Below are positions 1 through 64,000 of a stretch of DNA of 64,000 nucleotides, in pieces. Location: positions 1 through 64,000 of the forward strand of contig NZ_JAOPHT010000010.1 in NCBI RefSeq assembly GCF_025515305.1, written 5' to 3'. Source of the DNA: Roseicyclus sediminis. Lineage in GTDB: Bacteria > Pseudomonadota > Alphaproteobacteria > Rhodobacterales > Rhodobacteraceae. The position numbers and the translations under genes are program-made. The notes under the pieces were generated by a model. The model saw only the letters and a list, made by a program, of their open reading frames with translations, had not been told where the DNA came from and searched no databases. How positions within the stretch are numbered: the stretch's first letter is position 1; the number at the start of each line of letters is the position of its first letter.

Positions 1-20
1 GGCGCTGCCCCGCAGACCCC

Positions 21-45
21 GGAGTTTCCTGCCAGGATGAAGGAA
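21..45. repeat. Dispersed 3'-end repeat, copy A
   Basis: Identical over 25 bases to 2941-2965 (core CCTGCCAGGATGAAG). It abuts the guaD stop codon by 3 bp, so in guaD sense it reads stop, then CTTCATCCTGGCAGG. Confidence 0.7.
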
Positions 46-48
46 CGC

Positions 49-1338
49 TCAGGCGGTCTTCATCGGTTTTCCCGCGACATAGGTCTGCGTCACCGCCCGG
101 TCGTCGCCCATCATGATGGTCGGAAAGAGCGCCTCCCAGATATCGCCGGCGCGCTCCGTCGCCTGGGCTATGGCGGGGGTGGAGGCGAGGTCCAGCACCG
201 TGAGATCGGCCTCGCAACCGGGCGCGATGCGGCCGATGTGTCCCTGCAGCCCCAGCGCCTCGGCCGAGGCGCCCGTGGCCAGCCACAGAAGCTCGGACGG
301 GTGGAGCGCCGTGCCGCGAAGCTGTGCGACTTCGTAGGCCGCGGCCATGGTGCGCAGCATCGAGAAGGAGGAGCCGCCGCCGGTGTCGGTGGCGAGCCCC
401 ACCCTGAGCCTCGCGCGCAGGCCCATGTCGAAAAGGCCCGAGCCGATGAAGGTGTTGGAGGTTGGGCAATGCACCAGCGCCGCCCCGACCTCGGCCAGTC
501 GGTCGATCTCGCGGGGCTCGAGATGGATCGCGTGGCCGTAGAGGCCGTTCCGGCCCAGAAGCCCGTAGGTCTCGTAAGTGTCGAGATAGTCGCGGGCCTC
601 GGGGTAGAGCGATTTCGCCCAGGCGATCTCGTCGGTCTGTTCGGAGATGTGGGTCTGCATCAGGCAGTCGGGATGCTCGGCCCAGAGGCTGCCGAGCGCG
701 TCGAGCTGCGCCACGGTGGACGTGGGCGAGAAGCGCGGGGTGATGACGTAGGAGAGCCGCCCGCGCCCGTGCCAGCGCCGCAGGAGCGCGAGGCTGTCGT
801 CGTAGGCCGATTGTGCCGTGTCGCGCAGGAAGGGGGGCGCCGTCTCGCGGTCCATGCAGGTCTTGCCGGCCAGAACCCGCATGCCGCGCGCCTCGGCCGC
901 CTCGAAGATCGCGTCGACGCTCGCGGGGTGGATCGTGCAGTAGCTGCAGACGGTCGTGGTTCCGTTGACGAGCAGGAGGTCGAGGTAGCGCCCGGCCACC
1001 TCGCGCGCGTAGGCGGGATCGGAAAACCGCGCTTCCTCGGGGAAGGTGTAGGTGTTCAGCCAGTCGATCAGGCGCTTGCCCCAGGAGGCGATGATCGCGG
1101 TCTGGGGATAATGGGCATGGGCATCGACGAAGCCCGGCACGATCAGCGCCGCGCCATGGTCGTCCACGGGCAGCGCGGGGTGGCGCGCGCGGAGCTCCGG
1201 GGCGGGGCCGACCTCGGCGATGCGTCCGTCACGGATGAGGACGGCGCCGTGCCGCTCGTGGTGGACCGCCTCGGGGCCCGTGAGCCTGGGGTCGGCATCG
1301 AGGGAGAGGGTCTGCCCAAGGATCAGCCGTTCGGTCAT
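49..1338 (-). CDS. guaD: Guanine deaminase (amidohydrolase superfamily)
   Basis: Predicted to hydrolyse guanine to xanthine and ammonia in purine catabolism, in the cytoplasm. The 429-residue protein has the amidohydrolase fold markers in order: the metal-binding HAH in DAHAHYPQ, the mid-protein QTHISEQ segment, GHAIHL, and the late ATDTGGGSSFSML segment whose Asp is the expected catalytic/metal ligand. Length fits bacterial GuaD (about 430-440). An in-frame ATG lies 14 codons upstream (1380), but the start giving MTERLILGQ matches the usual beginning. It is divergent from mgtE. Its stop is 7 bp from a GATGAAG-type repeat. A related aminohydrolase such as chlorohydrolase or adenosine deaminase-like is less likely. 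Confidence 0.9.
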   Translation of the reverse strand: MTERLILGQTLSLDADPRLTGPEAVHHERHGAVLIRDGRIAEVGPAPELRARHPALPVDDHGAALIVPGFVDAHAHYPQTAIIASWGKRLIDWLNTYTFPEEARFSDPAYAREVAGRYLDLLLVNGTTTVCSYCTIHPASVDAIFEAAEARGMRVLAGKTCMDRETAPPFLRDTAQSAYDDSLALLRRWHGRGRLSYVITPRFSPTSTVAQLDALGSLWAEHPDCLMQTHISEQTDEIAWAKSLYPEARDYLDTYETYGLLGRNGLYGHAIHLEPREIDRLAEVGAALVHCPTSNTFIGSGLFDMGLRARLRVGLATDTGGGSSFSMLRTMAAAYEVAQLRGTALHPSELLWLATGASAEALGLQGHIGRIAPGCEADLTVLDLASTPAIAQATERAGDIWEALFPTIMMGDDRAVTQTYVAGKPMKTA

Positions 1339-1462
1339 GCGCGTGCCCCCGGTCTGCATCTGTGGCCGGGATCCCATCATCCCGGCGGGTCATTCATAGC
1401 CGCGCACCACGCGCTATGTTAGGTGCAAATCGACGTTCGGCGAGGCGACGGGACAGAGTGAG

Positions 1463-2863
1463 ATGAACGAGCAGACCGACGATATCCGCGAGGACACCGC
1501 CGAGGAGGCGCGGGACGGCTACGCGCTCGACGAGAGCCTGCGCCGGTCGTTGCGTGCCGCTGTCGAGGCCGGCGACGTCTCGGTCATCGACGCGTTGATG
1601 GAGCCCTTGCACCCCGCCGACATCGCCGACCTTCTCGAACAGGTCTCGGCGGGCGAGCGCGCGGCCTGGCTCGCGCTCTGGTCCAAGGGGATCGACGGCG
1701 AGGTCCTGTCGGAGCTCGACTGGGGCCTGCGCGAGGAGGTGATCGGCCTGCTGCCGCCAGAGGTCGTGGCCGAGGCAGTCCGCGAACTCGATTCGGACGA
1801 CGTGGTCGACATCCTCGAGGATCTCGAGGACGAGCAGGCCGCCGCGATCCTGCTGGCGCTCGACGATCGTGACCGGACGGCGGTCGAACAGGCGCTGGCC
1901 TATCCCGAGGAGACGGCCGGCCGCCTGATGCAGCGCGAGGTCGTGCACGCGCCCGAGCACTGGAGCGTGGGCGAGATGATCGACTACCTGCGCGCCCACA
2001 AGACCGACCTGCCCGAGCAGTTCTACCATGTGATCCTGACCGATCCGCGGCTGAAGCCCACGGGCTACGTCACGCTTGGCCGGCTTCTGTCGACGGAGCG
2101 CAAGACACCGCTGGCCGAGATCACGGAGGACAGTTTCCGCATCATCCCCGCGACGCAGGACGAGGACGAGGTCGCCTATGCGTTCAACCAGTATCACCTG
2201 ATCTCGGCCCCCGTCGTGGACGAGGACGGACGGCTTGTCGGTGTCATCACCATCGACGACGCGATGAACGTGCTCGACGAGGCGAACGAGGAAGACATCC
2301 TGCGCCTGGCCGGCGTGGGCGAGGAATCGAGCATCTCCGACCGGGTCGTGGAGACGGCGAAACAGCGCCTGCCCTGGCTGCTGGTGAACCTCGTGACCGC
2401 GATCCTCGCCTCGCTGGTGATCGCGCAGTTCGAGGATGCCATCGCGCAGATCGTGGCGCTGGCGGTGCTGATGCCGATCGTCGCTTCGATGGGGGGGAAC
2501 GCGGGGACCCAGTCGCTGACCGTGGCCGTGCGCGCGCTGGCCACGAAGGACCTCACGAGCGCGAACCTGATGCGGGTGGTCAGCCGGGAGGCCATGGTGG
2601 GCCTCATCAACGGCGTGCTCTTCGCGGTGGTGATGGGGATCGTGGGGCTGATCTGGTTCGGCTCGCCGATGCTTGGCGCGGTGATCGCGGCGGCGATGGT
2701 GATCAACCTCCTGGCGGCGGGTCTGGCCGGGATTCTCATCCCCGTGGTGCTGGACCGCCTGCGGATCGACCCGGCGCTTGCCTCGGGGGCCTTCGTGACG
2801 ACGGTGACGGACGTCGTGGGCTTTTTCGCCTTCCTGGGTCTGGCGGTGATCTTCCTGCTCTGA
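1463..2863 (+). CDS. mgtE: Magnesium transporter MgtE
   Basis: Mg2+ channel/transporter of the inner membrane. The 466 residues follow the MgtE plan: an acidic superhelical N domain (about 40-140), a pair of CBS domains (about 150-270), then a C-terminal membrane domain with about five helices from residue 300. The pore signature MPIVASMGGNAGTQS is intact. The length is typical. ATG is preceded by a purine-rich stretch (gacagagtgag). Gating by cytoplasmic Mg2+ through the N and CBS domains is family knowledge. No leader riboswitch is visible in the 124 bp upstream. Confidence 0.95.
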   Translation: MNEQTDDIREDTAEEARDGYALDESLRRSLRAAVEAGDVSVIDALMEPLHPADIADLLEQVSAGERAAWLALWSKGIDGEVLSELDWGLREEVIGLLPPEVVAEAVRELDSDDVVDILEDLEDEQAAAILLALDDRDRTAVEQALAYPEETAGRLMQREVVHAPEHWSVGEMIDYLRAHKTDLPEQFYHVILTDPRLKPTGYVTLGRLLSTERKTPLAEITEDSFRIIPATQDEDEVAYAFNQYHLISAPVVDEDGRLVGVITIDDAMNVLDEANEEDILRLAGVGEESSISDRVVETAKQRLPWLLVNLVTAILASLVIAQFEDAIAQIVALAVLMPIVASMGGNAGTQSLTVAVRALATKDLTSANLMRVVSREAMVGLINGVLFAVVMGIVGLIWFGSPMLGAVIAAAMVINLLAAGLAGILIPVVLDRLRIDPALASGAFVTTVTDVVGFFAFLGLAVIFLL

Positions 2864-2938
2864 CCGGCGTCCCGGGGCGAAGCCGCGTCCTCACGCCCCC
2901 GGTGCCCGGGAGCGATCGGCCGCGGCTGGTGCCTCCGG

Positions 2939-2965
2939 CGGGAGTTTCCTGCCAGGATGAAGGAA
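2939..2965. repeat. Dispersed 3'-end repeat, copy B
   Basis: Copy of a repeat whose right end reads CCTGCCAGGATGAAG. It shares 25 identical bases with positions 21-45 of this window. It sits between two convergent genes (mgtE and the 1142-residue protein gene), close to the stop codon of the latter. Confidence 0.7.
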
Positions 2966-2983
2966 GCGCGGGCCGGGGGATGA

Positions 2984-5900
2984 TCAGCCGGGAATGTCGA
3001 GCGTGACGGTGCGCCCGCCACGGACATATTGCAGCGTGCTCTCGCCGATGGCGGCGACGCGGCCGCCGTCGAGCCTGTCGCCGACGCCCACGCGCACGAA
3101 GCGGCCCGAGGGAAGGCGAACCAGCGCGCGGCGGTCCGAGGGCGTGCCCGTGACCCCGATCAGGTTGATGTTGCGCAGGCGAAGCTCGCCCCTCTGGGTC
3201 GCGGCGCGGGCCACGTCGGCATTCGACGGGATCGAAGGGCCCGGGGCGATGGCGGCGGCCTCGACGACGGGGCCTTCGGGGGCGGGCGCGGCGCGGTCCG
3301 CATTGGCGATGAGGGTCGCCATGTCCGAGGGGCGCGTGGCCGGAACCAGCGAGCGGGCGACCGCGAACTGGCTGGCATCGATCGGACCCGCATCCGGGGC
3401 CGGGGCAGCCGCCTCGGTGACCTCCGCCGCGGCGTCGTCGCCGGGGAAGAGCGAGGCGGCTGCCGCGGTTCCGGTCCCGGTCGACGGGATGGCGCGGGGC
3501 TGCGGCTGAAGAAGGCTGGCGCGGGCGGTTGCGGGGGCCGCATTGGGCAGGGCCGGCGCCTCGACCGCGCCCAGATCGTCGGGCCGTGGCGTCGGGCGGA
3601 AGGTTCCCAGGATCGCGTCCTCGATGCTGAAGCTCGGTGCCGGCGGCGGCAGGTCGACCTCGCGCGGGCGCGGGATCGCGGCGACGGGTGGCGGGCCCGC
3701 AGTGACGAGGACGCCGTCGGGTGTGACGACACCCTCCGGCGTCGCGGCGACGAGGCCGGACGCGTCGGTCGCGGGGCTGGTGCCGAAGGGCGGCGGCGGC
3801 GGGATCCGGCGCAGCGTTTCGGCGGGGTCGAGCCGGGGCGCAGGAAGGGACACGGCATCGAGCGCGCCGACGGCCGTATCCACCGAGGCGAGGCTCAGGT
3901 CGGACAGGCTGTCCAGCGGCGCGACGTCGGGCCGGTCGGGGGGGCGTTGCCAGATGCGGTATTCCTCGTAGACCGCCTGCGTTTCTTCGAGCGACGGCAG
4001 CACGTCCTGGGGAAGAGGCGGCAGGGGCGGCACCGGCGGGGCCGCCGCGACCTCGACGGTGCCGGCGGCCGGGGCCTCGGAGGCAGCGGGCAGGGGCGGT
4101 TCCGCCTCCGTTGCCTCCTCCGTTGCCTCCTCGAGTGCGGCGAGGTCGATTCCGTCCGCCGCGGCCTCGTCCTCCGGCGCGGGGGTGATCTCGGTCCCGG
4201 CCAGGTCCGGCGACGCCTGGGCGGGGGCTTCGTCGAGCAGTTCGCCGGGCGGCGCGCCCGACCCGGCAATCTCTCCGATGGCGGGCGGTGCGGTGATCGC
4301 CTCGGGCGGCGCGGGCGCATCGAACGGGTCCTCGCTCGCCACTTCGGACCCGCTACCGAAGAGCCGCGCGACCGGGCTATCGGGCAGGAACAGGGCCGAC
4401 CATACCGCGATGGCCGCAAGGAGGATCAGCAGGATGATCGTCAGGAGCAGGCCGGTCCTGATCGACGGGCCTGGCGCCTGCTCGGTCTTGCGCCCGAGAA
4501 GCCCGCCTGTCAGCGCGTCGTCGTCGGTCTGAAGGGGGGCAGGCCGGGCCGGTGCGGATCCGGGCGGCGCCCCGTCCGTCTCGCGTCCGCGCAACGCCGC
4601 GCCGAGGGCGGAGAGGCGTCCGGCTCCATCCGCGCTGAGGCTCGGTGCGTTCGTGGCAGGCTCGGGTGCTTCGGTCGCCGGGCCGGGCCGGTTCTGCCCG
4701 ACGCGGGACACAAAGCCCTTCAGCCGCGCCCCGAGGGATCCTGCCGCTGTGCCTGTCTCCGGCCCGGCGCGCGTGCCGTCACCGGGCTGGGCCGCGGCGG
4801 TCAGGCCCGACAGGCGGCCCTTGCGAGGCGCTTCGGCCTGGCCCGTACCGCGCCCGGGCGGCAGGACGGGGCGTGCGGATTTGGCGTCGCCGCGCCTTGG
4901 CGCGGGCCGCAGCGCCGCGTCCTCGTCTTCCGCCGCGCCGCCCGGTCCACGGTTCCGGCTTGCGTCCCGCACGCGCGACAGGCGCTCTGCCAGCGGATTG
5001 CGGGCCGATACGTCGTTCTGATCCGCCGCGTCGCCACGGGGTGCGCCGTCCGTCAGGCCGCCGATCCGGGATTTGCGCGTGCCGGTGGAGCTTGACCCGT
5101 CATCGTCCCGGTCGCGGGCGGGAACACGGTCGCGCCGCGCCGAGAATTCCGGGGTCGGTTCCGATCCGATGGCCGCGCTCGCCTTGCGGGCCGCGAGAAC
5201 GGCCGAGGACGGCGCGGGGGGCAGGTCGTCGTCGTCCGCCCCAGCCGCGGCTTCATCGTCGAGCGGTGTCACCGGCCCGGTGAGCGCGGGATCCTCGAGC
5301 GGCGGCGTCTGCGCCTCCGCGGTGACGGTGGCCTCCTCGCTGGCCGACGTGTCTTCGGCGTCCTGTTCCACCTCGCCGCCGAAGCCGCCCAATGGCGCCT
5401 CGACGGCATCCGAGGCGGCGGCGATGACTTCCTCGGGGTCGCGGTCGGCGGCCTCTGCCTCGGCTTCGGCGGCCGCATCATCCGTCTCCGCCGTGTCCGC
5501 GTCCGTCGCGTCCGTCGTATCCGTGTCCGCCGTGTCCGGGGCGGCCTCGTCGACGGCCGCGTCCGCAGCGGCGGCCTCCGCGTCGGAGGCGTCCTTCCCG
5601 TCGGTTTCGCCCCCGGTCTCAGCCGTCTCAGGCGTCTCGTCCGTGGCGGACTCGTCCGGAAGGCTTTCGTCGGCCACGTCCGGCTCCCGGCCATCCTCCG
5701 TGGACGCGGCCACCGCGTCCTCGTCCGCCCCGGGGGCCGATTCGGTCGCCGTCTCGTCGTCGCCGTCAGTCTCAGCTTCCGCCCCGTCTTCTGCCCATGT
5801 GTCGAGGCCGAAGGCGATTCCTTCCTCGGGGAAGCTCAGGCCATGCGCCTCGGGGGCGAGATCGAACAGCGGCACGCCTGGGAATCGTTCCTGCGGCGGC

Positions 5901-6412
5901 GTCGCGGCGAAGCCGGACACGTTGAAGCCGTGGCCCTCCGCGAAGGCGCGCGCCTCGTCCAGCGTCTCGCGCGCGACGACGGCAAGCTTCACGCGATCCT
6001 CGTCGACGGTGCGCCAATCGTAGAGCAACTCCGACACCGCGTAAGGCGTAAGGCCCTCGAGTCCTTCCTCGATGCGGAACGCCGTCAATTCGGGATCGTC
6101 CGTCGGCGCCGTCAGCGAGGTATAGAGGATCTGGTCGTCGGGCAGCATGACGAGCGTCGGGCAATGCTCGCCCTCGCGCGCCTCACCGGCCGCGCGCAAC
6201 TTCGCCATCGCCTTGTCGAGGTCTGGCGCTGAGAACTCGGTGTCACCGAGGAATGTCCAGTGGCCCGCGGACTGGCGATGGGCCAGCGCGATGCCGTTGG
6301 ACGAAAGAAACAGGGCTACATGTACCGTCAAGGCGGACCTCTGCCGTAGTCTTGCCGGGTCATCTCCCGGCAATCGCTCTTCCATATAGGAAGCTTGCGC
6401 CCGCGGAAACAT
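2984..6412 (-). CDS. Large acidic/proline-rich bitopic protein with pilus/secretion-type end domains
   Basis: A 1142-residue protein with no full-length function I can name. The N-terminal ~170 residues (beginning near VALFLSSNGIALAH) look like the cytoplasmic domain of PilM/GspL-type proteins. Then comes a long Asp/Glu/Ala/Thr-rich stretch (about 200-650), one transmembrane helix at about 650-676 (LLLTIILLILLAAIAVWSA), a Pro/Ala/Glu-rich periplasmic linker, and a compact last ~70 residues resembling the PilP/GspC HR domain (LIGVTGTPSDRRALVRLPSG). ATG codons at 6412 and 6385 are both possible. No pilus or type II secretion genes are nearby. The orientation and a scaffold role are inferred. 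Confidence 0.8.
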   Translation of the reverse strand: MFPRAQASYMEERLPGDDPARLRQRSALTVHVALFLSSNGIALAHRQSAGHWTFLGDTEFSAPDLDKAMAKLRAAGEAREGEHCPTLVMLPDDQILYTSLTAPTDDPELTAFRIEEGLEGLTPYAVSELLYDWRTVDEDRVKLAVVARETLDEARAFAEGHGFNVSGFAATPPQERFPGVPLFDLAPEAHGLSFPEEGIAFGLDTWAEDGAEAETDGDDETATESAPGADEDAVAASTEDGREPDVADESLPDESATDETPETAETGGETDGKDASDAEAAAADAAVDEAAPDTADTDTTDATDADTAETDDAAAEAEAEAADRDPEEVIAAASDAVEAPLGGFGGEVEQDAEDTSASEEATVTAEAQTPPLEDPALTGPVTPLDDEAAAGADDDDLPPAPSSAVLAARKASAAIGSEPTPEFSARRDRVPARDRDDDGSSSTGTRKSRIGGLTDGAPRGDAADQNDVSARNPLAERLSRVRDASRNRGPGGAAEDEDAALRPAPRRGDAKSARPVLPPGRGTGQAEAPRKGRLSGLTAAAQPGDGTRAGPETGTAAGSLGARLKGFVSRVGQNRPGPATEAPEPATNAPSLSADGAGRLSALGAALRGRETDGAPPGSAPARPAPLQTDDDALTGGLLGRKTEQAPGPSIRTGLLLTIILLILLAAIAVWSALFLPDSPVARLFGSGSEVASEDPFDAPAPPEAITAPPAIGEIAGSGAPPGELLDEAPAQASPDLAGTEITPAPEDEAAADGIDLAALEEATEEATEAEPPLPAASEAPAAGTVEVAAAPPVPPLPPLPQDVLPSLEETQAVYEEYRIWQRPPDRPDVAPLDSLSDLSLASVDTAVGALDAVSLPAPRLDPAETLRRIPPPPPFGTSPATDASGLVAATPEGVVTPDGVLVTAGPPPVAAIPRPREVDLPPPAPSFSIEDAILGTFRPTPRPDDLGAVEAPALPNAAPATARASLLQPQPRAIPSTGTGTAAAASLFPGDDAAAEVTEAAAPAPDAGPIDASQFAVARSLVPATRPSDMATLIANADRAAPAPEGPVVEAAAIAPGPSIPSNADVARAATQRGELRLRNINLIGVTGTPSDRRALVRLPSGRFVRVGVGDRLDGGRVAAIGESTLQYVRGGRTVTLDIPG

Positions 6413-6472
6413 GTCCCCACGGTCGCAGCCCCCATATCGGCGGATTCCAGTCTAACGCGGATTCGGCCGCAT

Positions 6473-6513
6473 AAAAAGCCTTGCGGGCCAGCCCGTTGCA
6501 GGGCGGCCCGCAG
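6473..6513 (-). terminator. Rho-independent terminator of metY
   Basis: On the minus strand, just after metY, TGCGGGCC and GGCCCGCA pair with a second inner GCCC/GGGC pairing, followed by GGCTTTTTATG. The stem plus T-run is a standard terminator and separates metY from the large gene downstream. Confidence 0.75.
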
Positions 6514-6515
6514 CC

Positions 6516-6544
6516 TGTGGATAAGTCGGCAGTCCTGTGGATGA
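6516..6544. promoter_or_regulatory. Pair of DnaA-box-like sequences
   Basis: TGTGGATAA (6516-6524) is the exact reverse complement of the DnaA box TTATCCACA. TGTGGATGA (6536-6544) differs at one base. The two are 20 bp apart in the same orientation, between the metY stop and its terminator. Function is unproven; chance cannot be excluded. Confidence 0.35.
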
Positions 6545-6559
6545 ACGGGCGGCGCCGAC

Positions 6560-7852
6560 TCAGGCCGTCGCCGCCGAAAGAGCCCGGTCGAGATCGGCGA
6601 TCAGGTCGTCGGCATCCTCGATGCCGATGGACAGGCGCACCACGTTGGGCGCCGCGCCCGCGGCCTTCTGCTGCTCGGGCGTGAGCTGCCTGTGGGTGGT
6701 GGAGGCCGAGTGGATCACCAGGCTCCGCGTGTCGCCGAGGTTCGCCACGTGGCTGAAGATCTCGAGCGAATCCACAAGCTTGACGCAGGCTTCGTAGCCA
6801 CCCTTCACCGCGAAGGTGAACAGCGCGCCGGCCCCGCGGGGACAGATCTCGCGGCCGCGCTCGTAGTAGGGCGAGGAGGGCAGGCCGGCGTAGGTCACGT
6901 AATCCACGCGCGGGTCGTTCTCGAGCCAGGTGGCGATCTTTACCGCGTTCTCCACGTGACGCTCCATCCGCAGGCTGAGGGTCTCGATCCCCATGAGCGT
7001 GTAGTGCGCCGCCTGCGGGTTCATCGTCATGCCGAGGTCGCGCAGGCCGATGGCGATGCCGTGGAACGTGTAGGCGAGCGGTCCGAAGGTCTCGTGGAAC
7101 TTCAGGCCGTGATAGGCCGGCTCGGGCGCCGATAGCGAGGGGAACTTGTCCGAGGCCGACCAGTCGAACCTGCCGGAATCGACGATCGCCCCGCCCGTGA
7201 CGGTGCCGTTCCCGGTGAGGTATTTCGTGGTGGAATGGACGACGAGCGTCGCGCCGTGCTCGATCGGACGGCACAGGTAGGGAGTTGCCGAAGTATTGTC
7301 CACGATGAGCGGCAGGCCCGCTGCGTCGGCCACGGCGGCGATGGCGGGCAGGTCGGTGATATAGCCGCCGGGGTTGGCGATGGATTCGCAGAAGACGGCG
7401 CGCGTGTCGTCATCGATGGCGGCGCTGACCGCGTCGAGGTCGTCGAAGTCGACGAATTTCGCCGACCAGCCGAAGCGCCGGATCGTCTGGCTGAACTGAG
7501 TGACGGTGCCGCCGTAAAGCCGTGTCGACACGACGATGTTGCGCCCCGGCGCCATGAGCGGGAAGAGCGCCATGATCTGCGCGGCGTGTCCGGACGAGCA
7601 GCAGACTGCGCCCACGCCGCCCTCCAGCGTCGCGATCCGTTCCTGCAGGACGGCGATGGTGGGGTTCGTGAGGCGCGAGTAGATGTAGCCGACTTCCTGC
7701 AGGTTGAAGAGGGCCGCGGCATGTTCCGCATCGCGGAAGACATAGGCCGTGGTCTGGTAGATCGGTGTCTGCCGCGCGCCGGTGGCCGGGTCGGGGCGTG
7801 CGCCCGCATGGATCTGCAGCGTGTCGAAACCGTAGGTCGGGCCGTCGGTCAT
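6560..7852 (-). CDS. metY: O-acetylhomoserine aminocarboxypropyltransferase (sulfhydrylase)
   Basis: PLP enzyme of the Cys/Met metabolism family that makes homocysteine (or methionine) from O-acetylhomoserine and sulfide or methanethiol. The 430 residues begin TYGFDTLQIHAGARPD, typical of MetY. The PLP lysine lies in STTKYLTGNGTVTGG and the family tail DADDLIADLDRAL is present. ATG at 7852 follows a GGGGGAGAGAG ribosome site; in-frame codons further upstream are unlikely. A second PLP sulfhydrylase, metZ, sits at the far end of this window, so two homocysteine routes may coexist. Confidence 0.92.
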   Translation of the reverse strand: MTDGPTYGFDTLQIHAGARPDPATGARQTPIYQTTAYVFRDAEHAAALFNLQEVGYIYSRLTNPTIAVLQERIATLEGGVGAVCCSSGHAAQIMALFPLMAPGRNIVVSTRLYGGTVTQFSQTIRRFGWSAKFVDFDDLDAVSAAIDDDTRAVFCESIANPGGYITDLPAIAAVADAAGLPLIVDNTSATPYLCRPIEHGATLVVHSTTKYLTGNGTVTGGAIVDSGRFDWSASDKFPSLSAPEPAYHGLKFHETFGPLAYTFHGIAIGLRDLGMTMNPQAAHYTLMGIETLSLRMERHVENAVKIATWLENDPRVDYVTYAGLPSSPYYERGREICPRGAGALFTFAVKGGYEACVKLVDSLEIFSHVANLGDTRSLVIHSASTTHRQLTPEQQKAAGAAPNVVRLSIGIEDADDLIADLDRALSAATA

Positions 7853-8175
7853 GGGTCTCTCTCCCCCGTTTGAATCCGTGTCGCGGCAAGGATTAGGCCA
7901 TGGCGCGGTCAGCGACAATCGCGGGGTTTCGGGAAAGGCCGGGCGTTCCGTGGACCGCGGGCGCGCGGGACCCCCGTGCCGTCGCGCCCTGGTCCGGCGG
8001 CCGTGCGTCCGCCGAGATGTCCATTGCGCAGGCCGCGCAAGGCGCTTCGAGGCGCCTCGCCAAAGCGGTCCGCGACCCGCGTGTCGCCGCGCACGCGACC
8101 CGATGCCACTGGACGGCCCGCGGCACTTGGGGCAAAACCCCAGCGACCGGAAGCCATGCCGAAAGGGCCCCGCCC
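7853..8175. other. Intergenic divergent region metY / NDUFA12-like gene
   Basis: 323 bp between two divergent genes. It must hold both promoters, but I see no convincing -35/-10 pair or riboswitch. An in-frame ATG at 7900 would extend the NDUFA12-like protein by 92 residues of non-conserved, low-quality sequence and is rejected. Confidence 0.5.
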
Positions 8176-8553
8176 ATGCTCGATTTCCTCAAGCGCCTCG
8201 TCACCTGGTGGAACGGGCAGACGCTCGGCACCCAGATCTTCACCGCGCGCAATGGCGTGAAGGTGGGCGAGGACGAGGCCGGCAATGTCTTCTACCGCAC
8301 GCGCGACGGCAAGCGGCGTTGGGTGATCTTCAACGGCGAGGCCGAGGCAAGCCGGGTCAGCCCGGACTGGCACGGCTGGCTGCACCACACCTGGGACGAG
8401 CCCCCGACCGAGCGGCCGATGGTGCACAAGGCGTGGGAAAAGCCGCACCTGCCGAACCTCACCGGGACGGCGCAGGCCTATGCGCCGGTCGGGTCGATCC
8501 GCCGCGCCGAGCCGGAGCAGCGCCGCGACTACGAGGCCTGGAGCCCGGAGTGA
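8176..8553 (+). CDS. NDUFA12-like subunit of NADH:ubiquinone oxidoreductase
   Basis: Homologue of the mitochondrial complex I accessory subunit B17.2/NDUFA12, found in alphaproteobacteria. It probably binds the peripheral arm at the inner membrane. The 125 residues carry the family core: [20 protein letters not shown] followed by [15 protein letters not shown]. Length fits the bacterial family when ATG 8176 (MLDFLKRLV) is used. It is followed 66 bp later by mlaD. The aat-accBC neighbourhood is common in Rhodobacterales. Confidence 0.9.
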
Positions 8554-8619
8554 CGGCAATCGTCCGGCCGGCAAGGATGCGCGCCGTCTCGCCACGGGGC
8601 GACGCGAGGGAGGGCCGCA

Positions 8620-9084
8620 ATGGCCGAGCGTGACGACACGATCGCGGAAATCCTGGTCGGGGCGGCGGTTCTGGCCGCGGCTGCGGGGTTCTTCTTCTAT
8701 GCGTCCTCCGTCTCGGATGGCGGCACGATGCGCGGCGCCGATGTCTACGAGCTGTCGGCCTCGTTCCGGTCGGCCGAGGGGATCACCGTGGGCACCGAGG
8801 TTCGCATGGCCGGCGTGCGGGTGGGGACGGTGACGGGCATGGCGCTCAACCCCGAGACCTTCCGAGCCGATACGACCTTCACCGTCTCGGGCGACCTCGA
8901 ACTGCCCGACGACAGCGCCGTGGCGGTCGCCTCCGAGGGCCTGCTGGGCGGCAGCTTCGTCGAGATCATCCCCGGCGGCTCGCCCTTCGTGCTGGAGCCC
9001 GGGGCCGAGATCCTCGATACCCAGAGCTCGGTCAGCCTCATCACGCTCCTGATGCGCTTCGTGACCGGGGAGAACGGATCGTGA
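8620..9084 (+). CDS. mlaD: MlaD-type MCE-domain lipid transport protein
   Basis: Periplasmic, membrane-anchored component of the Mla phospholipid transport system that maintains outer-membrane asymmetry. The 154 residues have one N-terminal membrane anchor (EILVGAAVLAAAAGFFFYA) and one MCE domain with the pattern GITVGTEVRMAGVRVGTV and the GLLGGSFVEI loop. The ribosome site gagggagggcc is well placed. The other mla genes (ATPase, permease) are not here. The stop overlaps the next gene's GTG. Confidence 0.9.
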   Translation: MAERDDTIAEILVGAAVLAAAAGFFFYASSVSDGGTMRGADVYELSASFRSAEGITVGTEVRMAGVRVGTVTGMALNPETFRADTTFTVSGDLELPDDSAVAVASEGLLGGSFVEIIPGGSPFVLEPGAEILDTQSSVSLITLLMRFVTGENGS

Positions 9085-9674
9085 GGGCGGGCATGCGCGT
9101 CCTTGCCGTCCTTGCCATGCTCGCCGCATGGCCCGCCGATGCGCAATCCTTCGACAATTTCGGCCAGTCGACCCTGCCGCCCCTTGGCGAGGGCGAGACG
9201 TTGCCCAATCCCCAGGGCGGCGGTTTCGACCTGCCCTGGCTCGATGGCCAGGGGGTCATCCTGCCCGACAGCGACAGCGGCGTCCTGCTGGAGACCAATC
9301 CGTCGGGCCAGAGCGGAGTCCGGCTCGAGACCTTCCCCGGCGTTTCGGGGCCCGTCACCTCCGTCAGCCAGGCCGTCACCCGCGATGGAAACCGCATCAC
9401 GCTCCGCGCGCTCGACCGGATGCTGGGCAGGCCCACCGATATCGAGCTCGAGGTCGGCCAGACGGTCCTGTTCGGGCGCATCGCGATCCACATCGAGGAA
9501 TGCCGGTATCCCGTCGACAACCCCTCGTCGGACGCCTTCGCGCATGTCCGCGTTCTGGATACCGACGGAAACACGCTTTTCGATGGGTGGATGGTCGCGT
9601 CATCGCCCGCGCTGAACGCGCTCGAGCATCCGCGTTATGACGTCTGGGTGCTGAGGTGCTCCAGCACCTCCTGA
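9081..9674 (+). CDS. DUF2155 domain periplasmic protein
   Basis: Secreted 197-residue protein of unknown role. GTG at 9081 overlaps the mlaD stop in a GTGA arrangement, implying translational coupling. An N-terminal signal peptide ([15 protein letters not shown], cleavage after ADA) is followed by a Gly/Pro-rich stretch and a C-terminal DUF2155 domain ([11 protein letters not shown], then [20 protein letters not shown]) with two conserved cysteines (HIEEC and WVLRC). Coupling to mlaD suggests an envelope role, which is inference. Its last 40 bp overlap the convergent aat gene. Confidence 0.85.
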
Positions 9675-10303
9675 GGGCCGAGGCCGACCGGCATCGCCAT
9701 GAAGTCGGCGCGCGCGGCGAGCGCGTCCTGCAGCCGGTCGCGGTAGACGCTGCGCGGAACTTCCTCCGCCCCGAGGCTTTCCAGGTGTTCCGTCACGAAT
9801 TGCGTGTCGAACAGGCGGAAGCCGCCGTAATTCAGGCGGGCGATCAGCCAGGCGAGCGCGATCTTCGAGGCGTCCGTGCGCCGCGAGAACATCGATTCCC
9901 CGAAGAAGGCGCCGCCGAGAACGACACCGAAGACGCCGCCTGCCAGGGCGCCGTCCTGCCAGACCTCGACCGAGTGCGCCCGGCCCATCGCGTGAAGCGA
10001 CAGATAGCAGCGGAAGATCTCGGCGTTGATCCAGGTGGGGTCGCGGGCGGCGCAGCCCGCCACGGTGCCGCTGAAGTCGCTGTTGATGCGCACGTCGAAA
10101 CCGCCGCGCCGGATGCGGCGCGCAAGCGAGCGTGAGACATGGAACCCGTCGAGGGGGAAGATCCCCCGCCGCTGCGGGTCGACCCAGAACAGCGACGGAT
10201 CGTCGGCACCCTCAGACATGGGGAAGATGCCCGCCGAATAGGCCCGCAGCATCAGCGAGGGGCTGAGCGGCGGACGGGTCGGACGGTACATGTCGTGGGC
10301 CAT
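9635..10303 (-). CDS. aat: Leucyl/phenylalanyl-tRNA-protein transferase
   Basis: Transfers Leu or Phe from tRNA to proteins with N-terminal Arg/Lys, creating N-degrons for ClpS/ClpAP. The 222 residues carry the family features [43 protein letters not shown] and [18 protein letters not shown]. Length is typical. It lies downstream of accB-accC on the same strand after a 149-bp gap, so it may have its own promoter. The 3' end overlaps DUF2155 convergently. Confidence 0.93.
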
Positions 10304-10452
10304 GATCCGTATCTAGGTGCGCCGCGGCTCAAATCACGCCCCAAAATCGCGACCGGGCCACGTCCGAGAGGTCCCGATGCGGGCAATAGCGGCAAATTGC
10401 CGGCCATTTTGCCCGCGGGGCAGGCGGCACCGCGACGAAACCCGCGCCAGGA

Positions 10453-11799
10453 TCAGCCGACGTTGCGCTTCAGCCAGTCCTCGAGCCAGTGGATCGTGTA
10501 GTCGCCCTGCAGGATCGCGGGTTCCTGCAACAGGGCATGGAAAAGCGGGACCGTGCTGTCCACTCCGTCGACGATCAACTCGCCGAGCGCCCGCTTCAGA
10601 CGGGCCAGCGCCTCGGGCCGGTCGCGGCCGTGGACGATCAGCTTGGCGATGAGGCTGTCGTAGTAGGGCGGGATCCGGTAGCCGTCATAAAGCGCCGAAT
10701 CCATCCGGATGCCGAGGCCGCCCGGCGCGTGATACTGCGTGATCTTGCCGGGGCAGGGCGAGAAGTTCGGCAGTTTCTCGGCGTTGATCCTGACCTCGAT
10801 GGCATGGCCGTTCACGCGCAGGTCTTCCTGCCGGAACGACATCGGCAGGCCCGCGGCGACGCGGATCTGCTCGCGCACGAGATCGACGCCGAAGACGGCC
10901 TCCGTCACGGGGTGCTCGACCTGGAGCCGCGTGTTCATCTCGATGAAGTAGAACTCGCCGTCCTCGTAGAGGAATTCGATCGTGCCGGCCCCCTCGTAGC
11001 CGAGATCGGCCACGGCCTTGGCGCAGGTCTGGCCGATCCGCTCGCGGGTTTCGGGGTCGATGGCGGGGCCGGGGGCCTCCTCCAGAACCTTCTGGTGGCG
11101 CCGCTGCAGCGAACAGTCGCGTTCGCCCAGATGCACCGCGCCGCCCTTGCCGTCGCCGAAGATCTGCACCTCGATGTGGCGGGGCCGTCCGAGATACTTC
11201 TCGATATAGACCTCGTCGTTGCCGAAGGCGGCCTTTGCCTCCGAGCGCGCGGTACGGAAGGCGTTCTCAAGCTCGTCCTCGGACCGGGCGAGCTTCATGC
11301 CGCGTCCGCCGCCGCCGGCAGTGGCCTTGATGATGACCGGGTAGCCGATGTCGCGCGCCACGATCTGCGCGGTCTCCAGGTGCGCCACCCCGCCGACGGA
11401 GCCGGGCACGCAGGGCACGCCGAGGCGGTGCATCGTCTCCTTGGCGGTGATCTTGTCGCCCATCATGCGGATGTGCTCGGCCGAGGGGCCGATGAACTTG
11501 ATCCCGTGGTCCTCGACCGCCTGCACGAAATTGGCGTTCTCCGACAGGAAGCCATAGCCGGGATGGATCGCCTCCGCGCCGGTGATCTCGGCAGCGGAAA
11601 GAACGGCGGCCATGGAAAGGTAGCTGTCGGAAGAGGGTGGCGGGCCGATACAGATGGCCTCGTCAGCCATGCGCACATGCATCGCGTCGGCATCCGCGGT
11701 GGAATGCACCGCCACGCTGGCCACGCCCATCTCGCGCGCGGCGCGCACGACCCGGAGCGCGATCTCGCCGCGGTTGGCGATCAGGATCTTGCGGAACAT
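10453..11799 (-). CDS. accC: Acetyl-CoA carboxylase, biotin carboxylase subunit
   Basis: ATP-dependent carboxylation of biotin on AccB, the first half-reaction of malonyl-CoA formation for fatty-acid synthesis. The 448 residues start MFRKILIANRGEIALRV, the family beginning. The ATP-grasp glycine-rich loop (KATAGGGGRGMK), ERDCSLQRRHQKVLEEAP and FIEMNTRLQVEHPVTE motifs are all present. It is 14 bp downstream of accB. The upstream in-frame ATG (11817) overlaps accB and is not needed. Confidence 0.96.
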   Translation of the reverse strand: MFRKILIANRGEIALRVVRAAREMGVASVAVHSTADADAMHVRMADEAICIGPPPSSDSYLSMAAVLSAAEITGAEAIHPGYGFLSENANFVQAVEDHGIKFIGPSAEHIRMMGDKITAKETMHRLGVPCVPGSVGGVAHLETAQIVARDIGYPVIIKATAGGGGRGMKLARSEDELENAFRTARSEAKAAFGNDEVYIEKYLGRPRHIEVQIFGDGKGGAVHLGERDCSLQRRHQKVLEEAPGPAIDPETRERIGQTCAKAVADLGYEGAGTIEFLYEDGEFYFIEMNTRLQVEHPVTEAVFGVDLVREQIRVAAGLPMSFRQEDLRVNGHAIEVRINAEKLPNFSPCPGKITQYHAPGGLGIRMDSALYDGYRIPPYYDSLIAKLIVHGRDRPEALARLKRALGELIVDGVDSTVPLFHALLQEPAILQGDYTIHWLEDWLKRNVG

Positions 11800-11813
11800 C
11801 GTGGCCCCCGTCG

Positions 11814-12302
11814 TCACTCGATGATCATCAGGGGCGCGCCGTATTCGACGGCCGACTTGTCCTCGACGAGGATGCGCTTGACCGTCCCGGCCCGCGGGCT
11901 CGGGATCTGGTTCATGGTCTTCATCGCTTCGATGATCAGGAGCGTCTGTCCCTCGGAGACCTTGTCGCCGACCGAAACAAAGGATTTGGAGCCCGGCTCG
12001 GGCTGAAGATAGACGGTGCCGACCATGGGCGAGGTGACGGCGCCCGCGTGCTGGGCCGGATCCTCGGGCGCGGGCGCGGACGGCGCCGCGGGCGTGGCGG
12101 GCACGGGCGCGGGCATCGCGGCGGGCATGCTGACGCTGACGGGGGCCGCGGGGGCGGCCATCTGCCTTGCCACGCGCACGTTGAGCCGGTCGGCCTCGCC
12201 GTATTCGCGTTTGACTTCAAGCTCGCTCAGCTCGGTTTCGCGCAGAAGCTCGGCCAGGGCCCTGATGAAGGCCACGTCCTTTTCGCGGGTGTTCTCGGTC
12301 AT
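11814..12302 (-). CDS. accB: Acetyl-CoA carboxylase, biotin carboxyl carrier protein
   Basis: Carries biotin between AccC and the carboxyltransferase. The 162 residues comprise an N-terminal helix region, a Pro/Ala/Met linker (about 60-90), and the biotinyl domain with VIEAMKTMNQI, in which the AMKTM lysine is biotinylated. ATG 12302 (MTENTREKDVAFIRALAELL) is the family start. First gene of accB-accC; the divergent pyrimidine operon starts 323 bp away. Confidence 0.95.
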   Translation of the reverse strand: MTENTREKDVAFIRALAELLRETELSELEVKREYGEADRLNVRVARQMAAPAAPVSVSMPAAMPAPVPATPAAPSAPAPEDPAQHAGAVTSPMVGTVYLQPEPGSKSFVSVGDKVSEGQTLLIIEAMKTMNQIPSPRAGTVKRILVEDKSAVEYGAPLMIIE

Positions 12303-12625
12303 TCTATTCTGCCCTCGTCTCGCCTTCGTCGCTTCGCAGGAGACGGCGTCGGGTCGCTGACCCTGCACCGAGCCCGGCCGTTCTGCGCCCTATAACGCAA
12401 GGGCAGGCGCGGGGAAAGTGCGCGCGGTAGGTGCCGACATAGGGCCTGCGGAGCGCGGTTTCAGCCCGTCTCTGCCCGTTTTTTCGGCATTTGCCGCGCT
12501 TGCGCGGCCAGAGGCCGGCCCTGAAGGCCGCCCGAAGAAATTTACCGTTTGATAAAAAACCGGACCCGTGCCAGCATTTTTCCAGACAGCGGCCGACCAG
12601 AGCCAGCCATCCGACAGGGAACGCC
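12303..12625. other. Intergenic divergent region accB / preT
   Basis: 323 bp separating divergent genes. It is GC-rich except for an A/T-rich patch at about 12536-12560, which I read as the preT control region with a RutR-like site. No other coding sequence or RNA is evident. Confidence 0.5.
12541..12556. promoter_or_regulatory. Possible weak RutR operator upstream of preT
   Basis: TTTACCGTTTGATAAA matches 11 of 16 positions of the near-perfect RutR-type site at 16246-16261, with one mismatch in the left arm and two in the right arm. It lies 70 bp before the preT start in the only A/T-rich patch of the region. Operator function is inference. Confidence 0.4.
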
Positions 12626-13960
12626 ATGACGAACAGCCCCTTTACACCCGGCATCGCGCCCGCGCGCCTAGATCCCGCGGCGCTGGACGCCAACTTCTCC
12701 GACCTCCACCCCCCGCTCGACGATCACGAGGCGCTTGTCGCGGCGGATCGGTGCTATTTCTGTCACGATGCGCCCTGCATCACGGCCTGCCCGACCTCGA
12801 TCGACATTCCGCTCTTCATCCGCCAGATCGCGACCGGCACGCCCGAGGCGGCGGCGAAGACGATCTTCGACCAGAACATCCTCGGAGGCATGTGCGCGCG
12901 GGTCTGCCCGACCGAGACGCTGTGCGAGGAGGCCTGCGTGCGCGAGGCGGCCGAGGGCAAGCCGGTGGAGATCGGGCGGCTGCAGCGCTACGCCACCGAC
13001 ACGCTGATGGAGGCGGGGCTGCACCCCTACACGCGTGCGCCGGCGACCGGGAAGAAGGTCGCCGTGGTGGGCGCGGGGCCCGCGGGTCTGGCCTGCGCGC
13101 ATCGGCTGGCGATGCATGGCCATGACGTCACGATCTTCGAGGCCAAGCCCAAGGGCGGCGGCCTCAACGAATACGGGATCGCCTACTACAAGACGGTGGG
13201 CGGGTTCGCGGGCGCCGAGGTCGACTGGCTGATGAAGATCGGCGGGATCACGATGGAGACCGGCAAGGCGCTCGGCCCCGACCTGACGCTGGAGAGCCTG
13301 CGCGACGGCTTCGACGCGGTTTTCCTCGGCATGGGCCTTCAGGGCGTGAACGCGCTGCGGGCCAATGGCGAGACGCGCGAGGGCGTCGAGGACGCGGTGG
13401 AATTCATCGAGGACCTGCGCCAGACCGGCGATCTCGGCCTGCTGCCCGTCGGCCGCAACGTGGTGGTCATCGGCGGCGGCATGACGGCGATCGACGCGGC
13501 CGTGCAGTCCAAGCTTCTCGGCGCGGAAACCGTGACCATCCTGTACCGGCGCGGGCGCGATGCGATGCCGGCCTCGACCTACGAACAGGACCTCGCGGCC
13601 TCCAGGGGTGTGCGCTTCGTCTTCAACGCGATGCCGGTCGAGATCCTGGGGAACGGCGCGGTGACGGGGGTGCGCGTCGAGTATACGCGCAGCGAAGGCA
13701 AGTCGCTCACCGGTACGGGCGAGACCTTCGACATTCCCGCCGACCAGGTGCTGAAGGCGATCGGCCAGACGCTCGAGGGGGCGCCGGAGGCGCTGCAACT
13801 GGCCGGGGGCAAGATCGCGGTGACGGGCGCGGGGCGCACCAGCGTCGCGGGCGTCTGGGCCGGGGGCGACTGCGCCTCGGGCGGCGAGGACCTGACGGTG
13901 ACGGCGGTCGCGGAGGGTCGCGATGCGGCCGAGGACATCCATGCCAGCCTGATGGACTGA
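12626..13960 (+). CDS. preT: NAD-dependent dihydropyrimidine dehydrogenase, flavin/Fe-S subunit PreT
   Basis: Electron-input subunit of the PreTA enzyme that reduces uracil and thymine to dihydropyrimidines. The 444 residues show an N-terminal Fe-S domain (CYFCHDAPCITACPTS, then GGMCARVCPTETLCEEAC), an FAD site (VVGAGPAGLACAHRL) and a second dinucleotide site (NVVVIGGGMTAIDAAVQ). The glutamate-synthase small-chain-like architecture is complete. ATG 12626 follows a weak aggga site. First gene of the pyrimidine catabolic cluster; preA follows 101 bp later after an intercistronic hairpin and a GATGAAG repeat. Confidence 0.92.
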   Translation: MTNSPFTPGIAPARLDPAALDANFSDLHPPLDDHEALVAADRCYFCHDAPCITACPTSIDIPLFIRQIATGTPEAAAKTIFDQNILGGMCARVCPTETLCEEACVREAAEGKPVEIGRLQRYATDTLMEAGLHPYTRAPATGKKVAVVGAGPAGLACAHRLAMHGHDVTIFEAKPKGGGLNEYGIAYYKTVGGFAGAEVDWLMKIGGITMETGKALGPDLTLESLRDGFDAVFLGMGLQGVNALRANGETREGVEDAVEFIEDLRQTGDLGLLPVGRNVVVIGGGMTAIDAAVQSKLLGAETVTILYRRGRDAMPASTYEQDLAASRGVRFVFNAMPVEILGNGAVTGVRVEYTRSEGKSLTGTGETFDIPADQVLKAIGQTLEGAPEALQLAGGKIAVTGAGRTSVAGVWAGGDCASGGEDLTVTAVAEGRDAAEDIHASLMD

Positions 13961-13967
13961 TCCGGCC

Positions 13968-14020
13968 GGCGGTGCCGCCGGACGGCACCCGCCGCATTGC
14001 GTATTTGCAGAAAGATGAAG
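13968..14020. repeat. Composite hairpin plus GATGAAG repeat, copy C
   Basis: A hairpin (GGCGGTGCCG 13968-13977 with CGGCACCCGCC 13983-13993, one bulge) is followed directly by a tail GTATTTGCAGAAAGATGAAG (14001-14020). The tail is the inverse of the elements at 38144 and 48321. It lies inside the preT-preA transcript. Confidence 0.7.
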
Positions 14021-14061
14021 GGGCCGCGCTGCGCCCGGAAGAGACAGGGGAGACCAGGACC

Positions 14062-15366
14062 ATGGCAGACCTTTCCACCAACTTCCTGGGCATCAAGTCG
14101 CCCAACCCGTTCTGGCTGGCCTCCGCGCCGCCGACCGACAAGGAATACAACGTCGTCCGCGCCTTCAAGGCCGGCTGGGGCGGGGTCGTCTGGAAGACGC
14201 TGGGCGAGGAAGGCCCGCCCATCGTCAACGTCAACGGCCCGCGCTACGGCGCGATCTGGGGCGCGGACCGGCGCCTTCTGGGGCTCAACAACATCGAGCT
14301 GATCACCGATCGCCCGCTCGAGGTGAACCTGCGCGAGATCAAGCAGGTCAAGCGCGACTGGCCCGACCGGGCGATGATCGTCTCGATCATGGTGCCCTGC
14401 GAGGAGCAGGCCTGGAAAGCGATCCTGCCCCATGTCGAGGAGACCGGCGCGGACGGGATCGAGCTGAACTTCGGCTGCCCGCATGGCATGTCCGAGCGCG
14501 GCATGGGATCGGCGGTGGGGCAGGTGCCCGAATACATCGAGATGGTCACCCGCTGGTGCAAGCAGAACACCCGCATGCCGGTGATCGTGAAGCTGACGCC
14601 CAACATCACCGACATCCGCTACCCGGCGCGGGCGGCGAAGAAGGGGGGCGCCGACGCGGTCTCCCTGATCAACACGATCTCGTCGATCACGTCCGTCAAC
14701 CTCGACGATTTCAGCCCCGAGCCCTCGATCGACGGCAAGGGGTCCCATGGCGGCTATTGCGGTCCGGCGGTGAAGCCCATCGCGCTCAACATGGTGGCCG
14801 AGATCGCCCGCGATCCCGAGACGGCGGGCCTGCCGATCAGCGGCATCGGCGGCGTCACGACATGGCGCGACGCGGCCGAGTTCCTGAGCCTCGGCGCGGG
14901 CACGGTGCAGGTCTGCACCGCGGCCATGACCTACGGTTTCAAGATCGTCGAGGAGATGAAGTCGGGCCTGTCGCAGTATCTCGACGAGAAGGGGATCACG
15001 CTCGACGAGCTGATCGGCCGCGCGGTTCCGAACGTCACCGACTGGCAGTACCTGAACCTCAACTACGTCACCAAGGCGCGGATCGACCAGGACGCCTGCA
15101 TCAAGTGCGGTCGCTGCTATGCCGCCTGCGAGGACACCTCGCACCAGGCGATCAGCATGAGCCCCGACCGCGTCTTCGAGGTGATCGACGAGGAATGCGT
15201 GGCCTGCAACCTCTGCGTGAACGTCTGCCCGGTCGAGGACTGCATCACGATGGAGCGTCTGCCCGCGGGCACGACCGACCTGCGGACCGGCAAGACGGTG
15301 TCGGACGATTACGCCAACTGGACGACGCACCCCAACAACCCGGCCGCGGTCAAGGCGGCCGAGTGA
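14062..15366 (+). CDS. preA: NAD-dependent dihydropyrimidine dehydrogenase, catalytic subunit PreA
   Basis: Catalytic FMN subunit of PreTA. The 434 residues comprise a DHO-dehydrogenase-like barrel (FLGIKSPNPFWLASAPP; ELNFGCPHGMSERGMG; VIVKLTPNITDI; PISGIGGVTTW) and a C-terminal 2[4Fe-4S] ferredoxin domain (CIKCGRCYAACEDT and CVACNLCVNVCPVEDC). It acts with PreT on uracil and thymine. ATG 14062 (MADLSTNF) fits the family start after an agggga-type site. Confidence 0.95.
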   Translation: MADLSTNFLGIKSPNPFWLASAPPTDKEYNVVRAFKAGWGGVVWKTLGEEGPPIVNVNGPRYGAIWGADRRLLGLNNIELITDRPLEVNLREIKQVKRDWPDRAMIVSIMVPCEEQAWKAILPHVEETGADGIELNFGCPHGMSERGMGSAVGQVPEYIEMVTRWCKQNTRMPVIVKLTPNITDIRYPARAAKKGGADAVSLINTISSITSVNLDDFSPEPSIDGKGSHGGYCGPAVKPIALNMVAEIARDPETAGLPISGIGGVTTWRDAAEFLSLGAGTVQVCTAAMTYGFKIVEEMKSGLSQYLDEKGITLDELIGRAVPNVTDWQYLNLNYVTKARIDQDACIKCGRCYAACEDTSHQAISMSPDRVFEVIDEECVACNLCVNVCPVEDCITMERLPAGTTDLRTGKTVSDDYANWTTHPNNPAAVKAAE

Positions 15367-15409
15367 GGGCCGGGACACCGGCGGTGGTTTAGGTGGCGGA
15401 TCCGGGGAA

Positions 15410-15464
15410 CGAGGGGGCTGCCTGCCCCCTCGCGCTCCCCCGGGAGTTTCCTGCCAGGGTGAAG
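15410..15464. repeat. Composite hairpin plus GATGAAG-like repeat, copy D
   Basis: A perfect 9-bp hairpin (CGAGGGGGC 15410-15418, GCCCCCTCG 15424-15432) is followed by CGCTCCCCCGGG and a tail ending CCTGCCAGGGTGAAG at 15464. It separates the convergent preA and rutR-like genes, and may act as a two-way terminator. The same CGCTCCCCCGGG linker appears, inverted, in copy F near 48350. Confidence 0.7.
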
Positions 15465-15472
15465 CGGGGGCG

Positions 15473-16084
15473 TCAGGGCGTGACGAGGCGCGCGAAGAGC
15501 GTGTCGAGGAAGCGCTCGGCCTCGTCGAGCGGATCGCGCGCGGCGCCGAGCACGGCGCGCACCTGGACGTCGAAATCGGCGTAGTGCTGGGTCAGGGCCC
15601 AGACCGAGAAGATCAGGTGATGGGGGTCCACGGGGGCGATGCGGCCGGCCTCGACCCAGCCCCGGATCACGGCTGCCTTCTCGTCCACGAGGTCCTTGAG
15701 TTCGGTCTCGAGCGCCGGGCCGATCCGTGGCGCGCCCTGCAGGATCTCGTTGGCGAAGAGCCGGGATTCGCGGGGGAAATCGCGGCTCATCTGCAGCTTG
15801 CGGCGCACGTAGCCCAGGAGTTCGGCGACCGGCTCGCCGCCCGGGTCGAGTTCGCGCAACGGGTCGAGCCAGGTGTCCATGAGCTGGCTGAGAAGGGCGA
15901 CGTGGATGGCCTCCTTCGACGGGAAATAATAGAGCAGGTTCGGCTTCGACAGCCCCGCCGCCTCGGCGATCCGGTCGAGGGTCGCGCCGCGGAAGCCATG
16001 TGCCGAGAACACGTCGAGCGCGGCATCGAGGATCGCCCTGCGGTTCTTCTTCTGGATGCGCGTGCGCGGCTTCTGGACGTTCAT
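15473..16084 (-). CDS. rutR: TetR-family regulator, RutR type
   Basis: Predicted repressor of pyrimidine degradation that responds to uracil/thymine. The 203 residues have a TetR helix-turn-helix (ILDAALDVFSAHGFRGATLD, then IAEAAGLSKPNLLYYFPSKE) and a C-terminal ligand domain of the RutR/YcdC kind (FPRESRLFANEILQGAP; SVWALTQHYADFDVQV). ATG 16084 gives MNVQKPRTR. It is transcribed away from the transaminase operon, with a palindrome matching the RutR consensus in the shared region. The RutR assignment rests on sequence, palindrome and context together. Confidence 0.85.
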   Translation of the reverse strand: MNVQKPRTRIQKKNRRAILDAALDVFSAHGFRGATLDRIAEAAGLSKPNLLYYFPSKEAIHVALLSQLMDTWLDPLRELDPGGEPVAELLGYVRRKLQMSRDFPRESRLFANEILQGAPRIGPALETELKDLVDEKAAVIRGWVEAGRIAPVDPHHLIFSVWALTQHYADFDVQVRAVLGAARDPLDEAERFLDTLFARLVTP

Positions 16085-16213
16085 GTCTCCGAGAATGGCA
16101 CTCTGCCGCGGGCGGGGGCAAGCATGGCTTTGCCCATCGCCCAATGCGGCGTCAGGAGCGGCCAAGAGAACATCATTTGCCTTGCGAACGGGCAGTCGGC
16201 GGGGTTCAATCCG

Positions 16214-16241
16214 TTGACTGGCACGGCGCCTCTGCTAGCGT
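16214..16241 (+). promoter_or_regulatory. Candidate promoter of the transaminase-hydantoinase-transporter operon
   Basis: TTGACT (16214-16219) and TAGCGT (16236-16241) are separated by 16 bp. The predicted start point falls inside the adjacent palindrome at 16246-16261, a layout suited to repression. The -10 hexamer is weak. Confidence 0.4.
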
Positions 16242-16245
16242 GATC

Positions 16246-16261
16246 TTGACCGAATGGTCAA
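16246..16261. promoter_or_regulatory. RutR-type operator palindrome
   Basis: TTGACCGAATGGTCAA has perfect 6-bp inverted arms and differs from the RutR consensus TTGACCANNTGGTCAA at one base. It lies between the divergent rutR-like gene and the transaminase gene, just downstream of a candidate promoter. It should allow one repressor to control both directions. Confidence 0.8.
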
Positions 16262-16320
16262 AACAGCCAACCCGCGGTTAGGGCGGCGTCAAGCCCGGCC
16301 GCAAGACATCGGTGAGCCCC

Positions 16321-17652
16321 ATGGCCCTCGACCGCACCAACCCGGTTCCGAACGACCTTTCCGCCTTCTGGATGCCCTTCACGGCGAACCGGCAGTTCAA
16401 GAAGACGCCGCGGATGTTCGTCTCCGCCGACCGCATGCACTACAAGACTGCGGACGGGCGCGAGGTTCTGGACGGGACGGCGGGCCTGTGGTGCTGCAAC
16501 GCGGGCCACAACCGGCCGAAGATCGTCGAGGCGATCCGGCAGCAGGCGGGCGAGCTGGATTACGCCCCCGCCTTCCAGATGGGTCACCCCAAGGCCTTCG
16601 AGCTTGCCAACCGGCTGCGCGACATGGCGCCCGAACCGATGGAGCATGTCTTCTTCACCAATTCCGGCTCGGAAAGCGTGGAGACCGCGCTGAAGATCGC
16701 GATCGCCTATCAGCGCGCCATCGGCCAGGGCACGCGGACCCGCCTGATCGGGCGCGAGCGCGGCTATCACGGGGTCAACTTCGGCGGCATCTCTGTTGGT
16801 GGTATCGTCAACAATCGCAAGTTTTTCGGCGCATTGTTGAACGGCGTCGATCACATGCCGCATACCCACCTGCCGCAGAAGAACGCCTTTACGCGCGGCC
16901 AGCCCGAGCATGGGGCGGAGCTTGCCGACGAGCTGGAGCGGATCGTCGCGCTGCATGGTCCCGAGACCATCGCCGCCGTGATCGTCGAGCCGATGGCGGG
17001 CTCCACCGGCGTCCTGATGCCGCCCAAGGGCTACCTCGAGCGGCTGCGGGACATCTGCACGAAACACGGCATCCTGTTGATCTTCGACGAGGTCATCACG
17101 GGCTTCGGCCGCCTCGGCAGCCCCTTCGCGGCCGATCATTTCGGGGTGATGCCGGACATGATCACCTGCGCCAAGGGCCTGACCAACGGCGTGATCCCGA
17201 TGGGCGCGGTGCTGGCCACGAAGGAGATCCACGACGCCTTCATGCAAGGCCCCGAGCACATGATCGAGCTGTTCCACGGCTATACCTATTCGGGGAACCC
17301 GATCGCTTCGGCCGCCGGTCTCGCGACGCTCGAGACTTACAGGGAAGAGGGTCTCTTCGAACGCGCGGCCGAGCTTGCGCCCTACTGGGAGGACGCGGTT
17401 CACAGCCTCGCCGACTGTCCGCATGTCATCGACATCCGCAACATGGGCCTGATCGCCGGGATCGAACTGGAGCCCATCGCGGGCGAACCGACCAAGCGCG
17501 CCTTCACTGCCTTCCTCGAGGCTTACGAGAAGGGCGTCCTGATCCGCACGACGGGCGACATCATCGCGCTTTCCCCGCCGCTCATCATCGAGAAGGGGCA
17601 TATCGATACGCTGTTCGGGACATTGAGGGATATCCTGAAGGGATTGAACTGA
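16321..17652 (+). CDS. Beta-alanine--pyruvate transaminase (class III aminotransferase)
   Basis: Likely converts beta-alanine, the end product of uracil breakdown, to malonate semialdehyde with pyruvate as acceptor. The 443 residues show class III PLP features: TAGLWCCNAGHNRP, VFFTNSGSESVETALK, ILLIFDEVITGFGRLG and the PLP lysine in ITCAKGLTNGVIPMGA. A GTG at 16312 is in frame, but ATG 16321 sits well behind ggtgag. Context (beta-ureidopropionase three genes on) decides the substrate; other omega-amino acids are possible. Confidence 0.88.
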   Translation: MALDRTNPVPNDLSAFWMPFTANRQFKKTPRMFVSADRMHYKTADGREVLDGTAGLWCCNAGHNRPKIVEAIRQQAGELDYAPAFQMGHPKAFELANRLRDMAPEPMEHVFFTNSGSESVETALKIAIAYQRAIGQGTRTRLIGRERGYHGVNFGGISVGGIVNNRKFFGALLNGVDHMPHTHLPQKNAFTRGQPEHGAELADELERIVALHGPETIAAVIVEPMAGSTGVLMPPKGYLERLRDICTKHGILLIFDEVITGFGRLGSPFAADHFGVMPDMITCAKGLTNGVIPMGAVLATKEIHDAFMQGPEHMIELFHGYTYSGNPIASAAGLATLETYREEGLFERAAELAPYWEDAVHSLADCPHVIDIRNMGLIAGIELEPIAGEPTKRAFTAFLEAYEKGVLIRTTGDIIALSPPLIIEKGHIDTLFGTLRDILKGLN

Positions 17653-17933
17653 TGGCGGCCTGCCGGTCCGAAATCCTGATCGACGACGACCGGGTCCGGG
17701 TCACGCGGTTCGACTTCGCGCCGGGTGACGAAACGGGCTGGCATCGCCACGGCCTCGACTACGTCATCACGGCCCTGACCGACTGTCAGATGCGGCTTGT
17801 CGAGCCGGGCGGGGCGACGCGGGAGGTGATGGTGGCGCAGGGCACGGTCTACCGCCGCGATGCGGGCGTGGAGCACAACGTGATCAACGGCGGCACGGCG
17901 CCCATGGCGTTCATGGAAACGGAACTGAAGTAA
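17652..17933 (+). CDS. Small cupin-domain protein
   Basis: A 93-residue single-domain cupin with the metal-binding pattern FAPGDETGWHRHGLDYV, then a second motif around YRRDAGVEHNVINGG. Its ATG overlaps the transaminase stop (TGATG), so it is translationally coupled. Its role in the pathway is unknown. Such cupins can be isomerases, metal-dependent hydrolases, or ligand sensors. Its position between transaminase and beta-ureidopropionase suggests handling of an unstable intermediate, as inference only. Confidence 0.82.
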   Translation: MAACRSEILIDDDRVRVTRFDFAPGDETGWHRHGLDYVITALTDCQMRLVEPGGATREVMVAQGTVYRRDAGVEHNVINGGTAPMAFMETELK

Positions 17934-17943
17934 GGACGACGGC

Positions 17944-19194
17944 ATGCCGGCACCCGGCGAGAACCTGAAGATCAACGGCGAGCGGCTGTGGGACAGCCTG
18001 ATGGAAATGGCGAAGATCGGCCCCGGCGTCGCGGGCGGCAACAACCGCCAGACGCTGACCGACGAGGACGCCGAGGGCCGCGCCCTGTTCCAGACCTGGT
18101 GCGAGGCGGCGGGGTGCACCATGGGCCTCGACGAGATGGGCAACATGTTCGCCCGCCGCGAGGGGACGGACCCCGAGGCGCTTCCGGTCTATGTCGGCTC
18201 CCACCTCGATACGCAGCCCACGGGCGGCAAGTATGACGGCGTTCTGGGTGTCCTCGGCGGGCTGGAAGTGATCCGGACGCTCAACGATCTGGGGATCAGG
18301 ACGAAGCATCCCATCGTCGTCACGAACTGGACCAACGAGGAGGGGACGCGCTTTGCCCCCGCGATGCTCGCCTCTGGCGTCTTCGCCGGAAAGCACAGCC
18401 TCGACTGGGCCTATGACCGGGTCGACGCCAAGGGCAAGCGCTTTGGCGACGAGCTGGAGCGGATCGGCTGGAAGGGCGAAGAGAAGGTCGGCGACCGCAA
18501 GATGCACGCCTTCTTCGAGCTGCATATCGAGCAGGGCCCGATCCTCGAGGCCGAGGGCAAGGATATCGGCGTCGTCACCCACGGGCAGGGCCTCAGGTGG
18601 ATCGAGTGCACCGTGACCGGCAAGGAGAGCCACACCGGCTCGACGCCCATGCACATGCGCAAGAACGCGGGCCGGGGCCTGGCCCTCGTCACCGAGCTTG
18701 TCCACGAGATCGCGATGAAGAACCAGCCGAACGCCGTGGGCGCGATCGGGCATATCGATGTCTACCCCAACAGCCGCAACATCATCCCCGGCAAGGTCGT
18801 CTTCACGGTCGACATGCGCACCCATCTTCTCGACAAGTTGAACGCGATGGTCGCCGAGTTCATGGAGCGTGCGCCGAAGCTTTGCGAAGAGATCGGCGTC
18901 GGCTTCGAGGCGCAGATCGTGGGGCAGTTCGATCCACCGGCCTTCGACGAGAACTGCGTGAACGCCGTGCGGCAAGCCGCTGAACGCCTTGGATATTCGC
19001 ATATGGATATCGTGTCGGGCGCGGGCCATGACGCGTGCTGGATCAACGACGTGGCGCCGACCGCGATGATCATGTGCCCCTGCGTCGACGGGCTTTCGCA
19101 CAACGAGGCGGAAGAAATATCGCGGGAATGGGCGACAGCGGGCGCCGATGTGCTATTCCACGCCGTGGTTGAAACTGCGGAGATCGTGGAATGA
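17944..19194 (+). CDS. Beta-ureidopropionase / N-carbamoyl amino acid hydrolase (M20 family)
   Basis: Zn-dependent amidohydrolase predicted to cleave N-carbamoyl-beta-alanine to beta-alanine, CO2 and ammonia, the third step of the reductive pathway. The 416 residues carry the M20/hydantoinase-type metal motifs: YVGSHLDTQPTGGKYDG, TNWTNEEGTRFAPAM, ELHIEQGPILE, GKESHTGSTPM and VSGAGHDACWIND with the final DGLSHNEAE. It is placed between transaminase and dihydropyrimidinase. The stop overlaps the next ATG. Confidence 0.9.
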   Translation: MPAPGENLKINGERLWDSLMEMAKIGPGVAGGNNRQTLTDEDAEGRALFQTWCEAAGCTMGLDEMGNMFARREGTDPEALPVYVGSHLDTQPTGGKYDGVLGVLGGLEVIRTLNDLGIRTKHPIVVTNWTNEEGTRFAPAMLASGVFAGKHSLDWAYDRVDAKGKRFGDELERIGWKGEEKVGDRKMHAFFELHIEQGPILEAEGKDIGVVTHGQGLRWIECTVTGKESHTGSTPMHMRKNAGRGLALVTELVHEIAMKNQPNAVGAIGHIDVYPNSRNIIPGKVVFTVDMRTHLLDKLNAMVAEFMERAPKLCEEIGVGFEAQIVGQFDPPAFDENCVNAVRQAAERLGYSHMDIVSGAGHDACWINDVAPTAMIMCPCVDGLSHNEAEEISREWATAGADVLFHAVVETAEIVE

Positions 19195-19445
19195 CGAGGA
19201 CTATCCTGGCGCCCGTGGCGCTTCTGACGCTTCTGGCTGCCTGCGGCGCGCCGCCGACGCCCCAGGGCGAGACCGAGACGCTGACCGAACAGCTCATGGC
19301 GCTCGTTGCTCCGGGGCAGGACATGTCCAACGTCCGGATCGAGAGCGATGGCTGCTACTGGTATCGCTATGTCGGTCCCGTCGAGGTGACCTATCTCCCG
19401 CTGCTCACGCGGGACGGACGGATGATCTGCACGCGCCCGCAATAA
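19191..19445 (+). CDS. Small lipoprotein of unknown function
   Basis: An 84-residue precursor with a signal peptide ending in the lipobox LLAAC (Cys18), so it is probably anchored in the outer or inner membrane. The mature part is short with two further cysteines (GCYWYRY and ICTRPQ) that could form a disulfide. ATGA overlap with the beta-ureidopropionase stop shows it belongs to the operon. I recognise no family. A link to substrate uptake across the envelope is only a guess. Confidence 0.75.
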   Translation: MTRTILAPVALLTLLAACGAPPTPQGETETLTEQLMALVAPGQDMSNVRIESDGCYWYRYVGPVEVTYLPLLTRDGRMICTRPQ

Positions 19446-19479
19446 GGACGGGCGCGGTCAAACAACGGGGAGAGATGCG

Positions 19480-20934
19480 ATGAGCACGGTAATCAAGGGC
19501 GGCACCGTCGTGACCGCGGACCTCAGCTACGAGGCCGATGTCCTGGTGGAGAACGGTGTCATCACGGAGATCGGCCCGGGGCTCAAGGGCGACACTGTGC
19601 TCGATGCCACGGGGTGCTACATCATGCCGGGCGGGATCGACCCGCACACGCATCTCGAGATGCCCTTCATGGGCACCTATTCCTCCGACGATTTCGAGAG
19701 CGGGACGCGCGCGGCCCTGTCCGGCGGCACGACGATGGTCGTCGACTTCGCGCTTCCCTCGCCCGGTCAGGGCCTCTTCGACGCGCTGCAGATGTGGGAC
19801 AACAAGTCGACCCGCGCCAACTGCGACTACTCCTTCCACATGGCCGTGACGTGGTGGGGCGAGCAGGTCTTCGACGAGATGGAGGGCGTCGTCCGCGACC
19901 GGGGCATCAACACCTTCAAGCACTTCATGGCCTACAAGGGCGCGCTGATGGTCAACGACGACGAGCTTTTCGCGTCGTTCAAGCGCCTGTCCGAGCTGGG
20001 CGCGACCGCGATGGTCCATGCCGAGAACGGCGACGTGGTGGCCGAGTTGCAGCAGAAGCTGCTGGCCGAGGGGAACAACGGCCCCGAGGGGCACGCCTAT
20101 TCGCGTCCCTCCCAGGTCGAGGGCGAGGCCACGAACCGGGCCATCATGATCGCCGACATGGCGGGCGTGCCGCTCTATGTCGTGCATGTCTCCTGCGAGG
20201 AGGCGCACGAGGCGATCCGGCGTGCCAAGCAGCTGGGCAAGCGCGTCTGGGGTGAGCCGCTGATCCAGCACCTGACGCTGGACGAAAGCGAGTATTTCCA
20301 TCCCGACTGGGACCATGCCGCGCGCCGCGTCATGTCTCCGCCGTTCCGCAACAAGGCGCACCAGGACAGCCTCTGGGCCGGTCTCATGTCGGGCTCGCTC
20401 TCGGTGGTGGCGACCGACCATTGCGCCTTCACGACCGAGCAGAAGCGCACGGGCGTGGGGGACTTCACGAAGATCCCGAACGGAACGGGCGGCCTTGAGG
20501 ACCGGATGCCGATGCTCTGGACCCATGGCGTCCGCACGGGGCGCCTGACGATGAACGAATTTGTTGCCGTTACGTCGACAAACATCGCGAAGATCCTGAA
20601 TTGTTACCCGAAGAAGGGCGCGATCCTCGTCGGCGCTGATGCGGATATCGTGGTCTGGGACCCCGAGAAATCCAAGACGATCACCGCCGGCACGCAGCAA
20701 TCGGCCATCGATTACAACGTCTTCGAGGGCAAGGAGGTGACCGGCCTGCCGCGCTTCACGCTGACGCGGGGCCAGGTGGCGATCCACGACGGCGAGGTGC
20801 GGACGCAGGAGGGCCATGGCAAGTTCGTGAAGCGGCCGCCGAACGGGTCGGTCAACCGCGCGCTCAGCCAGTGGAAGGAACTGACCGCGCCGCGCCCGGT
20901 GCAGCGGACGGGGATTCCCGTGACGGGCGTCTGA
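19480..20934 (+). CDS. hydA: Dihydropyrimidinase
   Basis: Opens dihydrouracil/dihydrothymine to N-carbamoyl-beta-amino acids, the second pathway step. The 484 residues have the cyclic amidohydrolase motifs: PGGIDPHTHLEMPF (metal HxH), the FKHFMAYKGALMVND lysine expected to be carboxylated, MVHAENGDVV, YVVHVSCEEAHEAI and VVATDHCAFTTEQK. Length is typical. The ribosome site ggggagag precedes ATG 19480. D-hydantoinase activity is also possible for this family. Confidence 0.94.
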   Translation: MSTVIKGGTVVTADLSYEADVLVENGVITEIGPGLKGDTVLDATGCYIMPGGIDPHTHLEMPFMGTYSSDDFESGTRAALSGGTTMVVDFALPSPGQGLFDALQMWDNKSTRANCDYSFHMAVTWWGEQVFDEMEGVVRDRGINTFKHFMAYKGALMVNDDELFASFKRLSELGATAMVHAENGDVVAELQQKLLAEGNNGPEGHAYSRPSQVEGEATNRAIMIADMAGVPLYVVHVSCEEAHEAIRRAKQLGKRVWGEPLIQHLTLDESEYFHPDWDHAARRVMSPPFRNKAHQDSLWAGLMSGSLSVVATDHCAFTTEQKRTGVGDFTKIPNGTGGLEDRMPMLWTHGVRTGRLTMNEFVAVTSTNIAKILNCYPKKGAILVGADADIVVWDPEKSKTITAGTQQSAIDYNVFEGKEVTGLPRFTLTRGQVAIHDGEVRTQEGHGKFVKRPPNGSVNRALSQWKELTAPRPVQRTGIPVTGV

Positions 20935-21009
20935 GGCGCCAGGGCTTTTGATTCCAGGGGGTGCCCCGCGGTCGGAACACGATCCCGGGGCGGACGAAGA
21001 GAGGTGCGC

Positions 21010-21831
21010 ATGAGCATGGCGGCCGAGGCAGTGGCGAAGATGGCGACGACGGCGGCCCCCGTGATCGAGGCCCGTGGCCTCGATCTGACGTTCCAGACGG
21101 CGGACGGCCCGGTCCAGGCCCTGCGCGACGTGAACCTGACCATAGACAGGGGCGATTTCGTCAGCTTCATCGGCCCCTCGGGGTGCGGCAAGACCACGTT
21201 CCTTCGCGTCGTCGCGGCGCTCGAACGTCCGACCGGCGGCACCATCACCGTCAACGGCATGACCCCGGACGAGGCGCGCCGTCAACGCGCGTATGGCTAC
21301 GTGTTCCAGGCGGCCGGGCTCTACCCCTGGCGCACCATCGAGAAGAACATCGCTCTGCCGCTGGAGATCATGGGCTTCGACCGGGCCGAACAGGCGCGGC
21401 GCGTGGACGATGTGCTGCGGCTGGTCGATCTCGAGGGGTTCGGCAAGAAATTCCCCTGGCAGCTGTCGGGGGGGATGCAGCAGCGCGCCTCGATCGCCCG
21501 CGCGCTCGCCTTCGATGCCGACCTTCTGCTGATGGACGAACCCTTCGGCGCGCTGGACGAGATCGTGCGCGACCACCTGAACGAGCAGCTGCTCGCGCTC
21601 TGGAGGCGGACGGAGAAGACCATCGGCTTCGTCACCCATTCGATCCCCGAGGCGGTCTACCTGTCCACCAAGATCGTCGTGATGAGCCCGCGTCCGGGCC
21701 GCATCACCGACGTCATCGAAAGCGATCTCGGCCCCGACCGGCCGCTCGACATCCGCGATACGCCGGAATTCCTCGCCATTGCCCACCGGGTGCGCGAGGG
21801 CCTTCGCGCCGGACATGCCTATGACGATTGA
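21010..21831 (+). CDS. ABC transporter ATP-binding protein (SsuB/TauB/ThiZ-like)
   Basis: Energises the importer encoded by the next three genes. The 273 residues hold Walker A GPSGCGKTT, Q-loop region YVFQAAGLYPWRTIEKN, signature LSGGMQQRASIARAL, Walker B LLLMDEPFGALDE and the H-loop TVGFVTHS-like segment (TIGFVTHSIPEAVYLS). ATG 21010 sits behind agaggt; a GTG at 21004 and ATG at 21016 are alternatives. Located 75 bp after dihydropyrimidinase, so pyrimidine import is the likely job. Confidence 0.93.
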   Translation: MSMAAEAVAKMATTAAPVIEARGLDLTFQTADGPVQALRDVNLTIDRGDFVSFIGPSGCGKTTFLRVVAALERPTGGTITVNGMTPDEARRQRAYGYVFQAAGLYPWRTIEKNIALPLEIMGFDRAEQARRVDDVLRLVDLEGFGKKFPWQLSGGMQQRASIARALAFDADLLLMDEPFGALDEIVRDHLNEQLLALWRRTEKTIGFVTHSIPEAVYLSTKIVVMSPRPGRITDVIESDLGPDRPLDIRDTPEFLAIAHRVREGLRAGHAYDD

Positions 21832-21858
21832 CGGCCGCCATACCCGTCGCCTACCGGG

Positions 21859-21894
21859 CCTGATCGGGGGCCTGATCCGGGGCCTGATCCGGGG
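21859..21894 (+). repeat. Three tandem 12-bp repeats just before an ABC permease start
   Basis: CCTGATCGGGGG, CCTGATCCGGGG and CCTGATCCGGGG run head to tail and end 6 bp before the permease ATG. The G-runs are the only ribosome-site-like sequence available to that gene. Confidence 0.85.
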
Positions 21895-21900
21895 GCTGCC

Positions 21901-22857
21901 ATGAGCGAGGCCGTGGCATCCACGCCAGCCGCGCCCTGCGCCGTCTGCGCGCTTCTGCGCCGGATCGCCGGCGGCGTCCTGCCGGTCCTGACCGTCGTCG
22001 CGACCATCGTCGCGCTCTGGTATGCGGCGGCGATCGGGCTGAACCGCGCCTGGACGCTCGACCAGGCGCAGCGGCAGGGCGTGGAGCTGACGGCGGGCGA
22101 GATCCTCGCCGACGCGATGAGCCAGGAACGACCCGTTCTGCCCGCCCCCCACCAGGTCTTCGACGAGCTCTGGGCCACAACGATGGGCGAGCCGATCCTG
22201 CGCGAGCGGCGCGGCGAATACCGTCCCAATCCGCGCAGCCTCTTCTTCCATGCCTGGCAGACGCTGGCGCCGACGCTTCTGGGCTTCGCCATTGGCGGGC
22301 TCGCCGGCATCCTGCTGGCCGTGGGGATCGTCCACAACCGGGCGATGGACCTTTCCGTCATGCCCTGGGCCATCGCCAGCCAGACCATCCCGATCCTCGC
22401 CATCGCGCCGATGATCATCGTGGTCTTGAACTCCATCGGGCTGGAGGGGCTGATCCCCAAGTCGCTGATCTCGGCCTATCTCAGCTTCTTCCCGGTCGTG
22501 GTGGGGATGGTGAAGGGCCTGCGCAGCCCGAACGCCATGGACCTCGACCTTCTGCGCACCTATTCGGCCAGCGGTGCCGAGACGTTCTGGAAGCTTCGTC
22601 TCCCGGCCTCGGTGCCGTTCCTCTTCGCCTCGCTCAAGGTCGGCATCGCCGCCGCGCTCGTCGGCACCATCGTGGCGGAGTTGCCCACCGGCGCACGCTT
22701 CGGCCTCGGCGCGCGGCTCCTGACCGGAAGCTATTACGGGCAGACCATCCAGATCTGGTCGGCGCTGTTCATGGCGGCGATCTGTGCCGCCGCGCTGGTG
22801 GCGACGCTCGGCCTGATCGAACGGATGACGCTCCGGCGCATGGGGCTCGACCGATGA
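21901..22857 (+). CDS. ABC transporter permease (SsuC/TauC-like), first subunit
   Basis: Inner-membrane channel subunit. The 318 residues have an N-terminal helix (about 25-50), a periplasmic stretch, and a core of five to six helices with the EAA-type loop (TYSASGAETFWKLRLPASVP). No clean ribosome site is visible; the ATG follows a 12-bp tandem repeat. Together with the next gene it forms a two-permease importer, as in ThiXYZ/RibXY-like and pyrimidine-associated systems. Confidence 0.9.
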   Translation: MSEAVASTPAAPCAVCALLRRIAGGVLPVLTVVATIVALWYAAAIGLNRAWTLDQAQRQGVELTAGEILADAMSQERPVLPAPHQVFDELWATTMGEPILRERRGEYRPNPRSLFFHAWQTLAPTLLGFAIGGLAGILLAVGIVHNRAMDLSVMPWAIASQTIPILAIAPMIIVVLNSIGLEGLIPKSLISAYLSFFPVVVGMVKGLRSPNAMDLDLLRTYSASGAETFWKLRLPASVPFLFASLKVGIAAALVGTIVAELPTGARFGLGARLLTGSYYGQTIQIWSALFMAAICAAALVATLGLIERMTLRRMGLDR

Positions 22858-22880
22858 GCGGGGCGGGGGCGCGGATGCGG

Positions 22881-22896
22881 GAAAACCGCAGTTTTC
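22881..22896. repeat. Short perfect inverted repeat between the two permease genes
   Basis: GAAAAC and GTTTTC flank CGCA. It lies in the 52-bp gap between permease genes; an overlapping GCGG/CCGC pairing is an alternative fold. It may be an RNA processing or translation-control site. Confidence 0.4.
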
Positions 22897-22909
22897 AGCG
22901 GGTCGCGCC

Positions 22910-23830
22910 ATGAGGTCGCTGTCCGCCCTTCCGCCCTGGTCCTTGCCCGCGCTCGGCGCGGCGTTGATCGCGCTGGGCCTGCTTCTCGACTGGAGGCTCG
23001 GCGCGATCCTGGCGCTCTGGCTCGGGGCCTGGGCGGTGAATGCGCTGCTGTCGAACGTCGGCAGGGGCGGGGGCGTCCGATTCCTCGTACCGGTAATCTT
23101 CGGCGCCACGCTTCTGGGTCTCTGGGAAGCCGCCGTCCGGCTTTACGATATCTCGCCGATCATCCTGCCGGCGCCCTCGGTCATCGCGGCGACCTTCGCC
23201 GAGAACACGTCGACGCTCTGGGCGGATTTCCGGCAGACGATCCTGAAGGGGGCGCTCTCGGGCTATGCCATCGGCTGCGGCGCGGCGTTCCTGACGGCCA
23301 TCGCCATCGACCGCTCGCCCTTCCTGCAGCGGGGCCTTCTGCCCGTCGGCAACTTCATCGCGGCACTTCCCATCGTGGGCACCGCACCGATCCTCGTCAT
23401 GTGGTTCGGCTTCGGCTGGCAGTCCAAGGCCGCCGTCGTCGTCGCCATGGTCTTCTTCCCGATGCTGGTGAACTGCGTGCAGGGGTTGAAGGCCGCCGAC
23501 GCGATGCAGCGCGACCTCATGCACACCTACGCGGCGAGCTATTGGCAGTCGCTCATGAAGCTGCGCCTTCCCACCGCGCTTCCCTTCATCTTCAACGGGT
23601 TGAAGATCTGCACAACCCTTGCGCTGATCGGGGCCATCGTGGCGGAGTTTTTCGGCTCTCCCGTCGTGGGCATGGGCTTTCGGATAAAAATCGAGGTGGG
23701 TCGCCTAGCCATGGATATGGTCTGGGCATCAATCGCGGTGGCGGCGATGGCCGGGACCGCGTTCTACGGGCTCGTGGCCCTGGTCGAGCGGCGGCTGACC
23801 TTCTGGCACCCGTCGCAACGAGGGTCCTGA
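22910..23830 (+). CDS. ABC transporter permease (SsuC/TauC-like), second subunit
   Basis: Second 306-residue channel subunit with N-terminal helices (LPALGAALIALGLLLDW) and the typical permease core; the EAA-like loop reads TYAASYWQSLMKLRLPTALP. It pairs with the preceding permease. The gene ends 39 bp before the binding-protein gene, which has its own strong ribosome site. Confidence 0.9.
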   Translation: MRSLSALPPWSLPALGAALIALGLLLDWRLGAILALWLGAWAVNALLSNVGRGGGVRFLVPVIFGATLLGLWEAAVRLYDISPIILPAPSVIAATFAENTSTLWADFRQTILKGALSGYAIGCGAAFLTAIAIDRSPFLQRGLLPVGNFIAALPIVGTAPILVMWFGFGWQSKAAVVVAMVFFPMLVNCVQGLKAADAMQRDLMHTYAASYWQSLMKLRLPTALPFIFNGLKICTTLALIGAIVAEFFGSPVVGMGFRIKIEVGRLAMDMVWASIAVAAMAGTAFYGLVALVERRLTFWHPSQRGS

Positions 23831-23869
23831 GGAGCGGACGGCAACAAGAAGTCCAACTAGGAGGAAGAC

Positions 23870-24859
23870 ATGAACAAGATCACGATGACGGCGCTGGCTG
23901 CGGGCCTCGGCCTTGCGGGCGCGGCGCAGGCGCAGGACACGGTAAACCTGCAGCTTCAGTGGGTCACCCAGGCGCAGTTCGCGGGCTACTACGTGGCGCT
24001 CGAGAACGGCTACTACGAAGAAGAGGGGCTCGACGTGAACATCATGCCGGGCGGCCCCGACATCGCACCGCCGCAGGTGCTGGCGGGCGGCGCGGCCGAC
24101 GTCATGCTGAACTGGATGCCCTCCGCACTCGCCGCGCGCGAGGCCGGGCTGCCGGTGGTGAATATCGCCCAGCCCTTCGTGCGCTCGGGCCTGATGCTCA
24201 GCTGCTGGGCCGACACCGGCATCACCGAGCCTGCCGATCTCGCAGGCAAGACGGTGGCGCACTGGTTCTTCGGCAACGAGTATCCGTTCCTGTCGTGGAT
24301 GAGCCAGCTCGGCATCCCGGTGGATGGGTCCGAAGGGGGCATCACGCTGCTGCAGGCAGGCTTCAACGTCGATCCGCTGCTGCAGCGGCAGGCCGACTGC
24401 ATCTCGACGATGACCTATAACGAGTACTGGCAGATCATTGACGCGGGCGTCAGCCCCGACGAGCTCGTGACCTTCAAGTACGAGGACTATGGCGTCGCCA
24501 CGCTGGAAGACGGGATCTGGACGCTCGAGCAGAACCTCGAGGATCCGGCCTTCGTCGACAAGATGGTCCGCTTCGTCCGCGCCTCGATGCGCGGCTGGCA
24601 GTGGGCGGCGGAGAACCCCGACGATGCGGCGATGATCGTGCTCGACTACGACGAGACCGGCGCGCAGACCGAGCAGCACCAGCTGCGCATGATGCGCGAG
24701 ATCGGCCTGCTCGTGGAAGGCGGTGACGGCGCGCTCGACGAGGCCGCCTATCAGCGGACGGTCGACACGCTGCTCGCCGGCGGTTCGGATCCGGTGATCT
24801 CGGCTGCGCCCGAGGGTGCCTTCACGCACATCATCACGGACGCCGCGCTCGCCAACTGA
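23870..24859 (+). CDS. ABC transporter substrate-binding protein (NMT1/THI5/SsuA-like)
   Basis: Periplasmic binding protein that should determine substrate. The 329 residues begin with a signal peptide cleaved after AAQA; the fold is of the NMT1/THI5 type (LQLQWVTQAQFAGYYVALEN, then GYYEEEGLDVNI). This superfamily binds hydroxymethylpyrimidine, aromatic and sulfonate ligands. Here the operon context points to uracil, thymine or a related pyrimidine. A strong AGGAGGA ribosome site fits the high expression usual for binding proteins. A terminator follows at once. Confidence 0.9.
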   Translation: MNKITMTALAAGLGLAGAAQAQDTVNLQLQWVTQAQFAGYYVALENGYYEEEGLDVNIMPGGPDIAPPQVLAGGAADVMLNWMPSALAAREAGLPVVNIAQPFVRSGLMLSCWADTGITEPADLAGKTVAHWFFGNEYPFLSWMSQLGIPVDGSEGGITLLQAGFNVDPLLQRQADCISTMTYNEYWQIIDAGVSPDELVTFKYEDYGVATLEDGIWTLEQNLEDPAFVDKMVRFVRASMRGWQWAAENPDDAAMIVLDYDETGAQTEQHQLRMMREIGLLVEGGDGALDEAAYQRTVDTLLAGGSDPVISAAPEGAFTHIITDAALAN

Positions 24860-24883
24860 GCACGGCTTTCCGACACCAGGAGA

Positions 24884-24913
24884 CAGCCCCGGTTCGCGCC
24901 GGGGCTGTTTTCG
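24884..24913 (+). terminator. Rho-independent terminator of the pyrimidine/ABC operon
   Basis: CAGCCCCGG (24884-24892) pairs with CCGGGGCTG (24899-24907) around TTCGCG, followed by TTTTCG. It lies 25 bp after the binding-protein stop codon. Confidence 0.88.
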
Positions 24914-24927
24914 TATGGCCGCCCGTC

Positions 24928-25353
24928 TCAGGCCTTCCGGTCGAGGCCCGGCGGCGCGCGGTCCTGCAAGGCCTGCAACAGGTCGCTCATCGCCGGCGGC
25001 GGCGCTTCGGGCGGGGGAGGGGCAGGCTCGCGCCGGTCGAAGTCGCCGACCCGCGCGGTGTCGAGCGGCGGAATGCCGAGGCCCTTGACCGGCGGAGGGT
25101 CGGGCGGGATTTCCGGCACGGGGCGGCCTGCGCCCGGCACGCCGAGCGCGGCCTTCGCCGTCGCCTCGGCCTGCGTGACGGCGGCCCGGGCAAGTTCCGG
25201 CCTGGGGGCTGCGGGCGGCTCGGCGCCCGTCGGGCTCATGCGCGGCGCTGCCGCTTGCGGCGCGGAGCCGGTGGCGGCGGGAAGGCCGGAGGGTGCGGTC
25301 GGTGTCATCACCATCGCTCCATCTGACAGAGCCCCCACCGCGTCCGGTGTCAT
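24928..25353 (-). CDS. Hypothetical Pro/Ala-rich protein
   Basis: Up to 141 residues, dominated by Pro and Ala, with no recognisable domain, signal peptide or membrane helix. Starts at 25353 and 25314 (behind a close GGAG) are both possible; the latter gives 128 residues. The middle contains an Ala-rich helix-prone part (ELARAAVTQAEATAKAALG) and a tail MSDLLQALQDRAPPGLDRKA. The reading frame is long for the size of gap, but composition alone could keep it open. Function unknown. Confidence 0.5.
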   Translation of the reverse strand: MTPDAVGALSDGAMVMTPTAPSGLPAATGSAPQAAAPRMSPTGAEPPAAPRPELARAAVTQAEATAKAALGVPGAGRPVPEIPPDPPPVKGLGIPPLDTARVGDFDRREPAPPPPEAPPPAMSDLLQALQDRAPPGLDRKA

Positions 25354-25433
25354 GCCACGAAAGCCCCTGCGCACCAAGGGGATTCCGAGAATTCGCGGCA
25401 AACTCCACGGTTCCGCCACATTGCGTCGGGCGG

Positions 25434-26324
25434 TCAGTCGACGATGACGATGCCCGTCTGCTTCGACTTGTGCTCGGGCTCGACGTGGATCGTGACGCGC
25501 ACATCCGGGACGGCCCGCGCGATCCCCGCCTCGACGCGGTCGCAGATCTCATGGGCGTCGTAGACCGTCATGTCGCTCGGCACGACGAGGTGAAACTCCA
25601 CGAAGGTGGCGCTTCCGGCATGGCGGGTCCTGAGGTCGTGGGCCTCTACCGCGCCGTCGGCCTCGGCCGAGATCGCGTCGCGGATGCGGCCGAGCGTCTC
25701 CTCGGGCACCGCCTCGTCCATCAGGCCCGAGAGCGATTCCCTCACCACGCGCGAGCCCGACCAGAGGATGTTCACCGCCACGAGCGCGGCCATGATCGGG
25801 TCGAGCACCCACCAGCCGGTGAGGACGGCCAGGACGACACCCACCGCCACGCCGGCGGAGGTGACGACATCGGCCCAGAGGTGGCGTCCGTCCGCCGCAA
25901 GCGCCGGTGACCGCAGCTTCCGCCCCTGCCGGACGAGGATGAAGGCCCAGGCCGCGTTCAGCGCCGTTGCGGCACCGTTGACGAGCAGCCCCTCGACCGG
26001 CGCGTCGATCACGCGCGGCTCGAGGAAGCCTGACCACGCCTCGTGCAGGATGAAGAGGGCGGCCACGATGATCATGACGCCTTCCAGCACCGCGCTGAAG
26101 AACTCCGCCTTGTGGTGACCGAAGGGGTGTTCGGCATCGGCGGGGCGGGCGGCCACGCGTATCGCGACGAGGGCCGCGAAGGCCGTCGCGAGGTTCACCG
26201 TGCTCTCCAGCGCGTCCGAAAGAAGCGCGACGGACCCCGTGAGCCACCAGGCCAGCGCCTTCAGCCCGAGAACGGCGGTCCCGACCACGAGGCTGCCGAT
26301 GGCGATTTTGAGCACTGCGGACAT
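25434..26324 (-). CDS. Cation diffusion facilitator (CDF) family transporter
   Basis: Inner-membrane metal/proton antiporter exporting Zn2+, Fe2+, Mn2+ or similar. The 296 residues have six expected helices, the family segment LLSDALESTVNLATAFAALV, the HPFGHHKAEFFSAVLEGVMI region, a second site segment (LWADVVTSAGVAVGVVLAVL) and a C-terminal cytoplasmic domain (HAGSATFVEFHLVVPSDMTV). Metal specificity cannot be read from this alone. It is separate from acs by 125 bp. Confidence 0.92.
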   Translation of the reverse strand: MSAVLKIAIGSLVVGTAVLGLKALAWWLTGSVALLSDALESTVNLATAFAALVAIRVAARPADAEHPFGHHKAEFFSAVLEGVMIIVAALFILHEAWSGFLEPRVIDAPVEGLLVNGAATALNAAWAFILVRQGRKLRSPALAADGRHLWADVVTSAGVAVGVVLAVLTGWWVLDPIMAALVAVNILWSGSRVVRESLSGLMDEAVPEETLGRIRDAISAEADGAVEAHDLRTRHAGSATFVEFHLVVPSDMTVYDAHEICDRVEAGIARAVPDVRVTIHVEPEHKSKQTGIVIVD

Positions 26325-26413
26325 GGCGGTCCCCTTCGGATGCGCCGCACTTAACGGCCCGGGGGCGGTGGCTCAAGCGCCGGTTTCCGCCGATGACGGC
26401 GGGGAAGGCGGAA

Positions 26414-26442
26414 GCGGGAGGGGGCGCCGGCCCCCCTCCCGC
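26414..26442 (-). terminator. Strong hairpin at the acs 3' end
   Basis: GCGGGAGGGGG (26414-26424) pairs perfectly with CCCCCTCCCGC (26432-26442) across a 7-nt loop, 8 bp beyond the acs stop. No T-run follows, so it may stabilise the mRNA end or aid Rho-dependent termination. Confidence 0.6.
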
Positions 26443-26449
26443 GCCTGCG

Positions 26450-28399
<1,950 letters not shown>

Positions 28400-28519
28400 C
28401 TCGGGGTCTCCTCCCAGGGGTCGGTGCATGGCGCCCGGACGTCTCCCTCGTGTCCCGGGCTTCGGGCCGAGTGTTCCGCATCGCCGCGGCGGAGGCAAGC
28501 GGGGGATGGTCGCAGGCGA

Positions 28520-28595
28520 CTTTACAGAAAGGCCAGCGATCGCACGGTCAAGCCCTTGGTTCGTCGATACAAAGCTGTTAAGCACATTTGTAAAG
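28520..28595. promoter_or_regulatory. Inverted CTTTACA-type sites in the acs / regulator intergenic region
   Basis: CTTTACAGAAA (28520-28530) and ATTTGTAAAG (28586-28595) are inverted copies of a TTTACA core, in the 213-bp region between divergent acs and the ScfR-like gene. RamB/ScfR-class proteins bind A/T-rich sites of similar size. Binding here is inferred from layout only. Confidence 0.35.
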
Positions 28596-28612
28596 CCAGC
28601 CGGGGTGAGACG

Positions 28613-29941
28613 ATGCCGCCGTTACCCGATCCGACGCCGCGGGCGCACCTTACCGGACATCGCATCCGCGAAAGGCGGCTTCTGATCGGCATGAAACAGG
28701 CCGCGCTCGCCGAGGCGGCGGGAATCTCGGCCTCCTATCTCAACCTCATCGAGCACAACCGCAGGAAGATCGGCGGCAAGCTACTGGTCCAGCTGGCCCG
28801 CACGCTCGAGGTCGAGCCGGGCTTTCTCGCCGATGGCGCGGACGCGACGATCCACGACACGCTTCAGGCCGCGGCGCGCGCGGCCGTCGACAGCTTCGGC
28901 ACCGTGCCCGAGACGGGACGGATCGACGACCTCGCGGCGCGGTTTCCGGGATGGACCGGCCTCATCGCGGCCCAGCAGAAGCGGATTTCCGGGCTGGAGG
29001 CCGCCGTCGAGGGGCTGCGCGACCGGCTTTCGCACGACCCCGTGCTGGCCGAGGCGATGCACGAGGTCCTGTCCTCGGTCGCCGCGATCCGTTCCACGGC
29101 CGATATCCTGGCCCGCGAGCGCGACCTCGACGCCGCCTGGCGCGCGCGGTTCCACCGCAACCTCCACGAGGAGGCCGAGCGGCTGTCGGCGCGCGCCACG
29201 GCGATGCTGGGCCATTTCGAGGCGCCCGACGCGCGCGGCGCGGCGCTTTCGGCGACGCCGATCGAGACGGTCGAGGCCCTGTTCGACGCCTCCGCCCACC
29301 ATTTCCCCGAGATCGAGGAGGCGGGCGCGCAGGCGATCCCGGCCATTCTTGCCCGCAGTCCCGGCATGGAGGACGCGGCGACCCGCGCGCTCGGCGAACG
29401 GATGCTGTCGCGCTACGCGGAGGATGCGCAGCGCCTGCCGCTGTCGCGCCTGCTTCCGGCCGCGCGGGCCTGCGGCTTCGATCCCGGCGCGCTTCTGGGG
29501 CTGGGTGCGGGCGACGTGGCGCTTGTCCTGCGCCGGCTCGCCGCGCTTCCGCGGGCCGAGCCCGCACCGTCCTTCGGCCTTGCGATCTGCGACGCCTCCG
29601 GTGCGCTTCTGTTCCGCCGTCGGCTTGCGTCCTTCTCGATCCCGCGCTTCGGGCCGGGATGCCCGCTCTGGCCGCTCTATGCCGCGCTCGCCCGTCCCGG
29701 ACAGCCCGACGCCGGCCTGCTGGAAATGCCGCAGGGCGCGCGGTTTCGCGTCTGGGCCGTGGCGCAACCCGTGGCGCAGACGGGGTTCGGCACCGCCCCC
29801 GTCGTACAGGCCACCATGCTGGTCGCCCCGCACGAGGCGACCGGCCCGGCCTCTGCCGGCGGCAACCTCGCGGCGCAGCCCATCCTTGCGGGTCCCGGCT
29901 GCGCGGTCTGTCCGCGCGAAACCTGCCCCGCGCGCCGCTGA
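28613..29941 (+). CDS. Short-chain fatty acyl-CoA regulator, ScfR/RamB-type XRE protein
   Basis: Transcription factor that likely senses acyl-CoA or acetate-derived signals and controls acs and related carbon metabolism. The 442 residues have an N-terminal XRE helix-turn-helix ([20 protein letters not shown], then [19 protein letters not shown]), a helical middle region, and the family's C-terminal cysteine motif [16 protein letters not shown] 28613 ([20 protein letters not shown]) starts just before the HTH. Divergent orientation to acs supports the role. Which acyl group is sensed is unknown. Confidence 0.88.
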
Positions 29942-30035
29942 CCGCGTCTGCCCGGACGGCGGCCCGACTTGGCCATTGCCTAAATCACGGGCATCTCGCA
30001 CACTGGCCCCCTAAATCCGGAGGGAGGCCGGACCC

Positions 30036-30452
30036 TTGGCGAACCGTATTCTCCTGGTCGAGGACGAGGCCAACATCCTCGAGGCGATCGGCTTCATCCT
30101 GTCGAGGGACGGATGGGACGTGCGCGGCCATGGCAAGGGAGAGACCGCGATCGAGGAAATCGATCGCGTGGCACCGGACGTGCTGGTCCTCGACGTGATG
30201 CTGCCCGGCCGGTCGGGCCTCGACATCCTGCGCGACGTGCGGGCACGCTCGGAGACCCGGGACCTTCCGGTCCTCCTGCTGACCGCCAAGGGCCAGGCGC
30301 GGGACCGGGAGCAGGCGATGTCGCTGGGCGCGAACGCCTTCCTGACCAAGCCGTTCTCCAACGACGAACTGATCGCCACGGTGCGCGCCCTGGCCAATGG
30401 CCACGCGACCGGAACGGCACAGCCCGCGGACACGCCGCGGGACGACGCCTGA
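30036..30452 (+). CDS. Single-domain response regulator (receiver only)
   Basis: A 138-residue CheY-like receiver without a DNA-binding or enzymatic output domain. Acidic pocket Glu9/Asp10, phospho-acceptor Asp53 (LVLDVMLPG), Thr83 and Lys105 (FLTKPFS) are all present. TTG at 30036 lies 7 bp after a strong GGAGGGAGG site and is the only sensible start. Encoded two genes before an SSS-type histidine kinase, its probable partner. With no output domain it may act by protein contact or as a phosphate relay. Confidence 0.9.
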   Translation: MANRILLVEDEANILEAIGFILSRDGWDVRGHGKGETAIEEIDRVAPDVLVLDVMLPGRSGLDILRDVRARSETRDLPVLLLTAKGQARDREQAMSLGANAFLTKPFSNDELIATVRALANGHATGTAQPADTPRDDA

Positions 30453-30477
30453 GGGCGCGGCGGCGGGCGGCGGAACC

Positions 30478-30780
30478 ATGGCGCGGCGTCTCTTTCTCGA
30501 ACGCAGGACCTACCGCAAGAACCGGTTGCAGGACGCGGCGCGCCTCTTGCCGGTGCTGGGGATGATCCTGTTCTTCGGGCCGGTCTTCATCGGCGGCGAG
30601 GAAGGGCAGGGCGCGGGCCTCGCGGAATGGCTGGTCTACTGCTTCGTCGTCTGGCTGGGTCTGATCGCGGTGACCATGCTGGTCAGCCGCGCACTGGCCG
30701 AGGACCCGCCCGACACCGCGTCGGGCACCGCGTCCGCAGAGGCCGGCGCCGACATGCCCGGCCCGGAGCCGCGGGCCTGA
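30478..30780 (+). CDS. Small two-helix membrane protein
   Basis: A 100-residue protein with a basic N-terminus (MARRLFLERRTYRKNRLQD), two hydrophobic helices (about 20-37 and 50-70) and an acidic, Ala/Pro-rich tail. It lies 25 bp after the receiver gene and 1 bp before the sensor kinase, so all three are probably cotranscribed. It may assist the kinase's transporter-like domain, in the way DUF485-type partners accompany SSS permeases, but sequence evidence for that is thin. Confidence 0.75.
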   Translation: MARRLFLERRTYRKNRLQDAARLLPVLGMILFFGPVFIGGEEGQGAGLAEWLVYCFVVWLGLIAVTMLVSRALAEDPPDTASGTASAEAGADMPGPEPRA

Positions 30781-30781
30781 G

Positions 30782-33466
30782 ATGCTGAGCTTCGACGGCC
30801 TTGTCGCGGTCTGCGTCCTCTACGTGGCGGGGCTGTTCGGCGTTGCCTTCCTGGCCGAGAAGCGCGCGATGGAAGGCAAGGCGCGCTGGCTGAACTCGCC
30901 CATCACCTACACGCTCAGCCTGTCGATCTACACAACCGCCTGGACCTTCTACGGCGCGGTCGGATCGGCGGCGCGCTCGGGCCTGGAATTCCTAACGATC
31001 TACCTTGGCCCGACGCTCATTTTCATCGGCTGGTACTGGCTCCTGCGCAAGATGGTGCGGATCGGGCGGGCGCAGCGGATCACCTCGATCGCCGACATGA
31101 TCTCCAGCCGCTACGGCAAGTCGGGCGGGCTCGGCGCGCTCGTCACGGTGCTCGCCGTCATCGGGACGACCCCCTACATCGCGCTGCAACTGCAGTCCGT
31201 GACGCTCAGCTTCTCGGTCTTCGCCCGCCCGGGCGCCCTCGGCGCGCCCGATACGGAGGCGACGGCGATCTGGGTCGCGGCCGGCCTCGCGCTTTTCACC
31301 ATCGTCTTCGGTACCCGCTCGCTCGACGTGAACGAGCGTCATCCCGGTCTCGTCTCGGCCATCGCGCTCGAGGCGATCGTCAAGCTCTGCGCAATCCTTG
31401 CGGTCGGCATCTTCGTCGTCTGGGGGGTGGCCGACGGACCCGGCGACATCATGCGCCGGATCGAGGAAAGCCCGCTCGCGGCCTCCGACTGGAACGGCGC
31501 GCGCTGGCTCGGGCTGACCGCGCTCTCGGCCTTCGCCATCCTCTGCCTGCCCCGCATGTTCCAGGTTCTGGTGGTCGAGAATTCCGACGAACGGCACCTC
31601 GCCACGGCGAGTTGGGCCTTTCCGCTCTATCTCTTTCTCATCAGCCTCTTCGTCGTACCGATCGCGGTGGTCGGGCTCAGCCTGCCTGAGGCCGGGACGA
31701 ACCCCGATCTCTTCGTGCTGACCGTGCCTCTGGGTCTCGGGCGCGAAGGCCTTGCCCTTCTCGTCTTTCTCGGCGGGTTCTCGGCGGCGACCTCCATGGT
31801 GATCGTCGCGGCGCTCGCGCTGTCGACGATGGTCTCGAACCACATCATCGTGCCGCTCTGGCTCCGGGCGACGCGCCACGAGGACCCGATGTCGGGCGAC
31901 ATGCGGCGGGTGGCGCTTTCGGCGCGGCGTCTGTCGATCGGCGGCATCCTGTTCCTCGGGCTCGGCTACTACCGGCTGTCCGGCGGTGCCGACGCGCTGG
32001 CCGAGATCGGGCTGATCGCGTTTCTCGGCGTCTCGCAGGTTCTGCCCGCACTGCTCGGCGGCATCCTGTGGCGCGGGGCGACGCGGGCGGGCGCGGCCAT
32101 CGGCATCGGTTCGGGCTTTGCCATCTGGGCCTGGCTTCTGCTGATCCCGAACATCGCCGAAACCGGGGGGCTGGTGCCGCCCGTGCTCGACGCGGGGCCC
32201 TTCGGCATCGCCTGGCTCAGCCCCGCGACCCCCCTCGGCCTGCAGGCGACGGACCCGCTGCTGACGGCCATGATGCTGTCGCTCGGGGTGAACACGCTTC
32301 TGTTCATACTCGGCTCGCTCTTTTCCTTCCCCAGTCCGCTGGAGCGCCTGCAGGGCGCGCAGTTCGTCAACGTCTACGACCATTCCCGTGCGCTTCTGGG
32401 CTGGCGCGGGGCGGCGGGGACGGCGGACGACCTTCTGACCATGGCGCAGCGCATCCTCGGCGCGGGCCGCGCCGGGCGCCTCTTCCAGGAGGCCGCGCGC
32501 CGGCAGGGCCGCGATGGCGACCTGCCCGAACCGACGCCCGACTTCCTCGAACGGCTGGAGCGCGAGCTTGCGGGCTCCGTCGGGGCCGCGACCGCCCACG
32601 CGATGGTGGCCCAGATCACCGGCGGCGCGAGCGTCAGCGTGCGCGACCTGCTCGCCGTGGCCGACGAGACGGCGCAGATCATGGAATATTCCAGCCAGCT
32701 CGAGGCCAAGTCGACCGAGCTTGCCCAGACCGCCGCGCGGCTCCGCGAGGCGAACCAGAAGCTCACCGAGCTGTCGGTCCAGAAGGACGCCTTCCTCAGC
32801 CAGATCAGCCATGAACTCAGGACGCCGATGACCTCGATCCGATCGTTCTCGGAAATCCTGATGCAGTCCGATCCGCTCGACGACGCCGCCCGCGCGCGCT
32901 TCAGCCGGATCATCCACGACGAGAGCCTGCGGCTCACCCGGCTTCTCGACGACCTGCTCGACCTCAGCGTGCTGGAGAACGGTCTGGTGACGCTGCACGA
33001 GGCGCCGGCGCAACTCGGCGACGTGCTCGACCGGGCGATCTACGCCGCGGGCGCGCTGGAGGAGGGGGGGCGCATCGCCATCCGCCGGGACCGCGACGCC
33101 GAACGGATCGAGATCGTCACCGATGCCGACCGGCTGTCGCAGGTCTTCATCAACCTCATCTCGAACGCGCAGAAATACTGCGACGCCGAGGCGCCGGAAC
33201 TGCGCATCGAGGTGGCGCGGAGGGGCGATACGGTCGAGATCTCCTTCACCGACAACGGGCAAGGCATCCCGGCGCGGCAGCGGGCGCTGATCTTCGAGAA
33301 ATTCGCGCGTCTCGACACCGCCAAGGGCGCCCCCGGCGCCGGTCTCGGCCTTGCGATCAGCCGCGAGATCATGGCCCGGCTGGGCGGAAGCCTCGTCCAC
33401 GAACCGGGGACGCGCGGCACGAGTTTCTCGGTCCGTCTGCCGGCGCGGGCGCGGCGCGCCGCCTGA
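30782..33466 (+). CDS. Histidine kinase with SSS transporter-like sensor and STAC domain (CbrA/CrbS-like)
   Basis: A membrane sensor kinase of 894 residues. Residues about 1-520 form a sodium/solute symporter-like domain of about 12-13 helices (YTLSLSIYTTAWTFYGAVGS near 40). A STAC-like linker spans about 535-650 and includes EYSSQLEAKSTELAQTAA. HisKA follows with His677 in ISHELRTPMTSIRSF, then HATPase with NLISNAQKYC, DNGQGIPARQ and GAGLGLAISREI. CrbS-type kinases with this layout regulate acs in other proteobacteria. acs is only 2.4 kb away here, so acetate sensing is a good guess. No PAS domain is evident. Confidence 0.9.
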   Translation: MLSFDGLVAVCVLYVAGLFGVAFLAEKRAMEGKARWLNSPITYTLSLSIYTTAWTFYGAVGSAARSGLEFLTIYLGPTLIFIGWYWLLRKMVRIGRAQRITSIADMISSRYGKSGGLGALVTVLAVIGTTPYIALQLQSVTLSFSVFARPGALGAPDTEATAIWVAAGLALFTIVFGTRSLDVNERHPGLVSAIALEAIVKLCAILAVGIFVVWGVADGPGDIMRRIEESPLAASDWNGARWLGLTALSAFAILCLPRMFQVLVVENSDERHLATASWAFPLYLFLISLFVVPIAVVGLSLPEAGTNPDLFVLTVPLGLGREGLALLVFLGGFSAATSMVIVAALALSTMVSNHIIVPLWLRATRHEDPMSGDMRRVALSARRLSIGGILFLGLGYYRLSGGADALAEIGLIAFLGVSQVLPALLGGILWRGATRAGAAIGIGSGFAIWAWLLLIPNIAETGGLVPPVLDAGPFGIAWLSPATPLGLQATDPLLTAMMLSLGVNTLLFILGSLFSFPSPLERLQGAQFVNVYDHSRALLGWRGAAGTADDLLTMAQRILGAGRAGRLFQEAARRQGRDGDLPEPTPDFLERLERELAGSVGAATAHAMVAQITGGASVSVRDLLAVADETAQIMEYSSQLEAKSTELAQTAARLREANQKLTELSVQKDAFLSQISHELRTPMTSIRSFSEILMQSDPLDDAARARFSRIIHDESLRLTRLLDDLLDLSVLENGLVTLHEAPAQLGDVLDRAIYAAGALEEGGRIAIRRDRDAERIEIVTDADRLSQVFINLISNAQKYCDAEAPELRIEVARRGDTVEISFTDNGQGIPARQRALIFEKFARLDTAKGAPGAGLGLAISREIMARLGGSLVHEPGTRGTSFSVRLPARARRAA

Positions 33467-33550
33467 GGCTGTCCCGGTCCCGGTTGGCGGTTTGTTAACC
33501 GGCGGCATGCCAGAACCGGATGAACCCGCTTTCCGCCGATCACGCGACAG

Positions 33551-34711
33551 ATGACCCAGACCCAGGACCCCGCGACCCCGCAACGGGCCAGCGTGCTTTC
33601 GCGTATCGTCGCAGCCCATCGGCGCGGCGCGGCCGAAGCGCGCGACCGCCGGCCCGAACTGACCCGCACCTGGGGGCGGGCCCTTCGTCATGCCGCGGTG
33701 CCGTTTCGCGGGCTCGATCCGGTCCTCGACGAGGTCACGGCGGAGGAGGGGATGGGCCTCGCCCGCGCCATCGCCGCCTTGCCCGATCACGGACTTGTCG
33801 CGGCGCTGGAGGATCGGGAGGGGCGGCGCGGACTTCTTGCGCTCTCCCACGGCCTGGTCGACGCACTGATCGAGGTGCAGACGACCGGCCGGGTCGAGGC
33901 GCAGACACTCCCGCCGCGCCCGGTCACCCGCATAGACGAGGCGCTCTGCCGCGATTTCCTTGATCTCGTGCTGGCCGCCTTCGCCCGGGAAACCGACGCG
34001 ATGGGCGGGCGCGACTGGCCCGAACGCCTGAGCTTCGGCAGCAGCATCGCCGACCGCGCGCAGCTGAACCTGCTTCTGCCCGACACGCGCTTTCACGTCC
34101 TGACGGCCGATCTTCGCCTCGGCGCGGAGGGCGCGCGCGAGGGGAGAGTGGTGCTGGCCGTGCCGCGGATCGCGGCGGGCGATGCCGGCGGTCCTCCGCC
34201 GCCCGGCCAGCCTGAGGAATGGCGCGAGGGTCTCGCCCTCGCGCTGCAGGAAGCCGAACTCGACCTTGTCGCGGTCCTCCTGCGCACGCGACGTCCCCTG
34301 TGCGAGGTGGAGGCGCTGAAGCCCGGTGACCTCATCGGCTTCGACGCATCCGACCTTGCGCGCGTGCGGCTGGAAACGCCGGCCGGTCAGCGTGTCATGA
34401 CGGCGCGCCTGGGACAGGTCCGGGGTCAGCGCGCGCTTCGCCTCGACGATGGCGCGGTCGGGGTGCGGTCCGCCGTCGTGGGCGAGGGGCCGGCCATGGT
34501 TCCGATGGTCCGCGACCTGCCGCCCGATCACGGCCCGACGCCGGTGCCCGTGACCGCGCCCGCGCCCATGCCCGCCCCGCCGGGCGCGATGCCCGGTTCC
34601 CTGCCGATGGTCGCCGGCGCGCACCCCGAGCTTGCACAGGCCGAAGGTGACCTGCCCCTGGACTTCGCGCCGGGCAGCATGCCCGTCGATCCGTCCCCGC
34701 CCGGTTCATAG
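33551..34711 (+). CDS. FliM/FliN-family (SPOA domain) protein, orphan
   Basis: 386 residues resembling the flagellar switch protein FliM: an N-terminal helical region, a middle CheC-like part (PVTRIDEALCRDFLDLVLAA), and a C-terminal SPOA-type domain at about 230-305 (ELDLVAVLLRTRRPLCEVEA; LKPGDLIGFDASDLARVRLE). A 75-residue Pro/Met-rich tail is extra. No flagellar genes are in this window. The ATG lacks a clear ribosome site. It may be a true switch subunit encoded away from its cluster, or a divergent homologue. Confidence 0.75.
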   Translation: MTQTQDPATPQRASVLSRIVAAHRRGAAEARDRRPELTRTWGRALRHAAVPFRGLDPVLDEVTAEEGMGLARAIAALPDHGLVAALEDREGRRGLLALSHGLVDALIEVQTTGRVEAQTLPPRPVTRIDEALCRDFLDLVLAAFARETDAMGGRDWPERLSFGSSIADRAQLNLLLPDTRFHVLTADLRLGAEGAREGRVVLAVPRIAAGDAGGPPPPGQPEEWREGLALALQEAELDLVAVLLRTRRPLCEVEALKPGDLIGFDASDLARVRLETPAGQRVMTARLGQVRGQRALRLDDGAVGVRSAVVGEGPAMVPMVRDLPPDHGPTPVPVTAPAPMPAPPGAMPGSLPMVAGAHPELAQAEGDLPLDFAPGSMPVDPSPPGS

Positions 34712-34786
34712 GACCCGGGCTTCTTGCATTCATCCCATGCGGGCTGCAGTCTCCGTCGCGCGCATTGGCGGGTGGAGGCGGACGAC

Positions 34787-35551
34787 ATGAGCGGCAAGAC
34801 CTTTCGGAACCGGGTGATGGCGGGCGAGTGCCTGGCCGGAACCTTCATGAAAACCCCCGCCGTCGACGTGCTGGAGGTCCTGATCCTGGCGGGGCTGGAC
34901 TTCGTCTGCCTCGACGTCGAGCATGCCCCCTTCGACCGCGCGTCCCTGAACGCGCTCTGCGCCCTGGCGCGCGCGGCGGACTTCCCGGTCGTGATCCGCG
35001 TGCCATCCGGCACCGCCGAGCAGATCGGCATGGCGCTCGACGCGGGCGCCCACGGTATCGTCGTGCCCCATGTGACCGATGCCGCGACGGCCGCCCGCGT
35101 GGCCCGCGCCGCGCGCTTCGGTCCGGGCGGGCGGGGCTATGCGGGATCGACGCGCTGGGCGGGCTTTGGCACGCGGACGATGCCCGACCTCCTTGCCGAG
35201 AGCGCTGACACCCTCGTCATCGCCCAGATCGAAGACCCCGAAGGCGTCGAGGCGGTGGAGGCCATCGCGGCGACCGACGGGATCGACGCGCTGTTTCTCG
35301 GACCCGCCGACCTGACCGTGGGATATGGCCACAGCGTGCAGGACAACCCCGATGTCGCCCGCGCCTATGCCCGGACCGGGGCGGCCGCGCGCGCCTCGGG
35401 TCGTGCCTTCATGACCTTCGTCGCCGATGCCGAGCGCGCCCGTGCCCTGCATGCGGAATGTGGCGTGACGGGGTTCTTCATCGCCTCCGAGCACGCCTGG
35501 ATGCTCCAGGGCGCGCGCCGCGCCGTCTCGGGGATCCGCGAGATCGGTTGA
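34787..35551 (+). CDS. HpcH/HpaI aldolase family protein
   Basis: Class II metal-dependent aldolase cleaving a 2-oxo-4-hydroxy acid to pyruvate (or a relative) plus aldehyde. The 254 residues show the family path: AGLDFVCLDVEHAPFDR, GAHGIVVPHVTDAATAARV, GSTRWAGFG, the metal ligand region IAQIEDPEGVEAVEAIAATD and FLGPADLTVGYG. ATG 34787 lies behind ggtggagg. It is a single gene with no aromatic-degradation neighbours, so the natural substrate is open. Confidence 0.88.
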   Translation: MSGKTFRNRVMAGECLAGTFMKTPAVDVLEVLILAGLDFVCLDVEHAPFDRASLNALCALARAADFPVVIRVPSGTAEQIGMALDAGAHGIVVPHVTDAATAARVARAARFGPGGRGYAGSTRWAGFGTRTMPDLLAESADTLVIAQIEDPEGVEAVEAIAATDGIDALFLGPADLTVGYGHSVQDNPDVARAYARTGAAARASGRAFMTFVADAERARALHAECGVTGFFIASEHAWMLQGARRAVSGIREIG

Positions 35552-35614
35552 GCCTCTGAAGACCGGGGCGTTCGCCTTGAAATCGCCTTATTTGCCGCCC
35601 TCATTCCGCCACCA

Positions 35615-35626
35615 ATACTAAAGTAT
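35615..35626. repeat. Short inverted repeat upstream of a lipoprotein gene
   Basis: ATACT-AA-AGTAT sits in an A/T-rich stretch 70 bp before the lipoprotein ATG at 35696. It could be a small operator or part of a promoter; nothing more can be said. Confidence 0.3.
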
Positions 35627-35695
35627 ATGTGGAATTGTATCGATCCGACGAAGTTCGGGCGCTTTCGTGAGTGTCCTGAGAAAGAGGCAGGCAAT

Positions 35696-36310
35696 ATGAG
35701 CATCAATGCGAACCGGCTCTTCGCCGCAGGAGTCCTGTGTGCGGCAATGGCGGTATCTGGCTGCGCGAACATGGGCAACGTGACGCGCGCGGACCGCGGC
35801 GAGACAGACATTGACCGCGGCGTTTCCGCGGCACCGCTTCCGGCATTCAGCAATGATTGGGGGGTCGCGGCCGTGAACATCACGGTGCCGCGCAGTCTCT
35901 CCGTTTCCGAAGCGCACGGGTTGAAGCCGCGGGCCGACATCGTCTGGCGCGAGGACGCGCCGGGCGACCGCTACGTCCAGGTCGAGGCGATCATGCGCGG
36001 CGCGCTCGAACCGGCCTTCGCGCGGTTCCAGGGCAGCGTCCCGGTCGAGATGAACATTGAGGTCACGCGTTTCCATGCCTTGACCGAGCGCGCGCGATAC
36101 ACGGTCGGCGGGCAGCACGAGATCGAATTCGTCGTCACCGTCCGCCATGCCGAGACCGGCGAGGTCCTCTCCGCTCCGCGTTCCGTCGACCTGACCTTCC
36201 GCGCGCTGGGCGGACGCCAGGCGGTCGAGGCCGAACAGCAGGGCATCACGCAACGCAGCCGCATCACCGAGCATCTGGTGGCCTGGGTCGCGACGGAATT
36301 CCGGGCCTGA
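35696..36310 (+). CDS. Lipoprotein of unknown function (Rhodobacteraceae type)
   Basis: A 204-residue precursor with signal peptide and lipobox AVSGC (Cys22), then a soluble domain (NDWGVAAVNITVPRSLSVSE; PVEMNIEVTRFHALTERARY; LVAWVATEFRA end). I believe this matches a Rhodobacteraceae-restricted family (DUF6778-like), but I cannot confirm the name. The domain looks beta-rich, with an envelope location. ATG 35696 follows gaggcaggc. Monocistronic as far as can be seen. Confidence 0.8.
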   Translation: MSINANRLFAAGVLCAAMAVSGCANMGNVTRADRGETDIDRGVSAAPLPAFSNDWGVAAVNITVPRSLSVSEAHGLKPRADIVWREDAPGDRYVQVEAIMRGALEPAFARFQGSVPVEMNIEVTRFHALTERARYTVGGQHEIEFVVTVRHAETGEVLSAPRSVDLTFRALGGRQAVEAEQQGITQRSRITEHLVAWVATEFRA

Positions 36311-36383
36311 GGCCATGCCGGTCCGCGCCTGACGCGCGCGCCGGCCCTTTCGCGTCTCCGCGCGCGGGCGTAAAGGGGATGGC

Positions 36384-37586
36384 ATGACGCCATCCCCTCT
36401 TCCCGTTCTGAGACTGAAGCCCAAGGCCGATGCGCGCCGCATCCGCCACGGCCATCCCTGGGCCTGGTCCGACGACCTCGTGCTCGACCGGCGCGCGCGC
36501 GGGATCGCGCCCGGCGCGCTCGCTGTTCTCGAGGATGCGGGGCGCGTGGCGCTGGGGGTGGGGGTGGCCACGGTCGAGGCGAAGATCGGCCTCAGGCTTC
36601 TCGACCGCGATCCCGGCGCCCTCATCGACCGTGACTGGCTGCGTGCGCGGCTCTCGGCGGCACTCGACCTGCGGAGCCGCGCCTTCGACGCGCCCTTCTA
36701 CCGGCTTGTCCATGCCGAGGGCGACGGGCTGCCCGGCCTGATCGCCGACCGCTTCGGCGACACGATCGTGATCCAGCCGAACGCGATCTGGCTGGAGGAA
36801 CGGCTCGACGACCTGACCGGGATCCTGGCCGGGCTCACGGGCGCGACCTGCATCGTCAAGAACGGAACGGGGCGCGCACGCGCCGCCGAGGGCCTGCCGG
36901 AGGAGACCACGATCCTCGTGGGCAAGGCCCCTGAGGCGGCGCTCGACGTGCCGATGAACGGCGCTGTCTACAAGGCCGACGTGACCGGCGGGCAGAAGAC
37001 CGGCCTCTTCTTCGACCAGCGCCCGAACCATGCCTTCGCCGCCTCGATGGCACGCGGCGCGCGCGTGCTCGACGTGTTTTCCCATGTCGGGGGCTTCGCG
37101 CTGGCCTGCCTTGCCGGCGGCGCGGCCTCGGCCCTTGCCGTCGACGCCTCGGAGGCGGCGCTGGCGCTCGCGCGGTCGGGCGCCGAGGCAAGCGGCGTCG
37201 CCGACCGGTTCGGGACGCGGGCGGGCGACGCCTTCGACACGATGACGGCGCTGGCGGGCGAGCGCGCGACCTTCGACCTCGTCATCTGCGATCCGCCGGC
37301 CTTCGCCCCGTCGAAACAGGCCCTGACCCAGGGACTGCGCGCCTACGAGCGGACGGCGCGGCTTGCCGCCGACCTCGTGGCGCCGGGGGGCATCGTGATC
37401 CTGTGCTCCTGCTCGCACGCCGCCGACCTTTCCAAGTTCCGCATGGCGTGCCTGCGCGGCCTCGGCCGGGCGGGCCGCGATCCGCGGCTGATCCACACCG
37501 GGTTCGCCGGTCCCGACCATCCGCAGCACCCGGCCCTGACCGAGACGGGGTATCTCAAGGCGCTGGCGTTCCGGCTGATGCCATGA
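36384..37586 (+). CDS. Class I SAM-dependent rRNA methyltransferase, RlmI-like
   Basis: Predicted 23S rRNA (cytosine-5)-type methyltransferase. The 400 residues show an N-terminal PUA-like domain (VLRLKPKADARRIRHGHPWA), the central EEF-type segment (LIADRFGDTIVIQPNAIWLE), the SAM site (VLDVFSHVGGFALACLAGGA), and the catalytic-type motif DPPAFAPSK. Length matches RlmI (about 400). The stop overlaps the PIN gene ATG. Target nucleotide is inferred from family, not shown here. Confidence 0.88.
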   Translation: MTPSPLPVLRLKPKADARRIRHGHPWAWSDDLVLDRRARGIAPGALAVLEDAGRVALGVGVATVEAKIGLRLLDRDPGALIDRDWLRARLSAALDLRSRAFDAPFYRLVHAEGDGLPGLIADRFGDTIVIQPNAIWLEERLDDLTGILAGLTGATCIVKNGTGRARAAEGLPEETTILVGKAPEAALDVPMNGAVYKADVTGGQKTGLFFDQRPNHAFAASMARGARVLDVFSHVGGFALACLAGGAASALAVDASEAALALARSGAEASGVADRFGTRAGDAFDTMTALAGERATFDLVICDPPAFAPSKQALTQGLRAYERTARLAADLVAPGGIVILCSCSHAADLSKFRMACLRGLGRAGRDPRLIHTGFAGPDHPQHPALTETGYLKALAFRLMP

Positions 37587-38137
37587 CGGGCGGGGCTTTC
37601 GTCCTCGATGCCTGCGTCCTCTATCCCACTGTCCTGCGCGAGATCCTGATCGGCTGCGCGTCCGGCGGGCTGTTCGCGCCGGTCTGGTCGGATCGCCTGA
37701 TGGAGGAATGGGCGCGGACCGCCGCGCGGCAGGGCAGTGCGGGCGACGAGGCCATCGCGCGCGGCGAGATCGCGCGGCTTGCCGCGCGTTTCCCCGGCGC
37801 GTCCGTCCGACACGATCCCGCCTCCGAGGCCGCGCTCTGGCTACCGGACCCCGCCGACATCCACGTGCTTGCCACCGCGCGGGCCGCGGGCGCCGACGGG
37901 ATCGTGACGCTGAACCTGCGCGACTTCCCCCGCGCCGAGCTCCTGCCTTTGAACGTCGTCGCGCTCCATCCCGACCCGTTTCTCCTCGGCCTCCTCGCGG
38001 CGACGCCGGAGACGGTGGAGCGCGTCGTCCGCGACGTCCACGCCGAGGCAGAGCATCTGTCAGGCCAGGTCCTCGACCTGCGCGCGCTCCTGAAACGGGC
38101 GCGCCTGCCGCGGCTCGGCAAGGCGCTCGCCGCCTGA
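37583..38137 (+). CDS. PIN-domain protein (putative ribonuclease)
   Basis: A 184-residue protein with a PIN nuclease-like N-terminal domain: acidic positions in FVLDACVLYPTVLREI, the WSDRLMEEWAR segment, DPADIHVLATARAAGADG and TLNLRDFP. A ~50-residue helical C-terminal extension follows. No antitoxin gene is adjacent; instead its ATG overlaps the stop of an rRNA methyltransferase gene, suggesting RNA-related work rather than a classic VapC toxin. Role is inferred. Confidence 0.82.
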   Translation: MTGGAFVLDACVLYPTVLREILIGCASGGLFAPVWSDRLMEEWARTAARQGSAGDEAIARGEIARLAARFPGASVRHDPASEAALWLPDPADIHVLATARAAGADGIVTLNLRDFPRAELLPLNVVALHPDPFLLGLLAATPETVERVVRDVHAEAEHLSGQVLDLRALLKRARLPRLGKALAA

Positions 38138-38143
38138 GCCCGG

Positions 38144-38171
38144 CTTCATCTTTCCGAAAATACGCAATGCG
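38144..38171. repeat. Dispersed 3'-end repeat, copy E
   Basis: CTTCATCTTTCCGAAAATAC and the following GCAATGCG are the inverse of the tail in copy C (13994-14020). It begins 6 bp after the PIN-gene stop, between convergent genes. Confidence 0.7.
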
Positions 38172-38184
38172 ACGCCCGCCTGCG

Positions 38185-38883
38185 TCACTCCCGCGGCAGT
38201 TCCCGGGACCAGCGGGCCTCCAGCGCCTCGATGGCGGCGATCCGCTCGGTCGTCTTGGGATGGCTCATGAGCCAGGCTGGAATGCCGCGCCCGCCCATTC
38301 CGGTCAGCCCCTCGAGCTTGCCGAAAAGGCTTTTCTGCGGACCCGTGCCGATCCCGGCCTTCACCAGCAGCGCCGAGGCATAGGCATCGGCCTCGTACTC
38401 GTCCTGGCGGCTCAGCCGCGCGGCCAGAAGCGTCGCCAGCGCATTGGCGATCCACACGCCAAGGCCGGGAAGGAAGCGGCCGAGGACCGTGGCAAGCGCC
38501 ACGCGGATGGCGTTCTGGCCGGAAAAGTCGATCATCCGCCGCCGCGTGTGGCCGAGGGCGACGTGCCCCAGTTCATGGGCGATGACGCTGGACAATTCCT
38601 CGGCCGTGACCTCGCCGCGCCGGTACTTCTCGAAGAAACCGCGCGTCAGGAAGATGCGTCCATCGGGGGCGGCGAGGCCGTTCACCACCTCGACCTCGTA
38701 GAGGTTCACGCGGATCCGTTCGATCCCCAGCGCCTGCGCCATCCGGTCGGTCAGCGCCTTCAGCCGCGCATCCGCAAGCTCGGTCGAGCGCGCGTCCAGC
38801 TCTCGCCGCGTGCGCCAGGCCGAGAACTGGAACATCGCGATCGCATAAAGGACGGCCAGCAGGATCGGCGTGAGCTTCAACAT
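38185..38883 (-). CDS. M48-family zinc metalloprotease
   Basis: A 232-residue membrane-anchored peptidase. An N-terminal helix (LTPILLAVLYAIAMFQF) precedes the protease domain with the zinc site SVIAHELGHVALGHTRR and the downstream EYEADAYA glutamate. Members act on membrane or periplasmic proteins (Oma1/YcaL/HtpX relatives). It is divergent from the VPLPA-CTERM gene across a 274-bp A/T-rich region. Confidence 0.9.
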   Translation of the reverse strand: MLKLTPILLAVLYAIAMFQFSAWRTRRELDARSTELADARLKALTDRMAQALGIERIRVNLYEVEVVNGLAAPDGRIFLTRGFFEKYRRGEVTAEELSSVIAHELGHVALGHTRRRMIDFSGQNAIRVALATVLGRFLPGLGVWIANALATLLAARLSRQDEYEADAYASALLVKAGIGTGPQKSLFGKLEGLTGMGGRGIPAWLMSHPKTTERIAAIEALEARWSRELPRE

Positions 38884-39000
38884 GGGGCGGATATGGGGCG
38901 CGAAACGGCGGGCGGCAATGGTCCGGACGATTCCGCCATCCGCGGGGAAACCGGGCGAAAATGCGGCGGTGAGACACCGGGAAACGGTGTTGTTCCATTG

Positions 39001-39028
39001 TTGAAAACTTTCTGAAAATTGTTAATAA
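39001..39028 (+). promoter_or_regulatory. Candidate promoter for the VPLPA-CTERM gene
   Basis: TTGAAA (39001-39006) and TAATAA (39023-39028) are 16 bp apart in the most A/T-rich stretch of the window. A small hairpin (CACCG-GGAAA-CGGTG, 38975-38989) lies just upstream. A 5' leader of about 120 nt would result. Confidence 0.4.
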
Positions 39029-39157
39029 ACAGTATTTTAAATCCGTTTCGCCCTTCCGCCGTCCGTGGCCCCGCCGCACGAGGTGCTGGCTTTTGCCCGC
39101 CATGTCTGCCCAAATGTCGCCATATTCTCGCGTGCCATTTTTTTTGGAGTGATTTCG

Positions 39158-39805
39158 ATGAAGCGTATTCTTGCCGCAGCCGCGGCCTCTCTTTTCGTGG
39201 CGGGACCCGCCGCCGCCTCGACCGTGACGCTCGACTATGTCGGCCCCGGTGCCTTCGGCGCCCCCAACCTGGCCCAGAACGTGACCATCCAGAGCCCCGT
39301 TCGCGGTCCGATCGGTGTCCGGGCCGGTCCCTTCCACGTTACTGACGGCGTCTCAGAGTTTTTCGCCTGGTGTTTCGACATCGCCCAGAACGTCGCCGAT
39401 GGCGTCAGCTACCAGGTGGCGGGCAACCCGCTCGGCTCGGCGCGCGAAGGGCTGCTGAACCGGCTTTTCACCAGCTACTACGACGACATCGATACCGGCG
39501 TGGAAGGCGCCGCCTTCCAGGTCGCGATCTGGGAGATCGTCTACGAGAACCTCTCGGGGCCGCTCGACGTGAGCACCGGGCTCTTCTCGGCCTGGAACAA
39601 TTCCGGCGTCGTCGCGCAGGCCAATTCCTGGCTGTCCAATCTCGGGCAGGAGGAGAATTACGAGATCACCTATTTCGCCTCAGGGACCAACCAGGACCTC
39701 CTGACCGGGCAGGTCGCGCCCGTTCCGCTTCCGGCCGGGATTCTCCTGCTGGGGTCGGGGCTTGGCGCCATCGCCGTGACCCGCCGCCGTCGCAAGACGG
39801 CCTGA
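39158..39805 (+). CDS. VPLPA-CTERM exported protein with thioester-domain-like motif
   Basis: A 215-residue exported surface protein. Signal peptide (MKRILAAAAASLFVAGPAAA) is followed by a domain containing its only cysteine, Cys72, in AWCFDI and Gln121 in AAFQVAIWEIVYE, the spacing and motifs of Cys-Gln thioester domains. The C-terminus is a sorting signal: VPLPAGILLLGSGLG, hydrophobic helix, then RRRRKTA. VPLPA-CTERM signals are processed by exosortase-type machinery. ATG 39158 is the sensible start despite upstream frame-open codons. Covalent adhesion is an inference. Confidence 0.87.
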   Translation: MKRILAAAAASLFVAGPAAASTVTLDYVGPGAFGAPNLAQNVTIQSPVRGPIGVRAGPFHVTDGVSEFFAWCFDIAQNVADGVSYQVAGNPLGSAREGLLNRLFTSYYDDIDTGVEGAAFQVAIWEIVYENLSGPLDVSTGLFSAWNNSGVVAQANSWLSNLGQEENYEITYFASGTNQDLLTGQVAPVPLPAGILLLGSGLGAIAVTRRRRKTA

Positions 39806-39826
39806 CCCTTTCGCCCTGCACGCTGC

Positions 39827-39858
39827 CGCCGCGTCCCCCCGGGGGCGCGGCGTTTTTC
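39827..39858 (+). terminator. Rho-independent terminator after the VPLPA-CTERM gene
   Basis: CGCCGCG pairs with CGCGGCG, extended inward by CCCCC/GGGGG, and is followed by TTTTTCG. It lies 22 bp after the stop. Confidence 0.75.
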
Positions 39859-39882
39859 GTATGCCAGGACCGGTGCGCGCGC

Positions 39883-41049
39883 TCACGCGTCCCAGGCCAC
39901 GGGCACCGCCAGCGGGCCGCGGAAGGCCCAGCCCCCGAAGGGCGCCTCCCCGGCGAGCCTCAACCCCTTCAGCCGCTCGAACAGCATGGGCAGCGCCACC
40001 TCGGCGATCAGCGCCCTGGACGCCGCAGCGCCCGCACAGAAATGCGGACCCGCGCCGAAGGGGATGGCCGCGCTGGTGTCGCGCCAGGGGTCGAAGCGGT
40101 CGGGCGCGTCGAAGGCGTCCTCGTCCCGGTTGGCCGAGCCGAACATCAGGAAGACGCGCGTTCCGGGCGTGAAGTCGATGCCCTCGACCGTGTCGGCCTG
40201 CGCCACCTCGCGCGGGGACATGCCGATGGGGCTGATCCACCGTGCATATTCCGCGAAGACCGCGTCCCAGCCGAGAAGCCCCGCCACGGCCGCGTCGCGC
40301 ACTTCGGGATGGCGCAGAACGGCCCAGGCGGCACCGGCGATGGCGTCGCGCGGCTCGTTCTGCCCGCCCGATATGATGAGCTTGGTATTGGCCGAGATCC
40401 GGTCGGGGCCGAGGCCCGCGCGTTCCATGACCGAGATCGCGGACATGTCCGGCGCGGCCGACAGGCGCGGCATCCTCTCGGCGATATGCCGGTCGATCGA
40501 GGCCGTGCAGTCGTGGCAATGGGCCTCGATGGCGGGGTCGCCCGCGTAGTTCGAACAGCCGTCGATCATGCCCTGGCTCACGCGGTCCATCTCGGCGGCG
40601 GCCATGTTGGTGAGCCCGGTGATCAGCTTCAGCGCCTCGGCCGAGACCGGCATGGCATAGTCCCGCACAAGGTCGGCCTCGCCACGCGGGGCGAGGTCGT
40701 CGAGGATCGCGGCGGTCCTTTCGCGAAACAGCGGCAGCCAGGTTTCGCGCACCGTGCGGGGGCTGAGCGCCGGAAACAGCGCGCGGCGCTCGGAGAGATG
40801 CGCCTCGCCGTCCCGCCGCATGAGGTTCTCGCCCATGAGCTTCGTCATCAGGCCCTCGGGCTGGCGGGAGGAGAACACCTCGATTCTCTTCTCCTCGCGG
40901 TGGATGTCCGCGCGCCGCGTCATGAGCACCGCACCGCCCAGTTGCGGAACGCGCGCGATGGGGGCCTCGGCCCGCATGCGCGCGAGATCGGGGTAGGGGT
41001 CGGACCAGAAGGCCCTGGGGTCGACCTCGAAGACGGGGGCGTCGGGCAT
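39883..41049 (-). CDS. Cytochrome P450, atypical I-helix
   Basis: A 388-residue soluble bacterial P450. The heme-thiolate signature FGAGPHFCAG and ExxR (EYAR) are present. The I-helix motif reads ISGGQNEPRDAIAG, so the usual acid-Thr pair (AGxD/ET) is replaced by Glu-Pro, as in some non-classical P450s. No ferredoxin or ferredoxin reductase gene is nearby, so redox partners must be elsewhere. ATG 41049 (MPDAPVFEV) follows GGAGGAGATCCCC. The substrate is unknown. Confidence 0.9.
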   Translation of the reverse strand: MPDAPVFEVDPRAFWSDPYPDLARMRAEAPIARVPQLGGAVLMTRRADIHREEKRIEVFSSRQPEGLMTKLMGENLMRRDGEAHLSERRALFPALSPRTVRETWLPLFRERTAAILDDLAPRGEADLVRDYAMPVSAEALKLITGLTNMAAAEMDRVSQGMIDGCSNYAGDPAIEAHCHDCTASIDRHIAERMPRLSAAPDMSAISVMERAGLGPDRISANTKLIISGGQNEPRDAIAGAAWAVLRHPEVRDAAVAGLLGWDAVFAEYARWISPIGMSPREVAQADTVEGIDFTPGTRVFLMFGSANRDEDAFDAPDRFDPWRDTSAAIPFGAGPHFCAGAAASRALIAEVALPMLFERLKGLRLAGEAPFGGWAFRGPLAVPVAWDA

Positions 41050-41108
41050 GGGGATCTCCTCCACCCCCGAGTGGGCGCGCAGGGCAGGGCGCTGTCAAGC
41101 GGCGGGCT

Positions 41109-41708
41109 TCAGGCCGGCCGGTGCCGATGGCGCAGCGCGGCGCGAAGCCAGAAGATCAGCGCCACCGCCACCGCAAGCGCTGCAAGGAGTCCCGAGGCAT
41201 TGCCGAGGATGTCGGCAAGCGCGAGGAGGTCGTCGGCGAAGACCGCGCCGAGGCCGACATAGAGCGCGACCCAGACGGCCTCTCCCGCCACGCCCGCCCG
41301 CGTGAAGGCGCCGAGTGGCAGGCCCGCCGCGCCGCCCGCGAAGTTCACGTAGGGGCCAAGCGGCGAGAAGAGCCAGCGGCTGAGAAAGACCGCCGTGGCG
41401 CCGCGGGTGCGCAGGTAGTCCGCCGCCTGTCCCATCAGACGTGCGCGGGCGGGCGACAGGCTCCGCCCCGCGAAGAGGCGCCCGCCCACGCGCCCGAGGC
41501 GGTAGCCCACCTGGTCACCCGCGACCGCGCCGACGAGCGCCGCACCCGCCACCTGCCACAGCACGAGGTCGCCCGCCGCCGCGAAGCCGCCCGCGGCCAG
41601 CATCACCAATGAACTCGGCACGGGCAGCGCCAGGCAGGAGAGGAAGGTGGCGACCGCGACAAGCCCGAGGCCGTAGACAGGGACCAGCGCGAGAAGCGTC
41701 TCGGTCAT
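41109..41708 (-). CDS. DedA/SNARE-associated family membrane protein
   Basis: A 199-residue inner-membrane protein of the DedA family, thought to flip or scramble phospholipids and undecaprenyl phosphate and to support envelope integrity. Visible features are a hydrophobic N-terminus, PVPSSLVMLAAGGFAAAGDL, GDQVGYRLGRVGG and FLSRWLFSPLGPYVNFAGG, with a terminal helix. It overlaps the preceding gene by 4 bp (ATGA), so the two are coupled. Confidence 0.9.
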   Translation of the reverse strand: MTETLLALVPVYGLGLVAVATFLSCLALPVPSSLVMLAAGGFAAAGDLVLWQVAGAALVGAVAGDQVGYRLGRVGGRLFAGRSLSPARARLMGQAADYLRTRGATAVFLSRWLFSPLGPYVNFAGGAAGLPLGAFTRAGVAGEAVWVALYVGLGAVFADDLLALADILGNASGLLAALAVAVALIFWLRAALRHRHRPA

Positions 41709-42055
41709 TCGGAGCGTACCGCGGCTATGGCGGTCTCAACCCCGGCCAGCATGTCCTCGAGCGGCACGCCGCGTGCGGCGGCAAGCTCCTCGAATGTCGC
41801 GCGCGTTCCCGGCGGGATCCTGAGCGCATCGCGGAAGGCGTCCCGGTCGAGCCCGTAGGAATGGGCGACATAGCCCGGCGTCATCCACCCTTCGAGCGGC
41901 TGCTCGCGATGCGCGGGGTCGGACCAGTAGATTGTGAAGAGCGCGAGACGCACCGCGAAGAAACCCGCGACGATCACGGCAAGGGCCAGCGCGATCATCG
42001 CGGGCCGATGCCTCTCCCAGAGAAAGACCAGCGCGGATTGGGTGGGTTCGGCCAT
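41705..42055 (-). CDS. Single-span membrane protein of unknown function
   Basis: A 116-residue protein with one helix at about 19-41 (MIALALAVIVAGFFAVRLAL), then a soluble part (YWSDPAHREQPLEGWMTPGY; VAHSYGLDRDAFRDALRIPP). It lies 3 bp after the VWA-protein gene and overlaps the DedA gene start, forming a VWA - this gene - DedA transcript. I do not recognise a named family. Confidence 0.82.
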   Translation of the reverse strand: MAEPTQSALVFLWERHRPAMIALALAVIVAGFFAVRLALFTIYWSDPAHREQPLEGWMTPGYVAHSYGLDRDAFRDALRIPPGTRATFEELAAARGVPLEDMLAGVETAIAAVRSE

Positions 42056-42058
42056 CCG

Positions 42059-43243
42059 CTAGCGCCCCAGCACCCGCATGCCGCGGTCGATCCCTTCCAG
42101 CGTCATCGGCACCATGCGGTCCTCGAAGATCTGGCGGATCATCCCGATCGACTGGGTGTGGTCCCAGTAGCGCTCGGGCACGGGGTTGATCCAGACATGG
42201 TCCGGCCACTGGGTGCGCGCGCGCTCCAGCCAGACCTGGCCCGCCTCGGCGTTCCAGTGCTCGTTCGCACCGCCCGCGAAGGCGATCTCGTAGGGGCTCA
42301 TCGAGGCGTCTCCCACGAAGATGCATTTGTAGTCCGATCCGTAGGTGTTCATCACCTCGTGGGTCGGGATCTGCTCGGTCCAGCGGCGCTTGTTGTCGCG
42401 CCAGACGGCTTCGTAAAGGCAGTTGTGGAAATAGTAGTATTCGAGGTGCTTGAACTCGGTGCGTGCGGCCGAGAACAGCTCTTCCACCACGCGGATATGG
42501 TCGTCCATCGACCCGCCGACATCCAGAAACAGGATCACCTTTACCGCGTTGTGCCGCTCGGGTCGGGTCTTGACGTCGAGGTATCCGTGTTCGGCCGTGG
42601 CGCGGATCGTGCCGTCGAGGTCGAGCTCCTCATGCGCGCCCTGCCGGACCCATTGGCGCAGGCGCTTCATGGCGACCTTGATGTTGCGGGTCCCAAGCTC
42701 GACGCTGTCGTCGAGGTTGCGGAACTCGCGCTTGTCCCAGACCTTCACCGCGCGGCGATGGCGGCTTTGATCCTGCCCGATGCGCACCCCCTCGGGGTTG
42801 TAGCCATAGGCGCCGAAAGGGGACGTGCCGGCGGTCCCGATCCACTTGTTCCCGCCCTGGTGGCGGCCCTGCTGTTCCCGCAGCCGCTCGCGCAGCGTCT
42901 CCATCAGCTTGTCGAACCCGCCGAGCGCCTCGATCTCGGCGCGCTCCTCGGGCGTCAGGTGCTTTTCGGCGAGTTTCTCCAGCCATTCGCGCGGGATCTC
43001 TGTCGCCTCCAGCATCTCCTCGGGCGTGATCGCCTCGAGCCCGCCGAAGACATGGGCGAAGGCCTGGTCGAAGCGGTCGAGGTGGCGTTCGTCCTTCACC
43101 ATCGCGGCGCGCGCGAGGTAGTAGAACCCGTCGACGTCATAGGTCACGAGGCCCGCGGAGACGCCTTCGAGAAAGCTCAGGTATTCCCGGAGCGAGACGG
43201 GCAGGCGCGCAGAGCGCAGGGCGTCGAAGAAGGGCAGGAACAT
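42059..43243 (-). CDS. VWA-domain protein (CoxE-like), MoxR partner
   Basis: A 394-residue protein whose last ~200 residues form a von Willebrand A domain with the MIDAS start LFLDVGGSMDDHIRV. The N-terminal half (SLREYLSFLEGVSAGLVTYD) resembles CoxE-type proteins. Such proteins work with MoxR AAA+ ATPases as chaperones for metal insertion or complex assembly; a MoxR gene lies 2.3 kb away on the same strand. Start at 43243 gives MFLPFFDALRSARLPVSLRE. Confidence 0.88.
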   Translation of the reverse strand: MFLPFFDALRSARLPVSLREYLSFLEGVSAGLVTYDVDGFYYLARAAMVKDERHLDRFDQAFAHVFGGLEAITPEEMLEATEIPREWLEKLAEKHLTPEERAEIEALGGFDKLMETLRERLREQQGRHQGGNKWIGTAGTSPFGAYGYNPEGVRIGQDQSRHRRAVKVWDKREFRNLDDSVELGTRNIKVAMKRLRQWVRQGAHEELDLDGTIRATAEHGYLDVKTRPERHNAVKVILFLDVGGSMDDHIRVVEELFSAARTEFKHLEYYYFHNCLYEAVWRDNKRRWTEQIPTHEVMNTYGSDYKCIFVGDASMSPYEIAFAGGANEHWNAEAGQVWLERARTQWPDHVWINPVPERYWDHTQSIGMIRQIFEDRMVPMTLEGIDRGMRVLGR

Positions 43244-43355
43244 GGGCGCGAAGGTAGGGCAGTCGCGCGGCGGGGGAAACGGGAATCGTCGTGTCGGACC
43301 GCCCGCGCGACCCCGCGGCTTCGAGGGGCGGAAAAGCTGGGTTTCCGGCGGCGCC

Positions 43356-43520
43356 TCAGCCCGGCGCGGGGAGCATCAGCATCGCGAAGGTGCCCAGCAG
43401 AAAGCCGAGGATCGCGAAGACGGCCGCGTATTGCGCCATGTCGAGGCGGTTGCCGCCCCGCCGCCGCGCCACGAGCACGCCAAGCGCCGCGCCGCCCAGG
43501 GCTCCGATCAGGTTCAGCAT
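43356..43520 (-). CDS. Small membrane protein (54 residues)
   Basis: A 54-residue protein beginning MLNLIGALGGAALGVLVARR and ending MLMLPAPG, with two short hydrophobic segments flanking RRGGNRLDMAQYAA. A clear cggaggtgac ribosome site lies upstream. I recall short proteins of this form in Rhodobacteraceae, sometimes mislabelled apolipoprotein acyltransferase; the label is not credible at this size. Probable membrane peptide of unknown role. Confidence 0.75.
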   Translation of the reverse strand: MLNLIGALGGAALGVLVARRRGGNRLDMAQYAAVFAILGFLLGTFAMLMLPAPG

Positions 43521-43542
43521 GTCACCTCCGCGTGGTCCCGCC

Positions 43543-44928
43543 TCATGGCGAGAGCGCGGCGACCTCGGTCAACCGGGCGCCCACCGCCGCGTTCGAGCCG
43601 AAGCCATAGCGGCCCCATCCCAGGCTGTCGAGGCGCACCGCGCGCGCCTCGCTTGCGCGGCCGACATCCTGCAGCGCCTCGGCGCGGATCATCAGCAGCG
43701 TCGAGAGAAGCGCCGCGTTCTGCGCCTGTGTCGCCGCCGGGATCGCACGCGTGGTCAGGCGCAGCGCCTCCTCGGCGCGGCCCGCCGACAGCGAGAAGGC
43801 GGCAAGCTGCATGTCCACATGCGCCAGCTGGATGCCGCCCGGCGCGTCGCGCTCGAAGATCGCCGCGGCCGTCTGGAAGGCCTGGACCGAGCGGTCGGCG
43901 TCCCGGCTGAGCGTCAGGCGGCCGAGCGCGAAGAAACTGAAGCCGAGGCGCGTGTCGTCCCATCCGGCGTTGCGTGCAATGGTCACGGCCCGTTCGGCCG
44001 ACTGGATGCGCGCGGCTTCGGAGGTTCCGGGCCCGAGCGCTGTCTCGATCGCGTCGATCCAGGCGCGCGACGTGGCCCGCACGGTCGTGCGCGAGGCGCG
44101 CTCGCCCCGCGGGTTCAGCCGCGCGAGGATGCCGGGCAGCCGCGCGGAGACCTCGGCCCGGGTCATGCCCGTGGCAAGCTCGCGGTCGTAGTAGGCCCGC
44201 AGGACCAGCATGTCGAAGCCGGTCAGCACGGCATGGAAATTGTCGTCGTTGAAGACGGAATCGGGCAGGCGGTAGAGATCGTTCAACGGCCCCAGCGCCT
44301 GCGCCACCTCCTCGTGGAGGCAATCGCGCACCTCCTGCGGGGAGACGTCGGAGGGGATGAAGACGGCAACCCTTTCGCGTGCGGCGAGGGTGGTCCAGTC
44401 GAGATCGCGGCTGTTGCGCGCGCGGCGGAACTCGCCCCAGGAACTGACGCGGGGCACCACGAAACAGGCCGCCTGCGGCACGACGCGCTGCATGCGCGCG
44501 CGGGGCAGGGTCTCGATCGTGATGCCGGCGGGGCCGTCGCCCGCGCCGATCCGCGCGATGTCGATGCCGGCCTCCGCCCGCAGCCGGGCGATGAGCGCGT
44601 CGAGATCGGCGGTCAGGGTCGCGGGCGGCGTTCCCGTCACCGTGACGGTGATCGGGCCTTCGAACCGGCTCATGCCCGTGATCGGGCGGCCCGATTCCAT
44701 GGCGAAGGCGAGATCGAGGAAATCGGCGGCGATCTCGCTGTTCGCGCGGCCCGGCGCCATGGGGGCGGACCCGGCAAAGCGGTTCATGCCCGGCAGATCG
44801 CCCGCAAGCGTGTCGGCCCGCCGCTCGGCGATGGCCGAGGTCGAAACGCTCGGGGTGCAGGCGCCGAGCGCGAGAGCCAGGACAAGAGGCAGCGCAGAGG
44901 CACGCAGGATGCGGCGGGACAGGGACAA
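43543..44928 (-). CDS. DUF2927 lipoprotein with tetratricopeptide-like C-terminus
   Basis: A 461-residue lipoprotein: signal peptide with lipobox ALGAC, a DUF2927 domain (NSEIAADFLDLAFAMESGRP; CFVVPRVSSW) containing CLHEEVAQALGPLND, then about 150 residues of helical repeats (SAERAVTIARNAGWDD; AEEALRLTTRAIPAATQA). HEE with downstream ND recalls a degenerate metalloprotease site. Start is uncertain: TTG 44928, five bp after the GNAT stop, gives the signal peptide. A paralogue without the helical tail lies at 58185-59165. Confidence 0.82.
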   Translation of the reverse strand: MSLSRRILRASALPLVLALALGACTPSVSTSAIAERRADTLAGDLPGMNRFAGSAPMAPGRANSEIAADFLDLAFAMESGRPITGMSRFEGPITVTVTGTPPATLTADLDALIARLRAEAGIDIARIGAGDGPAGITIETLPRARMQRVVPQAACFVVPRVSSWGEFRRARNSRDLDWTTLAARERVAVFIPSDVSPQEVRDCLHEEVAQALGPLNDLYRLPDSVFNDDNFHAVLTGFDMLVLRAYYDRELATGMTRAEVSARLPGILARLNPRGERASRTTVRATSRAWIDAIETALGPGTSEAARIQSAERAVTIARNAGWDDTRLGFSFFALGRLTLSRDADRSVQAFQTAAAIFERDAPGGIQLAHVDMQLAAFSLSAGRAEEALRLTTRAIPAATQAQNAALLSTLLMIRAEALQDVGRASEARAVRLDSLGWGRYGFGSNAAVGARLTEVAALSP

Positions 44929-44933
44929 GGCGG

Positions 44934-45383
44934 TCAGCTCCGGCTGTATTTCATGAAGTCGGTGGCCACCGCGATCCGGTCGTAGAGCCGCCGCGCGGTC
45001 GCGTTCCCGGTCTGGGTCATCCAGTAGACGTTGGGCCGCCCGGCCCGGTCGGCGTCGGCATAGACCGTCTCGATCAGGGCGCGGCCAAGTCCACGCCCCC
45101 GCGTGTCGGGATCGGCATAGAGGTCCTGCAGGTAGGTGACCGGCGCTTCCTGCCAGCCATGGGAATGGACGATGACATGGACGAGGCCCACGGCCCGCCC
45201 GGCATGACGGGCGATCCATGCCAGCATGTCGGTCCGCGCCGGATCCGTGTAGCGCGCGAAGGTCGTGTCGAAGACATGGGCCGGACGTTCGGCCCCGTAG
45301 AAGGCGAGATAGGCCCGCCACAGGCGGTCCCAATCCGCGCGATCCCCGGACTCCAGGGGTCTGATCTCGATGCCGTCCGTCAC
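44934..45383 (-). CDS. GNAT family N-acetyltransferase
   Basis: A 149-residue acetyltransferase. GTG 45383 (VTDGIEIRPLESGDRADWDR) is preferred over upstream ATG codons. The CoA-binding loop is LYADPDTRGRGLGRALIE (R/Q-x-x-G-x-G/A). The domain covers the whole protein, so no substrate can be assigned. It is directly upstream of, and likely cotranscribed with, the DUF2927 lipoprotein. Confidence 0.85.
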   Translation of the reverse strand: MTDGIEIRPLESGDRADWDRLWRAYLAFYGAERPAHVFDTTFARYTDPARTDMLAWIARHAGRAVGLVHVIVHSHGWQEAPVTYLQDLYADPDTRGRGLGRALIETVYADADRAGRPNVYWMTQTGNATARRLYDRIAVATDFMKYSRS

Positions 45384-45541
45384 GTCAGAACCTGCCCGGG
45401 CTTGTCGCCCTTGTCGTTGTCTCGCTCGTGCCTGTGCCGGCACTTATCGGGCCAATGTGGCACCAATCGGTGAACAAGACAGCAATTTCCCGCCGCGTCC
45501 CGCACAGATTTGCGGCGGGGTGTGGCGGCTGTGTCCCCGCC

Positions 45542-46381
<840 letters not shown>

Positions 46382-46649
46382 GGGCGGCCCCTCATCTCTC
46401 GGTCCCTCGTTCCTGCGACCTAGGCGGAGGGCGCGTCGGAGTCCAGCGCGCGGACGGTCCTCGCTGGTGCAAGCCGCGCACCCTCTGCCTCATTTTGCGC
46501 AGGCCCGCCCCGGGCGCGATGAGAATCCATGCGCTTCTCCCACAAGGGTGGTGACAATCGGGGTCCGGTCTTGTAATCGGGCCGCGGTGGCCGGAGGGGA
46601 TTTCATGACAGACCCATTTCTTGATACCGGCTCCGCAGAGGGGAGCACC

Positions 46650-47072
46650 ATGAAAGCCGAAGTCTTTCTGCCTGAAGACTACCGTCCCGCCGAGGACGAA
46701 CCGTTCATGAACGAGCGTCAGCTCGAATACTTCCGCCGCAAGCTTCTGACCTGGAAGAATGATCTCCTGGAGGAGAGCCGCCTGACGGTCGAGACGCTGC
46801 AGGACGGCACGCGGAACATTCCCGACGTCGCCGACCGGGCCAGCGAGGAGACGGACCGCGCGCTCGAACTCAGGACCCGCGATCGCCAGCGCAAGCTCAT
46901 CGCCAAGATCGACAGCGCGCTGCGGCGGATCGAGGAAGGCGAATACGGCTATTGCGAGGTGACCGGCGAGCCGATCTCGCTCAAGCGTCTCGACGCGCGC
47001 CCCATCGCCACGATGAGCCTCGAGGCGCAGGAGCGTCACGAGCGGCGCGAGAAGGTCCACCGCGACGACTGA
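46650..47072 (+). CDS. dksA: RNA polymerase-binding transcription factor DksA
   Basis: Secondary-channel regulator acting with ppGpp. The 140-residue form (MKAEVFLPEDYRPAEDEPFM) matches relatives; an in-frame ATG at 46605 with its own GGAGGGG site would add 15 residues. The coiled-coil contains the acidic tip region (IPDVADRASEETDRALELRT). The C-terminal globule keeps only one zinc-site cysteine (YGYCEVTGEPISLKRLDARP), as is usual for this alphaproteobacterial type. A terminator follows. Confidence 0.92.
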   Translation: MKAEVFLPEDYRPAEDEPFMNERQLEYFRRKLLTWKNDLLEESRLTVETLQDGTRNIPDVADRASEETDRALELRTRDRQRKLIAKIDSALRRIEEGEYGYCEVTGEPISLKRLDARPIATMSLEAQERHERREKVHRDD

Positions 47073-47101
47073 GGTCGGGGCCGAACGGCGATGAAGACCA
47101 A

Positions 47102-47131
47102 GGGGCGCCCCGCCGGGGCGCCTTTGCTTTT
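47102..47131 (+). terminator. Rho-independent terminator of dksA
   Basis: GGCGCCCC (47104-47111) pairs with GGGGCGCC (47115-47122), followed by TTTGCTTTT. It lies 30 bp after the dksA stop and before the monooxygenase gene. Confidence 0.8.
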
Positions 47132-47151
47132 CGGGGGCGACGGAGGGCGGC

Positions 47152-48318
47152 ATGCTTCTGGGACAACGGGTGACGGTCATTGGCGGCGGCATTGCCGGCC
47201 TCGCGGCGGCTCTGGCTGCGGCGCTCCGCGGGGCCGAGGTCACCTTGCTGGAACAGGCCCCGGGGATCACCGAGGTCGGCGCAGGCATTCAAGTCAGTCC
47301 CAATGGCTGGGCCGTCCTGAAGGCGCTGGGCCTCGCCGAAGACATCGCGGCGAAGGCGCCGCGGTCGCGGGCGGTGCGGCTGCGCGACTTCCGGCGCGGC
47401 GCCGAGGTCTTCTCCTTCCCGCTCACCCGTGAGGACCGGCCCTGGCACTTCGTCCACCGCGCCGATCTTGTCGATACGCTGGCCGATGCCGCGCGCGCGG
47501 CGGGCGTGCGCCTGCGCCTGGGAACCCGTGTCGAGACCGTGGCCATCGATGGCGACGAGACCAGCCTCACCCTCGCGGACGGCACCGTGGAGACCCACGG
47601 CCTGACCCTTGCCGCCGACGGTCTGTCCTCGCCGGCCCGCACCGCGCTGAACGCGAGGTCCAGGCCCTATTTCACCGGCCAGGTCGCCTGGCGCGCGACG
47701 CTTCCCGATGACGGCAGCCTGCCGGCCGAGGCGCATGTCTTCATGGGCCCCGGCCGCCATCTCGTGCGCTATCCGTTGCGCCAGGGGCGGCTCGTGAACA
47801 TCGTCGCGGTCGAGGAACGCGACGACTGGGCCGCGGAGGGCTGGCACCACACCGACGATCCCGCGAACCTCGCCCGCGCCTTCGCCGATTTCTGCCCCGA
47901 GGTGCGCGACCTCCTCGCGCGCGTCGGGACGGCGCATCTCTGGGGCCTCTTCCGCCATCCAGTGGCACCGGTCTGGACCGGCGGGCGCCTTGCGCTTCTG
48001 GGCGATGCCGCGCACCCGACGCTGCCGTTTCTCGCGCAGGGCGCCAACATGGCGCTGGAGGATGCCTGGGTCCTGGTCCGCTGCCTCGCCGAGGATACGG
48101 ACACCGCCGCGGCGCTCGCCGCCTATGCCGCGCTCCGCCGCCCCCGCTGCGCCCGGATCGTGCAGGCCGCCGAAGACAACGCGACCGCCTATCACCTGCG
48201 GCCGGGTCCGCTGCGTTTCGCCGCCCATTCCGCGCTCCGCCTCGCGGCCCGCACCGCGCCGCACCTCGTCACGGCCCGTTTCGAATGGGTGCACGGCCAC
48301 GACGTGACGAAGTCCTGA
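47152..48318 (+). CDS. FAD-dependent aromatic monooxygenase (salicylate hydroxylase-like)
   Basis: A 388-residue flavoprotein hydroxylase. FAD motif VTVIGGGIAGLAAALAAALR, the LRLGTRVETVAIDGDE region and the late GDAAHPTLPFLAQGANMALE motif define the class A monooxygenase fold, which uses NADPH and O2 on phenolic rings. Substrate is not evident; no aromatic pathway genes are near. ATG 47152 follows a GGAGGG site. Confidence 0.87.
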   Translation: MLLGQRVTVIGGGIAGLAAALAAALRGAEVTLLEQAPGITEVGAGIQVSPNGWAVLKALGLAEDIAAKAPRSRAVRLRDFRRGAEVFSFPLTREDRPWHFVHRADLVDTLADAARAAGVRLRLGTRVETVAIDGDETSLTLADGTVETHGLTLAADGLSSPARTALNARSRPYFTGQVAWRATLPDDGSLPAEAHVFMGPGRHLVRYPLRQGRLVNIVAVEERDDWAAEGWHHTDDPANLARAFADFCPEVRDLLARVGTAHLWGLFRHPVAPVWTGGRLALLGDAAHPTLPFLAQGANMALEDAWVLVRCLAEDTDTAAALAAYAALRRPRCARIVQAAEDNATAYHLRPGPLRFAAHSALRLAARTAPHLVTARFEWVHGHDVTKS

Positions 48319-48320
48319 CG

Positions 48321-48342
48321 CTTCATCTTTCCTCAAATACGC
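48321..48342. repeat. Dispersed 3'-end repeat, copy F
   Basis: CTTCATCTTTCCTCAAATAC starts 3 bp after the monooxygenase stop and leads into the GGGGGAGCGCGAG tandem hairpins. Inverse orientation of copy D, with the same linker. Confidence 0.7.
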
Positions 48343-48348
48343 CCGGGG

Positions 48349-48460
48349 GAGCGCGAGGGGGGCGAAGCCCCTCTCGCAAAGAACAGTGGAGCGCGAGGGG
48401 GGCGAAGCCCCTCTCGCAAAGAGCAATGGAGCGCGAGGGGGGCGAAGCCCCTCTCGCGCG
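48349..48460. repeat. Three tandem 40-bp hairpin repeats
   Basis: A 40-bp unit repeats at 48349, 48389 and 48429 (third copy partial). Each contains GCGAGGGGGGC-GAA-GCCCCTCTCGC, an 11-bp stem (one G-T pair) with a GAA loop, and linkers AAAGAACAGTG / AAAGAGCAATG differing at two sites. It separates convergent monooxygenase and Anbu genes. Confidence 0.92.
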
Positions 48461-48483
48461 GGTCGCCCGAAGGGCGAAACTCC

Positions 48484-49224
48484 TCAGCCGAGCGAATAGG
48501 GAGGCATCTGCCGGAAGGCTTCCTTCAGGGCCTCGCCCCAGCCCGAGGAGATCGTTTCGAAATAGACGTCGTCGCGCTCGATCCGGCGCAGCGCGCCGGT
48601 CCGGAAGCTGTCTGCCTGGTAGAGGTGCAGGTCGAGTGGCAGGCCCACCGAGAGGTTCGCCTTGATCGTCGAATCGAAGCTCAGCATCAGGAGCTTGACC
48701 GCCTCCTCGAAGCTCATGTCGGCGTCGTAGGCGCGTATCAGGATGGGCTTGCCGTATTTCGTCTCGCCGATCTGGAAGAAGGGCGTGTCCGCACTCGCCT
48801 CGACGAAATTGCCCTCGGGGTAGATCATGAAAAGCCGCGGCTCGCCGCCGCGCACCTGGCCGCCGAGGATCAGCGTCGCCGAGAACGGGCTGTCGGCCTG
48901 CGGCCCGTCGAGGCCCGATTGCTGCGCGATCACCTCGCGCAGGGTCTCTCCCACCAGCCGCGCCACCTGGAACATGGACGGCGCCTCGAGGATCGAGGGC
49001 GCGCCGCGCTCATCGGCCGGTTTGGCCCGCTCGCTCAGCAGGCTCACGACGGCCTGCGTCGTGGCGAGGTTGCCCGCCGTCATCAGCGTGATCGAGCGTT
49101 CGCCCTCGGTCTGCCAGAGGAACATCTTGCGGAACACGCTGATGTTGTCGACGCCCGCATTCGTGCGGGTATCAGACATGAACACCAGTCCGCGGTTGAG
49201 CTTCAGCCCCACGCAATAGGTCAT
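48484..49224 (-). CDS. Anbu: ancestral proteasome-like peptidase
   Basis: A 246-residue self-compartmentalising Ntn hydrolase related to the proteasome beta subunit. After Met removal Thr2 of MTYCVGLKLNRGLVFMSDTR would be the catalytic residue; SDTRTNAGVDNISVFRKMFL is characteristic. It is the last gene of the ATP-grasp/alpha-E/transglutaminase set, the conserved partnership of Anbu. It is thought to degrade or process products of the ligase/transglutaminase, but the substrate is unknown. Confidence 0.93.
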   Translation of the reverse strand: MTYCVGLKLNRGLVFMSDTRTNAGVDNISVFRKMFLWQTEGERSITLMTAGNLATTQAVVSLLSERAKPADERGAPSILEAPSMFQVARLVGETLREVIAQQSGLDGPQADSPFSATLILGGQVRGGEPRLFMIYPEGNFVEASADTPFFQIGETKYGKPILIRAYDADMSFEEAVKLLMLSFDSTIKANLSVGLPLDLHLYQADSFRTGALRRIERDDVYFETISSGWGEALKEAFRQMPPYSLG

Positions 49225-49263
49225 CGCCGCCTGTTCCTGCCCCTTGCCCCTCGCCTCGAAGAG

Positions 49264-50067
49264 CTACTGCTGCTGCACCTGGATGTCGATGCTCAGTGCC
49301 TCGCCACCATGCCCGAACCTGAGCCCCGAGACAGGCGCCGCCTCGCGGTAGTCGAGCCCCGTGGCGACCCGGACATAGCGCGCGTCGGGCGAGATTCCGT
49401 TCGACACGTCGAAGCCGACCCAACCGATTCCCTCGACATGCGCCTCGGCCCAGGCGTGGCTCGCATCCTGGTGCACGCGGTCGTTCATCATCAGGTAGCC
49501 CGAGACGTAGCGCGCGGGGTAGCCCATGGACCGCGCCGCGGCGAGGAAGATGTGGGCATGGTCCTGGCACACGCCGCAGCCATGTTCGATCGCCTCTTCC
49601 GCGGTGGTGTCGGAATTGGTCGTCCCGATCTCGTAGGGGATTTCGTCGAGGATGCGCCGGATCAGGGCATGCAGGCGCGGGATGTCCTCGTCGTGTTCCT
49701 CGCGCAGGCCCTTGGCGAGGCGCCGCACATTGGGGCCTGCGCGCGTCAGTTCGGTCGAGCGCCCGAACAGCCAGAGCGGCGCGAAACCGGCATGCTTGCC
49801 GATCACGCCATGCAGGTCCGCCGTCTCCACCTCGCCCTCGCAATGCACCACGATGGAGGTCGCGCCCGGATCGAAGGAGAGCAGCGAGACGCGGTTCTGG
49901 TGGTGGTCGTTGAACTGCAACTGTTCCACGCCGCCCTCGATGTCCATCTTCCATTCGACCACGGCCTGTCCCGCACGGCTTTTCGGGATCAGCCGCAGCT
50001 GCTGGAGTCCGTAGGGAACCGGCTGGTCGAAGTGATAGGTCGTTGTGTGCAGGATCTTGAGGCGCAT
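49264..50067 (-). CDS. Transglutaminase-like cysteine protease domain protein
   Basis: A 267-residue protein with the N-terminal beta domain (LKILHTTTYHFDQPVPYGLQ) and the papain-like transglutaminase core: catalytic Cys in HGCGVCQDHAHIFLA, His in DASHAWAEAHVEGIGWVGFD and Asp in DVSNG. It presumably hydrolyses or forms amide bonds linked to the ATP-grasp product. No signal peptide, so cytoplasmic. It lies 9 bp after alpha-E. Confidence 0.92.
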   Translation of the reverse strand: MRLKILHTTTYHFDQPVPYGLQQLRLIPKSRAGQAVVEWKMDIEGGVEQLQFNDHHQNRVSLLSFDPGATSIVVHCEGEVETADLHGVIGKHAGFAPLWLFGRSTELTRAGPNVRRLAKGLREEHDEDIPRLHALIRRILDEIPYEIGTTNSDTTAEEAIEHGCGVCQDHAHIFLAAARSMGYPARYVSGYLMMNDRVHQDASHAWAEAHVEGIGWVGFDVSNGISPDARYVRVATGLDYREAAPVSGLRFGHGGEALSIDIQVQQQ

Positions 50068-50076
50068 GGGGTGGGT

Positions 50077-51018
50077 CTATCCGAGGAACCGGTAGTCCTT
50101 CTCGATCTGTTGGCCCAGTCTGGCGATGTCGGCGAGGAAGTCGATGATGAACTCGTGAAGGCCGTCCTCGAAGACCCGCTCGATCGTCATGGTGTCGAGC
50201 CGCGCCTTCAGGACGTCGATCTGGTCGCGGCTGGGCAGGCGGGTTCCGTAGCCGGTTTCGAGATATGCGAGGTTGGTGGCGATCTTCGAAACCGAAAAGC
50301 GAAGCGAGCGCGGCATGCGCCCGTCGAAGATCAGGAAATCGGCAATGCCCATCGGGCTCGATTCGCCTTGCGTGATCCAGCGATAGGCGCGCTGCCCCGC
50401 GACCGACCGCAGGATCGTCTCCCACTGCACGTTGTCGAGGGAGGATCCGATCTGGCTGATCGAGGGGAGGAGCACGTAGTATTTCACGTCGAGGATGCGC
50501 GCGGTGTTGTCGGCGCGTTCGAGGAAGGTACCCAGCCGGCAGAAGTCGAAGATGTCGTTCCTGAGCATCGTGCCGTGCAGCGCGCCGCGCACCAGCGCCG
50601 ATTGCTGCCGGATCGTGGCCAGCACTTCGGGCAGGTCGCGCGGTCGCACCGGCCGCGCCAGTGTCTCCTTGAGGATCATGTAGGTGTCGTTCACCGCCTC
50701 CCAGACCTCGCGGGTCAGGGCGGTGCGCACCAGCCGCGCGTTCTGCCGCGCCGACGCGATCGCGGACAGCACCGAGGAGGAGTTCGTGGTGTCGCGCAGA
50801 AGGAAATCGATGGCGCGCGCGGCCTCCACCTCGCCATGGCGCGCCTGGTAGGCACCTGCGACGGCGGCGGTCTGCAGCACGCTGGCCCATTCGTCGTCGG
50901 CACCGTCGGGCCGGGTCAGCGCGATGCGGAACCCCGCCTCGACGAGGCGCGCGGTATTCTCGGACCGCTCCAGGTACCGGAACATCCAGAAGAGGCCGCC
51001 TGCGGTCTTGCCCAGCAT
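50077..51018 (-). CDS. Alpha-E domain protein
   Basis: A 313-residue all-helical protein starting MLGKTAGGLFWMFRYLERSE, the typical alpha-E beginning, with RADNTARILDVKYYVLLPS later. The family always accompanies circularly permuted ATP-grasp and transglutaminase genes and is thought to join them in peptide-bond synthesis or modification. It lies 4 bp downstream of the ATP-grasp gene. Confidence 0.92.
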   Translation of the reverse strand: MLGKTAGGLFWMFRYLERSENTARLVEAGFRIALTRPDGADDEWASVLQTAAVAGAYQARHGEVEAARAIDFLLRDTTNSSSVLSAIASARQNARLVRTALTREVWEAVNDTYMILKETLARPVRPRDLPEVLATIRQQSALVRGALHGTMLRNDIFDFCRLGTFLERADNTARILDVKYYVLLPSISQIGSSLDNVQWETILRSVAGQRAYRWITQGESSPMGIADFLIFDGRMPRSLRFSVSKIATNLAYLETGYGTRLPSRDQIDVLKARLDTMTIERVFEDGLHEFIIDFLADIARLGQQIEKDYRFLG

Positions 51019-51022
51019 CCGC

Positions 51023-52450
51023 CTATTCCTCCAGGACCCAGGTGTCCTTGGTGCCGCCGCCCTGGGACGAGTTCACCACCAGCGACCCCTTCTTGAGCGC
51101 GACGCGCGTCAGACCGCCGGGCGTGATCGTGCAGCCGTCGGGGCGCACCAGCACGAAGGGACGCAGGTCCACATGGCGTGGCGCCAGCCCCGCCTTCGTC
51201 AGGATCGGCACCGTCGACAGCGCGAGCGTCGGCTGCGCGATGTAGTTGCCGGGCCGCGCCTCGAGCTTCTTGCGGAACTCCGCGATTTCCTTCTTCGAGG
51301 CGGCGGGGCCGACCAGCATCCCATAGCCGCCCGAGCCGTGCACCTCCTTCACGACGAGCTCGGACAGGTGGTCGAGCACGTAGGCGAGGCTGTCGGCATC
51401 CGAACAGCGCCAGGTCGGCACGTTCTGCAAGATCGCCTTCTCGCCGGTGTAGAACTCCACGATCTCGGGCATGTAGCTGTAGATCGCCTTGTCGTCGGCG
51501 ATGCCCGTGCCCGGCGCGTTCGCGATGGTGATGCCGCCCGAACGGTAGACGTCCATGATCCCCGGCACGCCCAGCATGCTGTTGGGATTGAAGTTCATCG
51601 GGTCGAGGAAATCGTCGTCCACCCGGCGGTAGAGGACGTCGATGGGCTTGTAGCCTTGCGTCGTGCGCATCGCGACCTTGCCGTCGACGATCCTGAGGTC
51701 GTGGCCCTCCACCAGTTCGACGCCCATCTGGTCGGCGAGGAAGGAATGCTCGAAATAGGCCGAGTTGTGGATGCCCGGCGTCAGCACCGCAACGGTCAGG
51801 TCGTTCGAGCAGCGCGGCGGCGCCGAGGCGGCCAGCGAGCGTCGCAGGTTGCGCGGGTAGTCCTGGACGGGCTGCACCTTGATGCGGCTGAAGAGCTCGG
51901 GGAACATCTGCAGCATCGTCTCGCGGTTCTCCAGCATGTAGGAGACGCCGGAGGGCGTGCGGGCGTTGTCCTCGAGCACGTAGAACTCGTCCTCGCCGGT
52001 CCGCACAAGGTCGATGCCGACGATATGGGTGTAGACCGCGCCCGGAGGCGCCACACCGATCATCTGCGGCAGGAAGGCCTCGTTGCGCGCGATGAGATCC
52101 ACAGGCACGCGACCGGCGCGCAGGATTTCCTGCCGGTGGTAGATGTCGTGCAGGAAGGCGTTGATCGCGCGCACGCGCTGCTCGATCCCGCGCGTCAGCC
52201 GCGCCCATTCCCGGGCCGAAATGATGCGGGGGACGATGTCGAAGGGGATCAGCCGTTCATCGGCCTCGGCCGCGCCGTAGACGTTGAAGGTGATGCCCGT
52301 GCGGCGGAAGAAGGTCTCGGCGTCGAGCGACTTCTTGCGCAGCTCCTTCAGGTCCTCACCCGAGAACCAGGAATTGTAGGACGTGTAGGGCTCACGGGCG
52401 GTGTCGCCCGCGCCGATCATTTCGTCGAAGAAACCGGGTCGGTTCTGCAT
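51023..52450 (-). CDS. Circularly permuted type 2 ATP-grasp ligase
   Basis: A 475-residue ATP-dependent amide-bond ligase candidate. Family segments include FYVLEDNARTPSGVSYMLEN, RVDDDFLDPMNFNPNSMLGV, VKEVHGSGGYGMLVGP and ITPGGLTRVALKKGSLVVNS. First gene of the four-gene operon ending in Anbu. The 112 bp upstream contain a sigma54-like element and an NtrC-like palindrome. Product unknown. Confidence 0.92.
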   Translation of the reverse strand: MQNRPGFFDEMIGAGDTAREPYTSYNSWFSGEDLKELRKKSLDAETFFRRTGITFNVYGAAEADERLIPFDIVPRIISAREWARLTRGIEQRVRAINAFLHDIYHRQEILRAGRVPVDLIARNEAFLPQMIGVAPPGAVYTHIVGIDLVRTGEDEFYVLEDNARTPSGVSYMLENRETMLQMFPELFSRIKVQPVQDYPRNLRRSLAASAPPRCSNDLTVAVLTPGIHNSAYFEHSFLADQMGVELVEGHDLRIVDGKVAMRTTQGYKPIDVLYRRVDDDFLDPMNFNPNSMLGVPGIMDVYRSGGITIANAPGTGIADDKAIYSYMPEIVEFYTGEKAILQNVPTWRCSDADSLAYVLDHLSELVVKEVHGSGGYGMLVGPAASKKEIAEFRKKLEARPGNYIAQPTLALSTVPILTKAGLAPRHVDLRPFVLVRPDGCTITPGGLTRVALKKGSLVVNSSQGGGTKDTWVLEE

Positions 52451-52484
52451 GGGATATGTCTCGTCTCTCCCTTCCCGTCATCGC

Positions 52485-52500
52485 TGCAAAAACCGTGGCA
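52485..52500 (-). promoter_or_regulatory. Sigma54-like -24/-12 promoter element
   Basis: On the minus strand TGCCACGGTTTTTGCA matches the sigma54 consensus TGGCACGNNNNTTGCA in spacing and in 11 of 12 fixed positions. The single mismatch is the second G of the -24 GG, which is usually important. The predicted start is about 52474, 23 nt before the ATP-grasp ATG. Confidence 0.5.
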
Positions 52501-52545
52501 AAGCGCCAGCACGCCGCAGGCAGGAGGTGGCTGCAGGCCGCATGA

Positions 52546-52562
52546 TGCCCAATTATTGTGCA
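52546..52562 (-). promoter_or_regulatory. NtrC-like palindrome inside a longer inverted repeat
   Basis: Minus-strand TGCACAATAATTGGGCA matches the NtrC consensus TGCACCANNNTGGTGCA at 11 of 14 fixed positions. It lies within a perfect 9-bp inverted repeat (GCATGATGC 52540-52548, GCATCATGC 52560-52568) that overlaps the dtd stop. Its centre is about 80 bp before the predicted sigma54 start. Confidence 0.5.
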
Positions 52563-53006
52563 TCATGCCTCGGTTTCGAGCCAGATTGTAACCGGCCCGT
52601 CGTTCGTCAGCGAGACTTTCATGTCGGCGCCGAATTGTCCCGTCTCGACCGCGGGGCCAAGGGCCGCAAGCGCGCGGGCGAAGTGGAGGTAGAGCCGTTC
52701 GCCGGTCTCGGGCGGGGCCGCGGTCGAGAAACCCGGACGGTTGCCGCGTCGCGTGTCGGCGGCGAGCGTGAACTGGCTGACGACCAGCGCGCCGCCCCCG
52801 GTGTCGAGGAGCGCGCGGTTCATCTTGCCCGCCTCGTCCTCGAAGATGCGGAGCTTGGCGACCTTCGCGGCAAGCTTCTCCGCCTCGGCCTCGGTGTCGC
52901 CCTGCATCGCGCAGACGAGGATCATCAGGCCCGGCCCCGTGCGCCCGATCACCGTGCCGTCCACGGCGACCTCGGCCCCGGTCACGCGCTGGACCAGCGC
53001 CCTCAT
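52563..53006 (-). CDS. dtd: D-aminoacyl-tRNA deacylase
   Basis: Proofreads D-aminoacyl-tRNAs and Gly-tRNA-Ala. The 147 residues begin [20 protein letters not shown] and contain both active-site signatures, [17 protein letters not shown] and [13 protein letters not shown] (the Gly-cisPro region). Length is typical. Its start overlaps the sugar kinase stop (ATGA). The stop codon falls inside an inverted repeat. Confidence 0.95.
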
Positions 53007-53932
53007 GCCAGTTCGTCGCGCGTCGGCGGGTTGGCCCCGGCGCGCGAGACGGTGACCGCCGCCGCACGCACCCCGAGGTCGAGCGCGGCCCGCAATGCAT
53101 CCTCGGACAGGCCGGCGCGAAGGGCCTGCTTCGTCAGTGCGCCGCCCTCGTGAAGGCCCGCGAGCAGCCCCGCGTTGAAGGTGTCGCCCGCGCCGACCGT
53201 GTCCACGACCTTCGCCTTGGGCGCGGGGTGGTGAAGCGTGCCGCCTGGACCGTAGGCGCTGACGCCATCCGCGCCCCGGGTGACGAGCAGGAGCGCGGGC
53301 CCCTTCTCTTGCAGGGCGGCGGCGTTGGCGTCGATATCCGCGCCGCCCATCAGCCATTCGAGATCCTCGTCGGAGACCTTGACGATATCGGCGATCGCGA
53401 GGAGCCGATCCATGCGCGCCCTGTAGCGGGCCTCGTCGGCAATGAAACCGGGCCGGATATTGGGGTCGAGCATCACCGGAAGACCCGCGTCCGCGACACG
53501 ACCCGCCAGGGCGGCATAGGCCTCGGCGCAGGGTTCCACGGCCAGCGAGATGCCCCCGAAGAAACCGGCGGTGCAGGTCTCGGGCAGGGCGGGCAGATCG
53601 GCCTCGCCCAGCATCCGTCCCGCGGTGTTCTCGTCGTAGAAGGTGTAGCTTGCATGACCGTCGTGCAGCGTCACGAAGGCCAGCGTCGTCGGCCGCGAGG
53701 AGCGTGCGGCCAGCGCGTGGTCCACGCCATTGACCGCAAGGACCCGGCTCAGTCTTTCGCCGAAAAGGTCATCCGAGAGGCCCGAGAAGAACGCCACCGG
53801 CGTCTTCAGCCGCGCCAGCGCCACTGCCGTGTTGAAGACGGCGCCGCCGGGATAGGGTGCGAAGGCGCTTTCCCCCTCCTCGGTCTTGCGCGGCAGCATG
53901 TCGATCAGGGCTTCTCCGGCGCAAAGTATCAT
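53003..53932 (-). CDS. PfkB-family carbohydrate kinase (fructokinase-like)
   Basis: A 309-residue ribokinase-fold kinase: [15 protein letters not shown] start, [15 protein letters not shown], and the signature [20 protein letters not shown] with catalytic Asp. The GEALIDM form favours fructokinase. ATG 53932 is chosen over upstream in-frame codons. It overlaps dtd. No sugar transport genes are nearby, so the physiological sugar is unclear. Confidence 0.88.
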
Positions 53933-54072
53933 GGCGGTCTCCGTGTGACGTCCCGCCCTTGCTAGCGCCCGTGCGCGTCCGCTTCCAGCGGATTTGACGC
54001 ACGTCAAGGACGCCTTCCCTTCGATCGTGAAAATCGCGCTGGTCAATCACCCACATGGAGGAGGAGGTTTCC

Positions 54073-54492
54073 ATGGTCGAATCGTCCCACAAGTCCGGTC
54101 TCTTTCCCTCGCTCATGGATCCCCTGCGCAGCCTCGGCACGCGGGTCGCCGACTGGTTCGCCCCCGCCTCGGAGGCCTCGGTCAACGGATCGAACTACCG
54201 GATCGCGCTGGAGCTGCCGGGCGTGGCGGAGGAGGACATCGACATCCGCGTCCACGACGGCGCGGTCACGGTCTCGGGCGAGAAGACCGCCGAACGCGAG
54301 GAAAAGGGCGAGACCTGGTTCTTTTCCGAGCGCGCCTACGGATCGTTCTCGCGGTCGTTCCGCCTGCCGCCGGATGCGGATGCCGGGGCCATCGCGGCCG
54401 ATCTGAAGGACGGTCTCCTGACGATCACGGTGCCGAAAAAGGCGGAGAAGGCGCCGGAGGGCGCGAAGAAAGTGCAGATCCGAAAAGGTTAG
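54073..54492 (+). CDS. Hsp20/alpha-crystallin small heat-shock protein
   Basis: ATP-independent holdase chaperone. The 139 residues contain an alpha-crystallin domain (YRIALELPGVAEEDIDIRVH; RAYGSFSRSFRLPPDADAGA; DGLLTITVPKKAEKAP). A very strong aggaggaggt site precedes ATG 54073, so an ATG 18 bp upstream within it is rejected. No ROSE-type thermometer is evident in the short leader. Convergent with the zinc-ribbon gene, 9 bp apart. Confidence 0.92.
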   Translation: MVESSHKSGLFPSLMDPLRSLGTRVADWFAPASEASVNGSNYRIALELPGVAEEDIDIRVHDGAVTVSGEKTAEREEKGETWFFSERAYGSFSRSFRLPPDADAGAIAADLKDGLLTITVPKKAEKAPEGAKKVQIRKG

Positions 54493-54501
54493 GCGCGAGC
54501 C

Positions 54502-55710
54502 TTACTTGGACACGGTCGGCGCGATCGGGGCGGGGGAGAACCCCGTCCCGAAATCCGTGCCGAAGCCGGTGTCGAACCCGCCCTGGTCCACCAGGTCCAG
54601 CCCGTAGATCACCGCGATCCCGACGATGATCGCAACGATCACGGCAATCGCGATCTTGATCGCCGACCAGGGCCGCTCGCCCTGCACCTTGCCGGTCTGC
54701 GCGTTCACCACGAAGCGGTAGGGCTTGCCGCGATAGCGGTAGGCGGCCAGCCAGACGGGCAGGAGGATGTGCTTGAAGGTGATGTTGGACACGTCGGTGT
54801 CGACGTGGCCGATCTGCTGCGCGTCGCCGCCGATGTCGCGGCGGATGTCGTTGCGGATCGTGGCGTCCATGATCAGGCGCGCCTCGTCCATCCCCTCGTC
54901 GAGATCGACGGTGTAGCCCTCGGCGCGAAACCCCGAGAGGTAGTCGGGCCGATATTCCGCCAGTGCGTTCAGCGACCAGGGCGCAAGGCCATCGGTGAAC
55001 CGCTTTGGCAGCGAGCGCGAGGCCAGCACGAGGACGTCGTCGAAGGCGCGCGCCACGCGGCCGGACACCGGGGTCCAGCGGATGCGCCGCTCGCGCCGCG
55101 TCTTTCCGTCCGGCCCGCGCACGGTGACGTAATAGGCGGTGCCGCGCTGCCCGGTATACCGCGTCCGCGTGTCGGCGTCGTAGGTCCAGTAGGGGACGTA
55201 GATCCCATCCATCTTGCGGCCCTTGCGGGCATATTCCTGCAAGCCGTTCGGCGCGAACCACAGCCGGCCGAGCCATTTGTTCATGGCCTCGTGCGCCTGC
55301 CGCTCGGTCAGGGCGAAGGGCAGGACGGCCTGTGGCTTGACGTGCCGGTGCGTGCCCGTGTCGGTCACGACCGGTGTCGCGCAGAAGGGGCATTCCTGGG
55401 CGTGGACGTCGGCCGCGAAAGTGACCTGCGCCCCGCAGGAGGGGCACTGGCTGACCCGGGTTTCCTCCATCTCGGAGGCCGACAGCCGGTCGCGCAGCGC
55501 GGTGCGGAAGTCGAGTTCCCGGATCCCGCCCGTGCCGTCGCCCCACGGCCCGGAAGTCTCGCCCGAGGTGATCTCCTCGACGTTGCCGCAATGATCGCAG
55601 ACGAGTTTTCCCTCGCCGGGTGCAAAGCGCATGTCGGCGCCGCACTGGCTGCAGGGAAACCGGTGCTCGTCCTCGGGCCGGGCGACGTCGAGCGGAGATG
55701 TGTCGGTCAT
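54502..55710 (-). CDS. Zinc-ribbon membrane-associated protein
   Basis: A 402-residue protein with two zinc ribbons near the N-terminus (FPCSQCGADMRFAPGEGKLV with CDHCG; CPSCGAQVTFAADVHAQECP with FCAT), a large middle region (SLPKRFTDGLAPWSLNALAE) and a C-terminal hydrophobic helix (IKIAIAVIVAIIVGIAVIYG). Such proteins are often annotated as TFIIB-type zinc-ribbon or PriA-like by the ribbon alone; helicase motifs are absent. It groups with SPFH/TelA genes upstream, so a membrane-linked role is likely. Confidence 0.85.
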   Translation of the reverse strand: MTDTSPLDVARPEDEHRFPCSQCGADMRFAPGEGKLVCDHCGNVEEITSGETSGPWGDGTGGIRELDFRTALRDRLSASEMEETRVSQCPSCGAQVTFAADVHAQECPFCATPVVTDTGTHRHVKPQAVLPFALTERQAHEAMNKWLGRLWFAPNGLQEYARKGRKMDGIYVPYWTYDADTRTRYTGQRGTAYYVTVRGPDGKTRRERRIRWTPVSGRVARAFDDVLVLASRSLPKRFTDGLAPWSLNALAEYRPDYLSGFRAEGYTVDLDEGMDEARLIMDATIRNDIRRDIGGDAQQIGHVDTDVSNITFKHILLPVWLAAYRYRGKPYRFVVNAQTGKVQGERPWSAIKIAIAVIVAIIVGIAVIYGLDLVDQGGFDTGFGTDFGTGFSPAPIAPTVSK

Positions 55711-55801
55711 CGGGCAGTCTCCTGCGCTCTGCGGTTCCGCGCGCCCCCGTTCTCCCGCGTCCCCGGTCGGTGATCAAGTCCGCGCGCGGCCTTGGCGGCG
55801 C

Positions 55802-56395
55802 TCAGAGCCATCGGTGCAACGCGCGGGGCACCATGATCCTGAGCGCGTTGTCGCCGAGGACGACATGACGCCAGAGGTGAAACCCGGCGTGAAGCGCCAC
55901 GACACCGCCGAGGGCATAGAACTGGTAGACGTGGAACCAGCTTGCCAGGGCATGTGCGTCGGGCAGGTCGAGGGGCGGCGCGATCGGCAGGAAGCCACCG
56001 GCCTTCAGCAGGACCTGGCTCGTCAGTCCCAGGAGGAAGCCGCCGACGGCGACGAGGAACAGGCCCCAGATCAGCGTGCGGTGGAGTATGCCATGCAGGA
56101 CACGGCCCCAGCGCGGAAGCTTCGGCCCGGGGCGCCCCATCAGCCCCGCGTGCAGGTGCCATGCCGTCCAGATCAGCGCCAGCGTCACGAAGATGAGGCC
56201 GTTGACCGAGTGCAGCAGGAACCAGCCCGGCCCCATGGCGCGGATCGCGTCGGGGTCGGCGAAGAGAAACCAGACGAAGAAGGGCAAGAGGCCCCAATGC
56301 AGCCATTTGAGGCGTGTGCGCGGGTGCGGCAGGCGCCGCGCGGCATGAGCGCGCGCTTTGGGCGGCTGGGGCGGTGTCGATGCGATCGTGGGCAC
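55802..56395 (-). CDS. Cytochrome b561-like membrane protein
   Basis: A 197-residue protein with four predicted helices and histidines at helix positions expected for heme b ligation (RLKWLHWGLLPFFVWFLF; LLHSVNGLIFVTLALIWTAW; LHGILHRTLIWGLFLVAVGG; YALGGVVALHAGFHLWRHVV). GTG 56395 gives a soluble N-terminus. It likely moves electrons in the inner membrane, as in cytochrome b561 or hydrogenase-type b subunits. Its link to neighbouring stress genes is unexplained. Confidence 0.8.
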   Translation of the reverse strand: MPTIASTPPQPPKARAHAARRLPHPRTRLKWLHWGLLPFFVWFLFADPDAIRAMGPGWFLLHSVNGLIFVTLALIWTAWHLHAGLMGRPGPKLPRWGRVLHGILHRTLIWGLFLVAVGGFLLGLTSQVLLKAGGFLPIAPPLDLPDAHALASWFHVYQFYALGGVVALHAGFHLWRHVVLGDNALRIMVPRALHRWL

Positions 56396-56480
56396 GGGAA
56401 AAGATCCTAGCCACGGGTCTGCGCCCGGCAAGCGGGAGGAACGCGAAGTTGAACACAAGCGCCGGCGATCCCGACAGGGC

Positions 56481-56840
56481 TCACGCTCCGCGGCACTGCC
56501 GCCGGGTCTCCTGCTCCAGCTGCGCCAGCGCGAGGCCGAGGGAGACACCGCCGAGCAGGCCGCCCTCCAGCAGGCGGCGCTGGGCCTGATCCTCGGGCAG
56601 GGTCAGCAGGGCGACAAGCTCCGTGAATTCCGCGTCAGACAGCACATCGCGCGCGACGCCGTACTGGCAGGCGCAATAGGCGCGGCTGGTGCCGTCTTCC
56701 TGGCAGGCCGCCATGAAGTCCGCGCGCTCGCCCCAGCAGCCCGCCAGCAGGGCGGGGAAGGCCAGCGCCGCCGCGACCCCGCGCCCTTTTCGCGCGATGC
56801 GGCGCCGCCCCGCGCTCGGTGACGCTGTGATCCGGGCCAT
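56481..56840 (-). CDS. Cysteine-containing lipoprotein of unknown function
   Basis: A 119-residue precursor with a long basic N-terminus, hydrophobic segment and lipobox ALLAGC. The mature part has a cluster CQEDGTSRAYCACQYG and a C-terminal Cys (RRQCRGA), so disulfides are likely. It lies 15 bp after the SPFH gene. No known family recognised. Confidence 0.78.
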   Translation of the reverse strand: MARITASPSAGRRRIARKGRGVAAALAFPALLAGCWGERADFMAACQEDGTSRAYCACQYGVARDVLSDAEFTELVALLTLPEDQAQRRLLEGGLLGGVSLGLALAQLEQETRRQCRGA

Positions 56841-56855
56841 TGCGGTGTCCTGTCC

Positions 56856-57986
56856 TCAGCCTGCCGGCGGCGGCGGAGGGGGCGGCGGGGGCATGACGGT
56901 GAAGAGCTGCGCCAGTTCCATCACGTCCTCGGCCCGTATCCAGCCGTCCTGACCGGCGGTCCAGACATAGGTCTCGCGGGTGAGGCTGCCTTCGCTCGCC
57001 ATGCGCCCCATGGCGGCCTTTGAGAAGGGGCCCTTCGTGGTCCCGTTCTCGGCGATATGCCAGACATGTTCGACCGGCGGGGGCGGCGGGGCGGCGGCAC
57101 GCTGGGGCGCGGCGGCCGCGGGGGCGCCCCATGGCCCGGTCTGCGCCATCTGGTTGGCCATCGCCATGCCCATGCCCATGCCAAGGCCCGCGCCCATGCC
57201 ACCGTCGCCGCCGGGGTTCTCGGCGGCCGCGCGCATCGCCTCGGCGGTCTGGAACTGCTGATACTTGCCGAGATCCCCCACGACCCCCATCGAGGTGCGC
57301 CGGTCGAGCGCCTCCTCGACCGCCGGGGGCAGCGAGATGTTCTCGATGTAGAGCTCGGGCAGGGTCAGGCCGTACTGCGCGATCGTTTCGGAAATGCGGG
57401 TGGCGACGAGCTGGCCGAAGTCGCCGGTATTCGCCGCCATGTCGAGCACCGGAATGCCGGAGCCAGCGACCACGCGGGAGAACTCCTGCACGATGATGTT
57501 GCGGATCTGGAAGGTGATCTCGTCGGTCGTGAACTCGCCGTCGGTGCCCACGATCTCGGTCATGAAGCGGCCGGCGTCGGACACCTTGACGGTGTAGGTG
57601 CCGAAGGCGCGGATGCGCGTCGGCCCGAACTCGGGATCGCGCAGCATGACGGGGTTCTTCGTGCCCCACTTCAGGTTGGTGAAGCGGTTGGTGTTGACGA
57701 AGTAGATCTCCGACTTGAAGGGCGACTTGAAGCCGTGGTCCCAGTGCTGGAGCGTCGTCAGGATCGGCATGTTGTTGGTCTCGAGCATGTAGAGACCGGG
57801 GGTGAAGATATCGGCGAGCTGGCCCTCGTGGATGAAGACCGCCGTCTGCCCCTCGCGGACCGTGAGCTTGGCGCCGTACTTGATCTCGTGACCATGCCGC
57901 TCGAAGCGCCAGACCATCGTGTCGCGGGTGTCGTCGGTCCACTCGATGACGTCGATGAACTGGCCGGACAGGAAGTTGAAGACCAT
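56856..57986 (-). CDS. SPFH-domain protein with C-terminal GYF_2 domain
   Basis: A 376-residue membrane-associated SPFH protein (YdjI / virion-core-like) lacking an obvious helix: N-terminal FNFLSGQFIDVIEWTDDTRD, SPFH core (FTNLKWGTKNPVMLRDPEFG), then an Ala/Gly/Met linker (GMGAGLGMGMGMAMANQMAQ) and a GYF_2 domain at about 318-370 (VWHIAENGTTKGPFSKAAMG; TYVWTAGQDGWIRAEDVMEL). Such proteins scaffold membrane domains and bind proline-rich partners. Part of the TelA/XpaC cluster. Confidence 0.88.
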   Translation of the reverse strand: MVFNFLSGQFIDVIEWTDDTRDTMVWRFERHGHEIKYGAKLTVREGQTAVFIHEGQLADIFTPGLYMLETNNMPILTTLQHWDHGFKSPFKSEIYFVNTNRFTNLKWGTKNPVMLRDPEFGPTRIRAFGTYTVKVSDAGRFMTEIVGTDGEFTTDEITFQIRNIIVQEFSRVVAGSGIPVLDMAANTGDFGQLVATRISETIAQYGLTLPELYIENISLPPAVEEALDRRTSMGVVGDLGKYQQFQTAEAMRAAAENPGGDGGMGAGLGMGMGMAMANQMAQTGPWGAPAAAAPQRAAAPPPPPVEHVWHIAENGTTKGPFSKAAMGRMASEGSLTRETYVWTAGQDGWIRAEDVMELAQLFTVMPPPPPPPPPAG

Positions 57987-58048
57987 GGGCGTGCCTCTTC
58001 GGGAAATCGTGACCTGATCGAAAGGATAGGGGTTTTGTCGGACCCGCG

Positions 58049-58183
58049 CTAGAGCGGGACACGGCGAAGCGCGGCAAGGGCGGGCGCGTCGCCGGCCGGC
58101 GAGGCCGCCGAAACACGCGGGAGCCCTGTCGCCGCGGGCGCCGTCGCTGCGAGCATCGGGACGAGCGGCACGGACACCGCCAT
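58049..58183 (-). CDS. Small ORF (44 residues)
   Basis: A possible 44-residue protein (MAVSVPLVPMLAATAPAATG then LPRVSAASPAGDAPALAALR) starting 1 bp after the DUF2927 stop, with GGAGG 8 bp before the ATG. It is Ala/Pro/Val-rich, with no helix long enough to be a clear span. The ribosome site also lies in the end of the preceding gene, so chance is possible. Confidence 0.35.
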   Translation of the reverse strand: MAVSVPLVPMLAATAPAATGLPRVSAASPAGDAPALAALRRVPL

Positions 58184-58184
58184 G

Positions 58185-59165
58185 TCAGGATCCTCCGCCA
58201 AGCAGCTCCTGCGCAATCTGCCGGACGATCGGCCGTGCCTCGTCGGGGCGCATGCCGGGGGCAAGCCTTCGGTCGTAGAGAATGCGCAGGAGAAGTTCGT
58301 CGTGCCGCGTCAGCAGCGCGAATTCCTCGTCGTCGTTGAAGATCGAGGGCCGCGCGGCGGGGCTGTCGTTGGGCAGGCCGAGGCCCTGCGCGATCTCCTC
58401 GTGGACACAGGACCGGCGCAGGAGCGGGGGGTGCTCGTCGCGGATGATGGCGATGGCGGCGACATAGTTCGACCCGCCGCCGCCCTGCGAGAAGGCGTAG
58501 ACCGAGCAGAAGGTGAACCGCGGCAGGCGCTCGATCTCGGCCACCGTTTCCGGGCTGATCCCGGGCACCAGGTCGCGCACGAGGCCTCCGACCTCCTGCT
58601 GTGCGTCCCGGCCGACGTAGAGGACGTGGAAGTTGCCGTCCGAAGCGACGGTGCGGATCGGGTGTCCGCTGACGCGGGAGAGGCGGGCGGCATAGGCGCT
58701 GAGCTCGGCCCGGTCGATGGCCTGCTGGGCCTCGCCGACGAGCGGACCGAAATGCGCCTGGAGCCGGACCGGCTGGGCCCAGCGCCGCAACCGCGACGGC
58801 GTTTCCTGCGCGACGAAGCGTCCGCCCGAAAGCGTGTATTCGTCATAGAGCGCGATACGCTCGAAGTTCTCGGTCAGCTGGCGTGCCCCGAAAGGCGCGT
58901 CCGCCGGTGTGAAATCGGTCCGGAGAAGCCCGTCCGATCTCAGCCGAGCCTCCACGGAACGGTAGTAGCGCGCGAAACTCTGGGCTTCGGCCGAGGGCGC
59001 GAGGATTTCGGGCATCTCCTCGGGCGCCTGCGCCGTCGGCGACGGTGTCGGTGTCGTCACGCAGCCCGCGAGAAGCATCAGGGCGACGAGCCCCGCCCCG
59101 AGACGGGGCAGGGCATTTCGTTGGCCTTCCGGCGAAGAGGTCATTCCGGGCCCATTCGGTGTCAC
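58185..59165 (-). CDS. DUF2927 lipoprotein
   Basis: A 326-residue lipoprotein. GTG 59165 overlaps the telA-like stop (GTGA), favouring translational coupling; an ATG at 59144 would still give the lipobox LLAGC. The mature domain ends with CVHEEIAQGLGLPNDSPAAR and YDRRLAPGMRPDEARPI, as in the paralogue at 43543-44928 but without helical repeats. The HEE...ND pattern may be a metal site. Cotranscribed with telA/xpaC genes. Confidence 0.85.
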   Translation of the reverse strand: MTPNGPGMTSSPEGQRNALPRLGAGLVALMLLAGCVTTPTPSPTAQAPEEMPEILAPSAEAQSFARYYRSVEARLRSDGLLRTDFTPADAPFGARQLTENFERIALYDEYTLSGGRFVAQETPSRLRRWAQPVRLQAHFGPLVGEAQQAIDRAELSAYAARLSRVSGHPIRTVASDGNFHVLYVGRDAQQEVGGLVRDLVPGISPETVAEIERLPRFTFCSVYAFSQGGGGSNYVAAIAIIRDEHPPLLRRSCVHEEIAQGLGLPNDSPAARPSIFNDDEEFALLTRHDELLLRILYDRRLAPGMRPDEARPIVRQIAQELLGGGS

Positions 59166-60361
59166 GGATTGCCGGGTGCGGGCGGAGGTCCGCCTGCGGC
59201 GTCGTCCGAGGAGGCCCGCGCGGAGGCCGAGGCGAGCGTGTCGCGCAACTCGGCTTCCATCTTCTGCATTTCGACCTCGGCATCGGCGCGGCGCCGCTTG
59301 CCCTCGTCGGCGATCTGCAGGCTTTCCTCGATCGTGGCGATCAGTTCGGCGTTGGCCTTCTTCACGGCCTCGATGTCGAAGACGCCGCGCTCCATTTCCT
59401 CGCGGACCATGCGGTTCGATTCGCGCAGGTTCTCGGCGTTCTGGGTCAGAAGCTCGTTCGTCAGGTCGGTCGCTTCGCGCACCGCCTTCGCGGCCTCGGT
59501 CGAGCGCTGGATCGTCACCGCCTGCGCCAGCTGCGTCTCCCACAGGGGCACGGTGTTCACGAGCGTCGAGTTGATCTTGGTGACCAGCGACTTGTCGTTC
59601 TCCTGCACCAGCCGGATCGACGGAAGCGACTGCATCGTGACCTGGCGCGTCAGCTTCAGGTCATGGACCCTGCGTTCGAGGTCGTCGCGCGCGGCGCGCA
59701 GGTCGCGCAATTCCTGCGCCTTGATGACCTGGTCGTTCTCGGGCGCCGCGTTTACCTCGGCCTCCTTGGCCGGGATGGTCTGCGTGTCGAGTTCCTCGAG
59801 CTTGGCCTCGCCGGCGGCAATGTAGAGCGCCAGTTCGTCGTAGAAGTCGAGCGTCTTCTCGTAGAGCTTGTCGAGGGACTTGATGTCCTTCATCAGCGTG
59901 TGTTCGTGCTTGAGCAGGTTGTCCGTGATCCTGTCGATCTGGTCCTGCACTTCCTCGTATTTGGCGATGAAGTCATGAAGCGGCCTGGCCCGCCCGAACA
60001 GGCGTTCCCACCAGCTGCGCTTGCGGTTGGGGTCGAGCTCGTCGACCGAGAAGCCGCGGATGGTGCCGACGATCTCGCGCAGCGAGTTGCCCGCCGGGCC
60101 CACGTCCTTGTTCTTCACGCCCTCGAGCATGGCCTGCGAGATCTGCTGCAGCTCGGCCTGCGCGGCGGAACCGAAGGTCACGATCGAGTTCGTGTCGTGC
60201 ATGTCGATCTCGGCCATGCGGCGGTTGATCTGCTCGGCCGTCGGCGCATCGGCCTCGGGCAGCGGCACCAGGTCGGCCGAGGGCTCGGGCAGAACGACGG
60301 CGTTCAACTCGTCGACCAGCTTGGCGACCTCCTCGGCCTCTTCGCGGATTTGCGTGCTCAT
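59162..60361 (-). CDS. telA: TelA-family toxic-anion (tellurite) resistance protein
   Basis: A 399-residue coiled-coil protein of the TelA/KlaA family: residues 1-60 acidic, then TFGSAAQAELQQISQAMLEG, SLREIVGTIRGFSVDELDP, FGRARPLHDFIAKYEEVQDQ and IDRITDNLLKHEHTLMKDIK. Members confer tellurite/envelope-stress tolerance in several bacteria by an unclear mechanism. It is downstream of xpaC (10 bp) and overlaps the DUF2927 gene. Confidence 0.92.
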   Translation of the reverse strand: MSTQIREEAEEVAKLVDELNAVVLPEPSADLVPLPEADAPTAEQINRRMAEIDMHDTNSIVTFGSAAQAELQQISQAMLEGVKNKDVGPAGNSLREIVGTIRGFSVDELDPNRKRSWWERLFGRARPLHDFIAKYEEVQDQIDRITDNLLKHEHTLMKDIKSLDKLYEKTLDFYDELALYIAAGEAKLEELDTQTIPAKEAEVNAAPENDQVIKAQELRDLRAARDDLERRVHDLKLTRQVTMQSLPSIRLVQENDKSLVTKINSTLVNTVPLWETQLAQAVTIQRSTEAAKAVREATDLTNELLTQNAENLRESNRMVREEMERGVFDIEAVKKANAELIATIEESLQIADEGKRRRADAEVEMQKMEAELRDTLASASARASSDDAAGGPPPAPGNP

Positions 60362-60371
60362 GAACGTGTCC

Positions 60372-61289
60372 TCATTCCTCTATATGCAGGTTTTCCCGGT
60401 TAAGCCGCTCCCTCAGGACCTCGATCTCGATGTCGAGGTTGGACCTGTCGTCGGTAAGCATCGCACGGGTGCGCTTGGCGAAGTTGTCTTCCAGGTCGTC
60501 GAGAAAGGCGATGTAGTCGGCGCGGATCTGCGGCTCGCGGTTGCGGGCGTAGAGATCGGCGAACTGCACCGTCGCGTCGCGCGCACCCTGCAGGTAGACG
60601 CCGAGATAGCGGCGCGCGGAACTGAGGTCGCGGGGATCGGCCTCCACCTGGCGGAACATCTGGCGGACCGTATCCTCGAAACGGTCGACCCGCCCTTCGA
60701 GCTGGCGGTCGCGGGCGCGGCGGATGGCGTCCGACATCTCCGACAGAACGCGCTCGGCCTCCTCGATCTTGCGGGCGATGCGGTCCGTCTGGTGCCGGTC
60801 GACACCCTCCAGCCCCTTGTCCTTCATGGGGTCGAGCCCGAAGGAGACGAGGTGCAGGCCCGCGGCGATCACGCCGATCACGATGGCCGTAGCGGGGTTC
60901 CAGTTGCCGCCGAAGACGAGAAGCCCGGTGCCGAGCCCCGTGGCGACCGACCCGAACAGCTTGCGCGGGATCGCCGGGCGGCGCGCGACCTTGCGCTCGT
61001 CGAAGGCATCCTCGGCCCTGACCCCGTCGCGCGTCAGCCAGGCGCCGAGAAAGAGCGCGGCGACGCCGGAGAGATCGGCGGCCAGCGCCGAGACCTGACC
61101 GTTGATCAGCGCGGACGCCAACGCGATCAGCGGCAGGACGAACAGCATGTTGATCTTGGCGCCGTGGCGCATCGGCTTGCGGCCGCGGAAGCTGGGCACT
61201 TCCAGCCGCTCGGCCGTCACGGTCTGACGCGGCGCGCCGGTGTCGCGCTGGCCTGTCGGGCTGTGCTCGCCGCCATAGCGTTTCGACAT
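60372..61289 (-). CDS. xpaC: XpaC-family 5-bromo-4-chloroindolyl phosphate hydrolysis protein
   Basis: A 305-residue protein with a basic N-terminus (MSKRYGGEHSPTG), two membrane segments (INMLFVLPLIALASALINGQ at about 45-65; a second near 105-130) and a long helical tail (ARKIEEAERVLSEMSDAIRR). XpaC and TelA are commonly paired in stress loci; the phosphatase label comes from an indirect assay in Bacillus. The start is 2 bp after a 29-residue ORF. Confidence 0.9.
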   Translation of the reverse strand: MSKRYGGEHSPTGQRDTGAPRQTVTAERLEVPSFRGRKPMRHGAKINMLFVLPLIALASALINGQVSALAADLSGVAALFLGAWLTRDGVRAEDAFDERKVARRPAIPRKLFGSVATGLGTGLLVFGGNWNPATAIVIGVIAAGLHLVSFGLDPMKDKGLEGVDRHQTDRIARKIEEAERVLSEMSDAIRRARDRQLEGRVDRFEDTVRQMFRQVEADPRDLSSARRYLGVYLQGARDATVQFADLYARNREPQIRADYIAFLDDLEDNFAKRTRAMLTDDRSNLDIEIEVLRERLNRENLHIEE

Positions 61290-61291
61290 GG

Positions 61292-61381
61292 TCAGAGGAC
61301 TCCGAATCCACCGAATGCGGCCATCAGGATGATGACACTGAGCGCGAAAAAGGCGACGCCCTGAAGGAAACTGGAGTTCAT
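61292..61381 (-). CDS. 29-residue single-span membrane peptide
   Basis: MNSSFLQGVAFFALSVIILM and nine more residues (AAFGGFGVL) form one transmembrane helix. ATG 61381 follows GGAG by 5 bp, and the stop is 2 bp before the xpaC start. It is the first gene of the presumed TelA operon. Too short for standard gene calling; conservation in relatives would be the test. Confidence 0.65.
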   Translation of the reverse strand: MNSSFLQGVAFFALSVIILMAAFGGFGVL

Positions 61382-61566
61382 GTCATCTCCGACCGATCAC
61401 ACATTACCTTTTCCGGCACGATAGGCAGGTTCCGCCGCAAAAACCAGACATCGGCGCGGGCAGGGCCGGATTCCCGCCGCCCTCTTCCGAGGTGGCGGCG
61501 GGGCGCGCGCGTTGCAAGCGGCGGCGCGGGGAAAAGCGGCTTTCGGCTCCCCTTCGCGATATCGCG

Positions 61567-62478
61567 TCAAGCGCGCGCGACGTGGTGCGCGGCCTCCGGT
61601 CCGGCCCTTTCGTCGGGGATCCGCGCTTCGGCCAGCGCATGCCTGAGCTGGCTCCCGAAGTGCGTTTCGGCCGGGTCCAGCAGGCGACGGTAGACGGCGA
61701 AGAGGCCGGGGCGCAGGTAGCCCGACCAATGGCAGACGCGCGTCTGCGGAGCGCGGATGCGATGGCCGAGCGCCCGGAGGGCGGTGCGCGTCTCGGGGCG
61801 GTCGATCGGCAGGTCGGTCCAGCGCGCGACGTCCGCAAGCCCGGCCGACAGCGGCCGGTCGCTCAGGCGCGCGGGCCGCACGGCGAGGCGGAACACCAGG
61901 TCGAAGGGCGCGTTCTCGCCACTTGTGACGTTCAGAACGTCGGTCCGCGCCGCGCCGGGCGCGGCCAGCGCGTCGGCCGCCGCATCGCGGTATTCGGCTC
62001 CCGCGATCAGGATGATGCGCCGCACGGCCCCCTCGGGCGCGGACCGCAGCGCCGAAAGCGCCACGCGCGCGCCCAGCGAATGAGCCATGAGCTGAAGCGG
62101 CAGGTCGGGGCGGATCGACCGGATCACCCGCATCATCGCGGCCAGGTCCGCGCCCGCCTCGTGGGCCCGGGCCGCGACGGCGGGCAGGCCGCCCGTCGCG
62201 GCCCAGCCGAACCCGATCCCGAGGTCGGCGCCCGGCCGGTCGAGGTGCAGGTGCCGGGGCCAGCTGATCGCCTTCCAGCAGTCGCGGCGCGGCGCAAGCG
62301 ACAGGATATGCCTGTGCGGGTCGCTCGCCGGATCATGCGGCGAGAAGCGGTAGCCATGGATCAGGACCGTGACCGGCCGGCCTTCGGGGAGGGCCGCGAG
62401 CGCGGCCTCGAGCGTGCCTTGCCCCGCCACCTCGTGGCCCCTGCCGTTGCCGGCCGCGTTCACACTGAGAAACGCCAT
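61567..62478 (-). CDS. Alpha/beta-hydrolase (esterase/lipase-like)
   Basis: A 303-residue hydrolase. VTVLIHGYRFSPHDP gives the oxyanion region, and the nucleophile elbow is LMAHSLGARVALSAL with Ser in AHSLG. Acid and His follow later (DVARWTDLPIDRP; VCHWSGYL). It resembles DUF900-type serine hydrolases. ATG 62478 (MAFLSVNAAG) is preferred over upstream codons. Divergent from the SAM-II/metZ unit. Confidence 0.85.
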   Translation of the reverse strand: MAFLSVNAAGNGRGHEVAGQGTLEAALAALPEGRPVTVLIHGYRFSPHDPASDPHRHILSLAPRRDCWKAISWPRHLHLDRPGADLGIGFGWAATGGLPAVAARAHEAGADLAAMMRVIRSIRPDLPLQLMAHSLGARVALSALRSAPEGAVRRIILIAGAEYRDAAADALAAPGAARTDVLNVTSGENAPFDLVFRLAVRPARLSDRPLSAGLADVARWTDLPIDRPETRTALRALGHRIRAPQTRVCHWSGYLRPGLFAVYRRLLDPAETHFGSQLRHALAEARIPDERAGPEAAHHVARA

Positions 62479-62640
62479 CTGCCCGCCCGCTTCGTCACGA
62501 TCTGGTGGCGGGATAGGGCGCCTCCGCAACATCTCGGTAACGCGGGGGCGACACTTCGGTGACGTGGTCCCGGCGACACGGGCCGACGCCCCCATCATGG
62601 CCCTTGACCCGGCGCGGGCGCTTGTCTAACGCATCCGCCC

Positions 62641-62696
62641 ATCGTGGCGATTTGTGAACCGGATTGCGGGCCACGTTAAAGAAACCGCTAAAGAGG
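62641..62696 (+). promoter_or_regulatory. SAM-II riboswitch
   Basis: The sequence aligns well with the SAM-II aptamer. P1 arms are CGTGG (62643-62647) and CCACG (62671-62675); the L1 U-rich ATTTG, the GGATTGC segment, then GTTAAAGAAACCGCTAAAG form the H-type pseudoknot region. SAM-II binds S-adenosylmethionine and usually shuts off methionine-synthesis genes. The next gene is metZ. The ribosome site lies about 75 nt downstream, farther than usual. Confidence 0.9.
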
Positions 62697-62783
62697 TCGA
62701 GGAGAGCGTCGCGACGCCCGCCCCCGGCCATGACCAAGGGTCCGCGGGCCACATCCCCGGAACCCGGCAAGGAGGACAGGGGC

Positions 62784-63986
62784 ATGAAGGACGCTCCCCA
62801 CAAACCCCGGAAAACCTGGAAATCCCGAACCCGCGCCGTGCATTCCGGCACCCGTCGCAGCCAGTACGGCGAGGTGAGCGAGGCGCTCTTCCTCACGCAG
62901 GGCTTCGTCTACGAGACCGCCGAGGCCGCCGAGGCGCGGTTCGTGCAGGCGGGGCCGGACGAATACATCTACGCCCGCTACGGCAACCCCACCGTCGCGA
63001 TGTTCGAGGAGCGGATCGCGGCGCTGGAGGGCGCCGAGGACGCCTTCGCCACGGCGTCGGGCATGGCCGCCGTGAACGGCGCGCTCGTCTCGATGCTGCG
63101 CGCGGGGGACCGCGTGGTGGCGGCGCGAGCGCTTTTCGGCTCGTGCCTCTACATCCTCGAGGAGATCCTGCCGCGCTTCGGTGTCGAGGTCGTGTTCGTC
63201 GACGGCACCGACCTTGGGCAGTGGCGCGCCGCCGTGACGCCAGGGACCAAGGCCGTCTTCTTCGAATCGATGTCCAACCCGACGCTCGAGGTCATCGACA
63301 TCGCCGCCGTCGCCGAGATCGCCCATGCGGCGGGCGCGACCGTGGTCGTCGACAACGTCTTCGCCACGCCGGTCTTCTCGGACGCGATCGGGCAGGGGGC
63401 GGACGTGGTGATCTATTCCGCGACCAAGCACATCGACGGGCAGGGACGGTGCCTCGGCGGCGTCATCCTCGGAACGCGCGAGTTCGTGCGAAAGACGGTG
63501 GAGCCCTACCTCAAGCACACCGGCGGCGCGATGAGCCCGTTCAACGCCTGGGTCATGCTGAAATCCCTCGAACACATGGACCTGCGCTGCCGCGCGCAGG
63601 CGGACAGCGCACAGAAGGTCGCCGAGGCGATGGAGGGGCGCCCCGGCATCGCCCGCGTGATCTATCCGGGCCTTGCGTCCCATCCCCAGCACGGTCTGGC
63701 GGCGCGGCAGATGGAGCGGCCCGGCACCGTCATCGCGCTGGAGATCGAGGGCGGCCAGGCGGCGGCCTTCCGGTTCCTCAATGCGCTGCAGCTGGTGACG
63801 ATCTCCAACAACCTCGGCGACGCGAAGTCGATCATCACCCATCCCGCCACCACGACGCATCAGCGGCTGAGCGAGGAGGCCCGGCTTTCGCTGGGCATCA
63901 CGCGCGGCCTCGTGCGCCTGTCCGTGGGTCTGGAGGATGCCGACGACCTGATCGCCGACCTTGCGCAGGCTCTGGAGGCGGCATGA
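62784..63986 (+). CDS. metZ: O-succinylhomoserine sulfhydrylase
   Basis: PLP enzyme making homocysteine from O-succinylhomoserine and sulfide. The 400 residues: TRAVHSGTRRSQYGEVSEAL, IYARYGNPTVAMFEERIAAL, PLP lysine in SATKHIDGQGRCLGGV, and the tail LSVGLEDADDLIADLAQALE. ATG 62784 has a strong AAGGAGG site; an ATG at 62730 would add 18 residues without one. Control by the SAM-II riboswitch is expected. Its stop overlaps the next gene (ATGA). Confidence 0.93.
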   Translation: MKDAPHKPRKTWKSRTRAVHSGTRRSQYGEVSEALFLTQGFVYETAEAAEARFVQAGPDEYIYARYGNPTVAMFEERIAALEGAEDAFATASGMAAVNGALVSMLRAGDRVVAARALFGSCLYILEEILPRFGVEVVFVDGTDLGQWRAAVTPGTKAVFFESMSNPTLEVIDIAAVAEIAHAAGATVVVDNVFATPVFSDAIGQGADVVIYSATKHIDGQGRCLGGVILGTREFVRKTVEPYLKHTGGAMSPFNAWVMLKSLEHMDLRCRAQADSAQKVAEAMEGRPGIARVIYPGLASHPQHGLAARQMERPGTVIALEIEGGQAAAFRFLNALQLVTISNNLGDAKSIITHPATTTHQRLSEEARLSLGITRGLVRLSVGLEDADDLIADLAQALEAA

Positions 63987-64000
63987 GGGACCTCGTCATC
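63983..64000 (+). CDS. Start of a further gene, truncated by the window end
   Basis: ATG 63983 overlaps the metZ stop (ATGA) and opens MRDLVI before the sequence ends. Only six codons are visible, so no function can be given. Confidence 0.4.

Follow-up and report, generated by a model that had tools for sequence, protein, structure and literature searches.

In Bacillus subtilis, the formation of PspA foci at the membrane requires YdjG, YdjH and YdjI, and YdjI itself has been tied to membrane stress (PMC8581546, available excerpt). The sigma-W list of the same organism contains both xpaC-yaaN (telA) and pspA-ydjGHI as separate operons, and the transcription unit xpaC-yaaN-S22 appears in the accessible part of that source without SPFH or zinc-ribbon genes (PMC3498285). 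Counterparts of the xpaC-yaaN operon occur in Listeria and Lactococcus, and the adjacent XpaC and TelA genes are described as responsive to envelope stress in the portions of these sources available. In Listeria, xpaC-telA is modestly upregulated (log2 0.6) alongside phage-shock genes under bacteriocin stress, and as late as 2026 the mechanism of TelA there was described as unknown (PMC12791056, available sections). A third set of relatives is formed by the Band-7/DUF4178/DUF350/polyamine clusters, in which an SPFH gene is followed by one for a zinc-ribbon-bearing protein (PMC11237479, in the part accessible). A paper on Rhodobacter alkalitolerans does not discuss TelA in its main text.

The locus described here, whose gene content, order, conservation, co-occurrence, subfamily structure and predicted folds are given below, lies in a stretch of 64,000 nucleotides from Roseicyclus sediminis (the window). 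Like pspA-ydjGHI, it has a PF13421 SPFH gene beside one for a single-span membrane protein that bears two zinc ribbons, but neither PspA nor a TPM protein (YdjH), both part of the Bacillus operon, was found at the locus; the single TPM match of the genome lies at C1:85498-85878, about 24 kb beyond it. Conversely, TelA, XpaC, DUF2927 and a micropeptide are present here and are not features of pspA-ydjGHI, and the SPFH protein carries a GYF_2 domain where YdjI, in the description available, has a zinc finger near its C-terminus. Adjacent XpaC and TelA genes are shared with the xpaC-yaaN operon, but here they are joined to SPFH and zinc-ribbon genes. The SPFH-zinc-ribbon arrangement also recalls the Band-7/DUF4178 clusters (L185 and L209 in our set), in which the partner is instead a DUF4178 protein accompanied by DUF350 and polyamine genes, and no TelA or XpaC was found there.

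Gene content and layout

The nine open reading frames listed in an earlier note on this DNA were all found in the places and on the minus strand claimed (9/9), and the recurrence of the core order in relatives indicates that the gene order is not due to chance. The layout resolves into two units: unit A, running from the micropeptide through XpaC and TelA to DUF2927, and unit B, comprising the SPFH and zinc-ribbon genes (Table 1). In window coordinates, the gaps are 2 bp between the peptide and xpaC, 10 bp between xpaC and telA and 17 bp between telA and DUF2927; 198 bp separate DUF2927 from SPFH (62 bp if counted from the end of the 44-residue ORF), and the remaining gaps are 15 bp between SPFH and the lipoprotein, followed by 85 and 91 bp. 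The search for sigma-70 promoters found none, and terminators did not exceed those in shuffled sequences.

Table 1. Features of the locus in window coordinates, from the head of unit A to the end of unit B
Feature	Positions	Strand	Basis
Single-span membrane micropeptide, 29 residues, head of unit A	61292..61381	-	ORF and conservation
xpaC, Halogen_Hydrol PF10112, two hydrophobic spans (44-62, 134-152)	60372..61289	-	Pfam E 2.1e-27
telA, PF05816, without hydrophobic span, predicted all-helical	59162..60361	-	Pfam E 7.6e-112
DUF2927 lipoprotein, predicted metzincin-like fold, motif C-x-HEExAQGLGLxND	58185..59144	-	Pfam E 3.3e-61
44-residue ORF	58049..58183	-	open reading frame; probably not a gene
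SPFH protein, YdjI family (Band_7_1), C-terminal GYF_2 and polyproline tail	56856..57986	-	Pfam Band_7_1 E 6.4e-102, GYF_2 3.9e-20
GYF_2 domain, SPFH residues 309-358	56913..57062	-	Pfam
Polyproline tail after GYF_2 of SPFH protein	56859..56891	-	sequence and conservation
Cys-lipoprotein, 119 residues, lineage-specific insertion	56481..56840	-	no Pfam or NCBIfam match
Cytochrome b561-like membrane protein, optional insertion	55802..56395	-	Pfam E 1.3e-5, 25.5 bits, below cut-off 30.1
Membrane zinc-ribbon protein, YdjG type: two zinc ribbons, middle domain, one C-terminal span (350-368)	54502..55710	-	Zn_ribbon_RRN7 E 3e-10

Six genes are recurrent, namely those for the peptide, XpaC, TelA, DUF2927, SPFH and the zinc-ribbon protein; the other three are occasional, lineage-specific and doubtful, respectively. 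The proposal of a nine-gene module therefore survives for these six and fails, across 87 related loci, for the cytochrome, the Cys-lipoprotein and the 44-residue ORF. The cytochrome stands between SPFH and the zinc ribbon in 27/87 loci. The lipoprotein has matches in 0/87, with chance-level hits only (E 0.2-0.3) in two of the three loci from the same genus, and both were rejected as core parts. For the 44-residue ORF, neither Pfam nor NCBIfam gives a family, tblastn at E<=0.01 finds nothing in the 87 loci, and the DUF2927-SPFH gap is mostly too small, leaving room (>=135 bp) in only 11/76 loci and measuring less than 50 bp in 53; the ORF is therefore probably not a gene and was dropped as one.

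Conservation, linkage and the place of PspA

Within the order to which the window belongs, the SPFH gene was found in 98 of 101 genomes and TelA in 99, and in 97 of the 98 genomes with both, TelA lies within 5 kb of SPFH. The linkage extends to three more families of the class (L032, L034, L036), and an xpaC-telA-SPFH/GYF_2 triad is present in a genome (G305) that we treated as one of another class of the phylum. Conservation of the neighbourhood outside close relatives, which the earlier note had made the test of its proposal, thus extends well beyond them, across the genomes of the order and into other families. Among 144 genomes of the class, all eight with a strong SPFH match carry TelA (hypergeometric P 1e-10) and two of the eight carry PspA (P 0.37), with both P values ignoring kinship; XpaC was found in nine of the 144, every one of which also has TelA.

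In a 30-row tree the SPFH-linked TelAs group into a single clade with full support, and this clade includes the TelA of the XpaC-TelA-SPFH/GYF_2 triad from the genome treated as another class. The tree holds 14 of the 66 extracted module TelAs together with L189, and 8 of 13 further TelA loci, with five left out; three genes are each represented by two rows, and L189, L190, L187 and L194 sit on long branches. The window's own TelA is not among the rows, and that of L038, 86% identical to it, falls inside the SPFH-linked clade. Exceptions to the full arrangement exist: G407 carries units A and B on different contigs, G440 has unit A alone, a Rhodosalinus locus (L092) has unit B with no TelA within 10 kb, and in a Paracoccus locus (L210) XpaC was not seen. 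Records from Vibrio, Comamonas and Tsukamurella, along with several genomes of other classes, also have unit B without a nearby TelA. The earlier note had called the layout one it did not recognise; the SPFH-zinc-ribbon pair is in fact already known, and for its joining to TelA-XpaC no published description was found in a literature search mostly at title level.

PspA over cut-off is absent from 64 of the 101 order genomes, the window's own included, and from 61 of the 98 with both SPFH and TelA; all three genes occur together in 37/101, so TelA need not replace PspA. These calls rest on PF04012, which gives the PspAs of the order only low scores (over cut-off, E 4e-9 to 7e-24), so that a more divergent PspA could be missed; G453, with a match below the cut-off, was counted as lacking it. 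A profile built from ten PspAs of the class found none in the 87 SPFH loci, some of which are bounded by contig ends, and a family search of the window's own genome gave 0 matches. Profile homology to PspA was rejected both for TelA (hhalign probability 0.4%; 13 TelAs against nine PspAs) and for XpaC (0.9%).

The encoded proteins

A hydrophobic ORF of 20-70 aa directly precedes xpaC in 75/78 loci; ORFs of the same kind precede telA in 0/65, SPFH in 2/83, the zinc ribbon in 12/76 and DUF2927 in 0/77. The test takes whichever ORF is most hydrophobic; of the 75, at least L034 differs by eye from the others. The conserved peptide measures about 27-30 residues, and its pN/pS is 0.65 in frame vs 0.94 and 1.40 in the shifted frames (74 loci and the window, 73 of them anchored, L034 omitted). 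Next to it, the PF10112 and PF05816 genes are adjacent and constitute an XpaC-TelA pair. The predicted model of TelA (mean pLDDT 71) contains the helices 128-205 and 208-324, and Foldseek gives nothing for it at E<=0.001. The top VIA rows are long-helix proteins, alpha-pore-forming toxins among them, with Z up to 12.7, short of the guide value of about 13, and kinship with the toxins was rejected in favour of a common long-helix arrangement. Chains of ESCRT-III/PspA are absent among the best 50 VIA rows for this model of moderate confidence, an absence that does not count against an ESCRT-III-like fold. Sequence searches against solved structures gave no match at E<=1 for TelA or DUF2927.

The DUF2927 lipoprotein is predicted, with a pLDDT of 91.2, to adopt a metzincin-like fold with an altered metal motif. 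Among the top matches listed by Foldseek and VIA, its model best superposes on metzincin catalytic domains with a Z of 11.5 (rmsd 3.0, 151 aligned), and the best 50 structural matches listed are all matrix metalloproteinases or karilysin. Metzincin peptidases, such as matrix metalloproteinases, karilysin and snapalysin, carry the zinc motif HExxHxxGxxH/D. While the predicted fold is common to both, this motif is not present in 77 DUF2927 homologues, of which 73 have HEE-x-A/T-Q-x-x-GL-x-N/D-D (in short HEExAQ..GLxND) and the remaining four close variants.

Judged by sequence, the SPFH protein is related to B. subtilis YdjI and the zinc-ribbon protein to YdjG, the latter likeness running via an Enterococcus protein. 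At E<=1e-20, PF13421 was found in B. subtilis only among 14 control genomes. All 84 extracted SPFH homologues have PPP within their last 22 residues, and only 65 of them contain GPF or GAF, taken as a crude core motif of GYF; against solved structures, the best sequence match of the SPFH protein is its GYF_2 end with 7z3c (E 0.0016). The zinc-ribbon protein is 27.5% identical (E 5e-31) to an Enterococcus protein whose gene sits between SPFH and TPM genes, that is, in a YdjI-YdjG-YdjH set, and seven cysteines are invariant across eleven sequences including the Enterococcus one. For a YpeB-like middle domain in the window's protein there is only a weak PepSY match (E 0.09). The likeness to extended phage-shock systems proposed earlier is supported by this homology and by the common stress control of XpaC-TelA and phage-shock genes in B. 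subtilis and Listeria, as far as the accessible parts of the sources go (PMC8581546, PMC11237479, PMC3498285, PMC12791056). The parallel likeness to Ter systems was not: a Pfam scan of ten proteins gave no Ter domain (TerB/TerC/TerD), and such a system was rejected.

A possible PspA-independent membrane-surveillance complex

Several functions could be imagined for such a locus. SPFH could serve as a chaperone platform for the assembly or quality control of inner-membrane complexes, with the b561-like cytochrome as its client and no role in stress response as such. This seems unlikely: a chaperone-like role has been proposed for band-7, CesT/Tir and TPM partners (PMC11237479, available part), and the cytochrome does sit between SPFH and the zinc ribbon in some loci, but it is missing from that position in 60/87, and the link of YdjI to membrane stress points elsewhere. 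Less credible still is a toxic-anion (tellurite) resistance locus, in which TelA and XpaC would handle tellurite or similar anions with the rest as accessories. The family name of TelA and the annotation of its plasmid homologues, mostly as toxic anion resistance among the best 25 listed, are in keeping with it, but 23 of those 25 are only 24-29% identical to the window's TelA, which lacks a hydrophobic span, and near-universal presence in one lineage fits a housekeeping role better. In the available sections on Listeria, disruption of telA makes cells 2-fold more sensitive to tellurite, but the same mutant is 4-fold more sensitive to nisin (PMC12791056).

That units A and B are merely two neighbouring operons of one lineage, independent and separately regulated, we consider improbable. 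Each unit does occur alone elsewhere, and the 198 bp gap in the window would suit such a division, but most relatives have a short gap there, the SPFH-linked TelAs form a single clade, and the linkage holds across nearly all order genomes, three further families and the triad of the genome treated as another class. An anti-phage defence locus is very improbable: TelA does match a PHROG that bears the name tellurite resistance (E 2e-52), and a conflict-systems paper, which we counted in its favour, reportedly names both GYF and SPFH, but PADLOC returned a single weak match among the five proteins scanned (XpaC to LeoBC, E 4e-4), three scans of viral contigs found no TelA relative, and the near-fixation of the locus in one lineage is unlike mobile defence genes. 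With nothing convincing from PADLOC and PHROGs, a defence role was rejected.

The explanation we favour, and hold to have an even chance of being right, is that the locus encodes a phage-shock-like membrane-surveillance complex independent of PspA, in which TelA is a soluble partner clustered by an SPFH scaffold. From the YdjG-type zinc-ribbon membrane protein, probably with XpaC and the micropeptide, a platform would be built at the inner membrane, on which the YdjI-type SPFH protein would cluster with the aid of GYF_2; as a guess from its family, this domain could hold the polyproline tails of adjacent SPFH proteins. TelA, with its very long helices and no span, would then be gathered by the scaffold at the stressed membrane, the place taken by PspA in B. 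subtilis, and the DUF2927 lipoprotein, at the outer face of the inner membrane, might sense a target there or trim it. That the proteins form a complex, that GYF_2 contacts the proline tails, that TelA is recruited and that the locus acts in stress is what we infer here. More tentatively, it is possible that in Rhodobacterales and scattered other proteobacteria this TelA subfamily has taken over the role of PspA, such that the SPFH/zinc-ribbon platform would recruit TelA, with XpaC and the micropeptide, without PspA, and would be coupled across the membrane to a metzincin-fold DUF2927 protein sensing or processing an envelope substrate.

TelA and XpaC are widespread and were named after side effects (tellurite, dye phosphate). 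Here they are linked to SPFH and zinc-ribbon proteins of the kind that in Bacillus position PspA at the membrane, and the locus adds an envelope lipoprotein with a predicted metalloprotease-like fold and a conserved membrane peptide. The presence of the block in nearly all relatives, often in genomes lacking PspA, suggests a variant membrane-protection machine organised around TelA. If this is true, phage-shock-like protection can be built on a different effector.

Two units joined at one locus

All nine minus-strand ORFs that the earlier note had likened to extended phage-shock/Ter-like stress systems were confirmed at their positions in the sequence. Family matches over cut-off were obtained for XpaC, TelA, DUF2927, one zinc ribbon and the SPFH protein (Band_7_1 with a C-terminal GYF_2), and the b561-like cytochrome matched under cut-off. 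Three products matched no family in Pfam or NCBIfam searches: the 29-residue peptide, the 44-residue ORF and the 119-residue lipoprotein. By a simple Kyte-Doolittle scan, XpaC has two hydrophobic spans and the 29-residue peptide a single one, the zinc-ribbon protein ends in one, DUF2927 shows a signal segment, and TelA and SPFH lack any span. The window DNA has a high GC content, the genome carrying it is 4.14 Mb and 99.99% complete, and the nearest named SPFH relative among the matches listed is Roseibacterium sp. SDUM158017 (90% identity).

Querying named genomes with SPFH returned at least 557 relatives, and keeping the best 80 biases that set to close kin. In 77 of these 80, no more than 5 kb separates TelA from SPFH; XpaC is present in 74, DUF2927 in 76 and the zinc ribbon in 76, and some of the misses fall at contig ends. 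Of loci with full flanks (extracted loci are numbered L, surveyed genomes G), L092 from Rhodosalinus holds SPFH and zinc ribbon only, no zinc ribbon was found at L047 and L051, and no DUF2927 at L094. A less biased survey of 101 Rhodobacterales genomes has SPFH in 98 and TelA in 99, the two within 5 kb in 97 of the 98 genomes having both; since all 101 carry the window's family label, the survey samples one lineage. In G407, SPFH (beside a zinc ribbon) and TelA (beside DUF2927) occupy separate contigs, each distant from contig ends, and G440 carries XpaC-TelA-DUF2927 and lacks SPFH. The core of the neighbourhood extends beyond this lineage: xpaC-telA-SPFH-zinc ribbon, there without DUF2927, was recovered in three other families of the class (L032, L034, L036).

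In a class sample of 144 genomes (strong SPFH at E<1e-20, XpaC over cut-off), strong SPFH occurs in 8, strong TelA in 12, XpaC in 9 and PspA in 23. TelA accompanies strong SPFH in 8/8 genomes (P 1e-10) and XpaC in 9/9 (P 4e-12), and PspA is present in 2/8 strong-SPFH genomes (P 0.37). SPFH adjoins TelA in six of the eight and is separated from it in G010 and G128. Further, the genomes G003 and G034 have XpaC-TelA but no strong SPFH, and in Vibrio, Comamonas and Tsukamurella records and some genomes of other classes the SPFH-zinc ribbon pair has no TelA close by. DUF2927 is a wider family, present in 18/144 genomes, only three of them, all from the window's family, among the 12 with strong TelA. 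The locus therefore combines two units that can each occur alone: A is micropeptide-XpaC-TelA, accompanied in the window by the more widely distributed DUF2927, and B is SPFH-zinc ribbon. The cytochrome and lipoprotein occupy a variable slot between SPFH and zinc ribbon, a distance of at most 150 bp in 38 of 74 loci and at least 368 bp in 36.

Coordinates of the locus and of neighbouring or related features
Sequence	Position (strand)	Feature
Window	54502-61381 (-)	nine-gene locus
Window	53003-54046	ORF downstream of module, kinase-like by eye
Window	43543-45333 (-)	second DUF2927 gene, inside longer open frame; like motif HEEVAQALG...ND
Window	44134-44739	family match of second DUF2927 gene
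Contig 2 (other contig of window's genome)		third, weaker DUF2927 match
L212 (G327, window's genus)	3730-6411	SPFH open frame of 894 codons; DUF2927 to SPFH match about 1.5 kb
L210 (Paracoccus ferrooxidans)	9450-10370	carbohydrate kinase gene after module, same strand
L185	8466-12195	SPFH family with DUF4178 proteins, DUF350 and polyamine genes; separate cluster type
L209	6004-12750	same cluster type as L185
L205 (Vibrio coralliilyticus plasmid)	1700-9136	SPFH-zinc-ribbon pair near opposite-strand TIR-domain and TRAFs-binding-domain genes

PspA and relatives in other bacteria

No PspA match was found in the window's genome or in the three other surveyed genomes of its genus. Across the order, 37 of 101 genomes have PspA over cut-off, all 37 also having SPFH and TelA; in 61 with SPFH and TelA, PspA does not reach cut-off. 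The PspA profile had no match in 87 SPFH loci or in 12 further ones (L175-L186; 11 from other classes). These counts with and without PspA indicate that the module does not depend on PspA and does not preclude it. The order's PspA is divergent (E 4e-9 to 7e-24 against PF04012, e.g. L195, L196, L201, L203).

PspA membrane foci in B. subtilis need the SPFH protein YdjI and the membrane proteins YdjG and YdjH (PMC8581546). YdjG is described as combining a pair of zinc ribbons with a YpeB-related domain and one TM segment (PMC11237479). The window's zinc-ribbon protein shares this layout, its PepSY-like match being weak (E 0.09). An Enterococcus gallinarum plasmid carries SPFH (Band_7_1 E 4e-13), zinc-ribbon and TPM (E 8e-20) proteins in succession; its zinc-ribbon protein aligns with that of the window at 27.5% identity over 82% (E 5e-31), and seven cysteines are invariant in eleven such sequences including it. 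From this alignment and the YdjG-like layout, unit B is, on sequence grounds, of the YdjI-YdjG kind. A sigma-W list includes both pspA-ydjG-ydjH-ydjI and xpaC-yaaN (PMC3498285), so that the two units share a stress sigma factor in B. subtilis, whereas in the window they share one locus. Listeria xpaC-telA is among the LiaSR-regulated genes and rises about 1.5-fold under bacteriocin together with phage-shock genes, and disrupting telA is reported to make cells 4-fold more sensitive to nisin and 2-fold more sensitive to tellurite (PMC12791056). An XpaC-like gene and telA1 appear in a Lactococcus transcriptome table for membrane-protein overproduction (10.3 and 3.44; PMC3139573).

The micropeptide, SPFH tail and DUF2927

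A hydrophobic ORF of 20-70 residues ends just 5' of xpaC in 75/78 loci, and a like ORF precedes telA in 0/65, SPFH in 2/83, zinc ribbon in 12/76 and DUF2927 in 0/77. An alignment anchored on a Q-K-like motif (73 of the 75 sequences) has one Leu invariant in 73/73. The pN/pS of 0.65 in frame, against 0.94 and 1.40 in shifted frames, supports a coding role without proving it, given nearly saturated synonymous sites. A conserved block around CTTCCCCCTAG that looks promoter- or operator-like is located upstream of xpaC, in most cases at a distance of 145-170 bases (L043, L044, L045, L050 and others). A TG precedes the block by about 20 bases, and its CCCCCTA occurs in 24/74 regions before xpaC. 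The block is absent from the window's xpaC upstream region, which has a different stretch common to near kin.

A polyproline tail, often PPPPPG, directly follows GYF_2 in all 84 SPFH homologues extracted. Proline-rich peptides are ligands of GYF domains, so one protein would hold both a reader and its likely ligand, which suggests possible contacts between SPFH copies.

The DUF2927 model, built from 72 sequences, is confident (pLDDT 91.2). Matrix metalloproteinases lead its Foldseek matches, with E<0.001 for three of them; VIA gave MMP-7 at Z 11.5, with 151 residues aligned at rmsd 3.0, and its best 50 rows are all matrix metalloproteinases or karilysin. Allowing for small variation, 73/77 homologues retain the motif HEExAQGLGLxND. 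Its His and Glu agree with those of metzincins; the other two ligand positions differ, so that peptidase activity is doubtful. A lipobox is found in 71/77, followed by Asp in 26 and varied residues in others (Val in the window). A full-text search, mostly outside subscription journals, returned no paper on DUF2927.

The TelA group and a likely mechanism

In a maximum likelihood tree of 30 TelA rows (28 different), where L038 (86% identical) stands for the window's TelA, 15 SPFH-linked TelAs fall on one side of a single branch (support 100/100), an equal grouping arising in 0/500 label shuffles. The TelA-SPFH link is specific. The group includes L189 from G305, of another class of the phylum, a long branch whose position inside it is less sure. 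At the L189 locus a short SPFH-like protein (C-terminal GYF_2 E 9e-10, Band_7_1 only 0.003) is grouped with XpaC and TelA, and no zinc-ribbon partner was found. The TelA model has helices of 78 and 117 residues (mean pLDDT 71).

Neither TelA nor XpaC is named in the main text of two phage-shock surveys (PMC11237479, PMC9239133), and no description of the joint locus was found in the literature searched, most subscription journals lying outside its scope. In the most likely mechanism, to which we would give an even chance, the zinc-ribbon protein, XpaC and the micropeptide would form a membrane platform on which SPFH would cluster, by analogy with YdjG and YdjI, and TelA may be gathered as a soluble effector, as its linkage and clade suggest. 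A counterpart of each unit is already known in Bacillus; what appears to be new is the joining of TelA-XpaC to SPFH-zinc ribbon.
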